From contig JASBSU010000048.1 of the NCBI GenBank assembly GCA_030148725.1, forward strand, positions 1 to 54,306: a stretch of DNA of 54,306 bases. The letters are read 5' to 3'. Under the pieces are notes generated by a model. That model did no database searches, was not told where the DNA came from, and was given only the letters and a program-made list of their open reading frames with translations. A program made the translations under genes and the position numbers. The first letter of the stretch is position 1, and each line of letters starts with the position of its first letter. Below, in pieces: positions 1-54,306 of the stretch. Origin of the DNA: Hyphomicrobium sp. Lineage in GTDB: Bacteria > Pseudomonadota > Alphaproteobacteria > Rhizobiales > Hyphomicrobiaceae.

Positions 1-858
1 TCGGGAGCGCAGGTCGACCAGCGCTCCTAACCACAAGAGAACGATCAGAAATAGGATCGAGATCGTCGCCAGGAAAGCGGCAAAGCACAGCTCAAGCGTT
101 CGCCGCGGAATACGGTGCGCCAGCCGCACGCCGAAAGGTGCTGCCCACACGCTGAGCGGTGCCACGATCACCGCCGCAAGCAGGTTCACGTAGCCGATCG
201 AGAACGGCGGCAGGCCGCCAGCATCCCAGCCAGCCCACGCGTAGCCGATGACGCCGGGTATCGCGATCAGCGGCCCGACGCCAGCCGCAGTCGAAACCGC
301 CTGCAGGATCGGCTTGCCGAACAGCGTCAGCAGCGGCACGACGAACGTCGCACCGCCGATGCTCATCAGCATGGAAATGAACCCGACGAGCAGTCCGCCA
401 ACTTGCGGCCACGGCGAAGCCGGCAGATGATCCGATATCCGCCAGTCCTCGCGGCCCAGCGCCATCTTGAGCGCAATGACCGTCGCCGACACCACCCACA
501 CCCACTTCAGGACTTCGCCGCTGGCCCACTTCGCGACGATCGCGCCGAGCACCACACCCGTAACGACGAACACGGCGACACGCCGCAACAGCGCCATGTC
601 AACGGAGCCACGCGCCCGATGCCCGGCAAACGACTTGAGTGACGTCGGCACGATGATGGCGAGACACGTCCCGAGCACGAGATGCATGCGGATCGAAGGA
701 TCGACATCGAGCGCGCGAAACACTTCATACAACACCGGGACCAATACCCCGCCGCCACCAATTCCGAGCAGCCCCGCCAGAAAACCCGCGATTACTCCTG
801 CCGCGAGCAGACCGACCACGAGCATCGCAAGCTCGCTTGCCTCCAGGCCGAATGGCAT
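1..858 (-). CDS. TauE/SafE family sulfite/anion exporter, 3' end missing
   Basis: The reading frame stays open from an ATG at 858 to the left edge, so 286 residues are visible and the C-terminus lies outside the window. The protein is strongly hydrophobic with about eight predicted membrane segments. It has the internal two-fold layout of the TauE/SafE (DUF81) family: a glycine-rich GIGGGGVLVP at residues 32-41 and a second copy, SIGGATFVVP, in the second half. The family exports sulfite, sulfoacetate or related small anions across the inner membrane, or takes them up. It starts 12 bp after the dusA stop on the same strand, so the two are probably co-transcribed. The substrate cannot be read from the sequence; a sulfur anion would fit the sulfur genes to the right. 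Confidence 0.9.
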   Translation of the reverse strand, partial: MPFGLEASELAMLVVGLLAAGVIAGFLAGLLGIGGGGVLVPVLYEVFRALDVDPSIRMHLVLGTCLAIIVPTSLKSFAGHRARGSVDMALLRRVAVFVVTGVVLGAIVAKWASGEVLKWVWVVSATVIALKMALGREDWRISDHLPASPWPQVGGLLVGFISMLMSIGGATFVVPLLTLFGKPILQAVSTAAGVGPLIAIPGVIGYAWAGWDAGGLPPFSIGYVNLLAAVIVAPLSVWAAPFGVRLAHRIPRRTLELCFAAFLATISILFLIVLLWLGALVDLRSR

Positions 859-870
859 TTTGCCCAGCTC

Positions 871-1869
871 CTATTCGGCCGCCGCAATGTGGTCCGAGGA
901 CGACTCGACCAGCGCCAGCGCTTCGAGCAGAACCGAGACCTCTGCGCTTGCCCGCGGTGCGTTCTCGCTGAGGTGACGCCGGAAGAGACGCGCCCGCGGT
1001 TCGCCGTGATAGATGCCAAGCATGTGCCGCACGACGTTGTTGAGGCGTCCACCACCGGCCAGATGACGCTCGATGTATGGGATCATCGCCTCGATGACAT
1101 CGCGACGCGACAGCACGGCTGCAGGCGCATCGAAAATGCGACGGTCCACCTCCGCAAGCAGATACGGCGTCTGGTACGCCGCACGCCCGAGCATCACCCC
1201 ATCGACATGCTGCAGGTGTCCCAGCGCCTGCTCGAGATCAGCGATCCCGCCGTTCAGCGAGATCGTCAACTCGGGATGCTTCTCCTTGAGACGATAGACC
1301 CGCGCATAATCGAGCGGAGGTATCTCGCGGTTCTCCTTGGGCGACAGGCCCTTCAGCCATGCCTTACGCGCGTGCACGATGAACGTCCGGCAGCCCGCGT
1401 CGGCAACCGTGTCGATGAAGCGTTGAAAATCGCTCTCGCTATCCTGGTCGTCGATACCGATGCGACACTTCACGGTGACCGGAACGCGGACCTGCCGTTG
1501 CATCGCGACGAAACAGGCCGCAACGAGGTCGGGCTCAGCCATGAGGCAGGCGCCGAAGCGGCCTTCCTGCACTCGATCCGACGGACAGCCGACGTTGAGA
1601 TTGATCTCGCCGTAGCCAAAGGTGGCCCCGACGGCCGCAGCGTCAGCCAGGGCCTCGGGGTCCGAACCCCCAAGTTGCAGCGCCACCGGACCATCCACAT
1701 CGCCGGTCCCGAGCAGCCGTCCGCGATCACCGCGCAGGATCGCCGGCGCCGTCACCATCTCGGTGTAGAGCAAGGCATGGCGCGTCAACCGACGGTGGAA
1801 CGTCCGGCAATGCCGGTCCGTCCAATCCATCATAGGAGCGACACAGAACCTATGCGGCTGATAAAACAC
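871..1869 (-). CDS. dusA: tRNA-dihydrouridine(20/20a) synthase DusA
   Basis: DusA is a cytosolic flavoenzyme that reduces U20/U20a in the tRNA D-loop using FMN and NADPH. The family's opening APMMDWTDRH, the catalytic-cysteine motif GCPSDRVQ and a TIM-barrel FMN phosphate site (NGGI, GRAAYQ) are all present. The frame extends to an ATG at 1926, but I prefer the GTG at 1869. An AGGA element sits 6 bp upstream of it, and the resulting 332-residue product matches the usual family length and starts just before the conserved core. The ATG would add 19 residues that overlap repeat-bearing DNA near the integrase remnant. The gene is followed after 12 bp by the TauE-like exporter. Identification is secure; only the start is uncertain. 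Confidence 0.93.
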   Translation of the reverse strand: MFYQPHRFCVAPMMDWTDRHCRTFHRRLTRHALLYTEMVTAPAILRGDRGRLLGTGDVDGPVALQLGGSDPEALADAAAVGATFGYGEINLNVGCPSDRVQEGRFGACLMAEPDLVAACFVAMQRQVRVPVTVKCRIGIDDQDSESDFQRFIDTVADAGCRTFIVHARKAWLKGLSPKENREIPPLDYARVYRLKEKHPELTISLNGGIADLEQALGHLQHVDGVMLGRAAYQTPYLLAEVDRRIFDAPAAVLSRRDVIEAMIPYIERHLAGGGRLNNVVRHMLGIYHGEPRARLFRRHLSENAPRASAEVSVLLEALALVESSSDHIAAAE

Positions 1870-1889
1870 AGATTTTCCTGTTCTCTCAG

Positions 1890-1981
1890 TGTGCACGGAC
1901 GAGAACATGCACAATTTTGTTCGCATCTGTTCTCATCTCTAACCACCTTTTCTCACCTTCTGTGTGCACGGTTTGTGCACG
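1890..1981. repeat. Three TGTGCACG copies between dusA and the integrase remnant
   Basis: TGTGCACG occurs at 1890-1897, 1963-1970 and 1974-1981, the last two 11 bp apart. All lie in the short AT-richer gap between the 5' end of dusA and the integrase fragment. Short repeated motifs next to an integrase gene can be arm-type recombinase sites, but here this is inference. Confidence 0.4.
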
Positions 1982-2005
1982 CCGGAGAGCACCCATATGG
2001 GCGCC

Positions 2006-2359
2006 ATGGCAACCTTCGATAAGCTACCCTCGGGCCGTTGGCGAGCGCAGGTCCGTCGCAAGGGTCAAACGGCCTCGCGCAGCTTCCGGCTGAAGTCGGA
2101 CGCCGATGCCTGGGCCAGGGAGGCCGAGGACCAGATTGGGCGTGGCAAGAGCATCGATGCCGTGCACGTCGATGCGACTACGACGTTCGCGGAAATCATC
2201 GACTTGCATATCCGAGACTTGGCCGAGGTCGGCAAGGCGCTGCTGACCGGGCTCACGCGGGAGCGGATCATCGCCGGGCCCGAAGCGGACTTGGGTGCAG
2301 ACCTTGAGCCCGTGCGCCGGCCGATCAGCGATTCACTCAGCGTCGAGGTGTTGAACTAG
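2006..2359 (+). pseudogene. Tyrosine recombinase (dusA-island type) remnant, N-terminal domain only
   Basis: The first ~75 residues from the ATG at 2006 (opening MATFDKLPSGRWRAQVRRKG) are the arm-type DNA-binding domain of phage/island tyrosine recombinases. After the stretch IIDLHIRDLAEVGK the usual core-binding domain is missing. A short LTRERII piece follows and then unrelated sequence, so there appears to be an internal deletion followed by loss of frame. The catalytic domain (R-H-R-Y) is absent, and 117 residues remain of the expected ~350. An upstream in-frame ATG at 1997 is possible. The fragment is divergent from dusA and 136 bp from its start, the position of integrases of dusA-integrating islands. 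It converges on the ABC ATPase gene and shares a CTAG with its stop. It is almost certainly non-functional. Confidence 0.75.
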
Positions 2360-3198
2360 CCGACGTTCTGAATACCGAGCGGCTCGAGCCGCGGCAGCGC
2401 GTTGCTCTCGTTGCGCGTGTGCAGCAACGACAGACAGCGGCGCTTCAATTCGCCGAACTCAGGCGTAATCGAGACTTCAGCGCTTCGCGGTCGTGCGAAC
2501 GGCACCTTCAGCTCCTCGATGATCCGGCCGGGCCGTTGGCTCATAACGAGCACGCGATCCGCGAGAAAAAGCGCCTCGTCGATGTCGTGCGTGACGAAAA
2601 CGATCGTCGTGCGCACCTTCGACCAAATATCGAGCAGCAACTCTTGCATATTCATGCGTGTCAGTGCGTCGAGCGCCCCGAAGGGCTCGTCCATCAGCAG
2701 CAAGCGCGGCTTGTTCACGAGCACTCGAGCGATCTCGACGCGCTGCTGCATGCCCCCGGATAGCTGCTTGGGGTACCGATGCAAAAAATCCTGCAGTCCC
2801 ACGAGATTCAGAATGCCCTCCGCCTGCTCTTTCCTCAGATTGCGCTTCACGCCGCGCATCTTCGGACCAAAGGTCACATTGGAGAGAATGCTCTTCCACG
2901 GAAAGAGCGTGTGGTGCTGAAAAACTATGCCGCGCTCGGGATGGGGACCCTGCACCGGCTCGCCGTCCACGTTCAGTTCGCCGCCGGCCACGCCGATGTG
3001 TCCGGCAAGCGCGCCCAGCAGCGTTGACTTACCGCAACCCGATGGACCGATGAGGCAAACGAACTCCCCCGGCTCGACCGACAACGTTAGATCTTTGACG
3101 GCTTCGAAGGCCGTGTCGCCACGGCCAAGTCTCACGGACACTTTGCGCGCATCTATTCGGCCCGTATCGGAAAGCGACATTCTTTCGCGCCCGCTCAT
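2356..3198 (-). CDS. NitT/TauT-family ABC transporter, ATP-binding protein (system 1)
   Basis: This 280-residue ATPase energises an importer of the nitrate/sulfonate/taurine class. It shows a Walker A (GPSGCGKST, residues 51-59), Q-loop VFQHHTLFPW, signature LSGGMQQR, Walker B LLLMDEP and switch histidine (FVTHD). I chose the ATG at 3198 because it overlaps the permease stop by 4 bp (ATGA); the longer frame to 3396 runs back through permease coding sequence. A second in-frame Met at 3180 is possible. It is the last gene of a unit with the permease and substrate-binding protein, and probably of the larger AprA-like operon. The substrate is unknown. Confidence 0.93.
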   Translation of the reverse strand: MSGRERMSLSDTGRIDARKVSVRLGRGDTAFEAVKDLTLSVEPGEFVCLIGPSGCGKSTLLGALAGHIGVAGGELNVDGEPVQGPHPERGIVFQHHTLFPWKSILSNVTFGPKMRGVKRNLRKEQAEGILNLVGLQDFLHRYPKQLSGGMQQRVEIARVLVNKPRLLLMDEPFGALDALTRMNMQELLLDIWSKVRTTIVFVTHDIDEALFLADRVLVMSQRPGRIIEELKVPFARPRSAEVSITPEFGELKRRCLSLLHTRNESNALPRLEPLGIQNVG

Positions 3199-4028
3199 CG
3201 TCCGTCCTCGCTGTGCCAGGGAGTGAGCCAGCGACCGATCTGGCGCAGCAAAAAGCTCGAGCCCATCCCTAGAATGCCTATTGCGACCATGCCCACGACG
3301 ATGTCGGCATAGCGCTGAATGACGTAGGACTCCCAGGTGTAGTAGCCGATGCCGTATTGTCCCGAGATCATCTCGGCAGTCACGAGGCAGAACCACGATG
3401 TGCCCATGCCGATCGCGAGCCCGGTGACGATCGCGGGAGCCGCCCCTGGCAGAATTACTTCGCGAAGGATTGCTGCGCGCGTACCTCCGAGGCTCTTGGC
3501 CGACGCGATTAGGCGTGGATCGACATGCTCGACCCCATGAATGGTCGAAAGCAAGATTGGAAACAAAGCACCGATGAAGGTGATGTAGATCATCGACCCT
3601 TCGGACGATGGAAACATCAGAACCGCGAGCGGAATCCAGGCGACGGCCGGAATGGGACGCAACAACTCGAGCGGCGGCAACAGCACGTCACCGATGCGCC
3701 GTGACCTTCCGATCGCAAGCCCCAATAAGATGCCGAGAACAGCGGCGATGGCAAACCCAACGGCTACCCGGCGAAGACTGCTGGTGACATGGCTCAGCGT
3801 CTTCGACGATTGCGCGAGATCGACGGCTGCCGCAGCGACCTCGGTCGGGGGAGGAACGTTGGCGAAGGTAATGAGCCCGAGATTCGCATGATAGGTCGAC
3901 GCCGTCTGCCACGCGAGGAGGCAGACGGCGATCGATGCGGCTCTCAAGATCCAGCGGCTCACGCCGGCGTCATGATTGGCTCGCAAGGCTCCGACCTCAA
4001 TTGGATGCCAGGACGGCTGCGCGCGCAC
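3195..4028 (-). CDS. NitT/TauT-family ABC transporter, permease (system 1)
   Basis: This inner-membrane permease has about six transmembrane segments and the BPD_transp_1 coupling loop near the C-terminal half (EHVDPRLIASAKSLGGT, then LPGAAPAIVTGL). It belongs with SsuC/TauC/NrtB proteins. The GTG at 4028 gives 277 residues and a 32-bp overlap with the upstream substrate-binding protein. A second GTG at 3962 would avoid the overlap and still keep the whole membrane domain, so the start is uncertain. Its stop overlaps the ATPase start (ATGA), indicating translational coupling. Confidence 0.92.
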   Translation of the reverse strand: MRAQPSWHPIEVGALRANHDAGVSRWILRAASIAVCLLAWQTASTYHANLGLITFANVPPPTEVAAAAVDLAQSSKTLSHVTSSLRRVAVGFAIAAVLGILLGLAIGRSRRIGDVLLPPLELLRPIPAVAWIPLAVLMFPSSEGSMIYITFIGALFPILLSTIHGVEHVDPRLIASAKSLGGTRAAILREVILPGAAPAIVTGLAIGMGTSWFCLVTAEMISGQYGIGYYTWESYVIQRYADIVVGMVAIGILGMGSSFLLRQIGRWLTPWHSEDGR

Positions 4029-5406
4029 CCGGCAAGTCCAGCACCTTGCCGCCGTTGGCCTTGGCCCAAGCCTCGGCCTGATCGTTCAGCAGGAAGGCGT
4101 TGATCTGCCCATCGTCACTACGAACGAACCAGGCCTGCGCGCCGAGAAGCTTGATGCCGCTGTTGTGGTCCTGCGCGTAGAAGGCACGCGAAACCTTCCC
4201 CTCGGTGTCGAGTGTCTTCAAGGCCTTCAGCGCAGCCTCGACGGAAGCGTAGTGGCGAACTTTGTCTTCGCCCTTCACCCATATCTGGGAGACGCGCTTC
4301 GGATCCTTGATATCCTGGCCCGAGCCAGCATCTTTGGCGACGAGTGTAAGCTGGTCGTAGTTCTTCAGTGCAGCATCATAGTCGAGGCCCGAGGCCTTGA
4401 AGGCGGCCTTGATATATTTGTCGTCCACGAAGGTATCGACGTCGAGGCCCTGATCGGCTTTCTTCAAAAGCTTGAGCGTATCGATGGCCGTTCCAACAGC
4501 CTGGCGCCATTCGGGCTTCCAGGTGAGATCGCGCGTCTGTAGGCCGAGCGGACCGTGGAACAGGTAGTCGACCTCGGCTTCGATCCCCGACACCTTCTCG
4601 ATCAGCTCGCTGTACTTCTCGGGGTCTTCACGGAACAGCTTGTCCGCTTCGATGACGGCCTGGAGATAGGCCGTGACGACCTCAGGGTATTTCTCTGCGT
4701 AGGCTTTATCCACCAGCACGCCGTGGAACGTAGGTCCGTTTGCCTGCGAGCCGTCGTAGATCTTCCGCGCAAAGCCGCGCCATGGGAAGAGCTCGGCGAA
4801 GGGCACGAAGTCGGCATGCGCCTCGATCTGGTTTGAGCGCAGCGCCGTGCCGGCCACCTCGGGCGCCTGTGTGATGATCGTCACGTCCTTCTCGGGATCC
4901 CAGCCCTGGGCCTTGACGGCGCGCAGCAGCAGGCCATGCGCGGTAGAGGCAAATGGAACCGAGATCGTCTTGCCCTTGAGGTCGGCGAGTGACTGTACCT
5001 GGGAAATCGACGGTACGACGATGCCATTGCCCGAGCCTTTCACGCTCCCCGAGACGGGGGCGATGAAGATGCTCTTGCGGCCGGCTTTTTCGTGCGCGAC
5101 GCCGTTAAACGAACCAGGGAAGTCCGCCATGATACCGAAGTCGAGCTTACCGGCGATCTGGTCGTTGGTGATCGGCGCGCCGCTCGTGAAGTTCTTCCAC
5201 TCGATCTCGTAGGTCGCATCCTTGTACTTACCGTCTTTCGGCAGGTACTTGTCGAGCAGCTTCAGCTCGCGCACGAGCAGGCCGGCCGTTGCGGTATTGA
5301 TGGTCGTGTCCTGCGTGCCGATGGCGACGCGGATCGTCTCGGCTTGCGCCAGCGAGAATGCACTCGCCGCGAACACGCTGCCGACAAGCAATGATTTGAT
5401 GCGCAT
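3997..5406 (-). CDS. ABC transporter substrate-binding protein (system 1), unusually long
   Basis: This is an exported periplasmic binding protein of the NMT1/SsuA-like fold. A Sec signal peptide (MRIKSLLVGSVFAASAFSLAQA) is followed by the mature start ETIRVAIG. Typical family elements are SLADLKGKTISVPFAS and a second lobe around residues 230-300. At 469 residues it is 130-150 longer than ordinary SsuA/TauA proteins and closer to NrtA/CmpA length, with a helical C-terminal extension. The start is fixed by a strong AGGAGGG ribosome site before the ATG at 5406; a longer frame to 5514 lacks a signal peptide. The ligand is unknown. Its genetic link to an AprA-like flavoprotein operon makes an inorganic or organic sulfur compound plausible. 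Confidence 0.9.
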   Translation of the reverse strand: MRIKSLLVGSVFAASAFSLAQAETIRVAIGTQDTTINTATAGLLVRELKLLDKYLPKDGKYKDATYEIEWKNFTSGAPITNDQIAGKLDFGIMADFPGSFNGVAHEKAGRKSIFIAPVSGSVKGSGNGIVVPSISQVQSLADLKGKTISVPFASTAHGLLLRAVKAQGWDPEKDVTIITQAPEVAGTALRSNQIEAHADFVPFAELFPWRGFARKIYDGSQANGPTFHGVLVDKAYAEKYPEVVTAYLQAVIEADKLFREDPEKYSELIEKVSGIEAEVDYLFHGPLGLQTRDLTWKPEWRQAVGTAIDTLKLLKKADQGLDVDTFVDDKYIKAAFKASGLDYDAALKNYDQLTLVAKDAGSGQDIKDPKRVSQIWVKGEDKVRHYASVEAALKALKTLDTEGKVSRAFYAQDHNSGIKLLGAQAWFVRSDDGQINAFLLNDQAEAWAKANGGKVLDLPGARAAVLASN

Positions 5407-5547
5407 GGTCCCTCCTGAATCGGGTCTGGCTCTCCGGAGCAGCATGCGTTCGCAACGCGCCCGGATCTGCACCCCTGAGGAGGATGTCGGTTGCCCTAAC
5501 CATCTAGCAACCAAGTTATTCTGAGCTTCTTATGAGCAAAAACCGCT

Positions 5548-5559
5548 GCAATTAATTGC
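5548..5559. promoter_or_regulatory. Palindrome GCAATTAATTGC upstream of the substrate-binding protein
   Basis: A perfect 12-bp palindrome lies in the 174-bp gap between the Crp/Fnr gene and the substrate-binding protein gene, about 145 bp before the latter's ATG. An identical palindrome lies upstream of the DUF971 gene at 9759-9770. Repetition ahead of both transcription units makes it a good operator candidate, perhaps for the Crp/Fnr protein encoded between them (inference). Confidence 0.6.
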
Positions 5560-5580
5560 TCGACGCTCATTTGCAGGCGT

Positions 5581-6420
5581 TTAGCACTCTGACCGCAGTG
5601 TATCCGGCTGGACGATGACGATGCGGTCGTCGGAAATTTTTATGATGCCACGCCGCTGGTAGCGCGCAAGAGTCGCCGTCACCCATTGGCGCGTCGACCC
5701 GATGATGCCGGCGAGCTGCTCGTGCGTGATCTTGCGATCGATGCGACGGCTAGCGCCATCGGTGTCCGAGAGAATAAGCAGAAGCTGTGCGAGCCGCGCA
5801 GTGACGGAGCGTGTGCCAAGCATTTGAGCGAGCGCCGAGTAGAACTTGCCTTTGGCGACCAGCGCATCGATGAGCGCTAGAGCAAACGCGGGAATGGTTT
5901 CGGCAAGGTGGCGGACGGCGGAGCCAGGAAGGTGCGCGAGCCGTGTCGTATCCACTGTTACGGCAGACCACATGTGCGTGCCGCGGCCAAAAACTTCAGG
6001 ACCGCCGACGAAGTGCCCCGGCGTCCAGTAGGCGAGGGTTAGCTCCTTGCCGGACGGGCCGACATAGTACGTGCGCACGCGTCCCTCTTCGATGAGGAAG
6101 ATGCCGTTGTGACTAGCTCCTTGCACAAAGACGTCCTCCCCAGGACCGGCGGTGAACACGCGCGAGGCGAGGCGCACGGCCGCCAAGTCGCTGGCCGACA
6201 GCCGATCGAGCATGCCGCGCTGGCCTTGCTCGAGATCGAGCTCGCTCAAGTAGATTGCCGATTGAAGCTTCTCTCGCGGCAGCACCAACGCCGACGTGGC
6301 CCCACCCATCACACCCTCGCTGCTTGACCCTGAACGCAGCAGCCTAGCGATGCGGATCGGACCACCAACGAAGAAATAGCGATAAGTAAAGTCCGGCGAG
6401 CACTGGCTCGGCTGCTTCAT
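5581..6420 (-). CDS. Crp/Fnr-family transcriptional regulator
   Basis: This 279-residue cytosolic regulator has an N-terminal extension of ~55 residues, a cNMP-binding-like beta barrel (residues ~75-165, with IEEGRVRTYYV and GKELTLAYWTPG) and a C-terminal winged helix (THEQLAGIIGSTRQWVTATL). The only cysteines are near the two termini, so it cannot hold an FNR-type 4Fe-4S cluster; the effector is unknown. The ATG at 6420 overlaps the HEAT-gene stop by 4 bp (ATGA) and is preferred over the ATG at 6444. Its position inside the AprA-like operon suggests it controls that operon, possibly through the shared GCAATTAATTGC palindrome. Confidence 0.88.
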   Translation of the reverse strand: MKQPSQCSPDFTYRYFFVGGPIRIARLLRSGSSSEGVMGGATSALVLPREKLQSAIYLSELDLEQGQRGMLDRLSASDLAAVRLASRVFTAGPGEDVFVQGASHNGIFLIEEGRVRTYYVGPSGKELTLAYWTPGHFVGGPEVFGRGTHMWSAVTVDTTRLAHLPGSAVRHLAETIPAFALALIDALVAKGKFYSALAQMLGTRSVTARLAQLLLILSDTDGASRRIDRKITHEQLAGIIGSTRQWVTATLARYQRRGIIKISDDRIVIVQPDTLRSEC

Positions 6421-7373
6421 TCCGTCAGTCGTGACAATGCCCAACGCGCGGTCTTGCGCACATCCGGATCAGGATCATTAAGAGCCGGTTCAAGGAAAGG
6501 TACAACGCTGGCGTCACCGATCTCACCAAGAGCAGTAGCGGATTCCTTGCGCAGGTTCGCCTCTGCGTGGTCCAGCTGCGAGGCGATTTTGCGCAAGCTC
6601 GCCCGAACCTTCAGGCGGCCCAGACCGCGCGTGGCCTTCAGGCGGACTTGCCAGTATTCATCATCGAGCGCAGCAATGAGCGCCGCGCCCACCGCGGGTT
6701 GCTCCGATAGGAACGAGGCCGCTTCTGCGGCTGCCTCGCGCACGCTCCAGTCAGCGTCCGACAGCCGCTGGAGCACTGTCGCGACGACCGCCTCGTCGCG
6801 CACAAAGGTCAATGCTCCCACCGAAGCGCGGCGGACGCGCGGCTCGGCATCCGCGGCCGCGGCAATGAGCGCGGCTAACGAGGTCCTGTCCTTGAGATAG
6901 CCCACGGTACCGACTGCCTCGACGCGCACGTCTGGATCCTTGTCGGCAAGCGCTGCCAATGCCGGCTTCAGCGACGCCTCGTTGCGCAGCTCTCGCAGCG
7001 CCCGCAGCGCTGATGCGCGCACGAACGGGCGCTCGTGACTGACGAGCGGCAGCAGCGGAGCTGCAGCGTCGACGTCCTTCAGCTCTGCTGCACTGTCGGC
7101 AGCAGCTGCTGCCACCCCCGAATCAACGTCAAGCAGGGCGATGGCCAGAGCCGATGCCGCCTCCAGGCCATCGAACTCGCCAAGCGCTACCGCCGCTTGC
7201 CGGCGCACGCCTGCGTCAGGGTCGGCCATCGCCGCAGCGAGCAGCCTGACCGCGCCCGGATCGCCGCTGTCGGCCAGCTCGAGGATCGCGACGCGCCGTT
7301 CCCCGGCGTCGCCCTCGGCCAAGCGTTGCGCGACATCGTCAAGATCGGTGTAGCGCTCGAACAGGTCGACCAT
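6417..7373 (-). CDS. HEAT-repeat protein of the AprA-like operon
   Basis: This 318-residue protein is built almost entirely of HEAT (PBS-lyase-type) helical repeats of about 31 residues, roughly nine of them, with the recurring pattern D-P-D-x-x-V-R-x-x-A-x-x-A-L-G. It has no signal peptide or membrane segment, so it should be a cytosolic scaffold. HEAT proteins of this kind act as assembly factors or docking surfaces, for instance in cofactor attachment and in complexes of Fe-S redox enzymes. The gene lies 10 bp after the ferredoxin gene and overlaps the Crp/Fnr gene by 4 bp, so co-expression is very likely. The exact partner is not visible from sequence; the adjacent flavoprotein/ferredoxin pair is the obvious guess. 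Confidence 0.88.
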   Translation of the reverse strand: MVDLFERYTDLDDVAQRLAEGDAGERRVAILELADSGDPGAVRLLAAAMADPDAGVRRQAAVALGEFDGLEAASALAIALLDVDSGVAAAAADSAAELKDVDAAAPLLPLVSHERPFVRASALRALRELRNEASLKPALAALADKDPDVRVEAVGTVGYLKDRTSLAALIAAAADAEPRVRRASVGALTFVRDEAVVATVLQRLSDADWSVREAAAEAASFLSEQPAVGAALIAALDDEYWQVRLKATRGLGRLKVRASLRKIASQLDHAEANLRKESATALGEIGDASVVPFLEPALNDPDPDVRKTARWALSRLTE

Positions 7374-7383
7374 GATGGATTGA

Positions 7384-7617
7384 TCACTTCAGGAGGTAGG
7401 GAATGTTGACGGTAACGGCTCCGGTCGGGCAATCCGCGGCGCACGGCATGCAATACCAGCACTCATCGTATGCCATGTAGGCCTTGCCGGTCTGCTCGCT
7501 GATGCGCAACACGTCGAGCGGGCACACGTCCACACATACCGTGCAGCCTTTGTCGGCGATGCATTTTTCGTTATCGACGATGACCGGAACGCTCGTTGAT
7601 GTATTCGCTAATGGCAT
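7384..7617 (-). CDS. Two-cluster 4Fe-4S ferredoxin, AprB-like
   Basis: This 77-residue protein has eight cysteines in two ferredoxin motifs: C19, C25, C28, C32 and C53, C56, C59, C63. The first motif has the long spacing C-x5-C-x2-C-x3-C, and the second is preceded by aromatic residues (DECWYC). That layout and the ending CPTGAVTV resemble the ferredoxin domain of AprB, the beta subunit of APS reductase, although AprB's C-terminal tail is absent. It should pass electrons to or from the FAD of the neighbouring AprA-like protein in the cytoplasm. I chose the ATG at 7617, 13 bp after the flavoprotein stop; an extension to 7650 would overlap that gene. Confidence 0.87.
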   Translation of the reverse strand: MPLANTSTSVPVIVDNEKCIADKGCTVCVDVCPLDVLRISEQTGKAYMAYDECWYCMPCAADCPTGAVTVNIPYLLK

Positions 7618-7630
7618 TGCTTGTCCCAGT

Positions 7631-9370
7631 TCAGACCGCCGCGCGCGCACCGACGCGCTGCTTGTCGTAAAGCTTCTTCTCGTCGTCGGCGATGGGAACG
7701 ACGTAGGGAGCGATGGCGCGCTTCTCGCTGGTCATGCGCCCGGCACGCTTGGAAAGCAGCGTATGGCAGAACCAGTCATTGTCGTTCTTTTCCGGGAAGT
7801 CCGTCCGCAGGTGATAGAGACCCCAACGGCTCTCGGCGCGATACAGCGAGGCGTGGGCTGCCATGTCCGCGCAATCTAGGATCGAGCTGGCCTCGAGTGC
7901 GCGCAGCAGCTCGTGAGCGTTACGTGCGATCATGGTGCGTTCCATGTCCTCACGCACCTCGGCGAACCTCTGCTGTGCCAGCTCGTATTTGCGTGCGACT
8001 TTCGGCGGTTGCAGGTAGTCGTTGACCAGCCGCCGCGTCTTGTACTCGATCTGGTTAGGCGGAATGCCGTCGTCGCGCCTTGTCGGCGCAAGAACACGCT
8101 CGCGCTCGCGCTCGACGTCGCCTCGATCGAACGCGGCCAGCTCATAACCGCTCGCGAACTCGGCGGCGTCCTTCCCGGCGACCGAGCCGTTGGTGAATGC
8201 CCCCAGCATGTAGTTGTGCGGGACGCTCGCCATGTCGCCGGCAGCATAAAGGCCGGGGATTGTCGTTCGGGCGTACTCGTCGACGAAGACTCCCGACGCA
8301 CTATGACCGCTGCAGAATCCGATCTCGGAAATGTGCATCTCGATCATCTGCCGCCGATAATCCGTGTGACGCCCGGCGTGAAACGCGCTGCGGCTCGGGC
8401 GCTCGACCCTATGCAGAATGTCCTCGATTTCGCCAACCGTATCCGCGTGCAGATGGTCGAGCTTAAGGAACACGGGGCCGTTGCCGGACTGAAGCTCGTT
8501 ATAGAACTCCAGCATCATCTGGCCCGACCAGTAGTCGCATTCGATGAAGCGCTGGCCCTTGTTGTTGGCGGTATAAGCTCCGAAGGGACCCGCGACGTAG
8601 GCGCACGCGGGGCCGTTGTAGTCCTTGATCAGCGGATTGATCTGGAAGCATTCGAGGTTCGCGAGCGCGGCGCCAGCATGATACGCCATCGCATAGCCGT
8701 CGCCTGAGTTCGCTGCATTCTCGTAGGTGCCGAACATATAGCCGGACGTCGGCAGCCCAAGCCTGCCCGCCGCGCCCATGCACAGGACGACGGCCTTGGC
8801 ACGAACGACCAGCAGCTCTCCCGATCTGGTGTTCACGGCGATCGCTCCGGCGATCCGGCCATCTCCAACCAGCAGACGCGTCGCCATGAAGCGATTGGAA
8901 ATCAGCAGGCGCGCCCGCCGGAGCTGACGGTAGAGCGCCTTCTTGACCGTCTCTCCGTTCGGCATCGGCAGCACGTAAGTGCCGATGTGGTGCACTTTCT
9001 TGACCGCAAAGTCGCCGTTCGCCGTCTTCTGGAACCGGATACCGTAGCTGTCGAGCTCCTCGATGATCGAGTAGCAGGTCTGGGCGTATTTCAGCACCGG
9101 CTTCTGGTCGACGATGCCGTCGTTGGCGATCGTGATTTCCTTGGTGTACTGCTCCGGAGTTGCATACCCCGGCACGACGGCGTTGTTGAGCCCATCCATG
9201 CCCATGGAGATGGCGCCCGAGCGCTTCACATTCGCCTTTTCGAGCAGGATCACTGTCGACTTTGGATTTGCGAGCTTGGCTTTGAGCGCGGCCATCGGAC
9301 CGGCTGTACCGCCACCGATGACCAGCACGTCACAACTGACCTCGGTCTGGTTGTCGAGAATATCGTCCAT
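7631..9370 (-). CDS. AprA-like FAD oxidoreductase (fumarate reductase/APS reductase superfamily)
   Basis: The 579-residue flavoprotein has an FAD Rossmann motif (VLVIGGGTAGP, residues 15-25), LLEKANVKRSGA, and a C-terminal FAD site with PGLYAAGDM (372-380). The C-terminal part, with ESRWGLYHLRTDFPEKND near 513, follows AprA (the APS reductase alpha subunit) rather than fumarate reductase, as does the adjacent AprB-like ferredoxin. A histidine equivalent to the AprA active site is kept in GHSASG (355-360). The segment around NPLIKDYNG (245-253) lacks the arginines that, from memory of Archaeoglobus AprA, contact APS. I therefore expect a related redox reaction on a different, perhaps sulfur-containing, substrate. 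The start at 9370 avoids overlap with the DUF971 gene. Genuine APS reductase is the main alternative. Confidence 0.85.
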   Translation of the reverse strand: MDDILDNQTEVSCDVLVIGGGTAGPMAALKAKLANPKSTVILLEKANVKRSGAISMGMDGLNNAVVPGYATPEQYTKEITIANDGIVDQKPVLKYAQTCYSIIEELDSYGIRFQKTANGDFAVKKVHHIGTYVLPMPNGETVKKALYRQLRRARLLISNRFMATRLLVGDGRIAGAIAVNTRSGELLVVRAKAVVLCMGAAGRLGLPTSGYMFGTYENAANSGDGYAMAYHAGAALANLECFQINPLIKDYNGPACAYVAGPFGAYTANNKGQRFIECDYWSGQMMLEFYNELQSGNGPVFLKLDHLHADTVGEIEDILHRVERPSRSAFHAGRHTDYRRQMIEMHISEIGFCSGHSASGVFVDEYARTTIPGLYAAGDMASVPHNYMLGAFTNGSVAGKDAAEFASGYELAAFDRGDVERERERVLAPTRRDDGIPPNQIEYKTRRLVNDYLQPPKVARKYELAQQRFAEVREDMERTMIARNAHELLRALEASSILDCADMAAHASLYRAESRWGLYHLRTDFPEKNDNDWFCHTLLSKRAGRMTSEKRAIAPYVVPIADDEKKLYDKQRVGARAAV

Positions 9371-9378
9371 GCAGGCTT

Positions 9379-9702
9379 TCAGATTACCTCGTCGGCATCG
9401 GATGCGATGAAGTCCGCCATCTGCGGCCGCATGCAAAGCTCGAGCAGCATCGGCCATGGAAAGACGCCGCCATGCGCGTCATGAGAAAACGCGACGTGCA
9501 GCCCATAACCGACGTCGGCGAGCCCCGTGACCGCCAGACCGGCGGGATGCGGGGCAGCGCCATCGAGGCGGCGCCGCTTGGCTTTTGCTCCCGGGCATGC
9601 ATCCCAAAGCGTTTCGGCGGCAATGGTGCGCTTTCGCCCGTCAGCCAGCGAGATGGTCGCGGCTCTGCCTCCGGGCGTGAGATGGATCGTTGGCTTGGTC
9701 AT
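9379..9702 (-). CDS. DUF971-domain protein
   Basis: This 107-residue protein carries a single DUF971 domain, the fold found at the N-terminus of gamma-butyrobetaine hydroxylase and fused to some Mrp/ApbC Fe-S carriers. Recognisable are the opening ...LADGRKRTIAAETL, a central GYGLHVAFSHDAHGGVFPW and a C-terminal helix. Stand-alone members have been associated with Fe-S or metal handling, but no reaction is established. It is the first gene of the AprA-like operon, ending 8 bp before the flavoprotein start, so a role in maturing that enzyme is a reasonable guess. The ATG at 9702 is preferred because upstream residues to 9762 do not resemble the family. Confidence 0.8.
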   Translation of the reverse strand: MTKPTIHLTPGGRAATISLADGRKRTIAAETLWDACPGAKAKRRRLDGAAPHPAGLAVTGLADVGYGLHVAFSHDAHGGVFPWPMLLELCMRPQMADFIASDADEVI

Positions 9703-9758
9703 GTGGCTCTTTAAGCTGCGGTGCGATCCAAGATCGCTCCATAGCGGCGGTCGCCCTA

Positions 9759-9770
9759 GCAATTAATTGC
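9759..9770. promoter_or_regulatory. Palindrome GCAATTAATTGC upstream of the DUF971/AprA-like operon
   Basis: This perfect 12-bp palindrome is identical to 5548-5559. It is centred about 62 bp upstream of the DUF971 ATG, a typical position for Crp/Fnr-class or repressor sites. The 9703-9905 gap also serves the divergent metallophosphoesterase gene. Confidence 0.6.
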
Positions 9771-9905
9771 AGCGCGATAGCGCAACGGCTCATGCGTGAC
9801 GTAGCTAGCTGAAATCACAAAAAGCGCGAAGCAAATCACGATCTAATATTTGCCCGGGGCTTGGCGAGTCGGCACATCAGGTGCGAGTTGCACCCTGGGG
9901 ACATC

Positions 9906-11078
9906 ATGAGCCTGCAATCCGCCGACGCCGTTGACGCGGCCGAAACCTTTCATTTGTGGGTCTTTTCCGACGCTCACGTTGCCACTGACCGTGCAGTATC
10001 AGCCGCGATCCGCAACGGCATGGGGTTCATTCCGCCCGCCGGATATCCCGAGAGCCTCGCGAATGCGCTACGCCATTCAGAGGAGGGTGGAGAACTGGGT
10101 GGACCAGCGTTCCGTTGGGATATCGCGCTCGACCTCGGCGACAATGCTGGTCTTTGGGATCTTCCGAACGACGAGCAGGGCAGAGAGGTGGTGCGCCAGC
10201 TCGGCGTTCTGAAGCAGCACGGGCGGGAGCATATCTATCCGATTGCCGGCAATCATGATGCCTCGCCCGGAGATGCGGCGTCGAGCCTCGGCAAGCCCGC
10301 AAACTGGTGGTTCCGCAAATGGGTCGATCCGGTCGGCGAGCACCCGGAAACGTCCGGCGTCGAGCCGGCGCGCCGCCCCTATCCGATAGAAGGCACGTGG
10401 GAGCGATACGTCTTCAAGGTCGGCAACATCCGCTTCCTTATGATGAGCGACCGCAACGACCTGCCGTATCCAGTTGGCAGGCAGGAATCGGGCGGGGGAT
10501 CGCCGGCAGGTGCGGTGACCGGCGAGACATGGGAATGGTGGCAGCGGCAGGTCGAGGAAGCGCGCGAAAGCAACGAGATCGTCGTCAGCGCGCATCACCA
10601 CATGCTGCGCGAGACAACCGTGGCGTCAGGCGATTACGAGGGCGTTTCACGCTATCCGGACGGCCGCTACCGGCATGGGCGGTATCACGGTGTCGACGGC
10701 GTGCCGGAAGGCGCATCATACCTCTATTTCGTAGACGATGAGCCCAAGGCGCAGCGTTTCGAGCGCTACCTCGCTGAAAACCCCGGTGCGGTCGACATCT
10801 GGCTTGGCGGTCACACGCACACCTATCCGGACGACATCGTAAGCGGCCGCAGCCATATCGAGCGCAAGTGGGGAACGAGCTTCGTCAATTGCGCGCAACT
10901 CTCAAAGTACCATTCATTCGTCACCTGCCCGCCGATGAGCCGGCATTTCACCTTCACCGCTGGGTCACCGCTCGTGCGCGTCCGGTGCTACCTGCACGAC
11001 GACAGTTATGCACAACAAGGCTGGTACGCGCCGGCAGAACGCGTGCTCGAGCTTGGAAAGCCATTCAAACCGGCGTGA
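9906..11078 (+). CDS. Calcineurin-like metallophosphoesterase
   Basis: The 390-residue protein has all five metallophosphoesterase metal-site motifs in order: D-x-H (SDAH, residues 21-24), GDN (LGDN), GNHD, a histidine cluster (SAHHHM) and GHTH. The family hydrolyses phosphomono- or phosphodiesters with a dinuclear metal centre. No signal peptide or membrane segment is evident, so a cytosolic enzyme is likely. I chose the ATG at 9906, after a GGGGA element, over the ATG at 9861. It is followed on the same strand by an ABC importer and is divergent from the AprA-like operon. The substrate is unknown; a nucleotide-like or organic phosphate/sulfate ester imported by the neighbouring transporter is possible. 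Confidence 0.85.
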   Translation: MSLQSADAVDAAETFHLWVFSDAHVATDRAVSAAIRNGMGFIPPAGYPESLANALRHSEEGGELGGPAFRWDIALDLGDNAGLWDLPNDEQGREVVRQLGVLKQHGREHIYPIAGNHDASPGDAASSLGKPANWWFRKWVDPVGEHPETSGVEPARRPYPIEGTWERYVFKVGNIRFLMMSDRNDLPYPVGRQESGGGSPAGAVTGETWEWWQRQVEEARESNEIVVSAHHHMLRETTVASGDYEGVSRYPDGRYRHGRYHGVDGVPEGASYLYFVDDEPKAQRFERYLAENPGAVDIWLGGHTHTYPDDIVSGRSHIERKWGTSFVNCAQLSKYHSFVTCPPMSRHFTFTAGSPLVRVRCYLHDDSYAQQGWYAPAERVLELGKPFKPA

Positions 11079-11228
11079 GCGCAATTCGAGTTCGCTATGT
11101 TAGGCATCACTCGTACACCAACGCAGCGCTTAGCGAGCGGGCTGCAATGGTTCCCACGATTTCTTCGTTCACGTGCTGGTTAACCGATCGTAGTGATCAG
11201 ATGATCAACTTCGACGGCGGGCACACCA

Positions 11229-12110
11229 GTGGCGCGAGGCACTTCGCCAAATACGTTTCGCGCGGCACAGCGACCCGCAGGCACGCCGCTCGGTCATGCA
11301 CCTCATCTGCACGTGGTCGGGGCTGAAGCCAGATCGCAAGCCGAGTCGGCGCCCCGCCTGCATCTCGACAACGTCACGGTACGCTTCAGTTCGCGTGCCG
11401 TCCCGGCAGTCGAGGATATTTCTCTCTCCATAGGCCGCGGAGAGTTCGTCGCGCTCCTCGGCCCGAGCGGCTGCGGAAAGTCGACGCTGCTCAACGTCTT
11501 GGCCGGCTTCTGCTCGCCCACACAGGGACACGTGCACCTCGACGGGGAGCCGCTGACGGCGCCGTCGGCAAAGTGCGGCGTCGTTTTTCAGAAGCACTCG
11601 CTTTTTCCCTGGATGACGGCGCTTGACAATGTTGCGTTCGGACCGCGGCGGCTCGGCATGCCCGATCCCCGGCGCATCGCCCAGGAACTGCTCGATACCG
11701 TCGGGCTCGGCCATGTCGCCAACTCGTGGCCGTCGAGCCTTTCCGGCGGGATGCAGCAACGCGTAGGCATTGCGCGGGCGCTGGCGACGCGACCACCGGT
11801 TCTGTTGATGGACGAGCCGTTCGGCGCGCTCGACGCGCAGACGCGTTCGCTGATGCAGGAAGAGCTGCTGTCGATCTGGGACAAGCTGCGCCCGACGGTC
11901 GTCTTCGTTACGCATGACATCGAGGAAGCGATCTTCCTTGCCGATCGCGTGGTCGTCATGCAGGCATTCCCCGGCAGGATTGCGCAGGAGTTCGCAATTC
12001 CTTTCATGCGTCCGCGCTCGGCCGAGATTATGGACAGTGCGAAGTTCATCGAGAGTCGGCGCGAGATCGCCGACATCATTCGCATCGAGGCACGGAAATC
12101 ATTCCGATGA
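11229..12110 (+). CDS. NitT/TauT-family ABC transporter, ATP-binding protein (system 2)
   Basis: This 293-residue ATPase has Walker A (GPSGCGKST), Q-loop VFQKHSLFPW, signature LSGGMQQR, Walker B LLMDEP and switch FVTHD, and belongs with SsuB/TauB/NrtD proteins. The listed start is a GTG at 11229. The first ~40 residues are not family-like, and a GTG at 11313 is a shorter alternative without a good ribosome site, so the start is uncertain. It overlaps the permease start by 4 bp (ATGA) and forms a transport unit with the next two genes. Confidence 0.92.
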   Translation: MARGTSPNTFRAAQRPAGTPLGHAPHLHVVGAEARSQAESAPRLHLDNVTVRFSSRAVPAVEDISLSIGRGEFVALLGPSGCGKSTLLNVLAGFCSPTQGHVHLDGEPLTAPSAKCGVVFQKHSLFPWMTALDNVAFGPRRLGMPDPRRIAQELLDTVGLGHVANSWPSSLSGGMQQRVGIARALATRPPVLLMDEPFGALDAQTRSLMQEELLSIWDKLRPTVVFVTHDIEEAIFLADRVVVMQAFPGRIAQEFAIPFMRPRSAEIMDSAKFIESRREIADIIRIEARKSFR

Positions 12111-12889
12111 GGGGCGTATTGCGCCAGTATGCATCGACGGGATCTGCGCTGTTACTCGGGACGGCCGGTCTGACGATCTTCACCGGCGTCTGGGCCTTGG
12201 CCGCGGCCAATCTCAACAACGAGGTCCTGCTGCCCTCACCGCTGTCGGTCGTCTATACCTACGCCGAGCTGCTCACCGACGGCTCGCTTCTAGGCGATGT
12301 GCGTGCCAGCATCGTCCGCGTCTTCGCCGGCTTCTTCATAGCATCCAGCATCGCGGTGCCGCTGGCCTTGATCCTCGCTTACTCGCGCGTCCTGCGCGGT
12401 CTCGTGATGCCACTGATCGCCCTCATACGGCCGATTCCGCCTATCGCGTGGATCCCGCTTGCCATCCTCTGGATGGGCCTCGGCGATCCGCCGAGCTACT
12501 TCATCACCTCGATCGCAGCGTTCTTCCCGATCTTCCTCAACTCTTTCGCGGGTGGCACGTCGCTGCAGCAGGAGCACGTCAACGCCGCGCGCTCGCTCGG
12601 CGCGGGGCCCGTGGCGTTGCTCGGAACGGTGATGCTGCCTTCGGCGCTGCCGATGATCGTCACCGGCCTGCGCATCGGACTTGGACAAGCGTGGATGGCT
12701 GTGGTTACGGCCGAGCTCATCGCTGCCCAATCGGGCCTCGGCTACATGATCCAGATCAGTCGCCTCAGCCTCGAGACTTCTCGCGTTCTCGTCGGCATGA
12801 CGGTCATCGGCCTTCTCGGCGCGGTGATGATCGGCGCCCTCGGCGTCCTTGAACGGCGCGTCATCGTGCCTTGGAACAACCCACGCTAA
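12107..12889 (+). CDS. NitT/TauT-family ABC transporter, permease (system 2)
   Basis: This 260-residue inner-membrane permease has six predicted membrane segments and the permease coupling loop (QQEHVNAARSLGAG ... LPSALPMIVTGL). RPIPPIAWIPLAILWMGLG is the usual family segment in the middle. It is translationally coupled to the ATPase by a 4-bp overlap and is followed 17 bp later by the substrate-binding protein. The order ATPase-permease-binding protein is the reverse of system 1, so the two clusters are not simple local duplicates. Confidence 0.93.
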   Translation: MRGVLRQYASTGSALLLGTAGLTIFTGVWALAAANLNNEVLLPSPLSVVYTYAELLTDGSLLGDVRASIVRVFAGFFIASSIAVPLALILAYSRVLRGLVMPLIALIRPIPPIAWIPLAILWMGLGDPPSYFITSIAAFFPIFLNSFAGGTSLQQEHVNAARSLGAGPVALLGTVMLPSALPMIVTGLRIGLGQAWMAVVTAELIAAQSGLGYMIQISRLSLETSRVLVGMTVIGLLGAVMIGALGVLERRVIVPWNNPR

Positions 12890-12906
12890 CAAAGGAAAAA
12901 CTGAAA

Positions 12907-13854
12907 ATGTCACGACTACGCGTATTCGCTTTGCGTGCCGCTATAGCGGGTGTCTTCGGTGTGCTGGCATTCGGTGCGGCGAAGGCTGAGGATACGAAGA
13001 TCCGCATCGGCTACCCGTCCGGCATGAACGGTCAGGTGCCGGTCGTTCTGGAGAAGGCGGGCATTGCGCCCAAGCATCAGCTGGCTGCCGAGTTCACCGG
13101 CTTCCAGTATGGCCCGCCGATGATGGAGGGACTCGTCTCCGGCCAGCTCGACGCGGTCGTGACGAGCTTCCTGCCGCCGCTCAACCTATCTGCAAAAGCT
13201 CCCGGAACGATCAAGTTCGTGGCGACACTGGGTCAGTCGAGCCACTCGCTGCTGGTGCCCAAGGACAGCCCGGCAAAGACGCTGACGGATCTCAAGGGAA
13301 AGAAGATCGGTGTATCGGTGGGTTCTGAATCGCATCTCGATCTGATCCTATCTCTGAAGAAGGCCAATATCGATCCGAAGACAGATGTCGAACTCGTAAA
13401 CCTGCAGCCGAACGAACTTCCAGCCGCGTTGGAGAAGGGGCTCGTCGACTCAGCGCTGATCCGTCAGCCGCAGGTGCTGCGCCTCGAGGAGAGCCTCGGC
13501 GCCAAGAAGATCGAGACCTGGCCATTCCGCTTCACCTCAATCGTGCGCACGGAGTATCTCAACGCCAATCCGGACGCCGTGAAGCGCTATGTCGAGGCGC
13601 TGAAGGACGCAGTATTGTACATCGCCACCAATCCCGACCAGTCGGCGACCTGGTTCGCCGAGGCGCAGCGGCTCAATCCTGAGGTCGTGAAGAAGCTCGC
13701 AGACGAGAACCCGCTATACGCGGCCAAGGCGCGCGAGGACATCAAGATCGAGATCGACGAAAACTTTAAGACGCTGCTTGCCGAACGCCTCCAGGCCGCT
13801 ATCGACAACGGCCTCGTGAAGGCGAAGGTCGATCCGTCGACCCTCACGCAGTAA
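12907..13854 (+). CDS. ABC transporter substrate-binding protein (system 2), SsuA/TauA-like
   Basis: This 315-residue periplasmic binding protein has a Sec signal peptide ending AAKA|EDTKIRIGY. Family features are SLL VPKDSP and TLTDLKGKKIGVSVGS followed by a second lobe. I chose the ATG at 12907, which has AAAGGA upstream and begins the signal peptide, over the ATG at 12871 that lies inside the permease gene. Ordinary length for SsuA/TauA-type proteins, in contrast to the long system 1 protein. Ligand unknown. Confidence 0.91.
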   Translation: MSRLRVFALRAAIAGVFGVLAFGAAKAEDTKIRIGYPSGMNGQVPVVLEKAGIAPKHQLAAEFTGFQYGPPMMEGLVSGQLDAVVTSFLPPLNLSAKAPGTIKFVATLGQSSHSLLVPKDSPAKTLTDLKGKKIGVSVGSESHLDLILSLKKANIDPKTDVELVNLQPNELPAALEKGLVDSALIRQPQVLRLEESLGAKKIETWPFRFTSIVRTEYLNANPDAVKRYVEALKDAVLYIATNPDQSATWFAEAQRLNPEVVKKLADENPLYAAKAREDIKIEIDENFKTLLAERLQAAIDNGLVKAKVDPSTLTQ

Positions 13855-13862
13855 TTGCGATC

Positions 13863-13895
13863 ATCGGCCGCTGTCGCTGGGCGGCGGCCGATTTC
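13863..13895 (+). terminator. Intrinsic terminator after ABC system 2
   Basis: A perfect 9-bp stem (ATCGGCCGC at 13863-13871 with GCGGCCGAT at 13884-13892) is followed by a short T-run. It lies 9 bp after the binding-protein stop, in the gap before the convergent DUF3604 gene. Confidence 0.75.
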
Positions 13896-13898
13896 CCG

Positions 13899-16289
13899 CT
13901 AATCCACGAAGGTGATGAACAGCGGCGACGTCCATACCTTCTCGTCGTCGATCTGCCGGCCATGAATGTAGACGGGCCGAAAGCCGCGAGGCCCGTTGCC
14001 CGGTTCGATCTCGATATCGCCCTCGACCTCCAACGGCAACGGCGCGTCGCTCAAGCGCTCCAGCGCAAGAAACAGCCCTTCACCTCCGAGGTCGCGGCGA
14101 AGCTGTCCGGCGCTCAGAAGCTGTGCTCCCGTGACGTCCCAGTGAAAGAGCGGGTGATGTGAAAACGGGGTTTGGGCAAGCGCATCGCCGACTTTCTGAT
14201 ATTCGCCGATGGTGCCTTCGACGCTGATCGCGGTGTCGGGCAGGCCACTGACGTCCAGCTCGATGGTATCAGCATCCCCATAAGTCTCGGAGTTAAACAC
14301 GACCTCGGTAGCACCGCGGCGCCAGGCGGCCTCCTCGCGGTGCTCGAAGCCGTACGTCGTAACGGAATGAATGACGCCGTTGGTGATCCTGAGTATCCCC
14401 GACCACTTCGCCGCTCGGTAGCGATCTCTGATGCGCGCGCCGCCCCAACGCAGCCGGATGCGGCGAGTGCTGTAGCCAGCTTCTGCTTGCATGTTGCGTT
14501 CCCAGATAATGCCTGAGTGGTCATACGCGGCGAGATAGTCCCAAGCCGCATTGCCGAGCAGTCGGTAGCGGAGCCGGATCGGCCCCCGCGTCGTAAGCTC
14601 ATCTCCCTGGATCGCCCGGTCGGTTGAAAGCAGGCCGACAATGCGCTCGCCCGTGGTTGCCCATGTGTGGCGGGCGCGCAGAGCCCGTGCAATGTCCGAT
14701 CGCGTCAATGCATGTGCGATCACGCCGGTGAGGCCGCCGCGAACGCCGAATACCTGCGCGCCGGGCGCGCCGCCGCCGCATCGGCCGCGATGCTCATCGC
14801 CCGCCGCCGAGGCGCCGAGCTTATAACCGCGGGCGATGGCCTCCTGGTAGAACCAGCCGAAGTGTCCCCATATCGAGCCGATCTCGATAAGCCGTTCGAG
14901 CGCTGGATCATGCCAATCGAGGTTGGCGCGCCTGCCGCCGACATGCGGGATGAGGAGATGGCCTTCAGGGTCGTGGCCGTAGAGCTCCCAAAGATCATTC
15001 AGCGGCCATATGCCCGGCTCGATGGTGCTGCCTTGCATCTGCGCATTCCACTCGAATGATCGCGCCGAGCGTCCGTTCCGGTCGAAGGGAAACTCCGGGA
15101 TGCGGCCGTGCAGGAAGACGACGTTATGGTCGCCCCCCGCACAGGAGTTTCCGCACCATTCGGTACCGGGGAAAGCGACGAAGGCGCCGTCCTTATGCAG
15201 CCCGTGGATCAGGTCCACCGACTGTTGCCAGTTAGCCTCCGTGATGTTGAAGTCATTGGCGGTGTAACCCAACACATCCAGCCCGGCGACGTCACGGGCA
15301 TACGTGAGATTGTATTCGGTGCTGTTGATGCCGACCGTGTCATCGGAGTGGACGTGCAGGTCGGCAAACCACGCGCGCGGCTCGTTGATAGCAGGATCTA
15401 CCCTGATCAATGCCCGTGCAGGGGAGACCCGAGGCAAATTGGGAATGTGTGCGGTGATTGCAATCTCGCCGTCTGCATGGCCCGTGTCGAGATCGCGCTG
15501 GATCACGGCCCAGCCGAGTTCGGGAAAGGCAATGGCTTCACGGCGCTCGCCATCGGCTGAGGTGAAGCTAAGGACGATGCTATGTCCGAGTGCCGAGCAA
15601 ACGTTCCCCCAGACGTCGAACGCCCGGACGCGGACCGGCACCGTCTGTCCTGTGCGGGCAAGCCGCGGTGCGGCAATCGACAGCACTGCTGGCGCTCCAG
15701 CGACGAAGGAGATCTTCACATCTCCCGGCACTGCCGCGAACTTTGAAGTCCCGAGGGGATCGACGAACGCCCGGAACGTGAAGGCCTTCTCTTCGAACGT
15801 TTGTACGCGGGTTCCGGGTCCGCCGGCACGCCGATCGCCGAGCCGGACGGTAATGCGATCGCCTGGGTTGAGGTAGCCGTCGACGATGTCGATGAGCAGC
15901 GCCTTCTGAAAGGGCCGCTCGTGCCCCTTCTGGTCGAAGGCGATCTTCAGCGCCTGTACGGTTGCCGGGCTCTGACCCTCGACGAGGGCACCCGCCGCAT
16001 ACTCTGCCGAGACAAAGTTTGCAGCCTTAGGATCGCTGGTCTGGAACAGCGCCCAGTCGGTGGAGAACTTAAACGCAATCTTCAGACGCGCGCCATCGGC
16101 AATGCCGCTCGCACCGACAATGTAGTCGAGGATGATCTCATCCCACGTGCCGGCAACGAGCTGGTCGTGCGAGCAACTGAGCTTGCCGAGGAAGGGGAGC
16201 GCCTCAACTCGCCGCTGCAGGGTGCGCGGGAAGACTTGTGCGCTCGCTGCAGGGCTGTTGCCTTGGCTCCAAGCTGAGTTGTCGTGCAT
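13899..16289 (-). CDS. DUF3604 protein (PHP-like metal-dependent hydrolase)
   Basis: This 796-residue protein has an N-terminal beta-rich region (~1-320, with Ig-like segments such as RTGQTVPVRVRAFDVWGNV). A PHP/DUF3604-type domain follows: ADLHVHSDD as metal ligands, then FPGTEWCGN, DHNVVFL and a PHVGGR loop. DUF3604 proteins are widespread, poorly characterised members of the PHP metallohydrolase superfamily; PHP enzymes cleave phosphoesters. No signal peptide is evident. It converges on ABC system 2 and shares the neighbourhood with a metallophosphoesterase, suggesting degradation of an imported ester. Opposite orientation means it has its own promoter in the 578-bp gap to its right. Confidence 0.85.
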   Translation of the reverse strand: MHDNSAWSQGNSPAASAQVFPRTLQRRVEALPFLGKLSCSHDQLVAGTWDEIILDYIVGASGIADGARLKIAFKFSTDWALFQTSDPKAANFVSAEYAAGALVEGQSPATVQALKIAFDQKGHERPFQKALLIDIVDGYLNPGDRITVRLGDRRAGGPGTRVQTFEEKAFTFRAFVDPLGTSKFAAVPGDVKISFVAGAPAVLSIAAPRLARTGQTVPVRVRAFDVWGNVCSALGHSIVLSFTSADGERREAIAFPELGWAVIQRDLDTGHADGEIAITAHIPNLPRVSPARALIRVDPAINEPRAWFADLHVHSDDTVGINSTEYNLTYARDVAGLDVLGYTANDFNITEANWQQSVDLIHGLHKDGAFVAFPGTEWCGNSCAGGDHNVVFLHGRIPEFPFDRNGRSARSFEWNAQMQGSTIEPGIWPLNDLWELYGHDPEGHLLIPHVGGRRANLDWHDPALERLIEIGSIWGHFGWFYQEAIARGYKLGASAAGDEHRGRCGGGAPGAQVFGVRGGLTGVIAHALTRSDIARALRARHTWATTGERIVGLLSTDRAIQGDELTTRGPIRLRYRLLGNAAWDYLAAYDHSGIIWERNMQAEAGYSTRRIRLRWGGARIRDRYRAAKWSGILRITNGVIHSVTTYGFEHREEAAWRRGATEVVFNSETYGDADTIELDVSGLPDTAISVEGTIGEYQKVGDALAQTPFSHHPLFHWDVTGAQLLSAGQLRRDLGGEGLFLALERLSDAPLPLEVEGDIEIEPGNGPRGFRPVYIHGRQIDDEKVWTSPLFITFVD

Positions 16290-16867
16290 CGGCTCCCTCG
16301 CGCATCTGTGGTCGGTGGGAGCTATAGGCGGGCGGCGAAGCGCCGAATATCAACTTATCCTGCTTTCCTTATTCCTTTTTCAGGATGGCACCATGCGCGC
16401 AGAACGAGCACACGCTTCGCCCAGGGGGCGCGCAACAATCAAAGGCCTCCGTGCCCCGAGTTACGGTCAACGTAAAGTCGTTTGTGCGGCACAGGCGGCC
16501 CAGCAGATCAGTGCATGAAGCCCCTATTAGGGGGCAGCGTTGCGCCAGTGCTTTATCGCAACGTCCCAGTGCTGCTCGATATGGCGAAGTGACTATCGAT
16601 GTCGATCCCGAAATCCAATGCAGTTCTTATTGTTTCTCACGCTCGCGAGCGCCGCCTAACGTCTCGGTCGCCGGCTCTCGATCGCGTTGTGCGGCAATCG
16701 AGGGTGGCACGGACAGGGGACTTCCAATTTTGTCTTTTGCGCAGTCCGAGCGGGACAATTGACAACGCATTGAGCCTCGACGTCGGCGGCGAGGCGACGG
16801 CGGCCATCACCCTCGCATCGTGGCGCTGAGCAGACATTGCCTTCCCCAAAACGAGGAGAGTGAACTG
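16290..16867. other. 578-bp divergent intergenic region
   Basis: This region lies between the DUF3604 gene (minus) and the periplasmic rhodanese gene (plus). Frames here are short or read antisense and look non-coding. It must hold both divergent promoters. I found no convincing RNA gene or strong repeat. Confidence 0.6.
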
Positions 16868-17803
16868 ATGCATACCCCAAGCCTTCTGAAGGCCCTGGTC
16901 ATTATCGCGAGCGCGGCCATCGCGCCGACGGCTTTCGCAGAGCCCGCCAAGGAGCCTCTCGTCAATTACGAGTGGCTCCAGAAAAATCTCGACAATCCAA
17001 ACGTCCGCATCGTCGAGGTCAGCGTCGATCCCGGCGTCTATGAGCGCGGCCATATCCCTGGGGCCGTCAACTTCCGCTGGCACACCGATCTCGTCGACAA
17101 GGTCTCGCGCGACATCGCTTCTCGCGACAGCTTCGAAAAGCTCATTCAGAGCGCAGGGATCGACAAGGACACAACGGTCGTCCTCTACGGTGACAATAAC
17201 AACTGGTTCGCCGCCTGGGGCGCTTGGGTATTCCACGTCCATGGCCTCGGCGATAAGGTGAAGCTGCTCGACGGTGGCCGCAAGATCTGGGAGCTGAAGC
17301 AGCTTCCGCTTGACACGAAGGAAGCCTCTGTCACGGCGACCTCCTTCAAACTTCCTGCAGGAAAGCCCGGTCTGCGCGCACGTCTCAGTGACGTTCTCTC
17401 GGTTGCCGAGAAGAAGGCCGACGTGCATCTCCTCGACATCCGCTCGGCCGACGAGTTCTCTGGCAAGATTTTCGCACCGGAAGGGTCCAAGGAGCTGTCA
17501 GTGCGTGCCGGTCATGTTCCCGGCGCCGTCAATGTCCCCTGGGGTAAGGCGGTCAACGCCGAGGACGGCACGTTCAAGTCGCCGGCCGAACTCAAGAAGG
17601 TCTACGCCGACGTCGGCATCGACGGCTCCAAGCCAATCATCACGTACTGCCGCATCGGGGAGCGCTCCAGCCACTCCTGGTATCTGCTCAGCCAGATCCT
17701 CGGCTACGACGTGAAGAACTATGACGGTTCGTGGACCGAGTACGGCAACTCCGTGGGTGTGCCGGTGGCCAATGCTGCCGGCACCGTCTGGCTCGGCAAG
17801 TAA
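16868..17803 (+). CDS. Periplasmic two-domain rhodanese (thiosulfate/3-mercaptopyruvate sulfurtransferase)
   Basis: The 311-residue protein has a Sec signal peptide cleaved after about residue 24 (TAFA|EP) and two rhodanese domains. The N-terminal one is inactive in type (YGDNNNWF instead of a catalytic cysteine loop). The C-terminal one has the active loop CRIGERS near residue 260. It should transfer sulfane sulfur from thiosulfate or a similar donor to an acceptor in the periplasm. The ATG at 16868 follows a clear GAGGAG ribosome site. A YeeE/YedE transporter gene begins 59 bp downstream; in that family a periplasmic sulfurtransferase next to the channel suggests sulfane-sulfur handling before uptake. 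Confidence 0.92.
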   Translation: MHTPSLLKALVIIASAAIAPTAFAEPAKEPLVNYEWLQKNLDNPNVRIVEVSVDPGVYERGHIPGAVNFRWHTDLVDKVSRDIASRDSFEKLIQSAGIDKDTTVVLYGDNNNWFAAWGAWVFHVHGLGDKVKLLDGGRKIWELKQLPLDTKEASVTATSFKLPAGKPGLRARLSDVLSVAEKKADVHLLDIRSADEFSGKIFAPEGSKELSVRAGHVPGAVNVPWGKAVNAEDGTFKSPAELKKVYADVGIDGSKPIITYCRIGERSSHSWYLLSQILGYDVKNYDGSWTEYGNSVGVPVANAAGTVWLGK

Positions 17804-17862
17804 GCAACCGTCTTTGTGAGTGTTTCGGCTGGCGCGGCGAAAGCTGCGCCAGCTCTCTGCGC

Positions 17863-19053
17863 ATGGGGGACCAAGTGGCAATCCGTATCGTCGCTGCACT
17901 AGGCGTGCTGGCGCTGCTGCCCGCGTTCTACGTCCTGTTGCATAGCGGCGGTGGCGACGTCCGCAAGCTCACCCAGTCACTTGTGCTGGGAGCGCTGTTC
18001 GGGGTCGTCCTCCAAAGGTCGCGGTTCTGCTTCTTTTGCCATTGGCGCGATTTCATCGAAAGCCGCGACCCGCGCGGCTTCGCGGCGATCCTGCTCGCGC
18101 TCGGCGTCGGCACCCTCGGCTATGTCGTGCTGTTCGGCGCCTGGCTTCCTGATCCTGCCAGCGGGCGCCTGCCGCCGGACGCGCACATAGGTCCGGCCGG
18201 TCCCGTCCTGGCGTTTGCCTCGCTCGTCTTCGGCGTCGGAATGGCGATATCGGGCTCGTGCGTGTCCGGCCATCTTTATAGGCTTGGTGAGGGCTCGCCC
18301 ACCGCGCCGTTCGCGCTGCTCGGCGTCATCGTCGGGTTCGCTGTGGGCTTCACGACATGGAACTGGCTCTACGTGACATCCATCGCCACGACGCCGGTCA
18401 CATGGCTGCCTGCGGAACTCGGTTACCGCGGGTGGCTCCTAGTCCAGCTCGTGGTGCTTGCAGGAACCGCGGCGCTCATCGCCGCTTTCGCGTGCCTTCC
18501 CGACCGCGCCTCGCAACCCGCAGAATCCCGGTCAGTCCTGCAGCGCGCACTCCATCGCATTTTCGTCGAGCGCTGGCCGGCGACGGCCGGGGGCGCTGCA
18601 GTAGGAGTGATCGCCACGGTCGCTTACTTCCAGGTGCAACCGCTCGGCGTCACCAGCGCTCTCGGCAGTTACGGCCGCTGGCTTGCCGATTCGGCGCAGC
18701 TGCTGCCTGAGACGCTGCATGGATTGGATGGATTTTCTGGCTGTCGCACGGCCGCCGCGACGTTCCTCACGCCAAACTTTGCCTTCGTCGTCGCTCTGGT
18801 CATCGCGAGCTTCGCGTCGGCCATCACCGCCAACCAATTCAAGCCGGCGTGGCCGACCGGTAATCAGGTGCTCCGAGGCCTCACCGGCGGCGTGCTGCTC
18901 GGCTGGGGCTCCATGACGGCGCTCGGCTGCACCGTCGGCACGCTGTTTTCGGGGACAATCGCAGGCGCATTGTCGGGCTGGATCTTCTTCGCCGCGAGCC
19001 TCCTCGGTGTGTTCGCAACGCTGCGCTTGATGCGCGCACAGGCGCAATCTTAG
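17863..19053 (+). CDS. YeeE/YedE (TsuA-type) sulfur-compound transporter
   Basis: The ~396-residue inner-membrane protein has about 9-11 membrane segments and two YeeE/YedE (DUF395) modules. The conserved cysteine motifs are RSRFCFFC, GSCVSGH and GCTVGT. In characterised TsuA-type members such cysteines relay thiosulfate through the channel. I chose the ATG at 17863; a GTG at 17875 with GGGGGA just upstream is a serious alternative, and the far longer frame from 17731 overlaps the rhodanese gene. With the upstream periplasmic rhodanese it forms a likely thiosulfate uptake/processing pair. Confidence 0.9.
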   Translation: MGDQVAIRIVAALGVLALLPAFYVLLHSGGGDVRKLTQSLVLGALFGVVLQRSRFCFFCHWRDFIESRDPRGFAAILLALGVGTLGYVVLFGAWLPDPASGRLPPDAHIGPAGPVLAFASLVFGVGMAISGSCVSGHLYRLGEGSPTAPFALLGVIVGFAVGFTTWNWLYVTSIATTPVTWLPAELGYRGWLLVQLVVLAGTAALIAAFACLPDRASQPAESRSVLQRALHRIFVERWPATAGGAAVGVIATVAYFQVQPLGVTSALGSYGRWLADSAQLLPETLHGLDGFSGCRTAAATFLTPNFAFVVALVIASFASAITANQFKPAWPTGNQVLRGLTGGVLLGWGSMTALGCTVGTLFSGTIAGALSGWIFFAASLLGVFATLRLMRAQAQS

Positions 19054-19084
19054 CCAAGCGTCCGCTGTAACGGTTATCGCCCGC

Positions 19085-19762
19085 TCAAGCTGCGCACAGT
19101 GGATCAGGTCCTTTGATCATCCGCCGCACCTCATCGGGATGGTACGGCTTGCCGGCATTGTTGAAATGGCCCTGCTGCGCCAGCATCGCGCTCATCTCGC
19201 GCAGCGAGGTGCGCACGCCATCCCGCAGGCTTCTCTCGTGAATGCTCTTGGCGAGGCTCACCGCTTCGGGGAACATCTCGACGTAATTCTTGCGCCGTTG
19301 CGGGCCGAACTTCAGGCGGCGCCGCGCTTCCATGCGCGCCAGATGCGCCTCGAAACGCTCGCGCAGTTCGAACACATGGTCGACGATCTGCTCCGGCGAC
19401 GTCGTAATCGCTTGAGCATCCGAGGTCTCGGCGGCAATCAGCGAAATGCCGTGCCTGCGGAACTGAGCTGCACCGACCGACTGAACCAGCGGGTCCAGGG
19501 AGAATGTCGTGTCGCTGGCGACGATCACCGTTGCGGCGCTCTTCGCACCGATGCACTCGAGCATGGCGTTGAATGCCTCGCTATCGAACAGCGCCTCATC
19601 GCTCGCACCGGCGTAGACAAACTCGAAGGTAACTGTGAAGCCATGCAGCGCCGCGAAGCTCTCGACCGAAGCGCGCTCGCTCGGCAAAGCTGCCGGCGTG
19701 CCGCCACCGCGACGGCGATAGAAAGCAACTGCCGGCTTCAACTTGCCGCTGCTCATACCCAT
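19085..19762 (-). CDS. Degenerate serine-recombinase-like protein
   Basis: From the ATG at 19762 this encodes 225 residues. The N-terminal half follows the resolvase fold (PAVAFYRRRGG, SFAALHGFTVTFEFVYAG, then SLIAAE). The family's YARVS catalytic serine is replaced (YRRRG) and the catalytic arginines around the D-R-L-S-R segment are not evident (DTTFSLDP). The C-terminal part GHFNNAGKPYHPDEVRRMIKG resembles the recombinase-domain helix used to bind DNA. It is therefore probably a domesticated DNA-binding protein, not an active recombinase. The longer frame to 19900 is rejected because it crosses the porin terminator. No associated mobile element is visible. Confidence 0.7.
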   Translation of the reverse strand: MGMSSGKLKPAVAFYRRRGGGTPAALPSERASVESFAALHGFTVTFEFVYAGASDEALFDSEAFNAMLECIGAKSAATVIVASDTTFSLDPLVQSVGAAQFRRHGISLIAAETSDAQAITTSPEQIVDHVFELRERFEAHLARMEARRRLKFGPQRRKNYVEMFPEAVSLAKSIHERSLRDGVRTSLREMSAMLAQQGHFNNAGKPYHPDEVRRMIKGPDPLCAA

Positions 19763-19804
19763 GGCACGCGCCCCGACTGTTTGAGTTCCGATCTCCGAGA
19801 AAGA

Positions 19805-19843
19805 CCTCGATCGACCGGCGTTGCGTTGACCGGCCGATCGAGG
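19805..19843 (-). terminator. Intrinsic terminator of the porin gene
   Basis: A 14-bp stem (CCTCGATCGACCGG paired with CCGGCCGATCGAGG, one G-U pair) with an 11-nt loop lies 58 bp after the porin stop. On the minus strand it is followed by TCTTTCTC. Confidence 0.8.
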
Positions 19844-19900
19844 AGGAAACCCGCCGCAGTCGTAGGATCCCGCGACGGGTATTGAGTTGCCGGGAGACAA

Positions 19901-21166
19901 TCAGAAGCTGATCTTGGCGCCCGAGAACACGGTGTCGAAGTTCTCAACGTTGAGGGCCGTGCCCTTCAGGTCCGCTTCGTAGTGGCGGTAGGCGATGTAG
20001 ACCTCGAGGGCAGCGGCATCGATCGCCTGGACTGCAGCAAGACCCCAGACATCGACTTCCGATCCAGCGACACTGAATCCATTCGTCGTGCTCGAGCGGC
20101 CGAAGTCACCCTGGTAGTACTCGCCGTAAAGGGTCGTGTTGCCGAGCGGGTGCCACTTGCGCTGGATACCGGCCTGGATGTTCCAGTTCGAGTAGTTCCG
20201 GTCATTACCGGCTCCGACGACCTTCTGTGCCAGCTCTGTCTCACCATACGCGAAGGTCGCGAAGAGGCCCGTTCCGGTATGCAGGACGCTCGCAGAGCCA
20301 CCCAGCGTGGTTCCCTCGTCATTACCTTCATTGCTGGAACCACCGAAGCCCTGCGTGGTGTCGGTGATCTCGCCGTAGCTGATACCGGCAGCCAGCTTGA
20401 AGCCGTGCACTTCGCCGGAGTACTTCAACGCCACCGCCCAGAAGTCGTCCTGACCCCAGTTGGCAGACGCGACGAAGCCGGCAAACTCAGGCGAATCGTA
20501 ACGCACGAGATTGTAGCGATCGCCTTCACCGACGCCGGTCGTCTGTCCGCGCGTGAGACCACCCCACGTCAGGTCGGCAAGGGCGCCATTGGCGCTGTTG
20601 CGCAGCCTGAATGCGCTGTTCGGCGTAAAGATCGTAATCGGCTTCTCGACGAGGATGGTCTTCGCGAGCGTCAGCTCGGTGATACCGTCGTTGACAGCCG
20701 ACGTCTGGCCGACCGTCACTTTACCTAGGCTCTTGCTCTCCAGGTACCAGGCGCTGTGGCGCAAGGTGAAGGAACTCGCCGCAAGGCCCGCTTGGTCGTT
20801 GCTTGCCTGAGCGGCAGAAGCGACGCCGATTTCAAGGATGTAACCAGCCGACCAATCCTTGTCGATCTTGGCCTTGCCGACGAACCGGAAGCGCGACGGA
20901 TCGCTGCCGTTCGTGACAACGTATGTGTTGCTCTCGCCGCCGTCGTCCCACCACTGGACCGCCTGGTTCACCCAGCCGGAGATGGTCAGCGAGACCTTCC
21001 GGTTACCCTTGCGGGCCGTTGTTGCCTCAAGCTCGGCGATGCGCTCTTCGAGATCCGCAACTCCGTCCGACCCCAGGTCGGCTGCATATGCCGGCGCACC
21101 CGCCAGAAACACGCCTGCTCCAAGAACCAACGCAAGGTTGGTCCTACCCCGTACTCCCCCGTACAT
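19901..21166 (-). CDS. Alphaproteobacterial outer-membrane porin
   Basis: The 421-residue protein has a signal peptide ending APAYA|ADLG, then a short coiled-coil/linker rich in charged residues (DLEERIAELEATTARKG) and a 16-strand-type beta barrel with alternating hydrophobic residues, ending in the outer-membrane C-terminal phenylalanine (KISF). This is the porin_2-like trimeric porin class of Hyphomicrobiales. I chose the ATG at 21166, 6 bp after GGAG, over the in-frame GTG just before it. It is monocistronic, with a strong terminator downstream and a palindrome ~140 bp upstream. Solute specificity cannot be inferred. Confidence 0.92.
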   Translation of the reverse strand: MYGGVRGRTNLALVLGAGVFLAGAPAYAADLGSDGVADLEERIAELEATTARKGNRKVSLTISGWVNQAVQWWDDGGESNTYVVTNGSDPSRFRFVGKAKIDKDWSAGYILEIGVASAAQASNDQAGLAASSFTLRHSAWYLESKSLGKVTVGQTSAVNDGITELTLAKTILVEKPITIFTPNSAFRLRNSANGALADLTWGGLTRGQTTGVGEGDRYNLVRYDSPEFAGFVASANWGQDDFWAVALKYSGEVHGFKLAAGISYGEITDTTQGFGGSSNEGNDEGTTLGGSASVLHTGTGLFATFAYGETELAQKVVGAGNDRNYSNWNIQAGIQRKWHPLGNTTLYGEYYQGDFGRSSTTNGFSVAGSEVDVWGLAAVQAIDAAALEVYIAYRHYEADLKGTALNVENFDTVFSGAKISF

Positions 21167-22180
21167 CACGTACTCCTAACGCTACTGTTACGCCACAACG
21201 CGACGCGTTTAACGAATCACCGGAAATCGAATTGTTCCTCCGGCGAATGTCGTCAGGACTAATGTTTGGGTTTTTCGAATCAAACGAAGAAGAAATGCAC
21301 ATGTTATGCAACGGCGTTGCATTAGACGCGCAAAGTAAACAATCAAATTGCGCTTAGACCTTGAATTGGATGGCCTTTTTGAGGGCGCGAACCAGAGGAA
21401 ACGAGTGTCGCAATAAAGACACTTCAGGCGCGGTCTATTTGTCTACAAAAACGCCATTCGAAACATGGCGCATAATAATAAAATATCAAATCAATTTAAC
21501 GACGCACTCCGCTGCGGCCTATTTAATGGAACGCAAGCCCAGCATAACGAAGAATCGCGGAAACCCACGCTAAATCGCACTATTTATGTAGGCTAATGGT
21601 CACTACAGCAGATGTCGCGGCAACGAAACGGCGGCGCCCCGAGCGCCTCGACAACACCATCTGCATTCCCGAAACAATACAGCAAACGCCGCCACCAATT
21701 TATTGGCCGTTGATCCATCTGACATCTGTCGCCGAACTGAAATGCTCCGACCCGAGGGCAAAGAAGCGAAATACCAGAGCAATAAAATGAAGCAAAGCAC
21801 CATCGTCCCGATCGAGAACAGGAACTTTACGAGTGGAGGCATTGAAAGAGTGGAGACGAGTACCGGAATGGCCGCCGACGACAGCTCCCGGGCGCAATTA
21901 AGCGAACAATGGACTGGGAGTGACTATCTCCGCAGACGGAGCCATCAATTTAGCGACGAAACTTTATCCGGAAGCGAGGCACCTTTTTTAACCGCGCGGG
22001 CGTAAGCGGCCCTCGATCACCCGTGCGCCGATCGCTATGCACGATCCATCAGGATTCGCACGTTGCATATGACTGTTTCTTCGTTCTCAGGCGCCCGGCG
22101 TTGCCGTAAGCGCTCAGACCAGAGCCGAGCGACTCGACGCCGACTGCGCCCGAGGCTAGGCCGCCGTCGGTCGGGCCTTC
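21167..22180. other. ~1 kb AT-rich non-coding region
   Basis: This is clearly lower in GC than the rest of the window and lies between the divergent porin and FAD/NAD(P)-binding protein genes. Frames are short. One minus-strand frame (21603-21842) begins with a hydrophobic stretch like a membrane segment, but its remainder is low-complexity and no ribosome site supports it. The region holds the porin promoter and the palindrome at 21306, and could include horizontally acquired or highly regulated DNA. Confidence 0.6.
21306..21322. promoter_or_regulatory. 17-bp palindrome upstream of the porin
   Basis: ATGCAACGGCGTTGCAT is a perfect 7-3-7 inverted repeat, 140 bp upstream of the porin start. 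It has the geometry of a dimeric regulator site, but the regulator is unknown. Confidence 0.45.
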
Positions 22181-23542
22181 ATGAGCGGGACAGAAATGGC
22201 GACGACACGCGTGACCATCATCGGCGGCGGTGCAAGCGGCGTGCTGCTGGCGGCGCACCTGCTCCGCAGCCCGCATGACGGGCTTCACGTCACGCTGATC
22301 GAGCAACGCGCCGAGCTCGGCGCCGGCGTCGCCTACGGGACCAACGATCGCAGCCATCTCCTTAACGTCCGCGCCACCAACATGAGTGCATTCCCGGACG
22401 ATGACGACCACTTCGCCCGCTGGCTGCAACAGCACGCGGACGAGGCCCCGCAGATCCCAAGTCCATTCTACTTCGCTCCCCGGCAGCTCTATCGCGACTA
22501 TCTCGCGAGCATCCTGGCACCACATTTCGCGAGCGGCCGGCTGGAGCGGATACGAGGCACCGCCGTAGCGCTTTCCGAGGACGTTGCATCGGTGACTGTC
22601 AGGCTCGCCGACGGCCGTATCATCTCCTCGGACCGGGTGATCATCGCCACTGGCAACGAAGGTGCGCGGCTCGAGGCCGCCGCATGGCGCTACGATGGAT
22701 GGCAATCCGCCGACCCGCCCAGGATCGACACGACTGCCCCCGTCGTGATGATTGGCACCGGTCTCACGATGATCGACTGGGCACTTTCCCTGCTCAACGC
22801 CGGCCACCAGGGCACAATCACCGCCATCTCGCCGCACGGCCTCCTTGCCCATTCGCATCTGCCCGCCCGACCACTGACGATCAGCGCCGCCGACGTTCCA
22901 CTCGGCCAGCCGCTGCACGCGGTCACGCGCTGGATCCGAGGCGAAGTCCGCAAGGCCGAAGCATTGGGCGGCGACTGGCGCGGCGTCATCGACGCCCTTC
23001 GCCCGCACACGCAACGGCTTTGGCAATCGTTCTCGGTGGAAACCAAGCGGCAATTTCTCCGCCACGCGCGCCCCTGGTGGGATCAGCATAGGCACCGCAT
23101 CGCGCCGGCAGCCGCAGAGACGATCGCGTTAGCGCGCAAGCGCGGGCAACTCCGTGTTATCGCGGCGCGCCTCAAAGCATTTAAAGAGTGTGGCAATGGC
23201 GTCGACGTGCTCATCGAGCCGGCCAGTACAGCGGGTGGCCAGCCGACACAACTTTACGCCGAGGCCGTTTTTGAGTGCCGCGGCCGGTCGAGCGACGTCA
23301 CGCGGACCGAGAATCCTCTGTTGCGTTCGCTGTTGGAGAGCGGAGAAGCGCGTCCCGACCCCCTGCTTTTGGGTCTCGACGTGACGCCGGAATGCGCGGT
23401 TATCGATGCCCAAGGCGTGCCGTCGCAGCGTTTGTTCGCCATCGGCCCACTTACCTCCGGCGTATTCTGGGAATCGGTGGCAGTACCTGATATTCGCCTT
23501 CAGGCAGCCCGCATCGCCGGGCAACTCCTGCCTGATCGCTGA
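22181..23542 (+). CDS. FAD/NAD(P)-binding oxidoreductase (copy 1)
   Basis: The 453-residue protein begins with a dinucleotide-binding motif VTIIGGGASGVLLAAHLL (residues ~11-28), followed by the FAD_NAD_bind (PF13454-type) signature GAGVAYGTNDRSHLLNVRATNMSAF. A second nucleotide site, VVMIGTGLTMID, lies in the middle. The family contains soluble flavoproteins of unknown reaction, found near uptake loci for sulfonates and nitriles. A close relative lies at 27668-29020 on the other strand, next to ssuD-ssuC-ssuB. The start is the ATG at 22181; an in-frame ATG at 22196 is an alternative. It converges on the XRE-cupin gene. Confidence 0.85.
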   Translation: MSGTEMATTRVTIIGGGASGVLLAAHLLRSPHDGLHVTLIEQRAELGAGVAYGTNDRSHLLNVRATNMSAFPDDDDHFARWLQQHADEAPQIPSPFYFAPRQLYRDYLASILAPHFASGRLERIRGTAVALSEDVASVTVRLADGRIISSDRVIIATGNEGARLEAAAWRYDGWQSADPPRIDTTAPVVMIGTGLTMIDWALSLLNAGHQGTITAISPHGLLAHSHLPARPLTISAADVPLGQPLHAVTRWIRGEVRKAEALGGDWRGVIDALRPHTQRLWQSFSVETKRQFLRHARPWWDQHRHRIAPAAAETIALARKRGQLRVIAARLKAFKECGNGVDVLIEPASTAGGQPTQLYAEAVFECRGRSSDVTRTENPLLRSLLESGEARPDPLLLGLDVTPECAVIDAQGVPSQRLFAIGPLTSGVFWESVAVPDIRLQAARIAGQLLPDR

Positions 23543-23581
23543 CGCGTTGGATTGGCCTCGTTCGTGGCGCCGATAGGCTGG

Positions 23582-24232
23582 TCAGGCGCGCGATGTATCC
23601 GGCGAAAGCGTCACGTAGAGTATCGCTTCCTGGTCGCCGACGTTGTGATACCCGTGCACGGCATCGGCCGGAAATTCGATCGCATCCCTTGCCGCGAGGG
23701 TCGTGGGCTGCTCGCCGGCCACCGTGATCACCACAATCCCGCTAGCCACCACCACATGCGCTCGCACACCGTCGCCGTGGCGCTCGCCTTCCTCAAAGTG
23801 CCCGCGCGCAATAGAAACCTCGAAGAAGGCGGTGCCGTCGTGCCGAGGTCGCGACAGCGGACGCGTCACGAACTTGCCGCCGCTCGTCTCGATCCTGGTG
23901 GAGCGCCCATGACGCAGAACGCTCGGCGTCGCCGCGGGCTTTTCCGCAATCAGGCTGATGAGTTGTACGTCAAGCGCGTCCGCGAGACGCGAGAGAAGGC
24001 CGATTGTCGGGGCGCTGCGCCCCATCTCGATGCGGCCGATCATGCCGCGGCTAACGCCTGAGAGGCTGGCGAGCTTCTCCAAGGATAGCCCGCTACGGCC
24101 GCGCAGTTTGCGCAGGTTCGATCCAACCGTCGCCGAGAAGTCGAGCCGCTGACCAACGCCGTCGGTGTCGAAGCGTGGGGTGCGTCCGCCTGCTCCGACC
24201 TCGATCTCGTGCCCCAATCCGTGATCAGCCAT
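23582..24232 (-). CDS. XRE-family transcriptional regulator with cupin domain
   Basis: This 216-residue regulator has a helix-turn-helix (LRGRSGLSLEKLASLSGVSRGMIGRIEMG, residues ~43-71) joined to a C-terminal cupin barrel (FFEVSIARGHF ... VHGYHNVGDQEAILYV). XRE-cupin proteins sense a small ligand through the cupin and regulate nearby catabolic or transport genes, often for sulfur or amine compounds. The ATG at 24232 follows GGGGGA. It converges on the FAD protein gene and is divergent from the CysB-like regulator. Its targets are not evident. Confidence 0.9.
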   Translation of the reverse strand: MADHGLGHEIEVGAGGRTPRFDTDGVGQRLDFSATVGSNLRKLRGRSGLSLEKLASLSGVSRGMIGRIEMGRSAPTIGLLSRLADALDVQLISLIAEKPAATPSVLRHGRSTRIETSGGKFVTRPLSRPRHDGTAFFEVSIARGHFEEGERHGDGVRAHVVVASGIVVITVAGEQPTTLAARDAIEFPADAVHGYHNVGDQEAILYVTLSPDTSRA

Positions 24233-24763
24233 CGCTCAATCCCCCGCCGGCGACAATCGCGTCCCACGAGAAACAGCGCGCGCCGGTACGTACGCAGGCA
24301 ACGTCTCACTATAGATCCGCGATGACACTGGACTTCGATAGCCGCTGTCTGCAGCCATTCCCCAACACGGCGCTTCGCAGCGCCATCACCCCATGCGTCA
24401 AATATCGATCCGCGCATGCACGCACTCAACCAAGAAGAAGTGCTTTCGATATACCGGCGAAGATGCGTCCGCTTAGCGCATTGCGTCCTGATTGATGCGC
24501 ACGGCGCACGTTCTCCAGTGAAGCTGCGACTACGCATTCGTGCTGCAGTATTGCATGCAGCGCAGACGACCCATGCGCGCAGTCTATGACAGTCTGTGAC
24601 AAGCTTCGCGCGGTGCGCATCCGATCCATGCCACGGCGATATAAGCTATCCGCAAACGCGCATTTCAAACTGCTGCGGCCGCAGCCTACGCTCGCTCAAC
24701 TGCTTCGGGGGAGCTCATGCGCGATCGCTGCAGACCTGAGACTGACGTCGAGGTGCGCGTTGC
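24233..24763. other. 531-bp divergent region between two regulators
   Basis: This separates the XRE-cupin gene (minus) from the LysR gene (plus). No convincing reading frame or RNA gene was found; it should contain both promoters and the LysR autoregulatory site. Confidence 0.55.
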
Positions 24764-25678
24764 ATGAATTTTCGACAGCTGCGCATCATACGCGAGACCG
24801 TGCGTTCCAATTTCAACCTCACCGAGGTCGCCAACAGGCTGCTGACTGCGCAATCCGGCGTCAGCAAGCATGTCAAGGATCTCGAGGAAGAGATCGGAGC
24901 GGAGCTGTTCATTCGTCGCGGCAAGCGGCTGCTCGGGCTCACGGATGCGGGCAAGGAAGCCTTGCAGATCATCGAGCGGATGCTGATCGACGCGCAGAAC
25001 CTGACACAGATCTCCAGCGGCCTGATGGACAGGGACCGGGGTTCCTTGCGCATCGTCACAACGCACACGCAGGCGCGCTACACCCTTCCGCCCATCATAG
25101 CGCGGTTCAAGGAGCTTTTCCCGAATGTCCGCCTCGCCATAAGCCAGGCCAGTCCGCGCGATATCGCTGCAGTGCTGCTGGAGGGAGACACCGACGTCGG
25201 GATCTCTACCTGTACAATGGAGCAGGTGGCGGGCCTTGTAAGCTTTCCCTACCTCACGTGGCGTCACGCCGCGATCGTCCCGAAAGGCCATCCCCTGGAG
25301 CGGGTCCCACGGCCGACGCTGGCCGACATCGCGAAGTGGCCGCTCGTCACCTACGACGAAGAGCTGACAGGCCGCGAAAAAATTGACGAAGCGTTCGCTG
25401 CTGCGGGCGTCGAGCCGGACATCGTGGTCTCTGCCCTCGATGCCGACGTCATAAAATCGTGCGTGGAGCAGGGATTCGGTATCGGCATCATCGCCGAGAT
25501 GGCGTTCGACCCGGAGCGAGACCGACAGCTGCGTCGCATTCCGGTGCCGAAACTCTTCGCGGCAAGTACATCCAGCATCGCCGTCAGGCGCGGCCGGCAC
25601 CTGCGTCAGTACGTCTACCGGTTCATGGAGCTGTGTTCGCCCGCCCTCACCGAGGCAGTCGTTCGCGAATCCATCTGA
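24764..25678 (+). CDS. CysB/Cbl-type LysR transcriptional regulator
   Basis: The 304-residue protein has an N-terminal winged helix (MNFRQLRIIRETVRSNFNLTEVANRLLTAQSGVSKHVKDLEEE; Q-S-G-V-S-K is diagnostic of CysB/Cbl) and a C-terminal effector domain with TTHTQARYTLPP, the CysB sulfate/O-acetylserine pocket signature. CysB-class proteins activate sulfate and sulfonate assimilation under sulfur limitation. The start at 24764 has a GAGGTG element upstream. It is the likeliest regulator of the ssu operon and perhaps of the rhodanese and transporters in this window. It converges on the second rhodanese gene. Confidence 0.93.
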   Translation: MNFRQLRIIRETVRSNFNLTEVANRLLTAQSGVSKHVKDLEEEIGAELFIRRGKRLLGLTDAGKEALQIIERMLIDAQNLTQISSGLMDRDRGSLRIVTTHTQARYTLPPIIARFKELFPNVRLAISQASPRDIAAVLLEGDTDVGISTCTMEQVAGLVSFPYLTWRHAAIVPKGHPLERVPRPTLADIAKWPLVTYDEELTGREKIDEAFAAAGVEPDIVVSALDADVIKSCVEQGFGIGIIAEMAFDPERDRQLRRIPVPKLFAASTSSIAVRRGRHLRQYVYRFMELCSPALTEAVVRESI

Positions 25679-25712
25679 CGCAGGTGGGGCGCCAGCGTGC
25701 CGCGCTTCGCCC

Positions 25713-26537
25713 TCAGGCAGTCAGCCGGCCTCTGGTCACCGTTTCACTTTGCTCGACAGGGCAGCTCTGATCATGCGCCCAGTCGGAAAAGCTCGGATAG
25801 TAGACGTGAACATCCGTGAAGCCAGCGCGCACTGCGGCAGCGGCGGCTAGCGCTGCGCGTCCGCCTGCGTCGCACAGCGTCACGAGTTGCGAGCCGTCCT
25901 CGATACCGGCGTCGGCCAGAAGCTTTCTCAGCTCGGCTGCTGCGCGGAAACGTCCGCCCTCAAGCAGTTGTGCGTGTGGCAATGCGTGTGATCCAGGCAA
26001 ATGTCCCCCGCGCGGGTTCTGACGAAGGTCCTTGCCATCGAACTCCGCGGGCGTGCGCACGTCGAGAATGCCCACTTCGCTGTCGAGCTTCGCCTTCAAC
26101 TTAGCGCGGTCGATGAGATGGACCGGGCCCGCATTCTTGCCGGCTCGAAAGTCAGCGGTTGCGGCAAGCGGCTCGGCCTGCAGCGCAGGGCGCTCTCCTT
26201 CAATCGCCGGCCATCCTCCGTTCAGGATGCGCGCGTCCACTCCGAGATATTGCAGGATCAGCCACGCGCGGGAGGCTTCGATCATTCGTCCATCGTCATA
26301 GACCACGACCTGGTCAGCGCCGCCAATGCCGAGCGCCGCGATCTCGCGCTGCCAATACGGCGTGTCGTCGAACGCCGTCGCACTCGATCGCGCTTTCGGC
26401 TCCCACTGCTCGATCGGGATGCGCACCGCTCCAGCGGCGTGGCCCGCATCGAATGCACGCTGATTACGGGCATCCAGCAACCGTATGGCTCCCGCTCCCG
26501 GCAGTTCGGTCGGCTCAACGATCGGATCGAGTGACAT
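25713..26537 (-). CDS. Cytosolic two-domain rhodanese/sulfurtransferase
   Basis: This 273-residue protein has two rhodanese domains and no signal peptide. The N-terminal domain has a degenerate loop (YDDGRMIE). The C-terminal one carries the active cysteine loop CDAGGRA near residue 230 and LLDVRTPAEFDGKD. It is a cytosolic counterpart of the periplasmic sulfurtransferase at 16868, though clearly a different lineage. I chose the ATG at 26537, which has GGAG 8 bp upstream; the longer frame to 26576 is less likely. It converges on the CysB-like gene. Thiosulfate or mercaptopyruvate could be the donor. Confidence 0.9.
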   Translation of the reverse strand: MSLDPIVEPTELPGAGAIRLLDARNQRAFDAGHAAGAVRIPIEQWEPKARSSATAFDDTPYWQREIAALGIGGADQVVVYDDGRMIEASRAWLILQYLGVDARILNGGWPAIEGERPALQAEPLAATADFRAGKNAGPVHLIDRAKLKAKLDSEVGILDVRTPAEFDGKDLRQNPRGGHLPGSHALPHAQLLEGGRFRAAAELRKLLADAGIEDGSQLVTLCDAGGRAALAAAAAVRAGFTDVHVYYPSFSDWAHDQSCPVEQSETVTRGRLTA

Positions 26538-26861
26538 TCCTTTTACTCCGCGTATCTGGCTGACTTTCGAGACCACACGGCTAGCCTGGCCCTAATGCGC
26601 CTATAGGCCGTCGGATCCTCCTCTCTAATGAAGAAAAACTGCGTTGCTTATTCCAATGCCGCAAAGCAAGGCCCTTTGGGACGGGAGCGATTTGGTTATG
26701 AGAAATGCTTCGTTGCAATGGCGATGTCCGCTGCTAGCGTCGAAGCGCGACAACGATCGTGCGCGAGGCCGAGCCGGCGACGCCGGAGGGTCTGATGCGC
26801 ACGAGCCAGTGTTGCGATGGCGTTCCACCATTCCAAGTCTTCCTTCCCAGACAAATCCTCT
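26538..26861 (+). ncRNA. Possible small RNA or attenuated leader ending in a strong terminator
   Basis: No protein gene lies on the plus strand here, yet the segment ends in a canonical terminator (26862-26892). It could therefore be an sRNA, or a regulated leader of the 133-residue gene that starts 12 bp after the terminator. I recognise no Rfam family and no clear riboswitch core; short hairpins such as CCGGCGACGCCGG are present. The 5' end is not defined. Confidence 0.3.
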
Positions 26862-26892
26862 GAGCCCCATTTGCGAGTGGGGCTCTTTTTTT
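26862..26892 (+). terminator. Strong intrinsic terminator
   Basis: A perfect 8-bp stem GAGCCCCA/TGGGGCTC with an 8-nt loop is followed by seven T residues. It ends 11 bp before the ATG at 26904 and no plus-strand gene precedes it, so it terminates a non-coding transcript or works as an attenuator. Confidence 0.9.
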
Positions 26893-26903
26893 GGGGCGGC
26901 GGC

Positions 26904-27305
26904 ATGACCTGCGATCCCGCGCTCGCTCGGCTCGATCACCGGCTGATGCATGCGCGGAAGGCGGAGCGCCTGGTGCCGTATGCGATCCGGGCTACCAGCG
27001 ACTGGAAGCCAACCCCTCAGCTCTGTCATGAGAACGTTCGCTGGTGGGTGGCGCGGCATGAGGGATGTTCCATTGCCGCAGGATGGCTCGTCTTTGACTT
27101 CTCCCGCGCCTCGAACGGCGTGATCGACATCGTTCGCTTTGTCGCTCATTCCGCACTTTACGACCCGCAAGACGGACTCATCGACATCACGCCCTCACGC
27201 GGCGCAGGACGTTATCCCTTCGTTCTGCATCCCGGGCCTGCCGGGGAGTTTGCAGAGCTTGTATCGGCGGGCACGACCTTTCTCGACTGCCGAGCGGCAA
27301 GCTGA
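26904..27305 (+). CDS. Hypothetical protein downstream of a terminator
   Basis: A 133-residue soluble protein rich in Trp, His and Arg (CHENVRWWVARHEGC; WLVFDFSRA; DGLIDITPSRGAGRYPFVLH). The pattern of a conserved N-V-x-x-W-V followed by F-V-A-H-S and D-I-T-P resembles short hypothetical proteins common on rhizobial chromosomes and plasmids; function unknown. I chose the ATG at 26904 because the longer frame to 26817 runs through the intrinsic terminator stem. The ribosome site is weak. It is followed after 108 bp by a small membrane protein gene. Confidence 0.6.
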   Translation: MTCDPALARLDHRLMHARKAERLVPYAIRATSDWKPTPQLCHENVRWWVARHEGCSIAAGWLVFDFSRASNGVIDIVRFVAHSALYDPQDGLIDITPSRGAGRYPFVLHPGPAGEFAELVSAGTTFLDCRAAS

Positions 27306-27413
27306 CCCGAAAATGCAATTCTCAATTTCGTATTGGTCACGCCGAGACTTTCGGCGCACGAGTCAGCGCGGGATAGGCCGCACTTTCAGCAGAGTCTCCG
27401 CGGTTGTAATGCC

Positions 27414-27671
27414 ATGCTCACGGCAACGGACTACTGGATCAGCTGGTCGATCATAGGAGCCCTTTCGGGCGTCCTGTCTTACCTTGGGCGGCGGCCGCTT
27501 GCGGATGCGCTGTTCACCCGCATGTTTGACGGCATTCTCGGGGCGTGCGTCGGCGGAGAGATCGTCCGGCGATGGGATGCGACGCAGGCCGTCGCTGCCA
27601 CAGGATTGCTTGGTGCCGCGTTTGGCAGCGTCCTCTTCCTCTACGTCTTAAATCGAATGCGGCCCGCCTAG
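27414..27671 (+). CDS. Small integral membrane protein (GlsB/YeaQ/YmgE-like)
   Basis: This 85-residue protein has three predicted membrane segments with glycine-rich packing (SIIGALSGVLSYLG; GILGACVGGEI; GLLGAAFGSVLFLYVL). That resembles the transglycosylase-associated GlsB/YeaQ family, though the match is only general. I chose the ATG at 27414; upstream residues to 27333 are not hydrophobic and look non-coding. Its TAG stop shares a CTAG with the convergent FAD protein. Role unknown, possibly envelope stress. Confidence 0.6.
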   Translation: MLTATDYWISWSIIGALSGVLSYLGRRPLADALFTRMFDGILGACVGGEIVRRWDATQAVAATGLLGAAFGSVLFLYVLNRMRPA

Positions 27672-29020
27672 CTCGCAAGCCGCGATCGATTTCGCTGCAG
27701 GACTTGCGTCAGACGTGCGCAATGCTGTCGGATGTCGGGGATTCCGACCGCCTCCCAGAACTGCCCGCGTGTCAGTGGGCCTATTGCGTACAGATCATCG
27801 GCCTCCCGCCCGGCCGCATCGATCAGGGCGCCGGATGCTGAAACCCTTAGCCCGAAACCGTGCGGGCCCGGTTGCGCGATCCCGTTGCGGAGTATGCCCG
27901 TCAACAGAGGACTGCGCGCGGTACGCGGGTCGAGTTCGAACCCCGTGCATTCGATGATGGCGTCGACGCGTAGCATTGCCGCTTCCTGGGTACCCCGGCG
28001 TCGATAGATGACATCAGCCGGACCGGCTGCTGCCTCTTGGATCGACAGCACGCGCCCGGCGATGACATCCAACTGGTCGCGGCTCCTCAATTCCTCCAGC
28101 GCCGCGGCGATCGACGGCGCAAGACGATGCCTGCGCACGTCGTACCACGCGCGTGCATGCCTTATGAACCGTCGTTGCTCCTCGTTCCCTAGGCTCTGCC
28201 ACAACGCTTGAGCATGTGGCCGTATGCCGTCGAGAACAGAACGCCAGTCTTGGCCATCCTGCTCGGCTACTGCGACACGCTCGCGGAACCAGCGCCAGAC
28301 ATGGCTGAACGGAGCTCCGAACGGGATCTCGGTCCGGTCGATGGGGAGCGGCTCGACCGGCCTGTGGACGGCTGGAAGAAATCCATGCCGGGACATCATC
28401 GTTATTTTCCCGCCGTAGCGTGCGGCAACCAACAGCTGCACGTGATCTAGGGCCGAATGTCCCGTGCCAAGGATCAGCACATGCCCGATCCCTGCAAGCG
28501 CGGCGGCCGAGAACTCTCCCCATGCCGGAAGTGTGTTCGACCGCTCCGCAGGCTCCTTGAGCGCGTAGCCCGACGCTAGCACGGCGACATCGGCCTCGAG
28601 CAAGCGGCCATCCGTCAGCATGACGCGGACGCCGCCTTGTTCACTTCGTTCCAGGCCAACCGCCACGGCGCGCACGTGAAAAGCGCCGAGAGCACCGACC
28701 TGCTCTGCGAGGTAGGCTCCAAATGCTCGCCGCGGCACGAAGCGGAAGCTCCCCTCGCCGGTGACGCCTGCCGCCACATCGTTTCGGTCGAGCCAGTCTA
28801 AAAAGTGACCGGGATCGTCCTGGTAGGCGCTCATATTTGCGGCGTGGACGTTGAGCAGATGAAAAGGCGCCGCCTCACCATAGGCAAATCCGCGTCCCAG
28901 TTCCGATCGCGGCTCTATGATCGTCACGGACGCCGCCCGCTGCTGCAATAAACCGATTGCGAGCAGGGCACCGCTCGCTCCCCCGCCGATGATCACGACG
29001 TGCTGGCTCGCCTCGCTCAT
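27668..29020 (-). CDS. FAD/NAD(P)-binding oxidoreductase (copy 2), next to ssu
   Basis: This 450-residue protein has VVIIGGGASGALLAIGLL at the N-terminus, the family signature GFAYGEAAPFHLLNVHAANMSAY and a second nucleotide site HVLILGTGHSALD. It shares domain order and many segments with copy 1 (22181-23542), including a W-D/W-Y region with R-H-A-R-x-W. It lies downstream of ssuB on the same strand (17-bp gap), so it is probably the last gene of the ssuD-ssuC-ssuB unit. A role as flavin/NAD(P)H-dependent partner in sulfonate oxidation is plausible; a conventional SsuE-type flavin reductase is absent from the window. Confidence 0.86.
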   Translation of the reverse strand: MSEASQHVVIIGGGASGALLAIGLLQQRAASVTIIEPRSELGRGFAYGEAAPFHLLNVHAANMSAYQDDPGHFLDWLDRNDVAAGVTGEGSFRFVPRRAFGAYLAEQVGALGAFHVRAVAVGLERSEQGGVRVMLTDGRLLEADVAVLASGYALKEPAERSNTLPAWGEFSAAALAGIGHVLILGTGHSALDHVQLLVAARYGGKITMMSRHGFLPAVHRPVEPLPIDRTEIPFGAPFSHVWRWFRERVAVAEQDGQDWRSVLDGIRPHAQALWQSLGNEEQRRFIRHARAWYDVRRHRLAPSIAAALEELRSRDQLDVIAGRVLSIQEAAAGPADVIYRRRGTQEAAMLRVDAIIECTGFELDPRTARSPLLTGILRNGIAQPGPHGFGLRVSASGALIDAAGREADDLYAIGPLTRGQFWEAVGIPDIRQHCARLTQVLQRNRSRLAS

Positions 29021-29037
29021 GGAATGACCGTCGATCC

Positions 29038-29838
29038 TCAGACCTGATCCAGGATCTTCGATTGCAGAGCGACGGTGAGAGGATCGATGCGGCGTCGCGG
29101 GCGCGGCAGATCCACATCTACATCGTACGTGACACGGCCATCTCTGATCACGACGACCCTGTCGGCCAGCGCGACGGCCTCCGCGACATCATGCGTGATG
29201 AGCAGCGTCGTGAAACGATGTCGGAGCCACAGCCGCTCCAGGAGTGCGTGCATTTCGCTGCGCGTCAGAGCATCGAGCGCCCCAAACGGCTCGTCCAGAA
29301 GTAGCACCGCTGGATGCCCGACAAGGACGCGGGCCAGCGCCACACGTTGCCGCTGACCACCCGAAAGGACCGCCGGCCAGTCGTTCTGCCGATCCTCGAG
29401 GCCGACGTCGCGAAGCGCCGTAAGCGCCGTTTCCTTCCAGCCAGGCATGCGCGCGATGCCGACGTTGCTCAGTACAGTCTGCCAGGGAAGCAGCCGCGCA
29501 TCCTGGAACAACAGTCGGACGGACTTCTGCAGGCTCGTCACCTCGTTGCCGTCGATCAGCACCCGGCCATCGTTCGGACGATCGAGTCCGACGATCAGGC
29601 GCATGAGCGTCGACTTGCCGACACCGGAGCGACCGACGACGGCAACGAACTGTCGCGCCGGGATATCGAGCGTGAGGCCCTGCAGAACTTTGCGCGCGCC
29701 GAATGCGACATGCAGGTTGTCGAGCTCCAACGGGACGCCGAGGAGCTTCTGCCCTGCCGCATCGGCATCCTCGCCATCAACCACGCCATCAGCCGCCACC
29801 GCACCAGCTTGCTCGATTTTCCTAACAATCGGCGACAT
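29038..29838 (-). CDS. ssuB: Aliphatic sulfonate ABC transporter, ATP-binding protein
   Basis: This 266-residue ATPase has Walker A (GRSGVGKST), the SsuB-type Q-loop LLFQDARLLPW, signature LSGGQRQR, Walker B LLLLDEP and switch LITHD. The G-R-S-G-V-G-K-S-T form and F-Q-D-A-R-L-L-P-W are characteristic of SsuB. I chose the ATG at 29838, 17 bp after the permease stop; the longer frame to 30141 lies within the permease. It belongs to the ssuD-ssuC-ssuB operon and energises sulfonate import. Confidence 0.93.
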   Translation of the reverse strand: MSPIVRKIEQAGAVAADGVVDGEDADAAGQKLLGVPLELDNLHVAFGARKVLQGLTLDIPARQFVAVVGRSGVGKSTLMRLIVGLDRPNDGRVLIDGNEVTSLQKSVRLLFQDARLLPWQTVLSNVGIARMPGWKETALTALRDVGLEDRQNDWPAVLSGGQRQRVALARVLVGHPAVLLLDEPFGALDALTRSEMHALLERLWLRHRFTTLLITHDVAEAVALADRVVVIRDGRVTYDVDVDLPRPRRRIDPLTVALQSKILDQV

Positions 29839-29855
29839 GTCACTCCGAATCCCGA

Positions 29856-30650
29856 CTACGCGGCATTGCCCGCGGCGTGGTAGGCGGGATGCCAGGCTAG
29901 AACGCGGTGCTCGATGAGCTTGGTCGCAACGTCCGCCGCCTTGCCCAGCAGCGCGTAGATGATGATGCCGAGCACCACGACGTCCGTATGCAGGAACTCG
30001 CGCGCGTTCATGGTCATGTATCCGATGCCCGATGATGCGGCGATGGTTTCGGCAACGATGAGCGTCAGCCACATGATGCCAAGAGCATAGCGCAGGCCGA
30101 CCAGCACCGACGGCAAGGCACCGGGCAGCACCACGCGCCAAAAGATGGCAAAAGGTCCGAGCCCGTTAACGCGCGCCATCTCGATCAGGCCGCGATCCAC
30201 CGTCCGGATGCCGTGGAATGTGTTGAGATAGATCGGGAACAGCGTGCCGATCGCTACCAGGAACACCTTCGCCATCTCGTCGATCCCGAACCAGAGGATC
30301 ACCATCGGTATGACGGCGAGATGCGGAACGTTGCGGAACATCTGCAGCGCTGAATCCAGTAGTAACTCCGCGTGCCGCGATGTCCCGTTTATCACGCCCA
30401 GCAAGAAGCCGAGTCCGCCGCCCAGCAGCAAGCCGAGAAACGCTCGATTGGAACTGATCGCGACGTGATGCAGCAGCGCGCCGCTTCGGAGCGTATCCCA
30501 GAATGCCATCGCCACTTGGCTCGGCGCCGGCAAGAGGCGCGCCTCGACGAAGCCGCCTCGCGCTGCCAGCTCCCAGATGGCCAACACCGCGATCGGCACA
30601 AGCCATGGGACGATGCCGCCGGCCCCGCGGAGTACGCTGCGGGAGGCCAT
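29856..30650 (-). CDS. ssuC: Aliphatic sulfonate ABC transporter, permease
   Basis: This 264-residue inner-membrane permease has six membrane segments and the coupling loop VDRGLIEMARVNGLG ... LPGALPSVLVGL. SsuC-specific context is strong: it starts within the ssuD stop (1-bp TGATG overlap) and is followed by ssuB. The operon order ssuD-ssuC-ssuB is usual, while ssuA is transcribed divergently here. Confidence 0.94.
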   Translation of the reverse strand: MASRSVLRGAGGIVPWLVPIAVLAIWELAARGGFVEARLLPAPSQVAMAFWDTLRSGALLHHVAISSNRAFLGLLLGGGLGFLLGVINGTSRHAELLLDSALQMFRNVPHLAVIPMVILWFGIDEMAKVFLVAIGTLFPIYLNTFHGIRTVDRGLIEMARVNGLGPFAIFWRVVLPGALPSVLVGLRYALGIMWLTLIVAETIAASSGIGYMTMNAREFLHTDVVVLGIIIYALLGKAADVATKLIEHRVLAWHPAYHAAGNAA

Positions 30651-31843
30651 TACGACTGACCCAAGTGCCGCACAGCCGGCAGTTGGTCATTGGCAATGGC
30701 CTCGCCAATCGGTCCCCCGCGATCGGAGCGCAGCACCGGTGAGGCATGCGCAAGCGGCAGCAGCGGGAACACCAGCTCGGCGAACCGATAAGCTTCCTCG
30801 AGGTGCGGGTATCCCGAGAAAATGAACGTCCCGACGCCGACCCGCATGTACTCCTTGATGCGCTCCGCCACAGTCCTTGGATCGCCGACGAGCGCAGTGC
30901 CCGCACCGCCACGCACGAGACCTACTCCAGCCCAAAGATTGGGGCTGACCTCCAGCTTGTCCCGATTGCCGCCATGCAGCGCCAGCATCCGCTTCTGGCC
31001 AATCGAATCCATGCGCTCGAAAGTCTTCTGCGCCTTGACCAGGGTTTCCTCGTCGAGGTGTTTCAGGAGATCGTTGGCTGCCCGCCATGCGGCATCATTC
31101 GTCTCGCGCACGATCACGTGCAGGCGGATGCCATAGTCGAGCCGGCGCCCGCGCGCGTCGGCTGCCTTCTGGACCGCTTCCAGCTTCTTGCCCACTTCCG
31201 TCGGCGGCTCGCCCCAGGTCAGATAGGTGTCGACGGCGTCGGCTGCGACGGCGATCCCCGCGTCGGACGATCCACCGAAATACAGTGGCGGATGCGGCTT
31301 CTGGAGTGGCGGAAACAGCAGGTGTCCGTCCTCGATCTTTATGTGCCGGCCCTCGTAGTTGACGTGCGCTCCGGCAAGCAGCTGCTTGTAGACTTCCAGA
31401 AATTCCTTCGTGACGACGTAGCGCTCGTCATGCGGCAGGAAAATACCGTCACCCTTATTCTCGACCGGATCTCCGCCCGTGACGACATTGATGATGAGCC
31501 GACCATCGGTTATCCGGTCCAGCGTCGCCGTCATCCGAGCAGCAACTGCCGGCGACAACAGGCCCGGTCGCACGGCCACGATGAAACGCAGCGACTTCGT
31601 GTGTGGCGCCACGGCCGACGCGACGACCCAGGAATCCTCACAGCTCCGGCCCGTCGGCAGCAGCACGCCGTAATAGCCGAGCTTGTCGGACGCCTCCGCC
31701 ACCTGGCGCAGATAGGAAAGATCGACTTGCCGGCCGCCGATTGCCGAGCCGAGATATCGCCCGTCACCGTGCGTCGGCAGAAACCAATGGACGTTCGCCT
31801 TCTGCGCAGGTGCGACCGGCACGTTGTATCTCCGCTCGTTCAT
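30650..31843 (-). CDS. ssuD: FMNH2-dependent alkanesulfonate monooxygenase
   Basis: SsuD uses reduced flavin and O2 to release sulfite from alkanesulfonates, giving the aldehyde. The 397-residue protein is a luciferase-fold barrel with [13 protein letters not shown], the conserved cysteine in TGRSCEDSW, the [17 protein letters not shown] block and [13 protein letters not shown] near the C-terminus, all typical of SsuD. I chose the ATG at 31843; the extension to 31897 overlaps the probable promoter. First gene of the operon, divergent from ssuA. No dedicated flavin reductase (ssuE) is visible. Confidence 0.95.
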
Positions 31844-31870
31844 CGATGACGCAATGCGTGCCAACGTTCT

Positions 31871-31886
31871 CCGTTCGCGTGAACGG
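31871..31886. promoter_or_regulatory. Palindrome in the ssuD-ssuA divergent promoter
   Basis: CCGTTCGCGTGAACGG, a 6-4-6 perfect inverted repeat, lies 28 bp upstream of ssuD in the 221-bp divergent gap. It could be an operator for the ssu locus. It is not obviously a CysB site, and the binding factor is unknown. Confidence 0.4.
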
Positions 31887-32064
31887 GAAGTCGGCACAGC
31901 ATCACCAGTGTCGAACTTATCGGGCGCCGTCGGCTATCGAAGCAAACAAGAAGTTGCGAATTGCTTTTCTGATTTTCGTATTGGATCGCCGCTCAGCCTT
32001 GGCCGCATCAGTGACGCTTGCCGGGGCACTCCGCCTCGACAGCGATTTGCATTCAGGATCTCAA

Positions 32065-33039
32065 ATGAAGCGACACACCTTCTCGCTTGGACTCGCCGCA
32101 CTCGGCGCGCTCCTCGCGTTCTCCACAGGCGTCAGCGCCGCCGACGAACTCAAGAAGCTGCGCATCGGACACCAGAAATCTTCCACGCTCGTCACCGTGC
32201 TGAAGACGAACGGCGCGCTAGAGAAGGAACTCAACAAGCTCGGCTTCACTGTCGTGTGGTCCGAGTTTCCGAGCGGGCTTCCTCTGCTCGAAGCGCTCAA
32301 TGTCGGCGCCGTCGATCTGTCCGGCGACGTTGCTGATACGGTCCCCGTATTCGCCCAAGCCGCCGGCGCAAAGCTGACCTATGTCGCGACCGAGGCTCCC
32401 TCGCCGGAAGCGCAGGCATTGATCGTCAAGGCGGACTCCCCGATCAAGTCCATCGCCGACCTCAAGGGCAAGAAGGTCGCCGTCACCAAGGCGGCCGGCG
32501 TGCATTATCTCCTGATCAAGCAGCTGAACGGTGCCGGCCTCAAGTTCTCGGACATCGAGCCGGCGTTCCTCACCCCAGCAGATGGCCGCGCGGCCTTCGA
32601 GAAGGGTGCTGTCGACGCCTGGATCGTTTGGGACCCATTCGTGTCTGCGGCCCAGAAGCAATCGAACGTCCGCATTCTCGCTGACAGCAAAGGCTACGCC
32701 GACTACGCGCGCTACTATCTTGCCTCCTCCGCCTTCGCCGCCGAGCATCCGGACGTTCTTCGCCTCTTCTTCGACAAGCTGCAGGAGACGGGCAAATGGG
32801 TGAAGGCCAATCCGGCCGATGCCGCCAAGATCCTCGCGCCCGTGTGGGGTCTCAAAGAAGACGTTGTCGAACTCGCCAATGGCCGCCGCAGCTATGATGT
32901 GCGCGCCGTGACCGTCGACAACCTCGGCGAAGTGCAGAAGATCGCCGACACGTTCCTGGCTGAAGGCGCGCTGCCGAAGGCGATCAAGGCCAGCGACGCT
33001 CAGATCTGGTCTCCCGACAAGCAGGCCTCAGCCAAGTAA
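32065..33039 (+). CDS. ssuA: Aliphatic sulfonate ABC transporter, substrate-binding protein
   Basis: This 324-residue periplasmic protein has a Sec signal (MKRHTFSLGLAALGALLAFS ... VSA|ADELKKLRIGHQKSS). Family features are LPLLEALNVGAVDLSGDVADTVP, SIADLKGKKVAVTKAAGVHYLL and WIVWDPFVSA, the latter two being typical SsuA positions. The ATG at 32065 follows AGGA; the much longer frame to 31603 runs antisense through ssuD. Divergent from ssuD, which fits shared control of import and desulfonation. Confidence 0.93.
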   Translation: MKRHTFSLGLAALGALLAFSTGVSAADELKKLRIGHQKSSTLVTVLKTNGALEKELNKLGFTVVWSEFPSGLPLLEALNVGAVDLSGDVADTVPVFAQAAGAKLTYVATEAPSPEAQALIVKADSPIKSIADLKGKKVAVTKAAGVHYLLIKQLNGAGLKFSDIEPAFLTPADGRAAFEKGAVDAWIVWDPFVSAAQKQSNVRILADSKGYADYARYYLASSAFAAEHPDVLRLFFDKLQETGKWVKANPADAAKILAPVWGLKEDVVELANGRRSYDVRAVTVDNLGEVQKIADTFLAEGALPKAIKASDAQIWSPDKQASAK

Positions 33040-33052
33040 GAAATGCCGCGGC

Positions 33053-33082
33053 AGCCCGGGGACATCGCAACCCCGGGCTTTC
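33053..33082 (+). terminator. Intrinsic terminator after ssuA
   Basis: A 9-bp stem AGCCCGGGG/CCCCGGGCT with a 9-nt loop, followed by TTC, begins 13 bp after the ssuA stop. Confidence 0.75.
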
Positions 33083-33302
33083 GCATGCCGCCCGTACTGG
33101 AGGCGATTGAGCGCAGGAGCCCGACCAGCGCCTATGTCGGGATGCGAAGGCGAAACAGCTGTGCCGCAAACAGGCAGCCACCCTGTACGCGCCCACACGG
33201 GTCCTGCATTGGCTCTGACTGCTTCCGCTTTTCTTCCTCCTCGGGACACGGTCGTCGCAGTGCGGGCCCGGAGAGCCGTTCGCATAAGCCGGAATCGAGG
33301 GG

Positions 33303-34682
33303 CTAATTCCCAGTTTCACCCGTACTAGCCCTGCGAGAAAACTCAGGCAGATCGAGCCGCGCTTTGAGGCCGCCGAGGCCTGAGTGCCCGAGGCTGATCT
33401 TGCCGCCGTAGAGCTGCACCAGGTCGCGAACGATAGCCAGACCGAGGCCGGATCCCCCGCCCTCATTCCTCCACCGCTCTCCGACATTGAAGACGACATC
33501 CCATGCCTCGGGCGGCAAACCAGGACCGTCGTCCTCGACGACAATCCGGATAACGCCGGCTGCAACCTCGGTGTCGAGCCGCACTGAGACAGCAGTTCTG
33601 GCGTGCTTGCAGGCGTTGTCGATGAGGTTGCCCAAAATCTCGTTCAGATCCTGAACCTCGCAGGCGACCATCACACCGGCCGGAATATCGTTTTCGATGC
33701 GCAAGCCTCGGTCCGCATGTAAACGGGTCAGCGCCCGGACGACGGAGTCTGCTGCTTCGCTGAGGGATGCAGCCACACACGGCTTCGCCCTCGAAGCAGC
33801 AGTTCGCGCCCGTGCGATCTGATAGTCGATCTGGCCTTGCATGCGGCGGCATTGCTCGTAGATCACTGCCGCCGATTGTTCGTCACCTTTCTGTCTGAGC
33901 TGGTGCGCCTCATCGGTCAGGATCGCCAGCGGCGTCTTGAGGCCATGCGCGATGTTCCCTGCCTGCGCGCGGGCGCGCTGAATTTGCTCGCCTGATGCAG
34001 CAAGAAGACTGTTGAGGTCGTCGATGAGTGGCTGCACCTCGTCGGGAAATTGACCGCGCATGTCCGCGGTTGCGCCGGAACGGTAGTTCGCGAAGGCCGT
34101 CCGCAGGCGGCCGATCGGCGCCATGGCATAGGCCAGCAGCAAGCCCGCTATGACGATCATCGAGAGCGAAAACAGGCCGAGCGACCACAAAAGCACGCGG
34201 TTGAACTGGTCGAGGACTTGGTCGAGGTGGCGTTTGTCCGTTCCCATTATGACGCGGGTCGGCTCCTTTTCTCCGCCCATCCAGCGCAGCCGTTCAGCAA
34301 TCAATAGCGCGCCGGTCGGACCCGAAATGTTGTGGTGATGAACCTGCGCGTCGCTGCCGCCATCGACCGGCACCTTCAGCATGGGACCCTCGAGCGAGTT
34401 GGAGCGCGCGGCAGTGACTCCGTTGCGCTGCACCTCCCAATAGAACCCGGAGAGCGGCACCGAGTAGCGCGGATCACTCAAGGCGCGCTGCAACTGAATG
34501 CGACCTCCTTCGTCGACTTCAATGATGCCTTCGAGTTCGTCGAGGTGCTCTTGCAGTTCGTGGTAGAATTGCTCCGCGAGAAAGCCCTTGAATTCGGCGG
34601 ACAGGAGAAATCCGGCGATGGCAACGCCCGCCACCACCCAGATTGCCGCGACGATGATCAGGCGCGTTCGGAGACTGCGCAT
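33303..34682 (-). CDS. PhoQ-like sensor histidine kinase
   Basis: This 459-residue inner-membrane kinase has an N-terminal membrane segment (IIVAAIWVVAGVAIAGFLL), a periplasmic sensor region (~35-165) and a second membrane segment near 170-190. A HAMP-like linker follows, then the H-box NIAHGLKTPLA (about residue 245), N-box EILGNLIDNACKHA and G-boxes EDDGPGLPPE and GSGLGLAI. The H-L-K-T-P-L-A phosphoacceptor is PhoQ-like. It lies 11 bp after the response regulator gene and should control the divergent RND efflux operon. The periplasmic domain contains a histidine trio (VHHHN) that could bind metal (inference). Confidence 0.92.
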   Translation of the reverse strand: MRSLRTRLIIVAAIWVVAGVAIAGFLLSAEFKGFLAEQFYHELQEHLDELEGIIEVDEGGRIQLQRALSDPRYSVPLSGFYWEVQRNGVTAARSNSLEGPMLKVPVDGGSDAQVHHHNISGPTGALLIAERLRWMGGEKEPTRVIMGTDKRHLDQVLDQFNRVLLWSLGLFSLSMIVIAGLLLAYAMAPIGRLRTAFANYRSGATADMRGQFPDEVQPLIDDLNSLLAASGEQIQRARAQAGNIAHGLKTPLAILTDEAHQLRQKGDEQSAAVIYEQCRRMQGQIDYQIARARTAASRAKPCVAASLSEAADSVVRALTRLHADRGLRIENDIPAGVMVACEVQDLNEILGNLIDNACKHARTAVSVRLDTEVAAGVIRIVVEDDGPGLPPEAWDVVFNVGERWRNEGGGSGLGLAIVRDLVQLYGGKISLGHSGLGGLKARLDLPEFSRRASTGETGN

Positions 34683-34693
34683 TGGCTCCTGCC

Positions 34694-35347
34694 TCAGTCC
34701 ATGCGGTAGCCGAGGCCGCGCACCGTCGTGATGATGTCGCGACCGAGCTTGCGCCGCAGGCGGCTGACGTAGACCTCGATGGTATTGGATTCGGCGCTCT
34801 CCTCGAGAGCATAGAGGTGCTCCATCAGCTCATTCTGCGAGATGACGCGACCCGCGCGATGCATGAAATAGGTGAGCATGCGCAGCTCTGAAGCGGTGAG
34901 TTCGACGGCCTTGCCGCCAACCATTGTTTTGCCGGCAACGGTGTCGAGGCTGATGTCATTGTGCGTAAGGACGGGGTTAGCAGCCCCCGATTTTCTGCGG
35001 ATGAGCGCACGCAGCCGCGCCACGACCTCGGGAATATGAAACGGCTTTGTGATGTAATCATCGGCGCCTGCGTTGAGCCCTTCCACCTTCTCCGTCCACG
35101 TTCCATGGGCGGTAAGAATAAGGACTGGCATGTCGCGCTTCTCGGCGCGCCATTTCCGCAGGACCGTCAGTCCTTGCATGTTTGGGAGGCCGAGGTCGAG
35201 GATCGCGGCATCGAATTGGTCGTGCATTCCCATCGCGTATCCGTCCTCGCCACTTTGCGCACGGTCTACGACGTAGCCTTCCGGCCGCAGCCCGGATGCG
35301 AGCCGCCCGGCGATGTCATCATCGTCCTCGACCAGCAGTATGCGAAT
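34694..35347 (-). CDS. OmpR/PhoP-type response regulator with probable ATT start
   Basis: The protein has a receiver domain with phosphorylated Asp51 (ILDLGLPN), Lys of ITKPFHIPE, and a C-terminal OmpR-type winged helix ending TTVRGLGYRMD. Annotating from the first ATG (35233) would delete the first 38 residues, including the acidic pocket. In frame upstream the sequence reads RILLVEDDDDIAGRLASGLR directly after an ATT at 35345-35347. This ATT occupies exactly the Met1 position of the family and has GGAGG 6 bp upstream. No ATG, GTG or TTG exists in frame before the upstream TAG. The ATT is therefore the likely start, giving 217 residues; a CTG further up or a base error are alternatives. Confidence 0.85.
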   Translation of the reverse strand: MRILLVEDDDDIAGRLASGLRPEGYVVDRAQSGEDGYAMGMHDQFDAAILDLGLPNMQGLTVLRKWRAEKRDMPVLILTAHGTWTEKVEGLNAGADDYITKPFHIPEVVARLRALIRRKSGAANPVLTHNDISLDTVAGKTMVGGKAVELTASELRMLTYFMHRAGRVISQNELMEHLYALEESAESNTIEVYVSRLRRKLGRDIITTVRGLGYRMD

Positions 35348-35391
35348 GACGAGCCTCCATCTTTCGGCATGCAGGGCAGCCTAGGGGTCGG

Positions 35392-35409
35392 ACCTGAATT
35401 CCACCTGAA
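35392..35409 (-). promoter_or_regulatory. Tandem 11-bp-phased heptamers, response-regulator operator (left pair)
   Basis: ACCTGAA at 35392-35398 and 35403-35409, i.e. two TTCAGGT heptamers 11 bp apart on the minus strand, just upstream of the response regulator gene. OmpR/PhoB-family proteins bind such direct repeats, so autoregulation is likely. Confidence 0.65.
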
Positions 35410-35459
35410 AGACCCGAGAGCCCGGAACTTGCCTCCCGGAACGAGGCCGCACCTCCTTT

Positions 35460-35477
35460 TTCAGGTTCGTTTCAGGT
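35460..35477 (+). promoter_or_regulatory. Tandem 11-bp-phased heptamers, response-regulator operator (right pair)
   Basis: TTCAGGT at 35460-35466 and 35471-35477, again 11 bp apart, oriented toward the RND adaptor gene 41 bp away. Together with the left pair it gives four matching heptamers in mirror orientation across the divergent promoter. Confidence 0.68.
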
Positions 35478-35517
35478 AGGCGTGGGAGAGCCGTAAACCG
35501 TTCGGAGGTTACGGCCC

Positions 35518-36573
35518 ATGTCTTTAATCAAATGTCTTGTGGTGACGTTGGGGCTCATTGCCTGGTTGGCACCCAACTCGGTGCTCGCCGCCGATATCGC
35601 CATTTCACAGGCCCAGATCGATCGTCTCAAGATCCTCCTGGAGGAGGTGCGTCCCGCGTCGGAGCAGGCGATCGCGCTTCTGCCGGCGACCATTATCCCT
35701 CCGATGAACAGCCGCATTGCGGTGCCAGCCCCTTTCGCTGGCACCGTCGTATCCGTGGAGGTTCTGCCCGGCCAAACCATCGAGCAGGGCCGCACACTCA
35801 TGACGATCGCTAGCCGCGAGCTTGTCGAGACTCTCTCGCAGTTGCGTCAGGCGGAGGCGAGCCTCGCCGCGGCGGTGGCTGTCGCCGAGCGCTACAAGGG
35901 GCTCGCGGACAAGAACATCGCTTCGCCAACACGCGCGGCCGAGACCGAAGCGCAGCGGGCCGCCCAGCAGGCTGTCGTCGACGAGCATCGGAGGCTTGTC
36001 TCCCTGGGCAACATCAAGACCAATTCCGACGGCAGCTATGCTCTGATCGCACAGCGAGCCGGCCGTATTGTCGAGGCGAACGTCGCGCCAGGGGCCAGCA
36101 TCAGCGCCATGGAGCCGGCTATTGTTTTCGACACGAGCGATGAGCTCTGGGTAGAAGCGCAGCTTCCGGCGTCGCTGATCGGCAAAGTGCATCCCGGCGA
36201 CAGCATTACGTTGGATAGCGGCGCCAAAGGCAAAGTCCTCTCGGTTGGCCACACGCTCGATCCGAAGACCCGCTCGACCACCCTCACCGGCAGCATCCCC
36301 GTCTCGTCCGGTCTCGTGCCAGGGCAGATGGTGACCCTCAGTATTCATCGCGAGGCCGCCGTCAGCGGCGTCGAGGTCCCCGCGCAAGCGGTGGTCTGGC
36401 TAGATGCAGCTCCAAGCGTTTTCGTGCGAACCCAAACGGGTTTTGCCGTGCAACCAGTAGTCCTCCAAGGAAAGACGCTGCGCGCCGCAACCATCGGGAG
36501 CGGGCTCATGGCAGGGCAGAAGGTGGCGGTTTCCGGACTGGCACAGCTCGAAAACCTTCTCGGTGGGAAGTAG
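35518..36573 (+). CDS. Heavy-metal RND efflux periplasmic adaptor (CzcB/CusB family)
   Basis: This 351-residue membrane fusion protein has a signal peptide ending SVLA|ADIA, a lipoyl-like barrel (IAVPAPFAGTVVSVEVLPGQTIEQGRTL), an alpha-helical hairpin around 105-165 and beta-barrel and membrane-proximal domains (LVPGQMVTLSIHREA). It bridges the inner-membrane pump and an outer-membrane channel. The ATG at 35518 has GGAGG upstream and follows the four-heptamer operator. It precedes the pump by 3 bp. No outer-membrane factor gene accompanies it, so a channel encoded elsewhere must be used. Confidence 0.9.
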   Translation: MSLIKCLVVTLGLIAWLAPNSVLAADIAISQAQIDRLKILLEEVRPASEQAIALLPATIIPPMNSRIAVPAPFAGTVVSVEVLPGQTIEQGRTLMTIASRELVETLSQLRQAEASLAAAVAVAERYKGLADKNIASPTRAAETEAQRAAQQAVVDEHRRLVSLGNIKTNSDGSYALIAQRAGRIVEANVAPGASISAMEPAIVFDTSDELWVEAQLPASLIGKVHPGDSITLDSGAKGKVLSVGHTLDPKTRSTTLTGSIPVSSGLVPGQMVTLSIHREAAVSGVEVPAQAVVWLDAAPSVFVRTQTGFAVQPVVLQGKTLRAATIGSGLMAGQKVAVSGLAQLENLLGGK

Positions 36574-36576
36574 GCG

Positions 36577-39500
36577 ATGCTGCGCAAGATCGTCGAGTTT
36601 GCATTGACCCAACGGGTCTTCGTCGTGCTGTGCGCGCTGCTTGTTACTGCGGCAGGCGGCTATGCATTTCTGCGTATCCCCATCGACGCATTTCCGGACA
36701 TCTCTTCTATCCAGGTGAAGATAATTATGAAGGCACCGGGGATGACGCCCGAGGAAGTAGAGACTCGCGTCATCGCCCCGATCGAGCTGGAGCTGCTCGG
36801 CATACCCCGCCAGACGATCCTGCGCTCGTCGGCCAAGTACGCCATCGCCGACGTAACCATCGACTTCGAGGACGGCACGGACATCTACTGGGCGCGCCAA
36901 CAGGTGGCGGAACGGCTCGCGGGCGTCAGCGCCGCGTTGCCTGCAACCGTTTCCGGCGGTCTGGCTCCGATCTCGACACCGCTGTCCGACGTCTTCATGT
37001 TCACGATTGAAGGAGGCGACCTCTCCCTCGAGGAGCGACGTAGCCTGCTCGACTGGACGATCCGCCCCGCCCTGCGGACGATACCAGGTGTTGCCGACGT
37101 CAACGCACTCGGCGGACTGGTGCGCACATTCGAGGTGGTTCCCGACAGTGCCGCACTTGCGGCGGCCGGATTGAGCATTGCCGATATCAAGGAAGCCATC
37201 GCGGCCACCAACCGCAACGACGGCGCCGGCCGCCTCTCCGACGGCGAGAAGGCACTAGTGGTGCGTTCTGAAGGCGCCATTCGCACGCCCCAGGACTTGC
37301 AGCAGATCGTCCTCAAGTCGGACGGGGGCAAGGTTTTGCGTCTGCTGGATGTCGCAACCGTCGGCATTGGCAGCCTTACCCGCTATGGAGCCGTCACCAA
37401 GGACGGCGATGGCGAGGCGGTGGAAGGTCTCGTCCTGTCGCTGCGTGGCGCCGATGCCAGCGCCATCGTCAAGGATGTGCGCGAGCGGCTCGAAACGCTC
37501 AAGTCCAGCTTGCCGGAAGGCGTGACACTCCAAGTGTTCTATGATCGCTCCGACCTCATTCACCGCGCCGTGGGCACGGTCACGAAGGCGCTGATAGAGG
37601 CGACGGTTCTCGTCATCATCCTGCTGGTCGCCTTTCTCGGCAACTTGCGCGCAGCGATCGTGGTGGCGGTCACCCTGCCGATGGCGGCGCTTATCACCTT
37701 TCTGATGATGAAGCTCTTCGGCATGTCGGCAAACCTCATGAGCCTCGGTGGCCTCGCCATCGCTATCGGCCTCATCGTCGACGCCGCGGTGGTCGTCGTC
37801 GAGAACACGGTCGAGCGGCTCAACCACCATTCGGGCAACGAGCGCATCCCACTGTTGCACAAAGTCTACCAAGCGACCGCCGAGGTCGTGGTGCCGGTCG
37901 CCTCTGGCATCCTTATCATCTGTCTGGTGTTCCTGCCGTTGCTGTCGCTGCAGGGGCTCGAGGGCAAGCTGTTCTCGCCCGTGGCGATCACAATCATCTT
38001 TGCACTCTCCGGCTCACTGCTCCTGTCTCTGACGCTCATCCCGGTGCTGTCCTCGTTCGCCTTGCGCGGCGGCACCCATAAAAACCCGCTTCTGATGCGC
38101 GTCCTCGAGGCCGGCTACCGGCCGCTCCTGCGTTTCTGCCTGGCGCATCCAATGCCGGTATATGCCGTGGCCGCCGCTGGCGCGGCGGCGATGGTTTTTG
38201 CCTATCTCGCCGTTGGCAAGACGTTCATGCCGACGATGGATGAAGGGTCGGTCATTATGCAGACCACCAAGCTACCCTCCATCAACCTCGACGAAAGCGT
38301 CGCCACCGATTTGCGCATCCAGCGCCTGCTGCACGAGAAGGTGCCCGAGGTCGACCACGTAATCGCGCGCGTTGGCTCCGACGAGCTGGGACTCGACCCG
38401 ATGAGCCCCAATGATACCGACGCGTTTCTCGTGCTCAAGCCCAAGGAACAATGGCGCGTACCTGACAAGGAATGGCTTCTGCAGCAATTGCGCGAGGCAA
38501 TGGCGGAGCATCCGGGAGTCGAGTTTTCTTTCACCCAGCCGATCGAGATGCGCACGTCCGAGATGCTGACCGGTGCCCGCGGCGACCTCGCCGTGAAGAT
38601 TTTCGGCCCCGACCTCAAGGAACTCGCCGGGCTTGCCGGCTGCGTTCAGGCAGCAATAGCCGGCGTCAAAGGCGCTTCCGAGGTGTTCACAGCCTCTAAC
38701 GACACCGTCGACTACCTGCAGATCGATGTCGATCGTCTGACTGCGGGCCGCACGGGACTTTCGGTGACGCGCATAGAGGACGAGCTACGCGCTCTCTTGG
38801 AGGGTGCGCCGGCTGGGATCGTCGCCGAGGCGCAGAAGAGAACCAATATTATCATCCGCGGCCCCGAGACACTGCGTAAGGCGCCCGAGCTCTTCATTCA
38901 AAGCCAGTTGGCCGCCGGCGATGGCGGGCTCGTGCGCATCGGCGACGTGGCTCGACTGCGCCGCACCGCAGGTCTCGTCAAGGTCGACCGCGAGAATGCT
39001 TCACGCTTCGCCATCGTACAGGCCTACGTTGCCGGCCGCGATCTAGTCGGCTTCGTAGAGGATGCCCAAAAAGCGGTGGCGGAGGCGGTCACTCTGCCAC
39101 CCGGCTACCGGCTTGTCTGGGGCGGTGAGTTCGAGAACCAGCGCCGTGCAGCCGCACGTCTCGCCATCGTCGTACCCATCGCCATCGGGCTGATCTTTCT
39201 CGTGCTATTCGCGACGCTGCGTTCGCTGCGGCAGGCTGTGCTGATCCTCGCCAATGTACCGTTCGCGTTGATCGGTGGCGTGCTCGCGCTCTGGCTGGCG
39301 GCCGAATACCTGTCCGTCCCAGCATCAGTGGGCTTCATCGCCCTGCTCGGTATTGCTGTTTTGAACGGACTGGTCCTCGTCAGCTACTTCAATCAACTCC
39401 TCGCCACCGGTCTGCCCATGGAGAAGGTGGTGTTCGAGGGCTCACTGCGGCGGCTGCGTCCCGTGCTGATGACAGCGAGCATCGCCGCATTCGGCCTTGT

Positions 39501-39696
39501 CCCGCTGCTGTTTGCCAGCGGCCCTGGATCGGAGATTCAAAAGCCGCTCGCCATCGTCGTGATAGGCGGCCTCATAACCTCGACCGCCCTTACGCTCGTT
39601 CTGCTTCCCATCCTCTTCCGTCGCTTCGGCATAGCCCCACGCTCGGCGGAGGATCAAACACGGAGCCTGTCATGGACCGACACCTTTGCAAGCTGA
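36577..39696 (+). CDS. Heavy-metal efflux RND pump (CzcA/CusA family)
   Basis: The 1039-residue inner-membrane proton-driven pump has twelve membrane segments and two large periplasmic loops. The segment IV motif reads AIGLIVDAAVVVVEN. The form AIG-x3-DAA-x3-VEN is, from memory of HME-RND subclasses, associated with the Cu/Ag branch, whereas Zn/Co/Ni pumps have DFG-x3-DGA. Metal specificity is thus more likely monovalent, though this is not decisive. RIPIDAFPDISS, WARQQVAERLAGV and FNQLLATGLP are further family features. It overlaps the DUF3240 gene by 25 bp and is the core of the operon. Confidence 0.92.
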   Translation: MLRKIVEFALTQRVFVVLCALLVTAAGGYAFLRIPIDAFPDISSIQVKIIMKAPGMTPEEVETRVIAPIELELLGIPRQTILRSSAKYAIADVTIDFEDGTDIYWARQQVAERLAGVSAALPATVSGGLAPISTPLSDVFMFTIEGGDLSLEERRSLLDWTIRPALRTIPGVADVNALGGLVRTFEVVPDSAALAAAGLSIADIKEAIAATNRNDGAGRLSDGEKALVVRSEGAIRTPQDLQQIVLKSDGGKVLRLLDVATVGIGSLTRYGAVTKDGDGEAVEGLVLSLRGADASAIVKDVRERLETLKSSLPEGVTLQVFYDRSDLIHRAVGTVTKALIEATVLVIILLVAFLGNLRAAIVVAVTLPMAALITFLMMKLFGMSANLMSLGGLAIAIGLIVDAAVVVVENTVERLNHHSGNERIPLLHKVYQATAEVVVPVASGILIICLVFLPLLSLQGLEGKLFSPVAITIIFALSGSLLLSLTLIPVLSSFALRGGTHKNPLLMRVLEAGYRPLLRFCLAHPMPVYAVAAAGAAAMVFAYLAVGKTFMPTMDEGSVIMQTTKLPSINLDESVATDLRIQRLLHEKVPEVDHVIARVGSDELGLDPMSPNDTDAFLVLKPKEQWRVPDKEWLLQQLREAMAEHPGVEFSFTQPIEMRTSEMLTGARGDLAVKIFGPDLKELAGLAGCVQAAIAGVKGASEVFTASNDTVDYLQIDVDRLTAGRTGLSVTRIEDELRALLEGAPAGIVAEAQKRTNIIIRGPETLRKAPELFIQSQLAAGDGGLVRIGDVARLRRTAGLVKVDRENASRFAIVQAYVAGRDLVGFVEDAQKAVAEAVTLPPGYRLVWGGEFENQRRAAARLAIVVPIAIGLIFLVLFATLRSLRQAVLILANVPFALIGGVLALWLAAEYLSVPASVGFIALLGIAVLNGLVLVSYFNQLLATGLPMEKVVFEGSLRRLRPVLMTASIAAFGLVPLLFASGPGSEIQKPLAIVVIGGLITSTALTLVLLPILFRRFGIAPRSAEDQTRSLSWTDTFAS

Positions 39697-40025
39697 TGCT
39701 GGTCTATCCGTCTGCAGCGGAGGAACACATCGTCGAAATATTGCTGAATGCCGAGCCGCCGCTGGCCGACTTCGCAACTTGGAAGGCGGAGGGTCACGGC
39801 CACGACTTCCGTGCTGCAAGCGTGCGCGAGCGCGTGCGTGGCCGAGTGGCGCGCGGCGTGCTCGCCGTGGTGCTGCAGCGCTCGCGGCTTGGCACCGTCC
39901 TGGAGGAAATTCGCTCAAGGGCGAACGCCCCCGACCTCACGTATTGGGTCGAGCCTGTAGAGTCGATCGGTCGACTTGTGCGCGTCGATGCGGTCGACGC
40001 GGACTCCCCGCAGGTCGCGGCATGA
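39672..40025 (+). CDS. DUF3240 protein of the efflux operon
   Basis: This 117-residue soluble protein is of the DUF3240 type, small alpha/beta proteins typically encoded directly after CzcA-like pumps. Recognisable are the start CKLMLVYPSAAEEHIVEILL, a central VRERVRGRVARGVLAVVL and the ending TYWVEPVESIGRLVRVD. It overlaps the pump 3' end by 25 bp and the next small gene by 4 bp, so translation is coupled. It is probably a regulatory or metal-sensing accessory; no catalytic motif is present. Confidence 0.8.
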   Translation: MDRHLCKLMLVYPSAAEEHIVEILLNAEPPLADFATWKAEGHGHDFRAASVRERVRGRVARGVLAVVLQRSRLGTVLEEIRSRANAPDLTYWVEPVESIGRLVRVDAVDADSPQVAA

Positions 40026-40207
40026 CCGATTTTCTAACATTCATTTTGATGCTCATCCCATCGATGATGATCGTCGCTGGTGCCTGCGCCGTTGCCGTCT
40101 GGGCGGCGCGCTTGCGGGACCAACAATCGCGCCTCGTTGCAAGGCTGACTGGAGGAACGGATGCCGATGGCTCGGGCTCGTCTCCACCAGGCAAACTCGG
40201 CCAATGA
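40022..40207 (+). CDS. 61-residue single-pass membrane protein of the efflux operon
   Basis: Starting at the ATG at 40022 (ATGA overlap with the DUF3240 stop), the product has one strong membrane segment (FLTFILMLIPSMMIVAGACA) and a charged cytoplasmic tail. The tight coupling to the efflux operon supports it as real. Small subunits of this kind accompany some pumps, but no family was recognised. Confidence 0.6.
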   Translation: MTDFLTFILMLIPSMMIVAGACAVAVWAARLRDQQSRLVARLTGGTDADGSGSSPPGKLGQ

Positions 40208-40513
40208 AATGATCCAGGCGACGATGCTTTACCATATCGCCCAAACCTGCAGGCACAGCGTGAACGCAACCTCGCAACCGACACCGCGTGGGTCGCGAGG
40301 TTATTGAGATCCTCGATCGCGCGTTGCTTGAGCACAGTTGCGCGACACTGACCGATCGGCATTCGCAATGCGCGCATGAGCGCCCGACGGAATTGTTCCG
40401 TCGGGCAATGAAGTCTGACCGCATGTTGCCCGTCAGACACGTGGCAAGGCTCATCACCATCCTGGCAATGACTATCAATTGAGCAGCGTCGGCGTAGCCA
40501 CTAGCATTGACCC
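40208..40513. other. Intergenic region with an 11-bp hairpin
   Basis: About 300 bp between the efflux operon and the DUF2946 gene, without a convincing gene. It contains a perfect inverted repeat GCCCGACGGAA/TTCCGTCGGGC (40382-40406, triloop). No T-run follows on either strand, so it is not a classical terminator. Minus-strand frames up to 141 residues here look non-coding. Confidence 0.5.
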
Positions 40514-40891
40514 ATGTATCGCGTATTGCGCCAACGCAGAGGTTTCATCGCCGCAGCATTTGCTCTGCTCGGTGTTCTCGCTTATGCGCTCCTGCTCCCT
40601 GGACATTTGACATCGCAATTCCAGGCAAAGCTCTGGTTGGCCGACGTCGGCATCTTCGCCGAAAGCATGTGCCAAAGCGACGGCTCGGGCGACGGCGAGC
40701 GCGGTAAGCCGCAATCGAACTGCCCGATCTGCAAAAGTGTCGGAGCCTTTCAGTTAGCGCTCGCCGCCCCAGAGTCGGCAGCTCTGCCTTCGATGCCGCA
40801 CGCGGGCCCCGCTCAGCTGCCACCACCGTCGGCAGTTGTTGGCAGTAAGTTGCCTGCACCGCGCAGCCGCGGCCCGCCGCTCAGCGCCTGA
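40514..40891 (+). CDS. DUF2946-like small membrane/exported protein
   Basis: A 125-residue protein with one N-terminal membrane segment (FIAAAFALLGVLAYALLLPG), a short loop with AESMCQSDG and the NCPICKSVGAFQLAL motif, which is the DUF2946 C-P-x-C signature, and a proline-rich tail. DUF2946 genes are commonly found upstream of metal-related TonB receptors, often in copper contexts. It precedes the TonB receptor gene by 98 bp. The vicinal cysteines could bind a metal. Function is not established. Confidence 0.62.
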   Translation: MYRVLRQRRGFIAAAFALLGVLAYALLLPGHLTSQFQAKLWLADVGIFAESMCQSDGSGDGERGKPQSNCPICKSVGAFQLALAAPESAALPSMPHAGPAQLPPPSAVVGSKLPAPRSRGPPLSA

Positions 40892-40989
40892 TTTCACCGC
40901 AGCACCAAGACCTCAAAGAAGTTTGAGTTGCTCAGCTCTGCGCCCCGGTAAGTGGGCGGCATCCGAGTAGCGTTGGGAGTTTATGTATA

Positions 40990-43353
40990 ATGTACCGGAG
41001 TAATTCGGCGCCGCTTCTGGCGGCTGCGATCTGCTGCGCGAGTGCAGTATTGAACCACGCGACGGCGCAATCCGCACAGGGCGCAGAGACTCTTCCGCCG
41101 GTCGTGGTCGACACGACCGCAAAGCCGGCGAAGAAGGCTGCAAAGAGCGCCAACAAGAAGAAGAGCGTATCGCAAGCGAGTCAGGCAGCCGCGCCCGCAC
41201 CCCTTCCACCGCCCAATGGCGCGACGGCGCTCGGCACCTACAATCCCGCACTCGACCTGCCCGGGCTCGACTTGCCGCCGGGTACGACCATCACGACAGC
41301 AGGGCCGGTCTTCGGCTACCAAGCCTTGTCGGCATTCTCTTCCACCAAGACGGCGACCCCGATCGAGCAGATTCCGCAGTCGATCCAGGTCATTCCGCGC
41401 TCGGTAATCGAAGACCAAGGCAACCGCTCGGTGACCGAGACGCTGCGCAACGTGAGCAACGTGCAGGGCCGCAACGACTTGAATATTGGTAACACCGAGT
41501 TGCTGCAGCTGAAGCTGCGCGGCTTCCCCGCCGAGCAGTGGCTGGACGGACTCAACGTGACCTATAACTCCGGCGACAGGAACTCATTCGCAAACGTCGA
41601 GCGCATCGAGGTTCTGAAAGGGCCCAGCGCCATCCTATACGGGGGCGGAGAAGGCGCCCCAGTCGGTGGCGCGGTCAACGTGATCTCCAAGCTTCCGACC
41701 AACCAGAAATTCGGGGAATTCGGCTTTACGTTCGGCAGCCACAGCTATTTGCAGCCTTATTTCGACATCAACCAACCGATCTCGGCCGACGGCACCGTCC
41801 TCTTCCGCGTGACGGGCGAATATACGACTGCAGACAGTTTCATCGACGTGCTCGAACAAGAGCGCTACTCGATCAATCCGACGCTGACGTTCACCAACCA
41901 GACCGATACGACGGTGACGATCCAGGGCCGCAAGTCGCGCTACGAGCAACAGGCCTATCAGGGCCTGCCGGCTGTCGGCACAGTGGCGGGCGACTTCCGT
42001 ATAGACCCCTACCTCTACATTGGATCGCCGAACATCCCCAAAAGCTACTCCGAGGTCGAGGGCGTCACAGTTACGGCAGACCACCGGTTCGATCCCGTAT
42101 GGTCTTTCAACATCAAGGGACGGTGGAGCCGCACGGGTTTCGATCAGAACTCACAGGCGACTTTTGTGGGAGCTCCCTACATGGGAAGCGAGTGGGAGAT
42201 TGTCGCCAGCGAGGTCAAGCAGGAGCAGGAAGAATTCACGATCAATCCGAACCTTCAGGCCCGCTTCGCTGCAGGACCGACCCGCAACACGGTGCTATTC
42301 GGCGCCGATTACAGCCGTGTCACAGACCGTGGTCATCACTACAGCGACACTTACGGCAACCTCTATTATATCTTTGGATTGGCGCCTCCGCTGACGACGG
42401 TGGATTTGCTCAATCCAAGCTTTCCAATTCCCTACGTCGACCCGTCACCCCTCACGGCCTCCGAGTTCGCGGCATTCGGTGACATCGACAATCTCTACGT
42501 GACGAAGGGCGCGTACGGCCAAATCCAGACCTCGCTGTACGATCGGGTACACTTGCTGGCGGGCCTGCGGGCGGCAAGCATCGACGTCGACTACGTCAAT
42601 CTCATGCCGCAGCTCACGGGCTCTCCGGCGGTGGTAACGACGACCAGAAAGACGAAGGTGCTTCCGAGGGTCGGAGCAGTCATCGATGTCGTGGATGGGG
42701 TGTCCGTCTATGCAAGCTACAGCCAAGGCATGCGGTGGGCCGGATTTCTCGCCCCGCCGAGCGGCACACTGGCACCGGAGGAGTCGGAGCAACGCGAGGC
42801 CGGCGTGAAGTTCAGCCTTGCAAGCAACCTCAGTGGAACGGTCGCGGTCTTCGACATCGACCGCACCAACGTTCCGGTCGTCGGTATCGCCAATACCGTC
42901 TTCGCGAAACAGCAGGCTCGCGGCGCCGAGGCCGACATCATTTGGCAACCAAGCAAGAGTTGGCAGATCCTTGCTAGCTACGGGTTCGTCGAGGCCGAAT
43001 TCGCAGATTCGCTCGTTTATCCGGAGGGCAACAAACTCCTCGCGGTTCCGCAGCACTCCGGAAGGCTCTGGGTCAACTACGCATTCGAAGAGCAGATGCT
43101 TCGGGGTTGGAGCGTGGGTGCGGGCATCTACGCAGCTTCCGGCGCTTATGTCGATAACGCCAACGTCTGGAAGACAGAGCCCTATTTCACGGTCGATGCG
43201 AAGATCGGCTACGAGAACGAGCAGTTCGCGGCGACCTTCAACGTGAAAAATCTGACCGACGAATTCTATTTCGAACCCTACCCGTGGTTCGAGGGGCAGG
43301 TGGCTCCCGGTGCCGACCGCCAGTTCTACGGCACGCTGGCCTACAAATACTGA
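40990..43353 (+). CDS. TonB-dependent siderophore-type receptor
   Basis: The 787-residue outer-membrane receptor has a signal peptide (cleavage near residue 26), a lysine-rich and proline-rich spacer (~30-80) and a plug domain. The plug shows TPIEQIPQSIQVIPRSVIEDQ, LKLRGFPAEQWLDGLNV and VERIEVLKGPSAILYGGGEGAPVGGAVNVISK. A 22-strand barrel follows, ending in aromatic K-Y (LAYKY). These plug motifs are those of siderophore receptors of the FhuA/FpvA branch. A TATAAT overlaps the bases just before the ATG, which makes the 5' end odd. No recognisable siderophore biosynthesis genes are nearby. Confidence 0.92.
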   Translation: MYRSNSAPLLAAAICCASAVLNHATAQSAQGAETLPPVVVDTTAKPAKKAAKSANKKKSVSQASQAAAPAPLPPPNGATALGTYNPALDLPGLDLPPGTTITTAGPVFGYQALSAFSSTKTATPIEQIPQSIQVIPRSVIEDQGNRSVTETLRNVSNVQGRNDLNIGNTELLQLKLRGFPAEQWLDGLNVTYNSGDRNSFANVERIEVLKGPSAILYGGGEGAPVGGAVNVISKLPTNQKFGEFGFTFGSHSYLQPYFDINQPISADGTVLFRVTGEYTTADSFIDVLEQERYSINPTLTFTNQTDTTVTIQGRKSRYEQQAYQGLPAVGTVAGDFRIDPYLYIGSPNIPKSYSEVEGVTVTADHRFDPVWSFNIKGRWSRTGFDQNSQATFVGAPYMGSEWEIVASEVKQEQEEFTINPNLQARFAAGPTRNTVLFGADYSRVTDRGHHYSDTYGNLYYIFGLAPPLTTVDLLNPSFPIPYVDPSPLTASEFAAFGDIDNLYVTKGAYGQIQTSLYDRVHLLAGLRAASIDVDYVNLMPQLTGSPAVVTTTRKTKVLPRVGAVIDVVDGVSVYASYSQGMRWAGFLAPPSGTLAPEESEQREAGVKFSLASNLSGTVAVFDIDRTNVPVVGIANTVFAKQQARGAEADIIWQPSKSWQILASYGFVEAEFADSLVYPEGNKLLAVPQHSGRLWVNYAFEEQMLRGWSVGAGIYAASGAYVDNANVWKTEPYFTVDAKIGYENEQFAATFNVKNLTDEFYFEPYPWFEGQVAPGADRQFYGTLAYKY

Positions 43354-43361
43354 GGCATAGA

Positions 43362-44195
43362 ATGACGGTTTCAAAAAGAGACGTTCTGAGGATGATTGCC
43401 GCCGGCGTGGGAAGCTCTGTGCTTCCCACGACCGCAGGCGCGCAGGGCGAAGGCGCCGTCGCGCCTGCGGCCCACGACGATATCCACGACCACATGCCGG
43501 CGTCCTGGTACGGCAAGGAACAGATCGCCTTCCTGATCTATCCGCAGTTCACGGCGCTGGACATGGTGGGGCCTCACTACATGCTGGGCAGCCTGATGGG
43601 CGGCACCGTGCATATCGTTGCCAAGACCAAGGAACCGGTCGTGAGCGATATGAAGCTCGCCATCATGCCGAGCGCTACACTCGATGAGTGCCCAAAGGAT
43701 CTCGACATCATCTGCGTGCCCGGCGGTTCGCTCGGAACCCTCGCGGCGATGGAGGATCCTCAGATCCTCGCATTCCTCAAGGATCGCGGCAGCCGGGCGA
43801 AGTACGTCACCAGCGTATGCACAGGGTCACTTCTGCTCGGTGCTGCTGGATTGCTCGAGGGCTACAAGGCAACGAGCCACTGGGGCGCGCGTGAAGTGCT
43901 TCGCGATTTCGGCGCAGAGCCGGTCGACGCGCGGGTTGTCATCGACCGCAATCGCATAACGGGTGCGGGTGTCACGGCGGGATTGGACTTCGGATTGACG
44001 CTCGTGTCGCGCCTGCGGGATCAGCAGTATGCTGAGGGCGTTCAACTCATGGCTGAGTACGACCCGGCACCGCCTTTCAGTTCTGGTTCACCGGCCAAGG
44101 CGTCACAGGCAAATCGCGAGATGATGACGGTCATGTTTGCCGACTTCGTTGGCCGCGCACGCGACTTGGCGAAGCGGCGGAGTACGCACAGGTGA
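43362..44195 (+). CDS. Exported DJ-1/PfpI protein (isonitrile-hydratase-like)
   Basis: This 277-residue protein begins with a signal-like segment (SKRDVLRMIAAGVGSSVLP; a K-R pair, so possibly a variant Tat signal), then a class-I amidotransferase-like DJ-1/PfpI fold. The nucleophile elbow has Cys153 in SVCTGSLLLGAAGLL and is followed by ATSHW, the pattern seen in isonitrile hydratases and in the N-terminal domains of some AraC regulators. It starts 8 bp after the TonB receptor stop and so is co-transcribed. If a hydratase, it would convert an isonitrile to an N-formamide in the periplasm. Substrate and activity are unproven; a chaperone or glyoxalase-like DJ-1 role remains possible. Confidence 0.82.
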   Translation: MTVSKRDVLRMIAAGVGSSVLPTTAGAQGEGAVAPAAHDDIHDHMPASWYGKEQIAFLIYPQFTALDMVGPHYMLGSLMGGTVHIVAKTKEPVVSDMKLAIMPSATLDECPKDLDIICVPGGSLGTLAAMEDPQILAFLKDRGSRAKYVTSVCTGSLLLGAAGLLEGYKATSHWGAREVLRDFGAEPVDARVVIDRNRITGAGVTAGLDFGLTLVSRLRDQQYAEGVQLMAEYDPAPPFSSGSPAKASQANREMMTVMFADFVGRARDLAKRRSTHR

Positions 44196-44372
44196 TCCCG
44201 GCAGGCTCTCTCGGCGAGCATGTGCGCGCTCGCCGACGCGGCAGGGTGGCGCACCGGTTCTCGGCGTGACCGGTGGCGAGCGCCTCGAGCCACATTCGGC
44301 AGGATCATTGACTTACAAACGCGCGATCTTTCCGGGGTCGGCTACTGGCGACCATGCGGAGTGACGCGCCCT

Positions 44373-44421
44373 TTATGCCGTCCTTATGCGGGCGCCCTAA
44401 GATCCGTATCGAATCCTTATG
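44373..44421 (+). promoter_or_regulatory. Phased TTATG repeats, probable KdpE operator
   Basis: TTATGC occurs at 44373 and 44384 (11 bp apart) and CCTTATG again with TTATG at 44417 (33 bp, three turns of 11). This sits 50-95 bp upstream of the first kdp-linked ORF. The 11-bp phasing fits OmpR-family KdpE. Confidence 0.5.
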
Positions 44422-44466
44422 TGAAGCCCCTTAGCTCCTCCATGTCGTCAGCGACAGGAGGACCAG

Positions 44467-44550
44467 ATGTTGGACGTGACCTATCTTGCGCTCGGGCTCG
44501 CGCTGTTCGGCCTGATGCAGCTTTACGCCCGCTGGGCAGCGAGAGGGTGA
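44467..44550 (+). CDS. 27-residue membrane peptide at the head of the kdp operon
   Basis: A small ORF (starts MLDVTYLALGLALFGLMQL, ends in a charged ARWAARG tail) with a perfect AGGAGG ribosome site 5 bp upstream. It is a single membrane helix with a positively charged end, like KdpF but distinct in sequence. It ends 8 bp before kdpF. I recall similar unnamed peptides before kdpF in other alphaproteobacteria; the function is unknown. Too short for normal gene callers. Confidence 0.7.
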   Translation: MLDVTYLALGLALFGLMQLYARWAARG

Positions 44551-44558
44551 GTGCCGCG

Positions 44559-44645
44559 ATGCTCGATCTCATCCTCGGCGGCATCATCGCCCTTCTTCTC
44601 GCAATCTATCTCGTGTTCGCGCTTCTCTACCCGGAGAAGCTCTGA
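44559..44645 (+). CDS. kdpF: Kdp complex small subunit KdpF
   Basis: A 28-residue single-helix peptide (MLDLILGGIIALLLAIYLVF and a Y-P-E-K end). The hydrophobic helix and the final Y-P-E-K are typical KdpF. It stabilises the KdpFABC complex in the inner membrane. It lies 33 bp before kdpA. Confidence 0.88.
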   Translation: MLDLILGGIIALLLAIYLVFALLYPEKL

Positions 44646-44678
44646 GCACGCGTTGTTCGCGCTACCCGGATAAATTCC

Positions 44679-46382
44679 ATGACCCTCAATGGCTGGCTGC
44701 AAATCGCCATCATGCTCGCGCTCGTTGTTTTAACAGCGCGACCGCTCGGTATCTTCATGGCCTCGGTCATGCAAGGCAAGAGCACCTTCCTGCATCGCTC
44801 GGTCCGGCCCATCGAGACGCGCTTGTATTCACTCGCCGGGGTCGATGAAACCCGCGAGCAGACCTGGCTGCAGTACGTGGCCTCGCTGCTCGCGTTCAAC
44901 GCGGCCGGCTTCGTGCTGCACTACGCCATCCTTCGACTGCAGGGCTTCCTGCCGCTCAACCCGCAAGGGTTCGGCGCGTTGAGCGAGCATCTCGCCTTCA
45001 ACACGGCGGTCTCGTTCGTCACCAACACCAACTGGCAGAGCTACGGGGGCGAGACCACGCTCTCCTATTTCAGCCAGATGGTCGGCCTGACGGTGCAGAA
45101 CTTCGTCTCCGCCGCCACCGGCATGGCAATCATCGTTCCGCTGGCGCGGGCGTTTTCGCGCGCCAATGCCACGACGGTTGGAAACTTCTGGGTAGATCTC
45201 ACGCGCGTTACGCTCTACGTGCTCCTGCCTTTGTCGATCATCATGGCGTTCGCACTCATCGCGCTCGGGGTGCCGCAGAACCTGTCGAATTACGTCGATG
45301 CGACGACTCTCGAAGGCGCCAAGCAGACCATCGCCCAGGGGCCTGTCGCAAGCCAGCTCGCCATCAAGCAGCTGGGCACCAACGGCGGCGGCTTCTTCAA
45401 CGTCAACTCGGCGCATCCCTACGAGAACCCCAGCATCTGGACCAACACGATTGAATCATGGGCAATCGTCGCCCTGGCCCTCGCGCTCGCCGTAGCGTTC
45501 GGGCGAATGATCGGTCGCGAGCGAGAAGGATGGGCTCTGCTCGGCGTGATGATGATCTTCCTGCTCGCCGGCTGCGCCATCGCCTACTGGGCGGAGGCTG
45601 CGGGCAATCCGTTCATGCACGCCATGGGCGTCGACGGCGGCAACATGGAGGGCAAGGAGGTGCGATTCGGCATACCTCAGTCCGCCGTATGGGCGACCTT
45701 CACCACCGGTGCGTCGAACGGCTCCGTCAACTCCATGCACGGCAGCTACATGCCGCTCGGTGGGCTGGTGCCGCTCGTGCTGATCCAAATCGGTGAGGTT
45801 GTTCCCGGCGGCGTCGGCTCCGGCCTCTATGGCATCGTCGTGTTCGCCATCATCGCCATGTTCGTCGCCGGCCTCATGGTGGGACGCACGCCGGAGTATC
45901 TCGGCAAGAAGCTGGAGGCGAAGGAAGTGAAGATGGCCATGCTGGCCATCCTGATCATGCCAGCCTTCATCCTAGGCTTCAGCGCCGTGTCGGCCGTGCT
46001 GCCGGTTGCGCTCGCCGGGCTCGCCAATCCAGGGCCGCGTGGCTACACCGAAATCCTCTATGCGTTCTCGTCGGCCGCGGGAAACAACGGCTCTGCCTTC
46101 GCGGGCCTCACCGCCAACGCACCCTGGTACGACACAACGCTCGGCATCGCCATGCTGGCGTGCCGGTTCGGCATCATCGTGCCCGTGATGGCCATTATCG
46201 GTTCGCTCGCTGCAAAGCCTCGGCTCGCACCCTCCGGCGGCACGTTCCCGACCGACGGCGCGCTCTTCGTCGCCCTGCTGGCCGGTGTGATCGTCATCGT
46301 CAGCGGATTGGAATTCTTCCCGGCACTCGCGCTCGGCCCCATCGTCGAGCACTTCCAGATGCTCGCCGGCAAGACGTTCTGA
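44679..46382 (+). CDS. kdpA: Potassium-transporting ATPase subunit A
   Basis: KdpA is the channel-like K+-selective subunit in the inner membrane. The 567-residue product has about ten membrane segments and the four selectivity-filter loops: [45 protein letters not shown] and [12 protein letters not shown]. Length and order match the family. It is followed by kdpB after 25 bp. Confidence 0.97.
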
Positions 46383-46407
46383 TCCGCGGTTTCAGGAGAC
46401 CTCATCC

Positions 46408-48456
46408 ATGGTCCGCAATACCTACAAATCGGCTTCGCTCGACAAATCTCTTCTGCTGCGAGCCGTAGTCGATGCCGTCCGCAAGCTCGACCCGCGCTTG
46501 CTCATCAAGAACCCGGTGATATTCGTCACCGCTGTCGTATCGGCGCTCGTAACGACCTTATTTGCTCGTGACCTGCTAACCGGCCAGCCGGCGGCGTTCA
46601 GCGGGCAGATCGCAGCTTGGCTTTGGTTCACAGTGCTGTTCGCGAACTTCGCGGAGGCCGTTGCCGAGGGCCGTGGTCGCGCCCAGGCTGAATCCTTGCG
46701 CAAGACGCGCACGGAGTCGTCGGCGCGCCGCCTTCCGGACCCGAAGAACCGCGATCGCCAGGAGACCGTATCGGCGCTCGATTTGCGCCCCGGTGACACT
46801 GTTCTCGTCGTTGCGGGCGAGATCATTCCTGGCGATGGCGAAATCATCGAAGGCGTGGCCTCCGTAAACGAAGCGGCTGTGACCGGCGAATCCGCGCCGG
46901 TTATCCGCGAAGCAGGCGGCGATCGGTCCGCCGTCACCGGCGGCACGACCGTGCTTTCCGACTGGATCGTCGTGCGTATCACGTCGTCGCCCGGCTCATC
47001 CTTCCTCGATCGCATGATCGCACTCGTCGAAGGCGCCGAGCGGCAGAAGACCCCGAACGAGATTGCGCTCAACATCCTGCTCGCGGGAATGACGATCGTC
47101 TTTCTCATCGCCGTGGTGACTCTGACGGGGCTTGGCGCGTACTCAGGCACCAATATTGCCGTCACCGTGCTCGTTGCGCTGCTTGTCACGCTCATCCCAA
47201 CGACCATCGGCGGGCTGCTCTCGGCGATCGGCATCGCCGGCATGGATAGGCTGCTGCGGTTCAACGTCCTCGCGATGTCGGGACGCGCTGTCGAGGCCGC
47301 CGGCGACGTCGATACATTGCTCCTCGATAAGACCGGCACAATCACCTTCGGCAACCGGCTGGCGACCGAGATCATCGCGGTGCCGGGCGTCTCGGAACGC
47401 GAAGCTGCGGAGGCCGCTTTGCTTGCAAGCCTCGCCGACGGAACGCCCGAAGGACGCTCGATCGTGATGCTGGCACAGGAAAAGTACGGCCTCGCACCGC
47501 CGACAGCTGTACCCCAGGGAAGCTTCATCGAATTCTCGGCGACGACCAGGCTCTCCGGCATCGATCTCGAAACGCGGAAGCTGCGCAAGGGTGCGGTCGA
47601 CGCGGTTGTGAAGTTTGCCGGAGCGAAGCAGGCCGTCGCCGAGCCAACAGCCTTCCGTGCCGCCGTCGATCGCATTGCGCGCGCTGGCGGAACGCCGCTC
47701 GGCCTGGTTGATGGTGATCGCCTGCTCGGCGTCATCCATCTGAAGGATGTGGTGAAGCCGGATATCAAGGAGCGCTTTGCGCAGCTCCGCCGCATGGGCA
47801 TCAAGACGGTGATGATCACCGGCGACAACCCGGTGACCGCGGCCGCCATCGCGTCCGAAGCCGGCGTCGACGATTTCGTCGCCGAGGCGACCCCCGAGGA
47901 CAAGCTGCGCTACATCCGCAACGAGCAGGCGCAGGGCCGGTTGATCGCGATGTGCGGCGACGGCACCAACGACGCCCCAGCGCTGGCCCAGGCCGATGTC
48001 GCGGTCGCCATGCAGTCGGGTACCCAGGCGGCGCGCGAAGCTGGAAATATGGTCGATCTCGACTCCAATCCGACCAAGCTCATCGAGGTAGTCGAGATTG
48101 GCAAGCAGCTTCTCATGACGCGCGGCTCGTTGACGACCTTCTCGATCGCCAACGACGTGGCGAAATACTTCGCCATCATCCCAGCGCTGTTCGTCGCCTC
48201 ACTGCCTGAGCTCGGCGCGCTCAACGTCATGGGCCTCGCGACACCCGAGAGCGCAATTCTTTCGGCTGTCATCTTCAACGCGCTGATCATCGTGGCGCTG
48301 ATCCCGCTGGCACTGAAGGGCGTCGCCTACCGGCCTATCGGCGCCGCGGCGCTGCTGCGACGCAATCTTCTCGTCTACGGCCTCGGCGGTCTCGCCGCGC
48401 CGTTCATCGGCATCAAGCTCGTGGACCTTGCGGTCTCGGGCCTGCACCTCGTCTAG
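46408..48456 (+). CDS. kdpB: Potassium-transporting P-type ATPase subunit B
   Basis: KdpB hydrolyses ATP to drive K+ through KdpA. The 682-residue protein shows the actuator motif TGES, the phosphorylated aspartate in DKTGTITFG, the nucleotide-binding domain and the hinge [20 protein letters not shown] includes the serine that in E. coli is inhibited by phosphorylation. Membrane segments flank these at both ends. Normal length; no defects seen. Confidence 0.97.
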
Positions 48457-48467
48457 GAGAAAAGACC

Positions 48468-49073
48468 ATGCTTCAGCAACTGCGCGTCGCAGTGATCATG
48501 CTGCTCATGTTCACTGTGCTGACCGGCGTCATCTACCCGCTTTCCGTATCCGGCGTTGCCTGGATCCTGATGCAGGATCAGGCACTCGGCAGCCTCGTCC
48601 GCAAGGATGGCAAGGTGATCGGCTCGAGCCTCGTCGGCCAGTCGTTCACATCGGAGCGCTACTTCCATCCGCGGCCGTCGGCGACGACCGGTCCCGACGC
48701 GACCGACCCAAGCAAGACCGTCGATGCGCCATACAATGCCGCGGCGTCGACCGGCTCCAACCTCGGACCGATCACCAAGAAGCTGATCGATCGTGTGCAG
48801 GGGAGTGTCGACGGGCTGCGCCAGGAAGGCGTCAACGGACCCATCCCCGTCGATGCCGTAACCACGTCCTCCAGCGGCCTCGACCCTGACATTTCACCCG
48901 AGAACGCGGTGTTGCAGGTACCGCGCGTCGCCAAGGCGCGCAGCCTCCCTGAGGGGCGGGTGCACGCTCTCGTTAATGCGCAGGTAGAGGGGCGGGCGCT
49001 AGGTATACTCGGCGAGCCAAGGGTCAACGTCTTGCGGCTCAACCTCGCGCTCGATAGCCTCGGCAATCCCTAG
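48468..49073 (+). CDS. kdpC: Potassium-transporting ATPase subunit C
   Basis: KdpC (201 residues) has one N-terminal membrane segment (VAVIMLLMFTVLTGVIYPLSV) and a periplasmic domain with QSFTSERYFHPRPSA, NLGPITKKL and ILGEPRVNVLRLNLAL, all family features. It stabilises the KdpFABC complex. A ribosome site (AGGAGA) lies before the ATG. kdpD follows after 16 bp. Confidence 0.96.
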   Translation: MLQQLRVAVIMLLMFTVLTGVIYPLSVSGVAWILMQDQALGSLVRKDGKVIGSSLVGQSFTSERYFHPRPSATTGPDATDPSKTVDAPYNAAASTGSNLGPITKKLIDRVQGSVDGLRQEGVNGPIPVDAVTTSSSGLDPDISPENAVLQVPRVAKARSLPEGRVHALVNAQVEGRALGILGEPRVNVLRLNLALDSLGNP

Positions 49074-49089
49074 AATATCTGGCGAGGCC

Positions 49090-51777
49090 ATGCCCGCTGC
49101 GCCAACAAAGCAAAGAGCCTCGCCGGACGCGATCCTGGCCGTCACCAAGGCGCCCGGTCGCGGACGCCTGAAGATATTTCTCGGCGCCGCGCCTGGAGTC
49201 GGCAAGACCTTCGCGATGCTGAGCGGCGGACACGCCGCCAAGGCGGAGGGACGCGACGTGGTCGTCGGACTTGCGGAGACGCATGGCCGGCGAGAGACCG
49301 ATGCGCTCCTGGAAGGCTTCGAGGTTATCGCGCGCAAGCCCGCCATCTACGTCAACAAGATCCTCTCCGAGTTCGATATCGACAAGGCTTTGGTGCGGCG
49401 CCCGGGCCTGCTGCTCCTCGACGAGCTGGCGCACACCAACATTCCCGGCAGCCGCCATCCGAAGCGCTGGCAAGACGTTGAGGAGCTGCTCGCCGCCGGC
49501 ATCGACGTCTGGACGACGCTGAACATCCAGCACCTCGAGGGGCTGAACGACATCCTGCAGAAGATCACGAGCGTGAAGGTGCAGGAGACGGTACCTGACC
49601 ACGTCTTCGAGGATGCCGATGAGATCGTGCTGGTCGATCTCCCGACGGACGAGCTGCTGAAGCGCCTCGCCGAGGGTAAGGTCTACGTGCCCGAAATGGC
49701 GGAGCGAGCCCGGAAGCGCTTCTTCAAACCCGAGAATCTCACGGCGCTGCGCGAGTTGGCGCTGCGGAGGGCTGCCGAGCGCATCGATGCCGATCTGATC
49801 GAGCACATGCGGGCCCAGGCGATCGAGGGACCGTGGCCCGCAGGCGAGCGCATTCTCGCCTGCATCGGACCCGATCTCGATGCCGTGTCCATCGTGCGCG
49901 CGGGCAAGCGCCTCGCCGACGTCATGGATGCTCCGTGGATGGCGGTGACTGTCGAGCGTCCAGGCGATCAGCTGGATACCCCGGCGCGCCGGCACGTCGA
50001 TTCCGCGCTGGAACTCGCACGGACGCTCGGCGCCGAGACGAGCACACTCACAGCCACCGATATCGCAGCGGAGCTTCTGCGTTTCGCCAAGTTCGAGAAC
50101 GTGACGCAGATCGTGCTGGGTCGTTCGCGCGGTGGCTTCGTCGTAGAGGTGCTGAGACGCTCGCTGCCGCATGAGCTTCTGCGCCGCGCCGATGGCGTGG
50201 CAGTGCACGTCATCACGAGCCGAGAGCGCGAGAAGGCGCGCGGCGTTCCACCACCAACGAGGCGCCAGCCCTTCGAACTCCAATCCTTTATCTGGGCGAC
50301 GATTGCTGTCGCCGTAGCGGTCGGCGTCGGCGAGGGTTTGACGCGGCTGACGACGTTCCCGAACATCTCCATGATTTTCCTGCTGGCGGTCGTCGCCTCC
50401 GCCGTTACGTTCGGTATCTGGCCGGCTGTCTATGCGTCGGTCTTGTCGTTCCTCGCCTACAATCTCTTCTTCATCGAACCGCTTTACACGTTCACCGTCG
50501 CCAAGCCCCACGAGCTTCTGGCGCTTATCGTCTTCCTGGCCGTTGCCGTTGTCATTTCGACGCTCGCCGGCCGCGTGCGCGAGCAGGCGAGATTGGCCGC
50601 CGATCGCATGCGCGCCACCCGTCGCCTCTATGAGTTCACGCGCCGCCTCGCGAGCATCGCAAGCTTCGAAGACATTCCAGATGCCGCCGTAGCATCCATC
50701 CACGCAAGTCTCGCTCGGCCGACGGTGATCCTGCTCGGCAATGACGACGAGCTGGAGATCGCCGCGGCATGGCCGCCGCTCGATTTGCTGGGAACGGGCG
50801 AGATGACAGCTGCACGCTGGGCCTTGAACCACGACGAGCCCGCGGGTACCGACACTGGGACGCTGCCGTCCGTCGGCTGGTTGTTCTTGCCGATGCGCAC
50901 GGCGCATGGCGTGCTCGGCGTCATCGGCGTTGGTCTGGGTGAAGGGGACGAAAAGCTCGATCCTGAGGCCCGCATTCTGTTCGAAGCGCTGGCCGAGCAG
51001 ACCGCGACGGCGCTCGATAGAGCATCGCTATCGCGCGAGATGGTCCGCGCCCGTGGTGCCGCCGAGACGGAGCGCGTGCGCAACACTCTGCTCGCCTCGA
51101 TTTCGCACGATTTTCGGACGCCCCTCGCGTCAATCCTCGGATCGGCGACCAGCCTCATCGACTATGGGGAGAACTTCGACAAGAAGACCAAGCTGGAGCT
51201 GCTCAGCCAGATCAAGGGCGAGGCGGAGGGGCTCGACGAAATGGTGCGCAACCTCCTCTCGATGACCCGCATCGACGCCGGGGCGCTCGAAGTTCGCAAG
51301 GATTGGATCGACGTCCGCGAGATCGCCGAGAGAGTCGTAAGTGCCGTGCGCCGCCGTGGCGCGAAACAGAAAATCGATGTCGCGATTCCGGCTGGCCTGC
51401 CCCTGATTGAGGCCGACGCAAGGCTGCTGGAGCAGGCTCTCGCCAACCTCGTGGGCAATGCTGTCGTCCATACTCCGGCAGAGACACACGTGACTATCGA
51501 CGCGACCGCGGACGACAAGTCGCTTTCCTTGCGGGTGACCGACAACGGTCCCGGCATTGCCGAAGCTGTGCTTCCTCGCGTCTTCGACAAATTCGTCCAC
51601 GCCGAGGTTTCCGCGCCAAGCCTGGCCGATGGGGGCGAGAGCACCGGACTCGGTTTAGCGATCGCAAAGGGGATTATCGAGGCACACGGCGCGTCCATCT
51701 CCGCTGAAAGTCCTGTCGAGAAAAGACACGGCACGCGCGTGACTTTCAGATTTCCGCTCACCGGTCAAAAACGATGA
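49090..51777 (+). CDS. kdpD: Potassium sensor histidine kinase KdpD
   Basis: The 895-residue protein has the full KdpD layout: N-terminal KdpD domain with Walker A GAAPGVGKT and DELAHTN, a universal-stress-like domain (~250-370), four membrane segments (~395-500, DUF4118), a GAF domain (~520-650), an H-box SISHDFRTPLASILGSA, N-box ANLVGNAVVHTP and G-boxes TDNGPGIAE and GLGLAIAKG. It senses K+ limitation or turgor and phosphorylates KdpE. It overlaps kdpE by 4 bp. Confidence 0.97.
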   Translation: MPAAPTKQRASPDAILAVTKAPGRGRLKIFLGAAPGVGKTFAMLSGGHAAKAEGRDVVVGLAETHGRRETDALLEGFEVIARKPAIYVNKILSEFDIDKALVRRPGLLLLDELAHTNIPGSRHPKRWQDVEELLAAGIDVWTTLNIQHLEGLNDILQKITSVKVQETVPDHVFEDADEIVLVDLPTDELLKRLAEGKVYVPEMAERARKRFFKPENLTALRELALRRAAERIDADLIEHMRAQAIEGPWPAGERILACIGPDLDAVSIVRAGKRLADVMDAPWMAVTVERPGDQLDTPARRHVDSALELARTLGAETSTLTATDIAAELLRFAKFENVTQIVLGRSRGGFVVEVLRRSLPHELLRRADGVAVHVITSREREKARGVPPPTRRQPFELQSFIWATIAVAVAVGVGEGLTRLTTFPNISMIFLLAVVASAVTFGIWPAVYASVLSFLAYNLFFIEPLYTFTVAKPHELLALIVFLAVAVVISTLAGRVREQARLAADRMRATRRLYEFTRRLASIASFEDIPDAAVASIHASLARPTVILLGNDDELEIAAAWPPLDLLGTGEMTAARWALNHDEPAGTDTGTLPSVGWLFLPMRTAHGVLGVIGVGLGEGDEKLDPEARILFEALAEQTATALDRASLSREMVRARGAAETERVRNTLLASISHDFRTPLASILGSATSLIDYGENFDKKTKLELLSQIKGEAEGLDEMVRNLLSMTRIDAGALEVRKDWIDVREIAERVVSAVRRRGAKQKIDVAIPAGLPLIEADARLLEQALANLVGNAVVHTPAETHVTIDATADDKSLSLRVTDNGPGIAEAVLPRVFDKFVHAEVSAPSLADGGESTGLGLAIAKGIIEAHGASISAESPVEKRHGTRVTFRFPLTGQKR

Positions 51778-52463
51778 CGACACGCATAAAAGTCATGGTC
51801 GTCGATGACGAGCCCGCAATTTTGCGCTTCCTCAAGCCGGCGCTAGAAGCCAACGGTTACGATGTGTCGGCGGCCGCGAGCGTAGAAGAAGCGACGAGGC
51901 GCATCGCCCGGGAACCGCCGGATGTGGTTGTGCTCGATCTCGGTCTGCCGGACGGCGACGGCAAGGACGTAATCCGCCAGGTGCGCCAGTGGTCGAGCGT
52001 GCCCATCGTCGTTTTGTCCGCGCGCGACCGAGAAGCCGAGAAGATAGAGGCGCTGGATCTCGGCGCCGACGACTTCATCAACAAGCCCTTCGGCGTGGGT
52101 GAGCTGATGGCGCGCTTGCGCGCCGCGCTCCGTCACGGCACGCAAGGGCAGCCCGAGCCGTCGATCATGCAGATCGGCGAGCTTGAACTCGATACCGATC
52201 GCCATCGCGTGATGCGCAAAGGAACGGAGATCAAGCTGACCCCACGCGAGTTCGAGCTGTTGGCGCTGCTGGCGCGCCACCCTGGCAAGGTGATGACGCA
52301 CAGGCAATTGCTGACCGCCGTCTGGGGCCCTGCCCACGCGCAAGATACCCAGTACCTGCGCGTCTATATCGGCCAGCTGCGCCAGAAAATCGAAAACGAT
52401 CCCGAGGAACCGACGATCATCCTCACAGAACTCGGCATCGGCTACCGACTGGCGGCAGATTGA
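51774..52463 (+). CDS. kdpE: Potassium response regulator KdpE
   Basis: The 229-residue OmpR-family regulator has the receiver VVDDEPAILRFL, phosphorylated Asp in VVLDLGLPDGDG, Lys of INKPFGVGE and a winged helix ending LTELGIGYRL. Coupled to kdpD by ATGA overlap. It should bind the phased TTATG repeats upstream of the operon, although that is inference. Confidence 0.96.
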   Translation: MTTRIKVMVVDDEPAILRFLKPALEANGYDVSAAASVEEATRRIAREPPDVVVLDLGLPDGDGKDVIRQVRQWSSVPIVVLSARDREAEKIEALDLGADDFINKPFGVGELMARLRAALRHGTQGQPEPSIMQIGELELDTDRHRVMRKGTEIKLTPREFELLALLARHPGKVMTHRQLLTAVWGPAHAQDTQYLRVYIGQLRQKIENDPEEPTIILTELGIGYRLAAD

Positions 52464-52612
52464 GACCGCCGAACGGTCGTTACGCACACGCTTCGCTACC
52501 CAGGCGGTCACCAAGAGTTGCCCGACGGAATTCTGATCCGTCCCAGAAACGTGCCAAAACACCCTGCAGACCGGAGATGAAGTGGTAGCTGCACTGGCCT
52601 GCTAGGCCGCCT

Positions 52613-53059
52613 ATGATTGTCCGCAGCACCCGATCGATCAGGGCAAAGGTATCAGCCGTGACTGCGATCTCCGTCGTGACAAGCCGACTCAGCCTGACGC
52701 TGCTGCTCGCTTTTCCGCTATCTCTCGGCGGCCTCTCGCAACTGTCGGGCACCAAGGTGCGGATATTCCTCTGCGATACGGAGAAGGCGGCCCTCGCCTT
52801 CGCTTTGGCGCGTTCGGCGCCAAATACGACCGACGACTTGGCCGGAGACATCGTCAACAAGGACGAGGGCAGAAACGCCTGCAACCGCTACATTGGCTAT
52901 GTCGGCAAAGAAATAGAGCAACGACGCATCGTCCAGGGGCTGCTCTTCAAAGTAACGCGCTACCGGCTACACTTCACAGACAACCGCGGGGCGACCGAAG
53001 CCTGGGGGGCGGAACAGCTCTTCAATGTCGCGCCCGACGAAGAAACCCGCGATCTGTAG
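52613..53059 (+). CDS. Small exported hypothetical protein
   Basis: A 148-residue frame with a hydrophobic segment LSLTLLLAFPLSLGGLSQL followed by a mature part with two cysteines (FLCDTEK; RNACNRYIGYVG). The first Met gives an N-terminus longer than usual for a signal peptide; a GTG at 52655 would give a more normal one. No family was recognised. It sits alone between kdpE and the dehydrogenase gene. Confidence 0.55.
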   Translation: MIVRSTRSIRAKVSAVTAISVVTSRLSLTLLLAFPLSLGGLSQLSGTKVRIFLCDTEKAALAFALARSAPNTTDDLAGDIVNKDEGRNACNRYIGYVGKEIEQRRIVQGLLFKVTRYRLHFTDNRGATEAWGAEQLFNVAPDEETRDL

Positions 53060-53685
53060 CCAACGCACCCATCGGGAGCCTTTCCCGAAGACCTTCTCAT
53101 TCTTAACGTCCAAACCGGCTCACTGGGCGAGACGCGCGAACGCCGCTCGAACGTTCACAACCTCCCTCGACCGCTTAGACTTCCGCACGGCAGCGACAGG
53201 GACTATTTCCCGAACACTCCTGCCATTTCATCAAATCTCCGTCATGCCACGACTGGCAATACCCAGGCAGAGAGCGGATTGCCGGCCTCTGCATGAGTTC
53301 CGACACGCGACGACCGGGAACACACGCCAATGTGATGTTTGCACATTTGTCTGGGCGCTTTCGGGAATGGGATCACACCCGCAGTAAAACATTCTGCCCA
53401 ACGCAAGGAAGTCTGCCGCTGACGCGATTGCCTCAGCTTCCCTACCGTCTCCATGCCACGACGTCGCAGTCAGGCATCGGTTTTCGCGCTTCCTCCAGAT
53501 CACGATCCGATGCCCGGCCGCGGCTTCCTGAACGCAAATGAAAAGCATGCTTCAGGCGGCAGTCTGCCGACGGCCCCTTCTCGGGCCACGCCGCAGATCG
53601 CAACCAGAGCAGAATGTATCGGTGGGTCCATTTTGACGCTGCCGGGCGGGGACGTGGCACGTGGATAAGAGGAGAGGAAACCAGC
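53060..53685. other. 626-bp upstream region of the PQQ dehydrogenase
   Basis: No convincing coding frame was found; short frames here lack family features. It should contain the promoter of the PQQ dehydrogenase gene. A repeated pattern of short C/T-rich stretches occurs but no clear operator. Confidence 0.5.
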
Positions 53686-54306
53686 ATGATACGTAGTTCG
53701 GTTCTCCTGCTCTCCGGCCTGTTGTTGGCCGGAGCCGTAGGAATGCCAAGCCTCGCGGTCGCCGAAACGGCGTCCGAGGAAATCGACAAGCGCGCGAAGA
53801 ATCCCGATTGGTGGCCAGCACCAGGACGCGACAACAAGCTGACGCGTCACAGCGACCTCAAGGACATCAACGCCGGCAACGTCAAGAAGCTGCAGTACAT
53901 CTGGTCTCAGTCGACTGGAGCCCTGCGCGGCCACGAAGGCCAGCCGGTCGTCGTCGAGCACGATGGCAAGCCGATGATGTACTTCTCGTCGGGCTGCCCC
54001 AACATGGCCCAGTGCAACATCGTACAGGCACTGGACCTCACCGATCCAGACAATCCCATCCAGATCTGGAACTACGTAAAGAAAACCGATCGCGATGAAT
54101 CGGCCGTGCCGCGCGCCTGCTGCGACACCGTCCATCGCGGCGTCAACTACGCCAAGAACAAGGTCATCTACCACACGCTCGACGGCTTCGTGATCGCGCT
54201 CGACGCATCGACGGGTAAGGAAGTCTGGGTCGTCAAGCACGCCTATCCCGAGAAGGGCGAGACCATCACTGGTCCGACGCTCATTGCCGAGAACCTTGTG
54301 ATCGCC
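53686..54306 (+). CDS. PQQ-dependent alcohol dehydrogenase, methanol dehydrogenase family (5' part)
   Basis: 207 residues are visible; the frame continues past the right edge. A Sec signal peptide ends AVA|ETASEE. The start of the beta-propeller follows: NPDWWPAPGRDNK, NAGNVKKLQYIWSQSTGALRGHEG and the vicinal-cysteine motif ACCDTVHRG, which forms the disulfide next to PQQ in MxaF/XoxF and related enzymes. An extra cysteine pair (GCPNMAQC) lies in the loop before it. The ATG at 53686 has a strong AGGAGAGG site. The residue separating lanthanide (XoxF) from calcium (MxaF) enzymes lies outside the window. The enzyme acts in the periplasm and suggests methylotrophy or alcohol oxidation. Confidence 0.9.
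   Translation, partial: MIRSSVLLLSGLLLAGAVGMPSLAVAETASEEIDKRAKNPDWWPAPGRDNKLTRHSDLKDINAGNVKKLQYIWSQSTGALRGHEGQPVVVEHDGKPMMYFSSGCPNMAQCNIVQALDLTDPDNPIQIWNYVKKTDRDESAVPRACCDTVHRGVNYAKNKVIYHTLDGFVIALDASTGKEVWVVKHAYPEKGETITGPTLIAENLVIA

Follow-up and report, generated by a model that had tools for sequence, protein, structure and literature searches.

What is imported and transformed by a bacterial locus that encodes both an enzyme pair resembling the APS reductase AprBA and an ABC transporter of the NitT/TauT type? We examined such a locus in Hyphomicrobium sp., using a window (the whole stretch of DNA analyzed) of 54,306 nucleotides. The original prediction was of an undescribed system in which an AprBA-like enzyme oxidizes or reduces an imported sulfur compound.

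Organization of the locus

Eight genes, all on the minus strand, span positions 2356–9702 of the window. Domain scans bore out every domain family that had been assigned to them from the sequence. The genes and two short palindromes are arranged as follows.

9759..9770, no strand: candidate operator GCAATTAATTGC, upstream of the DUF971 gene and also of a divergent gene at 9903
9379..9702, minus strand: DUF971/GBBH-like_N small protein (Pfam PF06155, 29.6 bits, cut-off 22.8)
7631..9370, minus strand: AprA-like FAD protein of family NF006131/PRK08275 (FAD_binding_2 and Succ_DH_flav_C; profile scores, Foldseek, tree)
7384..7617, minus strand: AprB-like 2x[4Fe-4S] ferredoxin (Fer4 families; CWxC)
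6417..7373, minus strand: HEAT-repeat protein (PF13646, 4e-46)
5581..6309 (open reading frame open to 6444), minus strand: Crp/Fnr-type regulator (PF13545 and PF00027)
5548..5559, no strand: GCAATTAATTGC once more, in the gap from the regulator gene to the binding-protein gene
3997..5406, minus strand: binding protein with an SsuA/TauA-like domain and a C-terminal NosL-like domain (NMT1-type Pfam; AlphaFold2 and Foldseek)
3195..4028, minus strand: ABC permease, NitT/TauT type (PF00528, 6.8e-21)
2356..3198, minus strand: ABC ATPase (PF00005, 6.8e-34)

With the chosen starts, 8 bp separate the DUF971 and flavoprotein genes, 13 bp the flavoprotein and ferredoxin genes (the latter starting at the ATG at 7617), and 10 bp the ferredoxin and HEAT genes. 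The HEAT and regulator genes are 107 bp apart if the regulator starts at the ATG at 6309; a start at the TTG at 6444 would make them overlap. A gap of 174 bp precedes the binding-protein gene, which overlaps the permease gene by 32 bp; the permease and ATPase genes overlap by 4 bp. These distances match the predicted spacing, in which most genes lay within 17 bp of each other and one gap measured 174 bp.

Conservation and spread of the module

We assessed conservation within 6 kb of the flavoprotein gene, using the 63 relatives whose flanks were complete (29 are Bradyrhizobium). The ferredoxin and the HEAT protein were present in all 63 loci, and DUF971, detected with an HMM built from its relatives, in 60. 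In three cyanobacterial loci a gene annotated as Mrp/NBP35 (domains checked in one) lies downstream of the HEAT gene in place of DUF971. The importer is nearly as constant, with the binding protein in 61/63 loci (all except L061 and L066), the permease in 60/63, and the ATPase in 59/63; a Crp or GntR regulator was found in 56/63. Conservation of the eight-gene set across these relatives excludes chance clustering, and the expectation that the eight families would be conserved together was borne out. The assignment of the eight genes to one conserved module is thus well supported.

Copies also occur in further proteobacteria, in cyanobacteria, and in actinobacteria. The plasmid records that carry copies are rhizobial, Acinetobacter, Acidithiobacillus, cyanobacterial, and actinobacterial, which shows a wide distribution of the set and makes its mobility probable.

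The flavoprotein and its ferredoxin partner

Profile scores place the window flavoprotein in NF006131 (PRK08275; 1050.9 bits, cut-off 587). It falls short of both the aprA model TIGR02061 (144.4 bits, cut-off 641.75) and the succinate dehydrogenase/fumarate reductase flavoprotein model TIGR01812 (157.6 bits, cut-off 567.3). The term 'undescribed' therefore does not hold for the protein family, which already exists in NCBIfam under a generic name; a second model, NF010374, describes a flavoprotein–HEAT fusion, and such a fusion is present in Tsukamurella. The closest solved relatives by sequence are the PAPS reductase 8a8o and the APS reductase 1jnr, and a Foldseek search with the predicted model (pLDDT 72) ranked the same two structures first and second. 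In a midpoint-rooted tree with long branches, 12 AprA sequences and the PAPS reductase formed a group (support 100/99) that contained none of the 26 module flavoproteins.

The active site offers a second comparison. Lys251, Asp252, Lys145, and His387 of the AprA type are present in all 26 aligned module flavoproteins and in 12/12 AprA sequences. His358, likewise found in 26/26, aligns with a histidine conserved in 12/12 AprA sequences, the equivalent of AprA His398, which we take to have an active-site role. In contrast, the position of AprA Arg265 (A. fulgidus numbering), presumably a catalytic residue, is Leu in 26/26 module flavoproteins but Arg in 12/12 AprA sequences and in 8a8o. By motif search, 98 of 99 relatives have this Leu; L090, the exception, was not matched by the motif. 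Given this substitution, the N5-sulfite chemistry of AprA cannot simply be assumed. The segments of the model containing Leu249 and His358 are among those with pLDDT below 50 (48–64, 202–224, 243–261, and 348–359), and we therefore make no claim about active-site geometry. Judged by sequence, the window flavoprotein is AprA-like and is not AprA, so that the predicted AprBA-like enzyme stands, though not as AprBA itself.

The CWxC motif of the module ferredoxin aligns with CWEC of D. gigas AprB and was found in 98/98 ferredoxin relatives examined. The protein does not reach the cut-off of the aprB model (TIGR02060; 36.6 bits, cut-off 135.65). These features suggest that the flavoprotein is the catalytic subunit and the ferredoxin its electron-transfer subunit. 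The HEAT protein may act as a scaffold, and the DUF971 protein could assist in Fe-S maturation or docking. A gene for a ferredoxin-NADP-reductase-like protein lies within 6 kb in 39/63 loci and is missing from that interval in 24/63; FdxA is found within 6 kb in 18/63 (domains of each checked in one example). The presence of the reductase-like gene near 39/63 loci favors reduction without proving it, and this narrows the earlier 'oxidized or reduced' toward a probable reductive direction.

The importer

The AlphaFold2 model of the binding protein (pLDDT 88.6) gave SsuA/TauA chains, representing four distinct proteins, at Foldseek ranks 1–8; nitrate, bicarbonate, thiamine-precursor, and PQQ binders followed at lower ranks. 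Four solved sequences matched its profile at E 1e-6: three SsuA, of which one was deposited as a nitrate transport protein, and one TauA. The binding protein remained under the cut-offs of TIGR01728 (119.5 bits, cut-off 163.5) and TIGR01729 (80.5 bits, cut-off 304.25), the permease was below those of the ntrB, TauC, and SsuC models, and the ATPase scored 252 bits with the taurine model (cut-off 357). No importer protein reached a sulfonate, taurine, or nitrate cut-off, considering for the ATPase its best 25 of 187 families. Since SsuA and TauA are the nearest folds of the binding protein, the proposal of a sulfonate-type importer holds, with a sulfonate-like compound as the predicted ligand.

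Operator and regulator

The 3.84 Mb assembly contains the palindrome GCAATTAATTGC at just two sites, which are the two promoters of the module. With one mismatch allowed, the degenerate form GCAAYTAATTGC, which was selected after hits had been viewed, is present in 53/65 Crp-type loci (12/65 lack a match) versus 0/18 GntR-type loci, related loci in this count not being independent of each other. In relatives, the operator thus goes with the Crp-type regulator. That GCAATTAATTGC is a shared candidate operator of the module is well supported, and the Crp/Fnr-type protein probably binds it. This element was absent from the original prediction. Together, operator and regulator provide a direct handle on the system, as the inducer of the two promoters would reveal its purpose.

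Sulfur genes in the window, the host genome, and relatives

About 20 kb from the module, the window holds an ssuABCD-like set in which ssuD and ssuC exceed their cut-offs and are accompanied by ssuB- and ssuA-like genes. A CysB/Cbl-type regulator, a YeeE/TsuA-like transporter, and two sulfurtransferase-like proteins are also encoded. These sulfur genes beyond the module had not entered the earlier finding.

The absence of sat, previously noted for the window, extends to the 96% complete assembly, in which no Sat-type ATP sulfurylase (PF01747) was matched; AprA gave no match at E 1e-40. The assembly also yielded no CysD/CysH-domain protein (PF01507) and no CysN over cut-off. A sulfite-reductase-domain gene is present on contig C27, whose end truncates CysI, so the absence of sulfate-assimilation genes may reflect an assembly gap. 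We considered whether the module replaces CysDH and rejected this idea: all 14 other module-bearing survey genomes keep PF01507 proteins, which shows that the module does not generally substitute for sulfate assimilation.

In two cyanobacterial plasmids, genes for exporters of the sulfite type (TauE/SafE and YeiH-type) adjoin the module. A YeiH-type gene, of a kind that we take to be linked to sulfite, lies within 10 kb in 27/63 loci, 22 of them Bradyrhizobium.

Proposed function and alternatives

A sulfur link of the module is moderately supported by these data. We propose that the module is a dedicated two-operon sulfur-acquisition regulon that reductively releases sulfite from an imported sulfonate-like compound, a reading that we judge evenly poised between right and wrong. 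The binding protein would capture a sulfonate-like (R-SO3-) compound for import by the ABC transporter. In a cytoplasmic assembly that includes the HEAT and DUF971 proteins, the AprBA-like pair of FAD flavoprotein and 2x[4Fe-4S] ferredoxin would receive low-potential electrons, in many relatives perhaps from the neighboring NADPH:ferredoxin-reductase-like protein and FdxA, and would reductively release sulfite. The sulfite could then pass to assimilatory sulfite reductase, and any excess may exit in some relatives via YeiH-type or TauE/SafE proteins. The Crp/Fnr-type protein would control both operons via GCAATTAATTGC. Of the original proposal of an AprBA-like enzyme acting on an imported sulfur compound, the enzyme type, the importer, and their membership of one unit are sustained; substrate, reaction, and direction are our inference.

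Oxygenases (SsuD, TauD) account for most of what is known about how aerobes desulfonate compounds to obtain sulfur. More tentatively, and with considerable doubt, we suggest that the module encodes an enzyme of a new class: a reductive desulfonase that is driven by ferredoxin, needs no oxygen, and uses the AprBA frame with the APS-site Arg changed to Leu. In part of its range it would be regulated by its own Crp/Fnr protein, acting at an operator private to the module, and both plasmids and chromosomes would carry it in three bacterial phyla. If correct, sulfur acquisition would be the role of one more branch of the AprA superfamily, and soil and marine organosulfur would be processed by a new route.

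Four other readings deserve consideration. The enzyme might perform carbon–carbon bond redox chemistry on an imported non-sulfur carboxylate, like fumarate reductase or succinate dehydrogenase, with an incidental sulfur neighborhood. The flavoprotein is superfamily kin of FrdA/SdhA, its Gln245, Pro248, Arg276, and His308 match the one SdhA aligned, and NMT1-type binding proteins take many ligands. We nevertheless regard this as unlikely, given the sulfonate binders among which the binding protein finds its nearest folds and the sulfur-related genes that adjoin the module, both in this window and at the loci of two cyanobacteria; none of the recurrent neighbors identified is carbon-catabolic, although many neighbor clusters fall outside that set. 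It also seems improbable that the bond cleaved is the S-S or N-S bond of a sulfo group (thiosulfate, S-sulfocysteine, sulfamate) rather than a carbon–sulfur bond. In AprA chemistry, attack of reduced flavin on the sulfonyl sulfur requires a good leaving group; such substrates would offer one, and the window encodes the YeeE/TsuA-like transporter and sulfurtransferase-like proteins, but the importer is closest to the SsuA/TauA kind. A role as a genuine APS or PAPS reductase in sulfate assimilation or sulfite oxidation is very unlikely. It would fit the closest structures of the flavoprotein and a host assembly without a CysD/CysH-domain protein (possibly the contig gap described above), yet it is countered by the low TIGR02061 score, the position outside the AprA and PAPS reductase clade, the Leu at the position of Arg265, the lack of a Sat match in the assembly, and the sulfonate-kind binding protein at 61/63 loci. 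Finally, a copper- or metal-handling system is extremely improbable: a NosL-like Pfam match (residues 371–459 of the 471-aa version; E up to 1, best 5.7e-7) recurs in 26/33 binding-protein relatives, and in marine alphaproteobacteria the operon is extended by genes for SCO1, PCuAC, cytochrome c, and a membrane protein weakly matching MerT, but each of these four is found within 10 kb at just 7 or 8 of the 63 loci, and a copper-carrier role is disfavored because Cys, His, and Met all stay below 40% in every column of the NosL-like domain (38 sequences).

Comparison with known systems

The plasmid cargo of Acidithiobacillus caldus (F. caldus) is among the closest known systems. A 2025 study lists a 'ferredoxin/APS reductase/GntR' and NitT/TauT sulfonate-transporter module, for which its authors predict organosulfonate uptake and assimilation (PMC12375680). 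This cargo (pTcM1) apparently consists of the same genes; the authors call the enzyme 'APS reductase', and the passages concerned neither survey the family as a whole nor compare active sites or describe an operator. Beyond this study, our literature search returned no described function for the module: the relevant passages on Rhodococcus IGTS8 proteomics (PMC8557817), Bradyrhizobium NasT targets (PMC6759348), an R. palustris model (PMC12844201), and A. caldus genomes (PMC3826726) do not connect the flavoprotein with any of these. An operon of Paraburkholderia phymatum (Bphy_7232-37), which lies beside SoxCD and is reported as a NifA-dependent 'alkane sulfonate ABC transporter' (PMC8305402), resembled the module but was dropped as a candidate copy, as no P. 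phymatum record was among the flavoprotein matches listed, although pBPHY01 was in the searched collection.

At the family level, NF006131 and NF010374 (PRK13800) are both named fumarate reductase/succinate dehydrogenase flavoprotein subunit and give no substrate, operon, or operator. The module resembles AprBA in fold, in pairing an FAD protein with a 2x[4Fe-4S] partner bearing CWxC, and in the AprA-type His and Lys-Asp positions; it differs in lacking an Arg265 equivalent, in its separate clade, in having its own importer, and in the lack of a detected Sat. Its ferredoxin has 76–77 residues, whereas AprB chains have 150–166. The M. thermolithotrophicus PAPS reductase 8a8o, the closest solved structure to the flavoprotein, is described as another assimilatory offshoot of the AprBA type in the part of the report bearing on it (PMC10322725). 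Unlike the module flavoproteins, it retains the Arg and clusters with AprA.

The SsuABCD and TauABCD systems rely on O2-dependent oxygenases. The module resembles them in its kind of importer and in its likely purpose, and it departs from them in pairing that importer with a ferredoxin-containing redox pair of the AprBA-like kind.

Conservation of the eight-gene module

ORF and domain scans recovered all eight genes on the minus strand, from 9702 down to 2356 (DUF971, AprA-like flavoprotein, AprB-like ferredoxin, HEAT protein, Crp/Fnr regulator, binding protein, permease, ATPase). This confirms the observation behind the original prediction; its interpretation, an AprBA-like redox enzyme with its own importer, regulator, HEAT and DUF971 proteins, is partly supported.

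Searching genome contigs with the flavoprotein returned at least 594 relatives, and we retained the 80 best. Our counts use the 63 of these loci that reach 21.6 kb, the 17 shorter ones being left out, and are not independent, since 29 of the 63 are Bradyrhizobium by genus label. Neighbours were counted by BLAST, using one or a few reference sequences per gene, and DUF971 by HMM. Ferredoxin and HEAT genes were found no more than 6 kb from the flavoprotein in 63/63 loci, the binding protein in 61, the permease in 60, the ATPase in 59 and DUF971 in 60 (31 by BLAST alone). A Crp or GntR regulator lay within 6 kb in 56 loci and within 10 kb in 61; a ferredoxin-NADP-reductase-like gene and FdxA lay within 6 kb in 39 and 18, respectively. 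Among 299 Pseudomonadota genomes, the source assembly included, 15 (that assembly among them) carry the flavoprotein family over its cut-off and 40 have an aprA match at E 1e-40, with no genome in both sets.

Beyond the 63 loci, plasmid records from Acinetobacter, Cupriavidus, Acidithiobacillus, three cyanobacteria and Tsukamurella also carry the module. The Acinetobacter baumannii record (CM018764.1, 44 kb) holds a complete module, ordered GntR (annotated as a UTRA-domain protein), flavoprotein, ferredoxin, binding protein, permease, ATPase, HEAT and DUF971. For the Acidithiobacillus copy, an ATPase and a permease gene are about 6 kb off and DUF971 was not found by HMM; directly 3' of the module on pTcM1 (locus L084, 10574-14035) is a protein of 1153 aa that carries a pyridine nucleotide-disulphide oxidoreductase domain. 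On Mesorhizobium pMLa an IS110 element, and no importer genes, lies beside the module. The Nostoc set is rearranged, and an annotated 'FAD/NAD(P)-binding protein' is nearby. Separately, the operon is extended in a marine variant (L044:15610-18122, L050, L062, L070) by SCO1, PCuAC, cytochrome c and a Cys-Cys membrane protein that matches MerT weakly.

A shared promoter palindrome

A perfect palindrome, GCAATTAATTGC, lies in both module promoter regions. These two sites (0.04 expected in the window) are the only ones in the source assembly (3.84 Mb, 61 contigs, 96% complete), of which the window is part. Across 91 loci of relatives, the degenerate form GCAAYTAATTGC, picked after inspecting earlier matches and allowed one mismatch, had sites in 53/65 Crp-type loci, 0/18 GntR-type loci and 6/8 loci with neither regulator type in view. 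Counting as upstream the stretch from 450 bp ahead of a module ORF start to 200 bp within the ORF, Crp-type loci held 88 sites in 345 kb of upstream sequence versus 14 in the remaining 1003 kb; four control palindromes each had no more than 1 upstream site there. This distribution ties regulator type to the module and indicates that its two operons are likely one regulon. We infer that the Crp-type protein binds this candidate operator. The candidate site at 9759-9770 may have a second role, at the divergent metallophosphoesterase gene.

Other genes of the window and assembly

Further genes elsewhere in the window are:

ssuD, TIGR03565, 609 bits (cut-off 518)
ssuC, 362.5 (cut-off 347)
ssuB-like and ssuA-like genes, with ssuD and ssuC; ATPase below the cut-off of its best model
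CysB/Cbl-type LysR protein, below the cut-off of its best model
Two sulfurtransferase-like proteins, each under the cut-off of its best model
YeeE/TsuA-like transporter, below the cut-off of its best model
22181-23542 and 27668-29020, a pair of FAD/NAD(P)-binding-type proteins that look alike, among the sulfur genes, with no NCBIfam match at 1e-10
9903-13854 and 13899-16289, metallophosphoesterase divergent from DUF971, second NitT-type importer and DUF3604 protein

The second importer and DUF3604 genes also adjoin the module in Hyphomicrobium facile (74-84% identity), as do the phosphoesterase and second importer in Aquabacter. On another contig of the assembly (C27:1-1245), a gene with a sulfite reductase domain is cut by the contig end; by eye only, it looks like CysI and the adjacent genes like CysJ and CysG. 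Searches of the assembly found no CysD- or CysH-domain protein and no CysN over cut-off.

Importer and proposed function

SsuA and TauA chains fill Foldseek ranks 1-8 for the binding protein model (pLDDT 88.6). In 26/33 relatives the C-terminal domain matches NosL with E no higher than 1 (5.7e-7 at best); in the window protein the match is weak, at E 0.0089 with the C-terminal piece as query and 0.19 with the full-length protein. Conserved Cys, His and Met all stay below 40% in every alignment column of this NosL-like domain, so a copper role is unlikely. Among cyanobacterial LysR regulators, the C-terminus of one (L086:7688-9688) matches the NMT1_2 binding-protein family at 3e-4, so this regulator may itself include a copy of the ligand-binding fold; another (L088:7388-9424) was grouped with it by similarity only.

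The compact Acinetobacter plasmid run points to an importer and AprBA-like pair that alone should suffice to feed a product into central metabolism. The ferredoxin-NADP-reductase-like gene near many loci suggests that the pair works in the reductive direction. TauE/SafE and YeiH-type exporters adjoin the module in two cyanobacteria and, by BLAST, a YeiH-type gene lies within 10 kb in 27/63 loci (22 of the 27 being Bradyrhizobium); these exporters suggest sulfite as the product. In three cyanobacterial loci HEAT is followed by an Mrp/NBP35 gene, where the Acinetobacter copy has DUF971, suggesting that DUF971 may help Fe-S maturation.

Comparison with AprBA and known systems

The window flavoprotein belongs to NF006131 (1050.9 bits) and scores far under AprA and SDH/FRD cut-offs. 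Its closest solved chains by sequence and fold are PAPS reductase (8a8o) and APS reductase (1jnr), the fold comparison resting on a model with pLDDT 72. In a tree of 41 sequences (including 26 flavoproteins, 12 AprA, PAPS reductase, SdhA and NadB, the last three on long branches), AprA and PAPS reductase group at 100/99, separate from the flavoproteins. The flavoproteins' own grouping is weak (57/84) because cyanobacterial and actinobacterial rows join at an open fork.

Arg265 and His398 are residues of AprA that we take to be catalytic. At the A. fulgidus Arg265 position, the alignment has Leu in 26/26 flavoproteins versus Arg in 12/12 AprA; by motif, Leu is present in 98/99 relatives, the 99th (L090) falling outside the motif. 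His358, Lys145, Lys251, Asp252 and His387 are common to both families (38/38), whereas Cys243, Cys355, Trp283, His129 and Tyr134 occur in 26/26 flavoproteins and 0/12 AprA. The ferredoxin CWxC, present in 98/98 relatives, aligns with CWEC of D. gigas AprB, and its Trp presumably occupies the position of PAPS reductase Trp42. PMC10322725 proposes Trp42 as an electron carrier.

For import and desulfonation for sulfur, the enzyme would be new and the purpose would not. The flavoprotein family is already named, generically (NF006131), and a recent paper on an apparent plasmid copy of the module guesses at the same purpose (PMC12375680).
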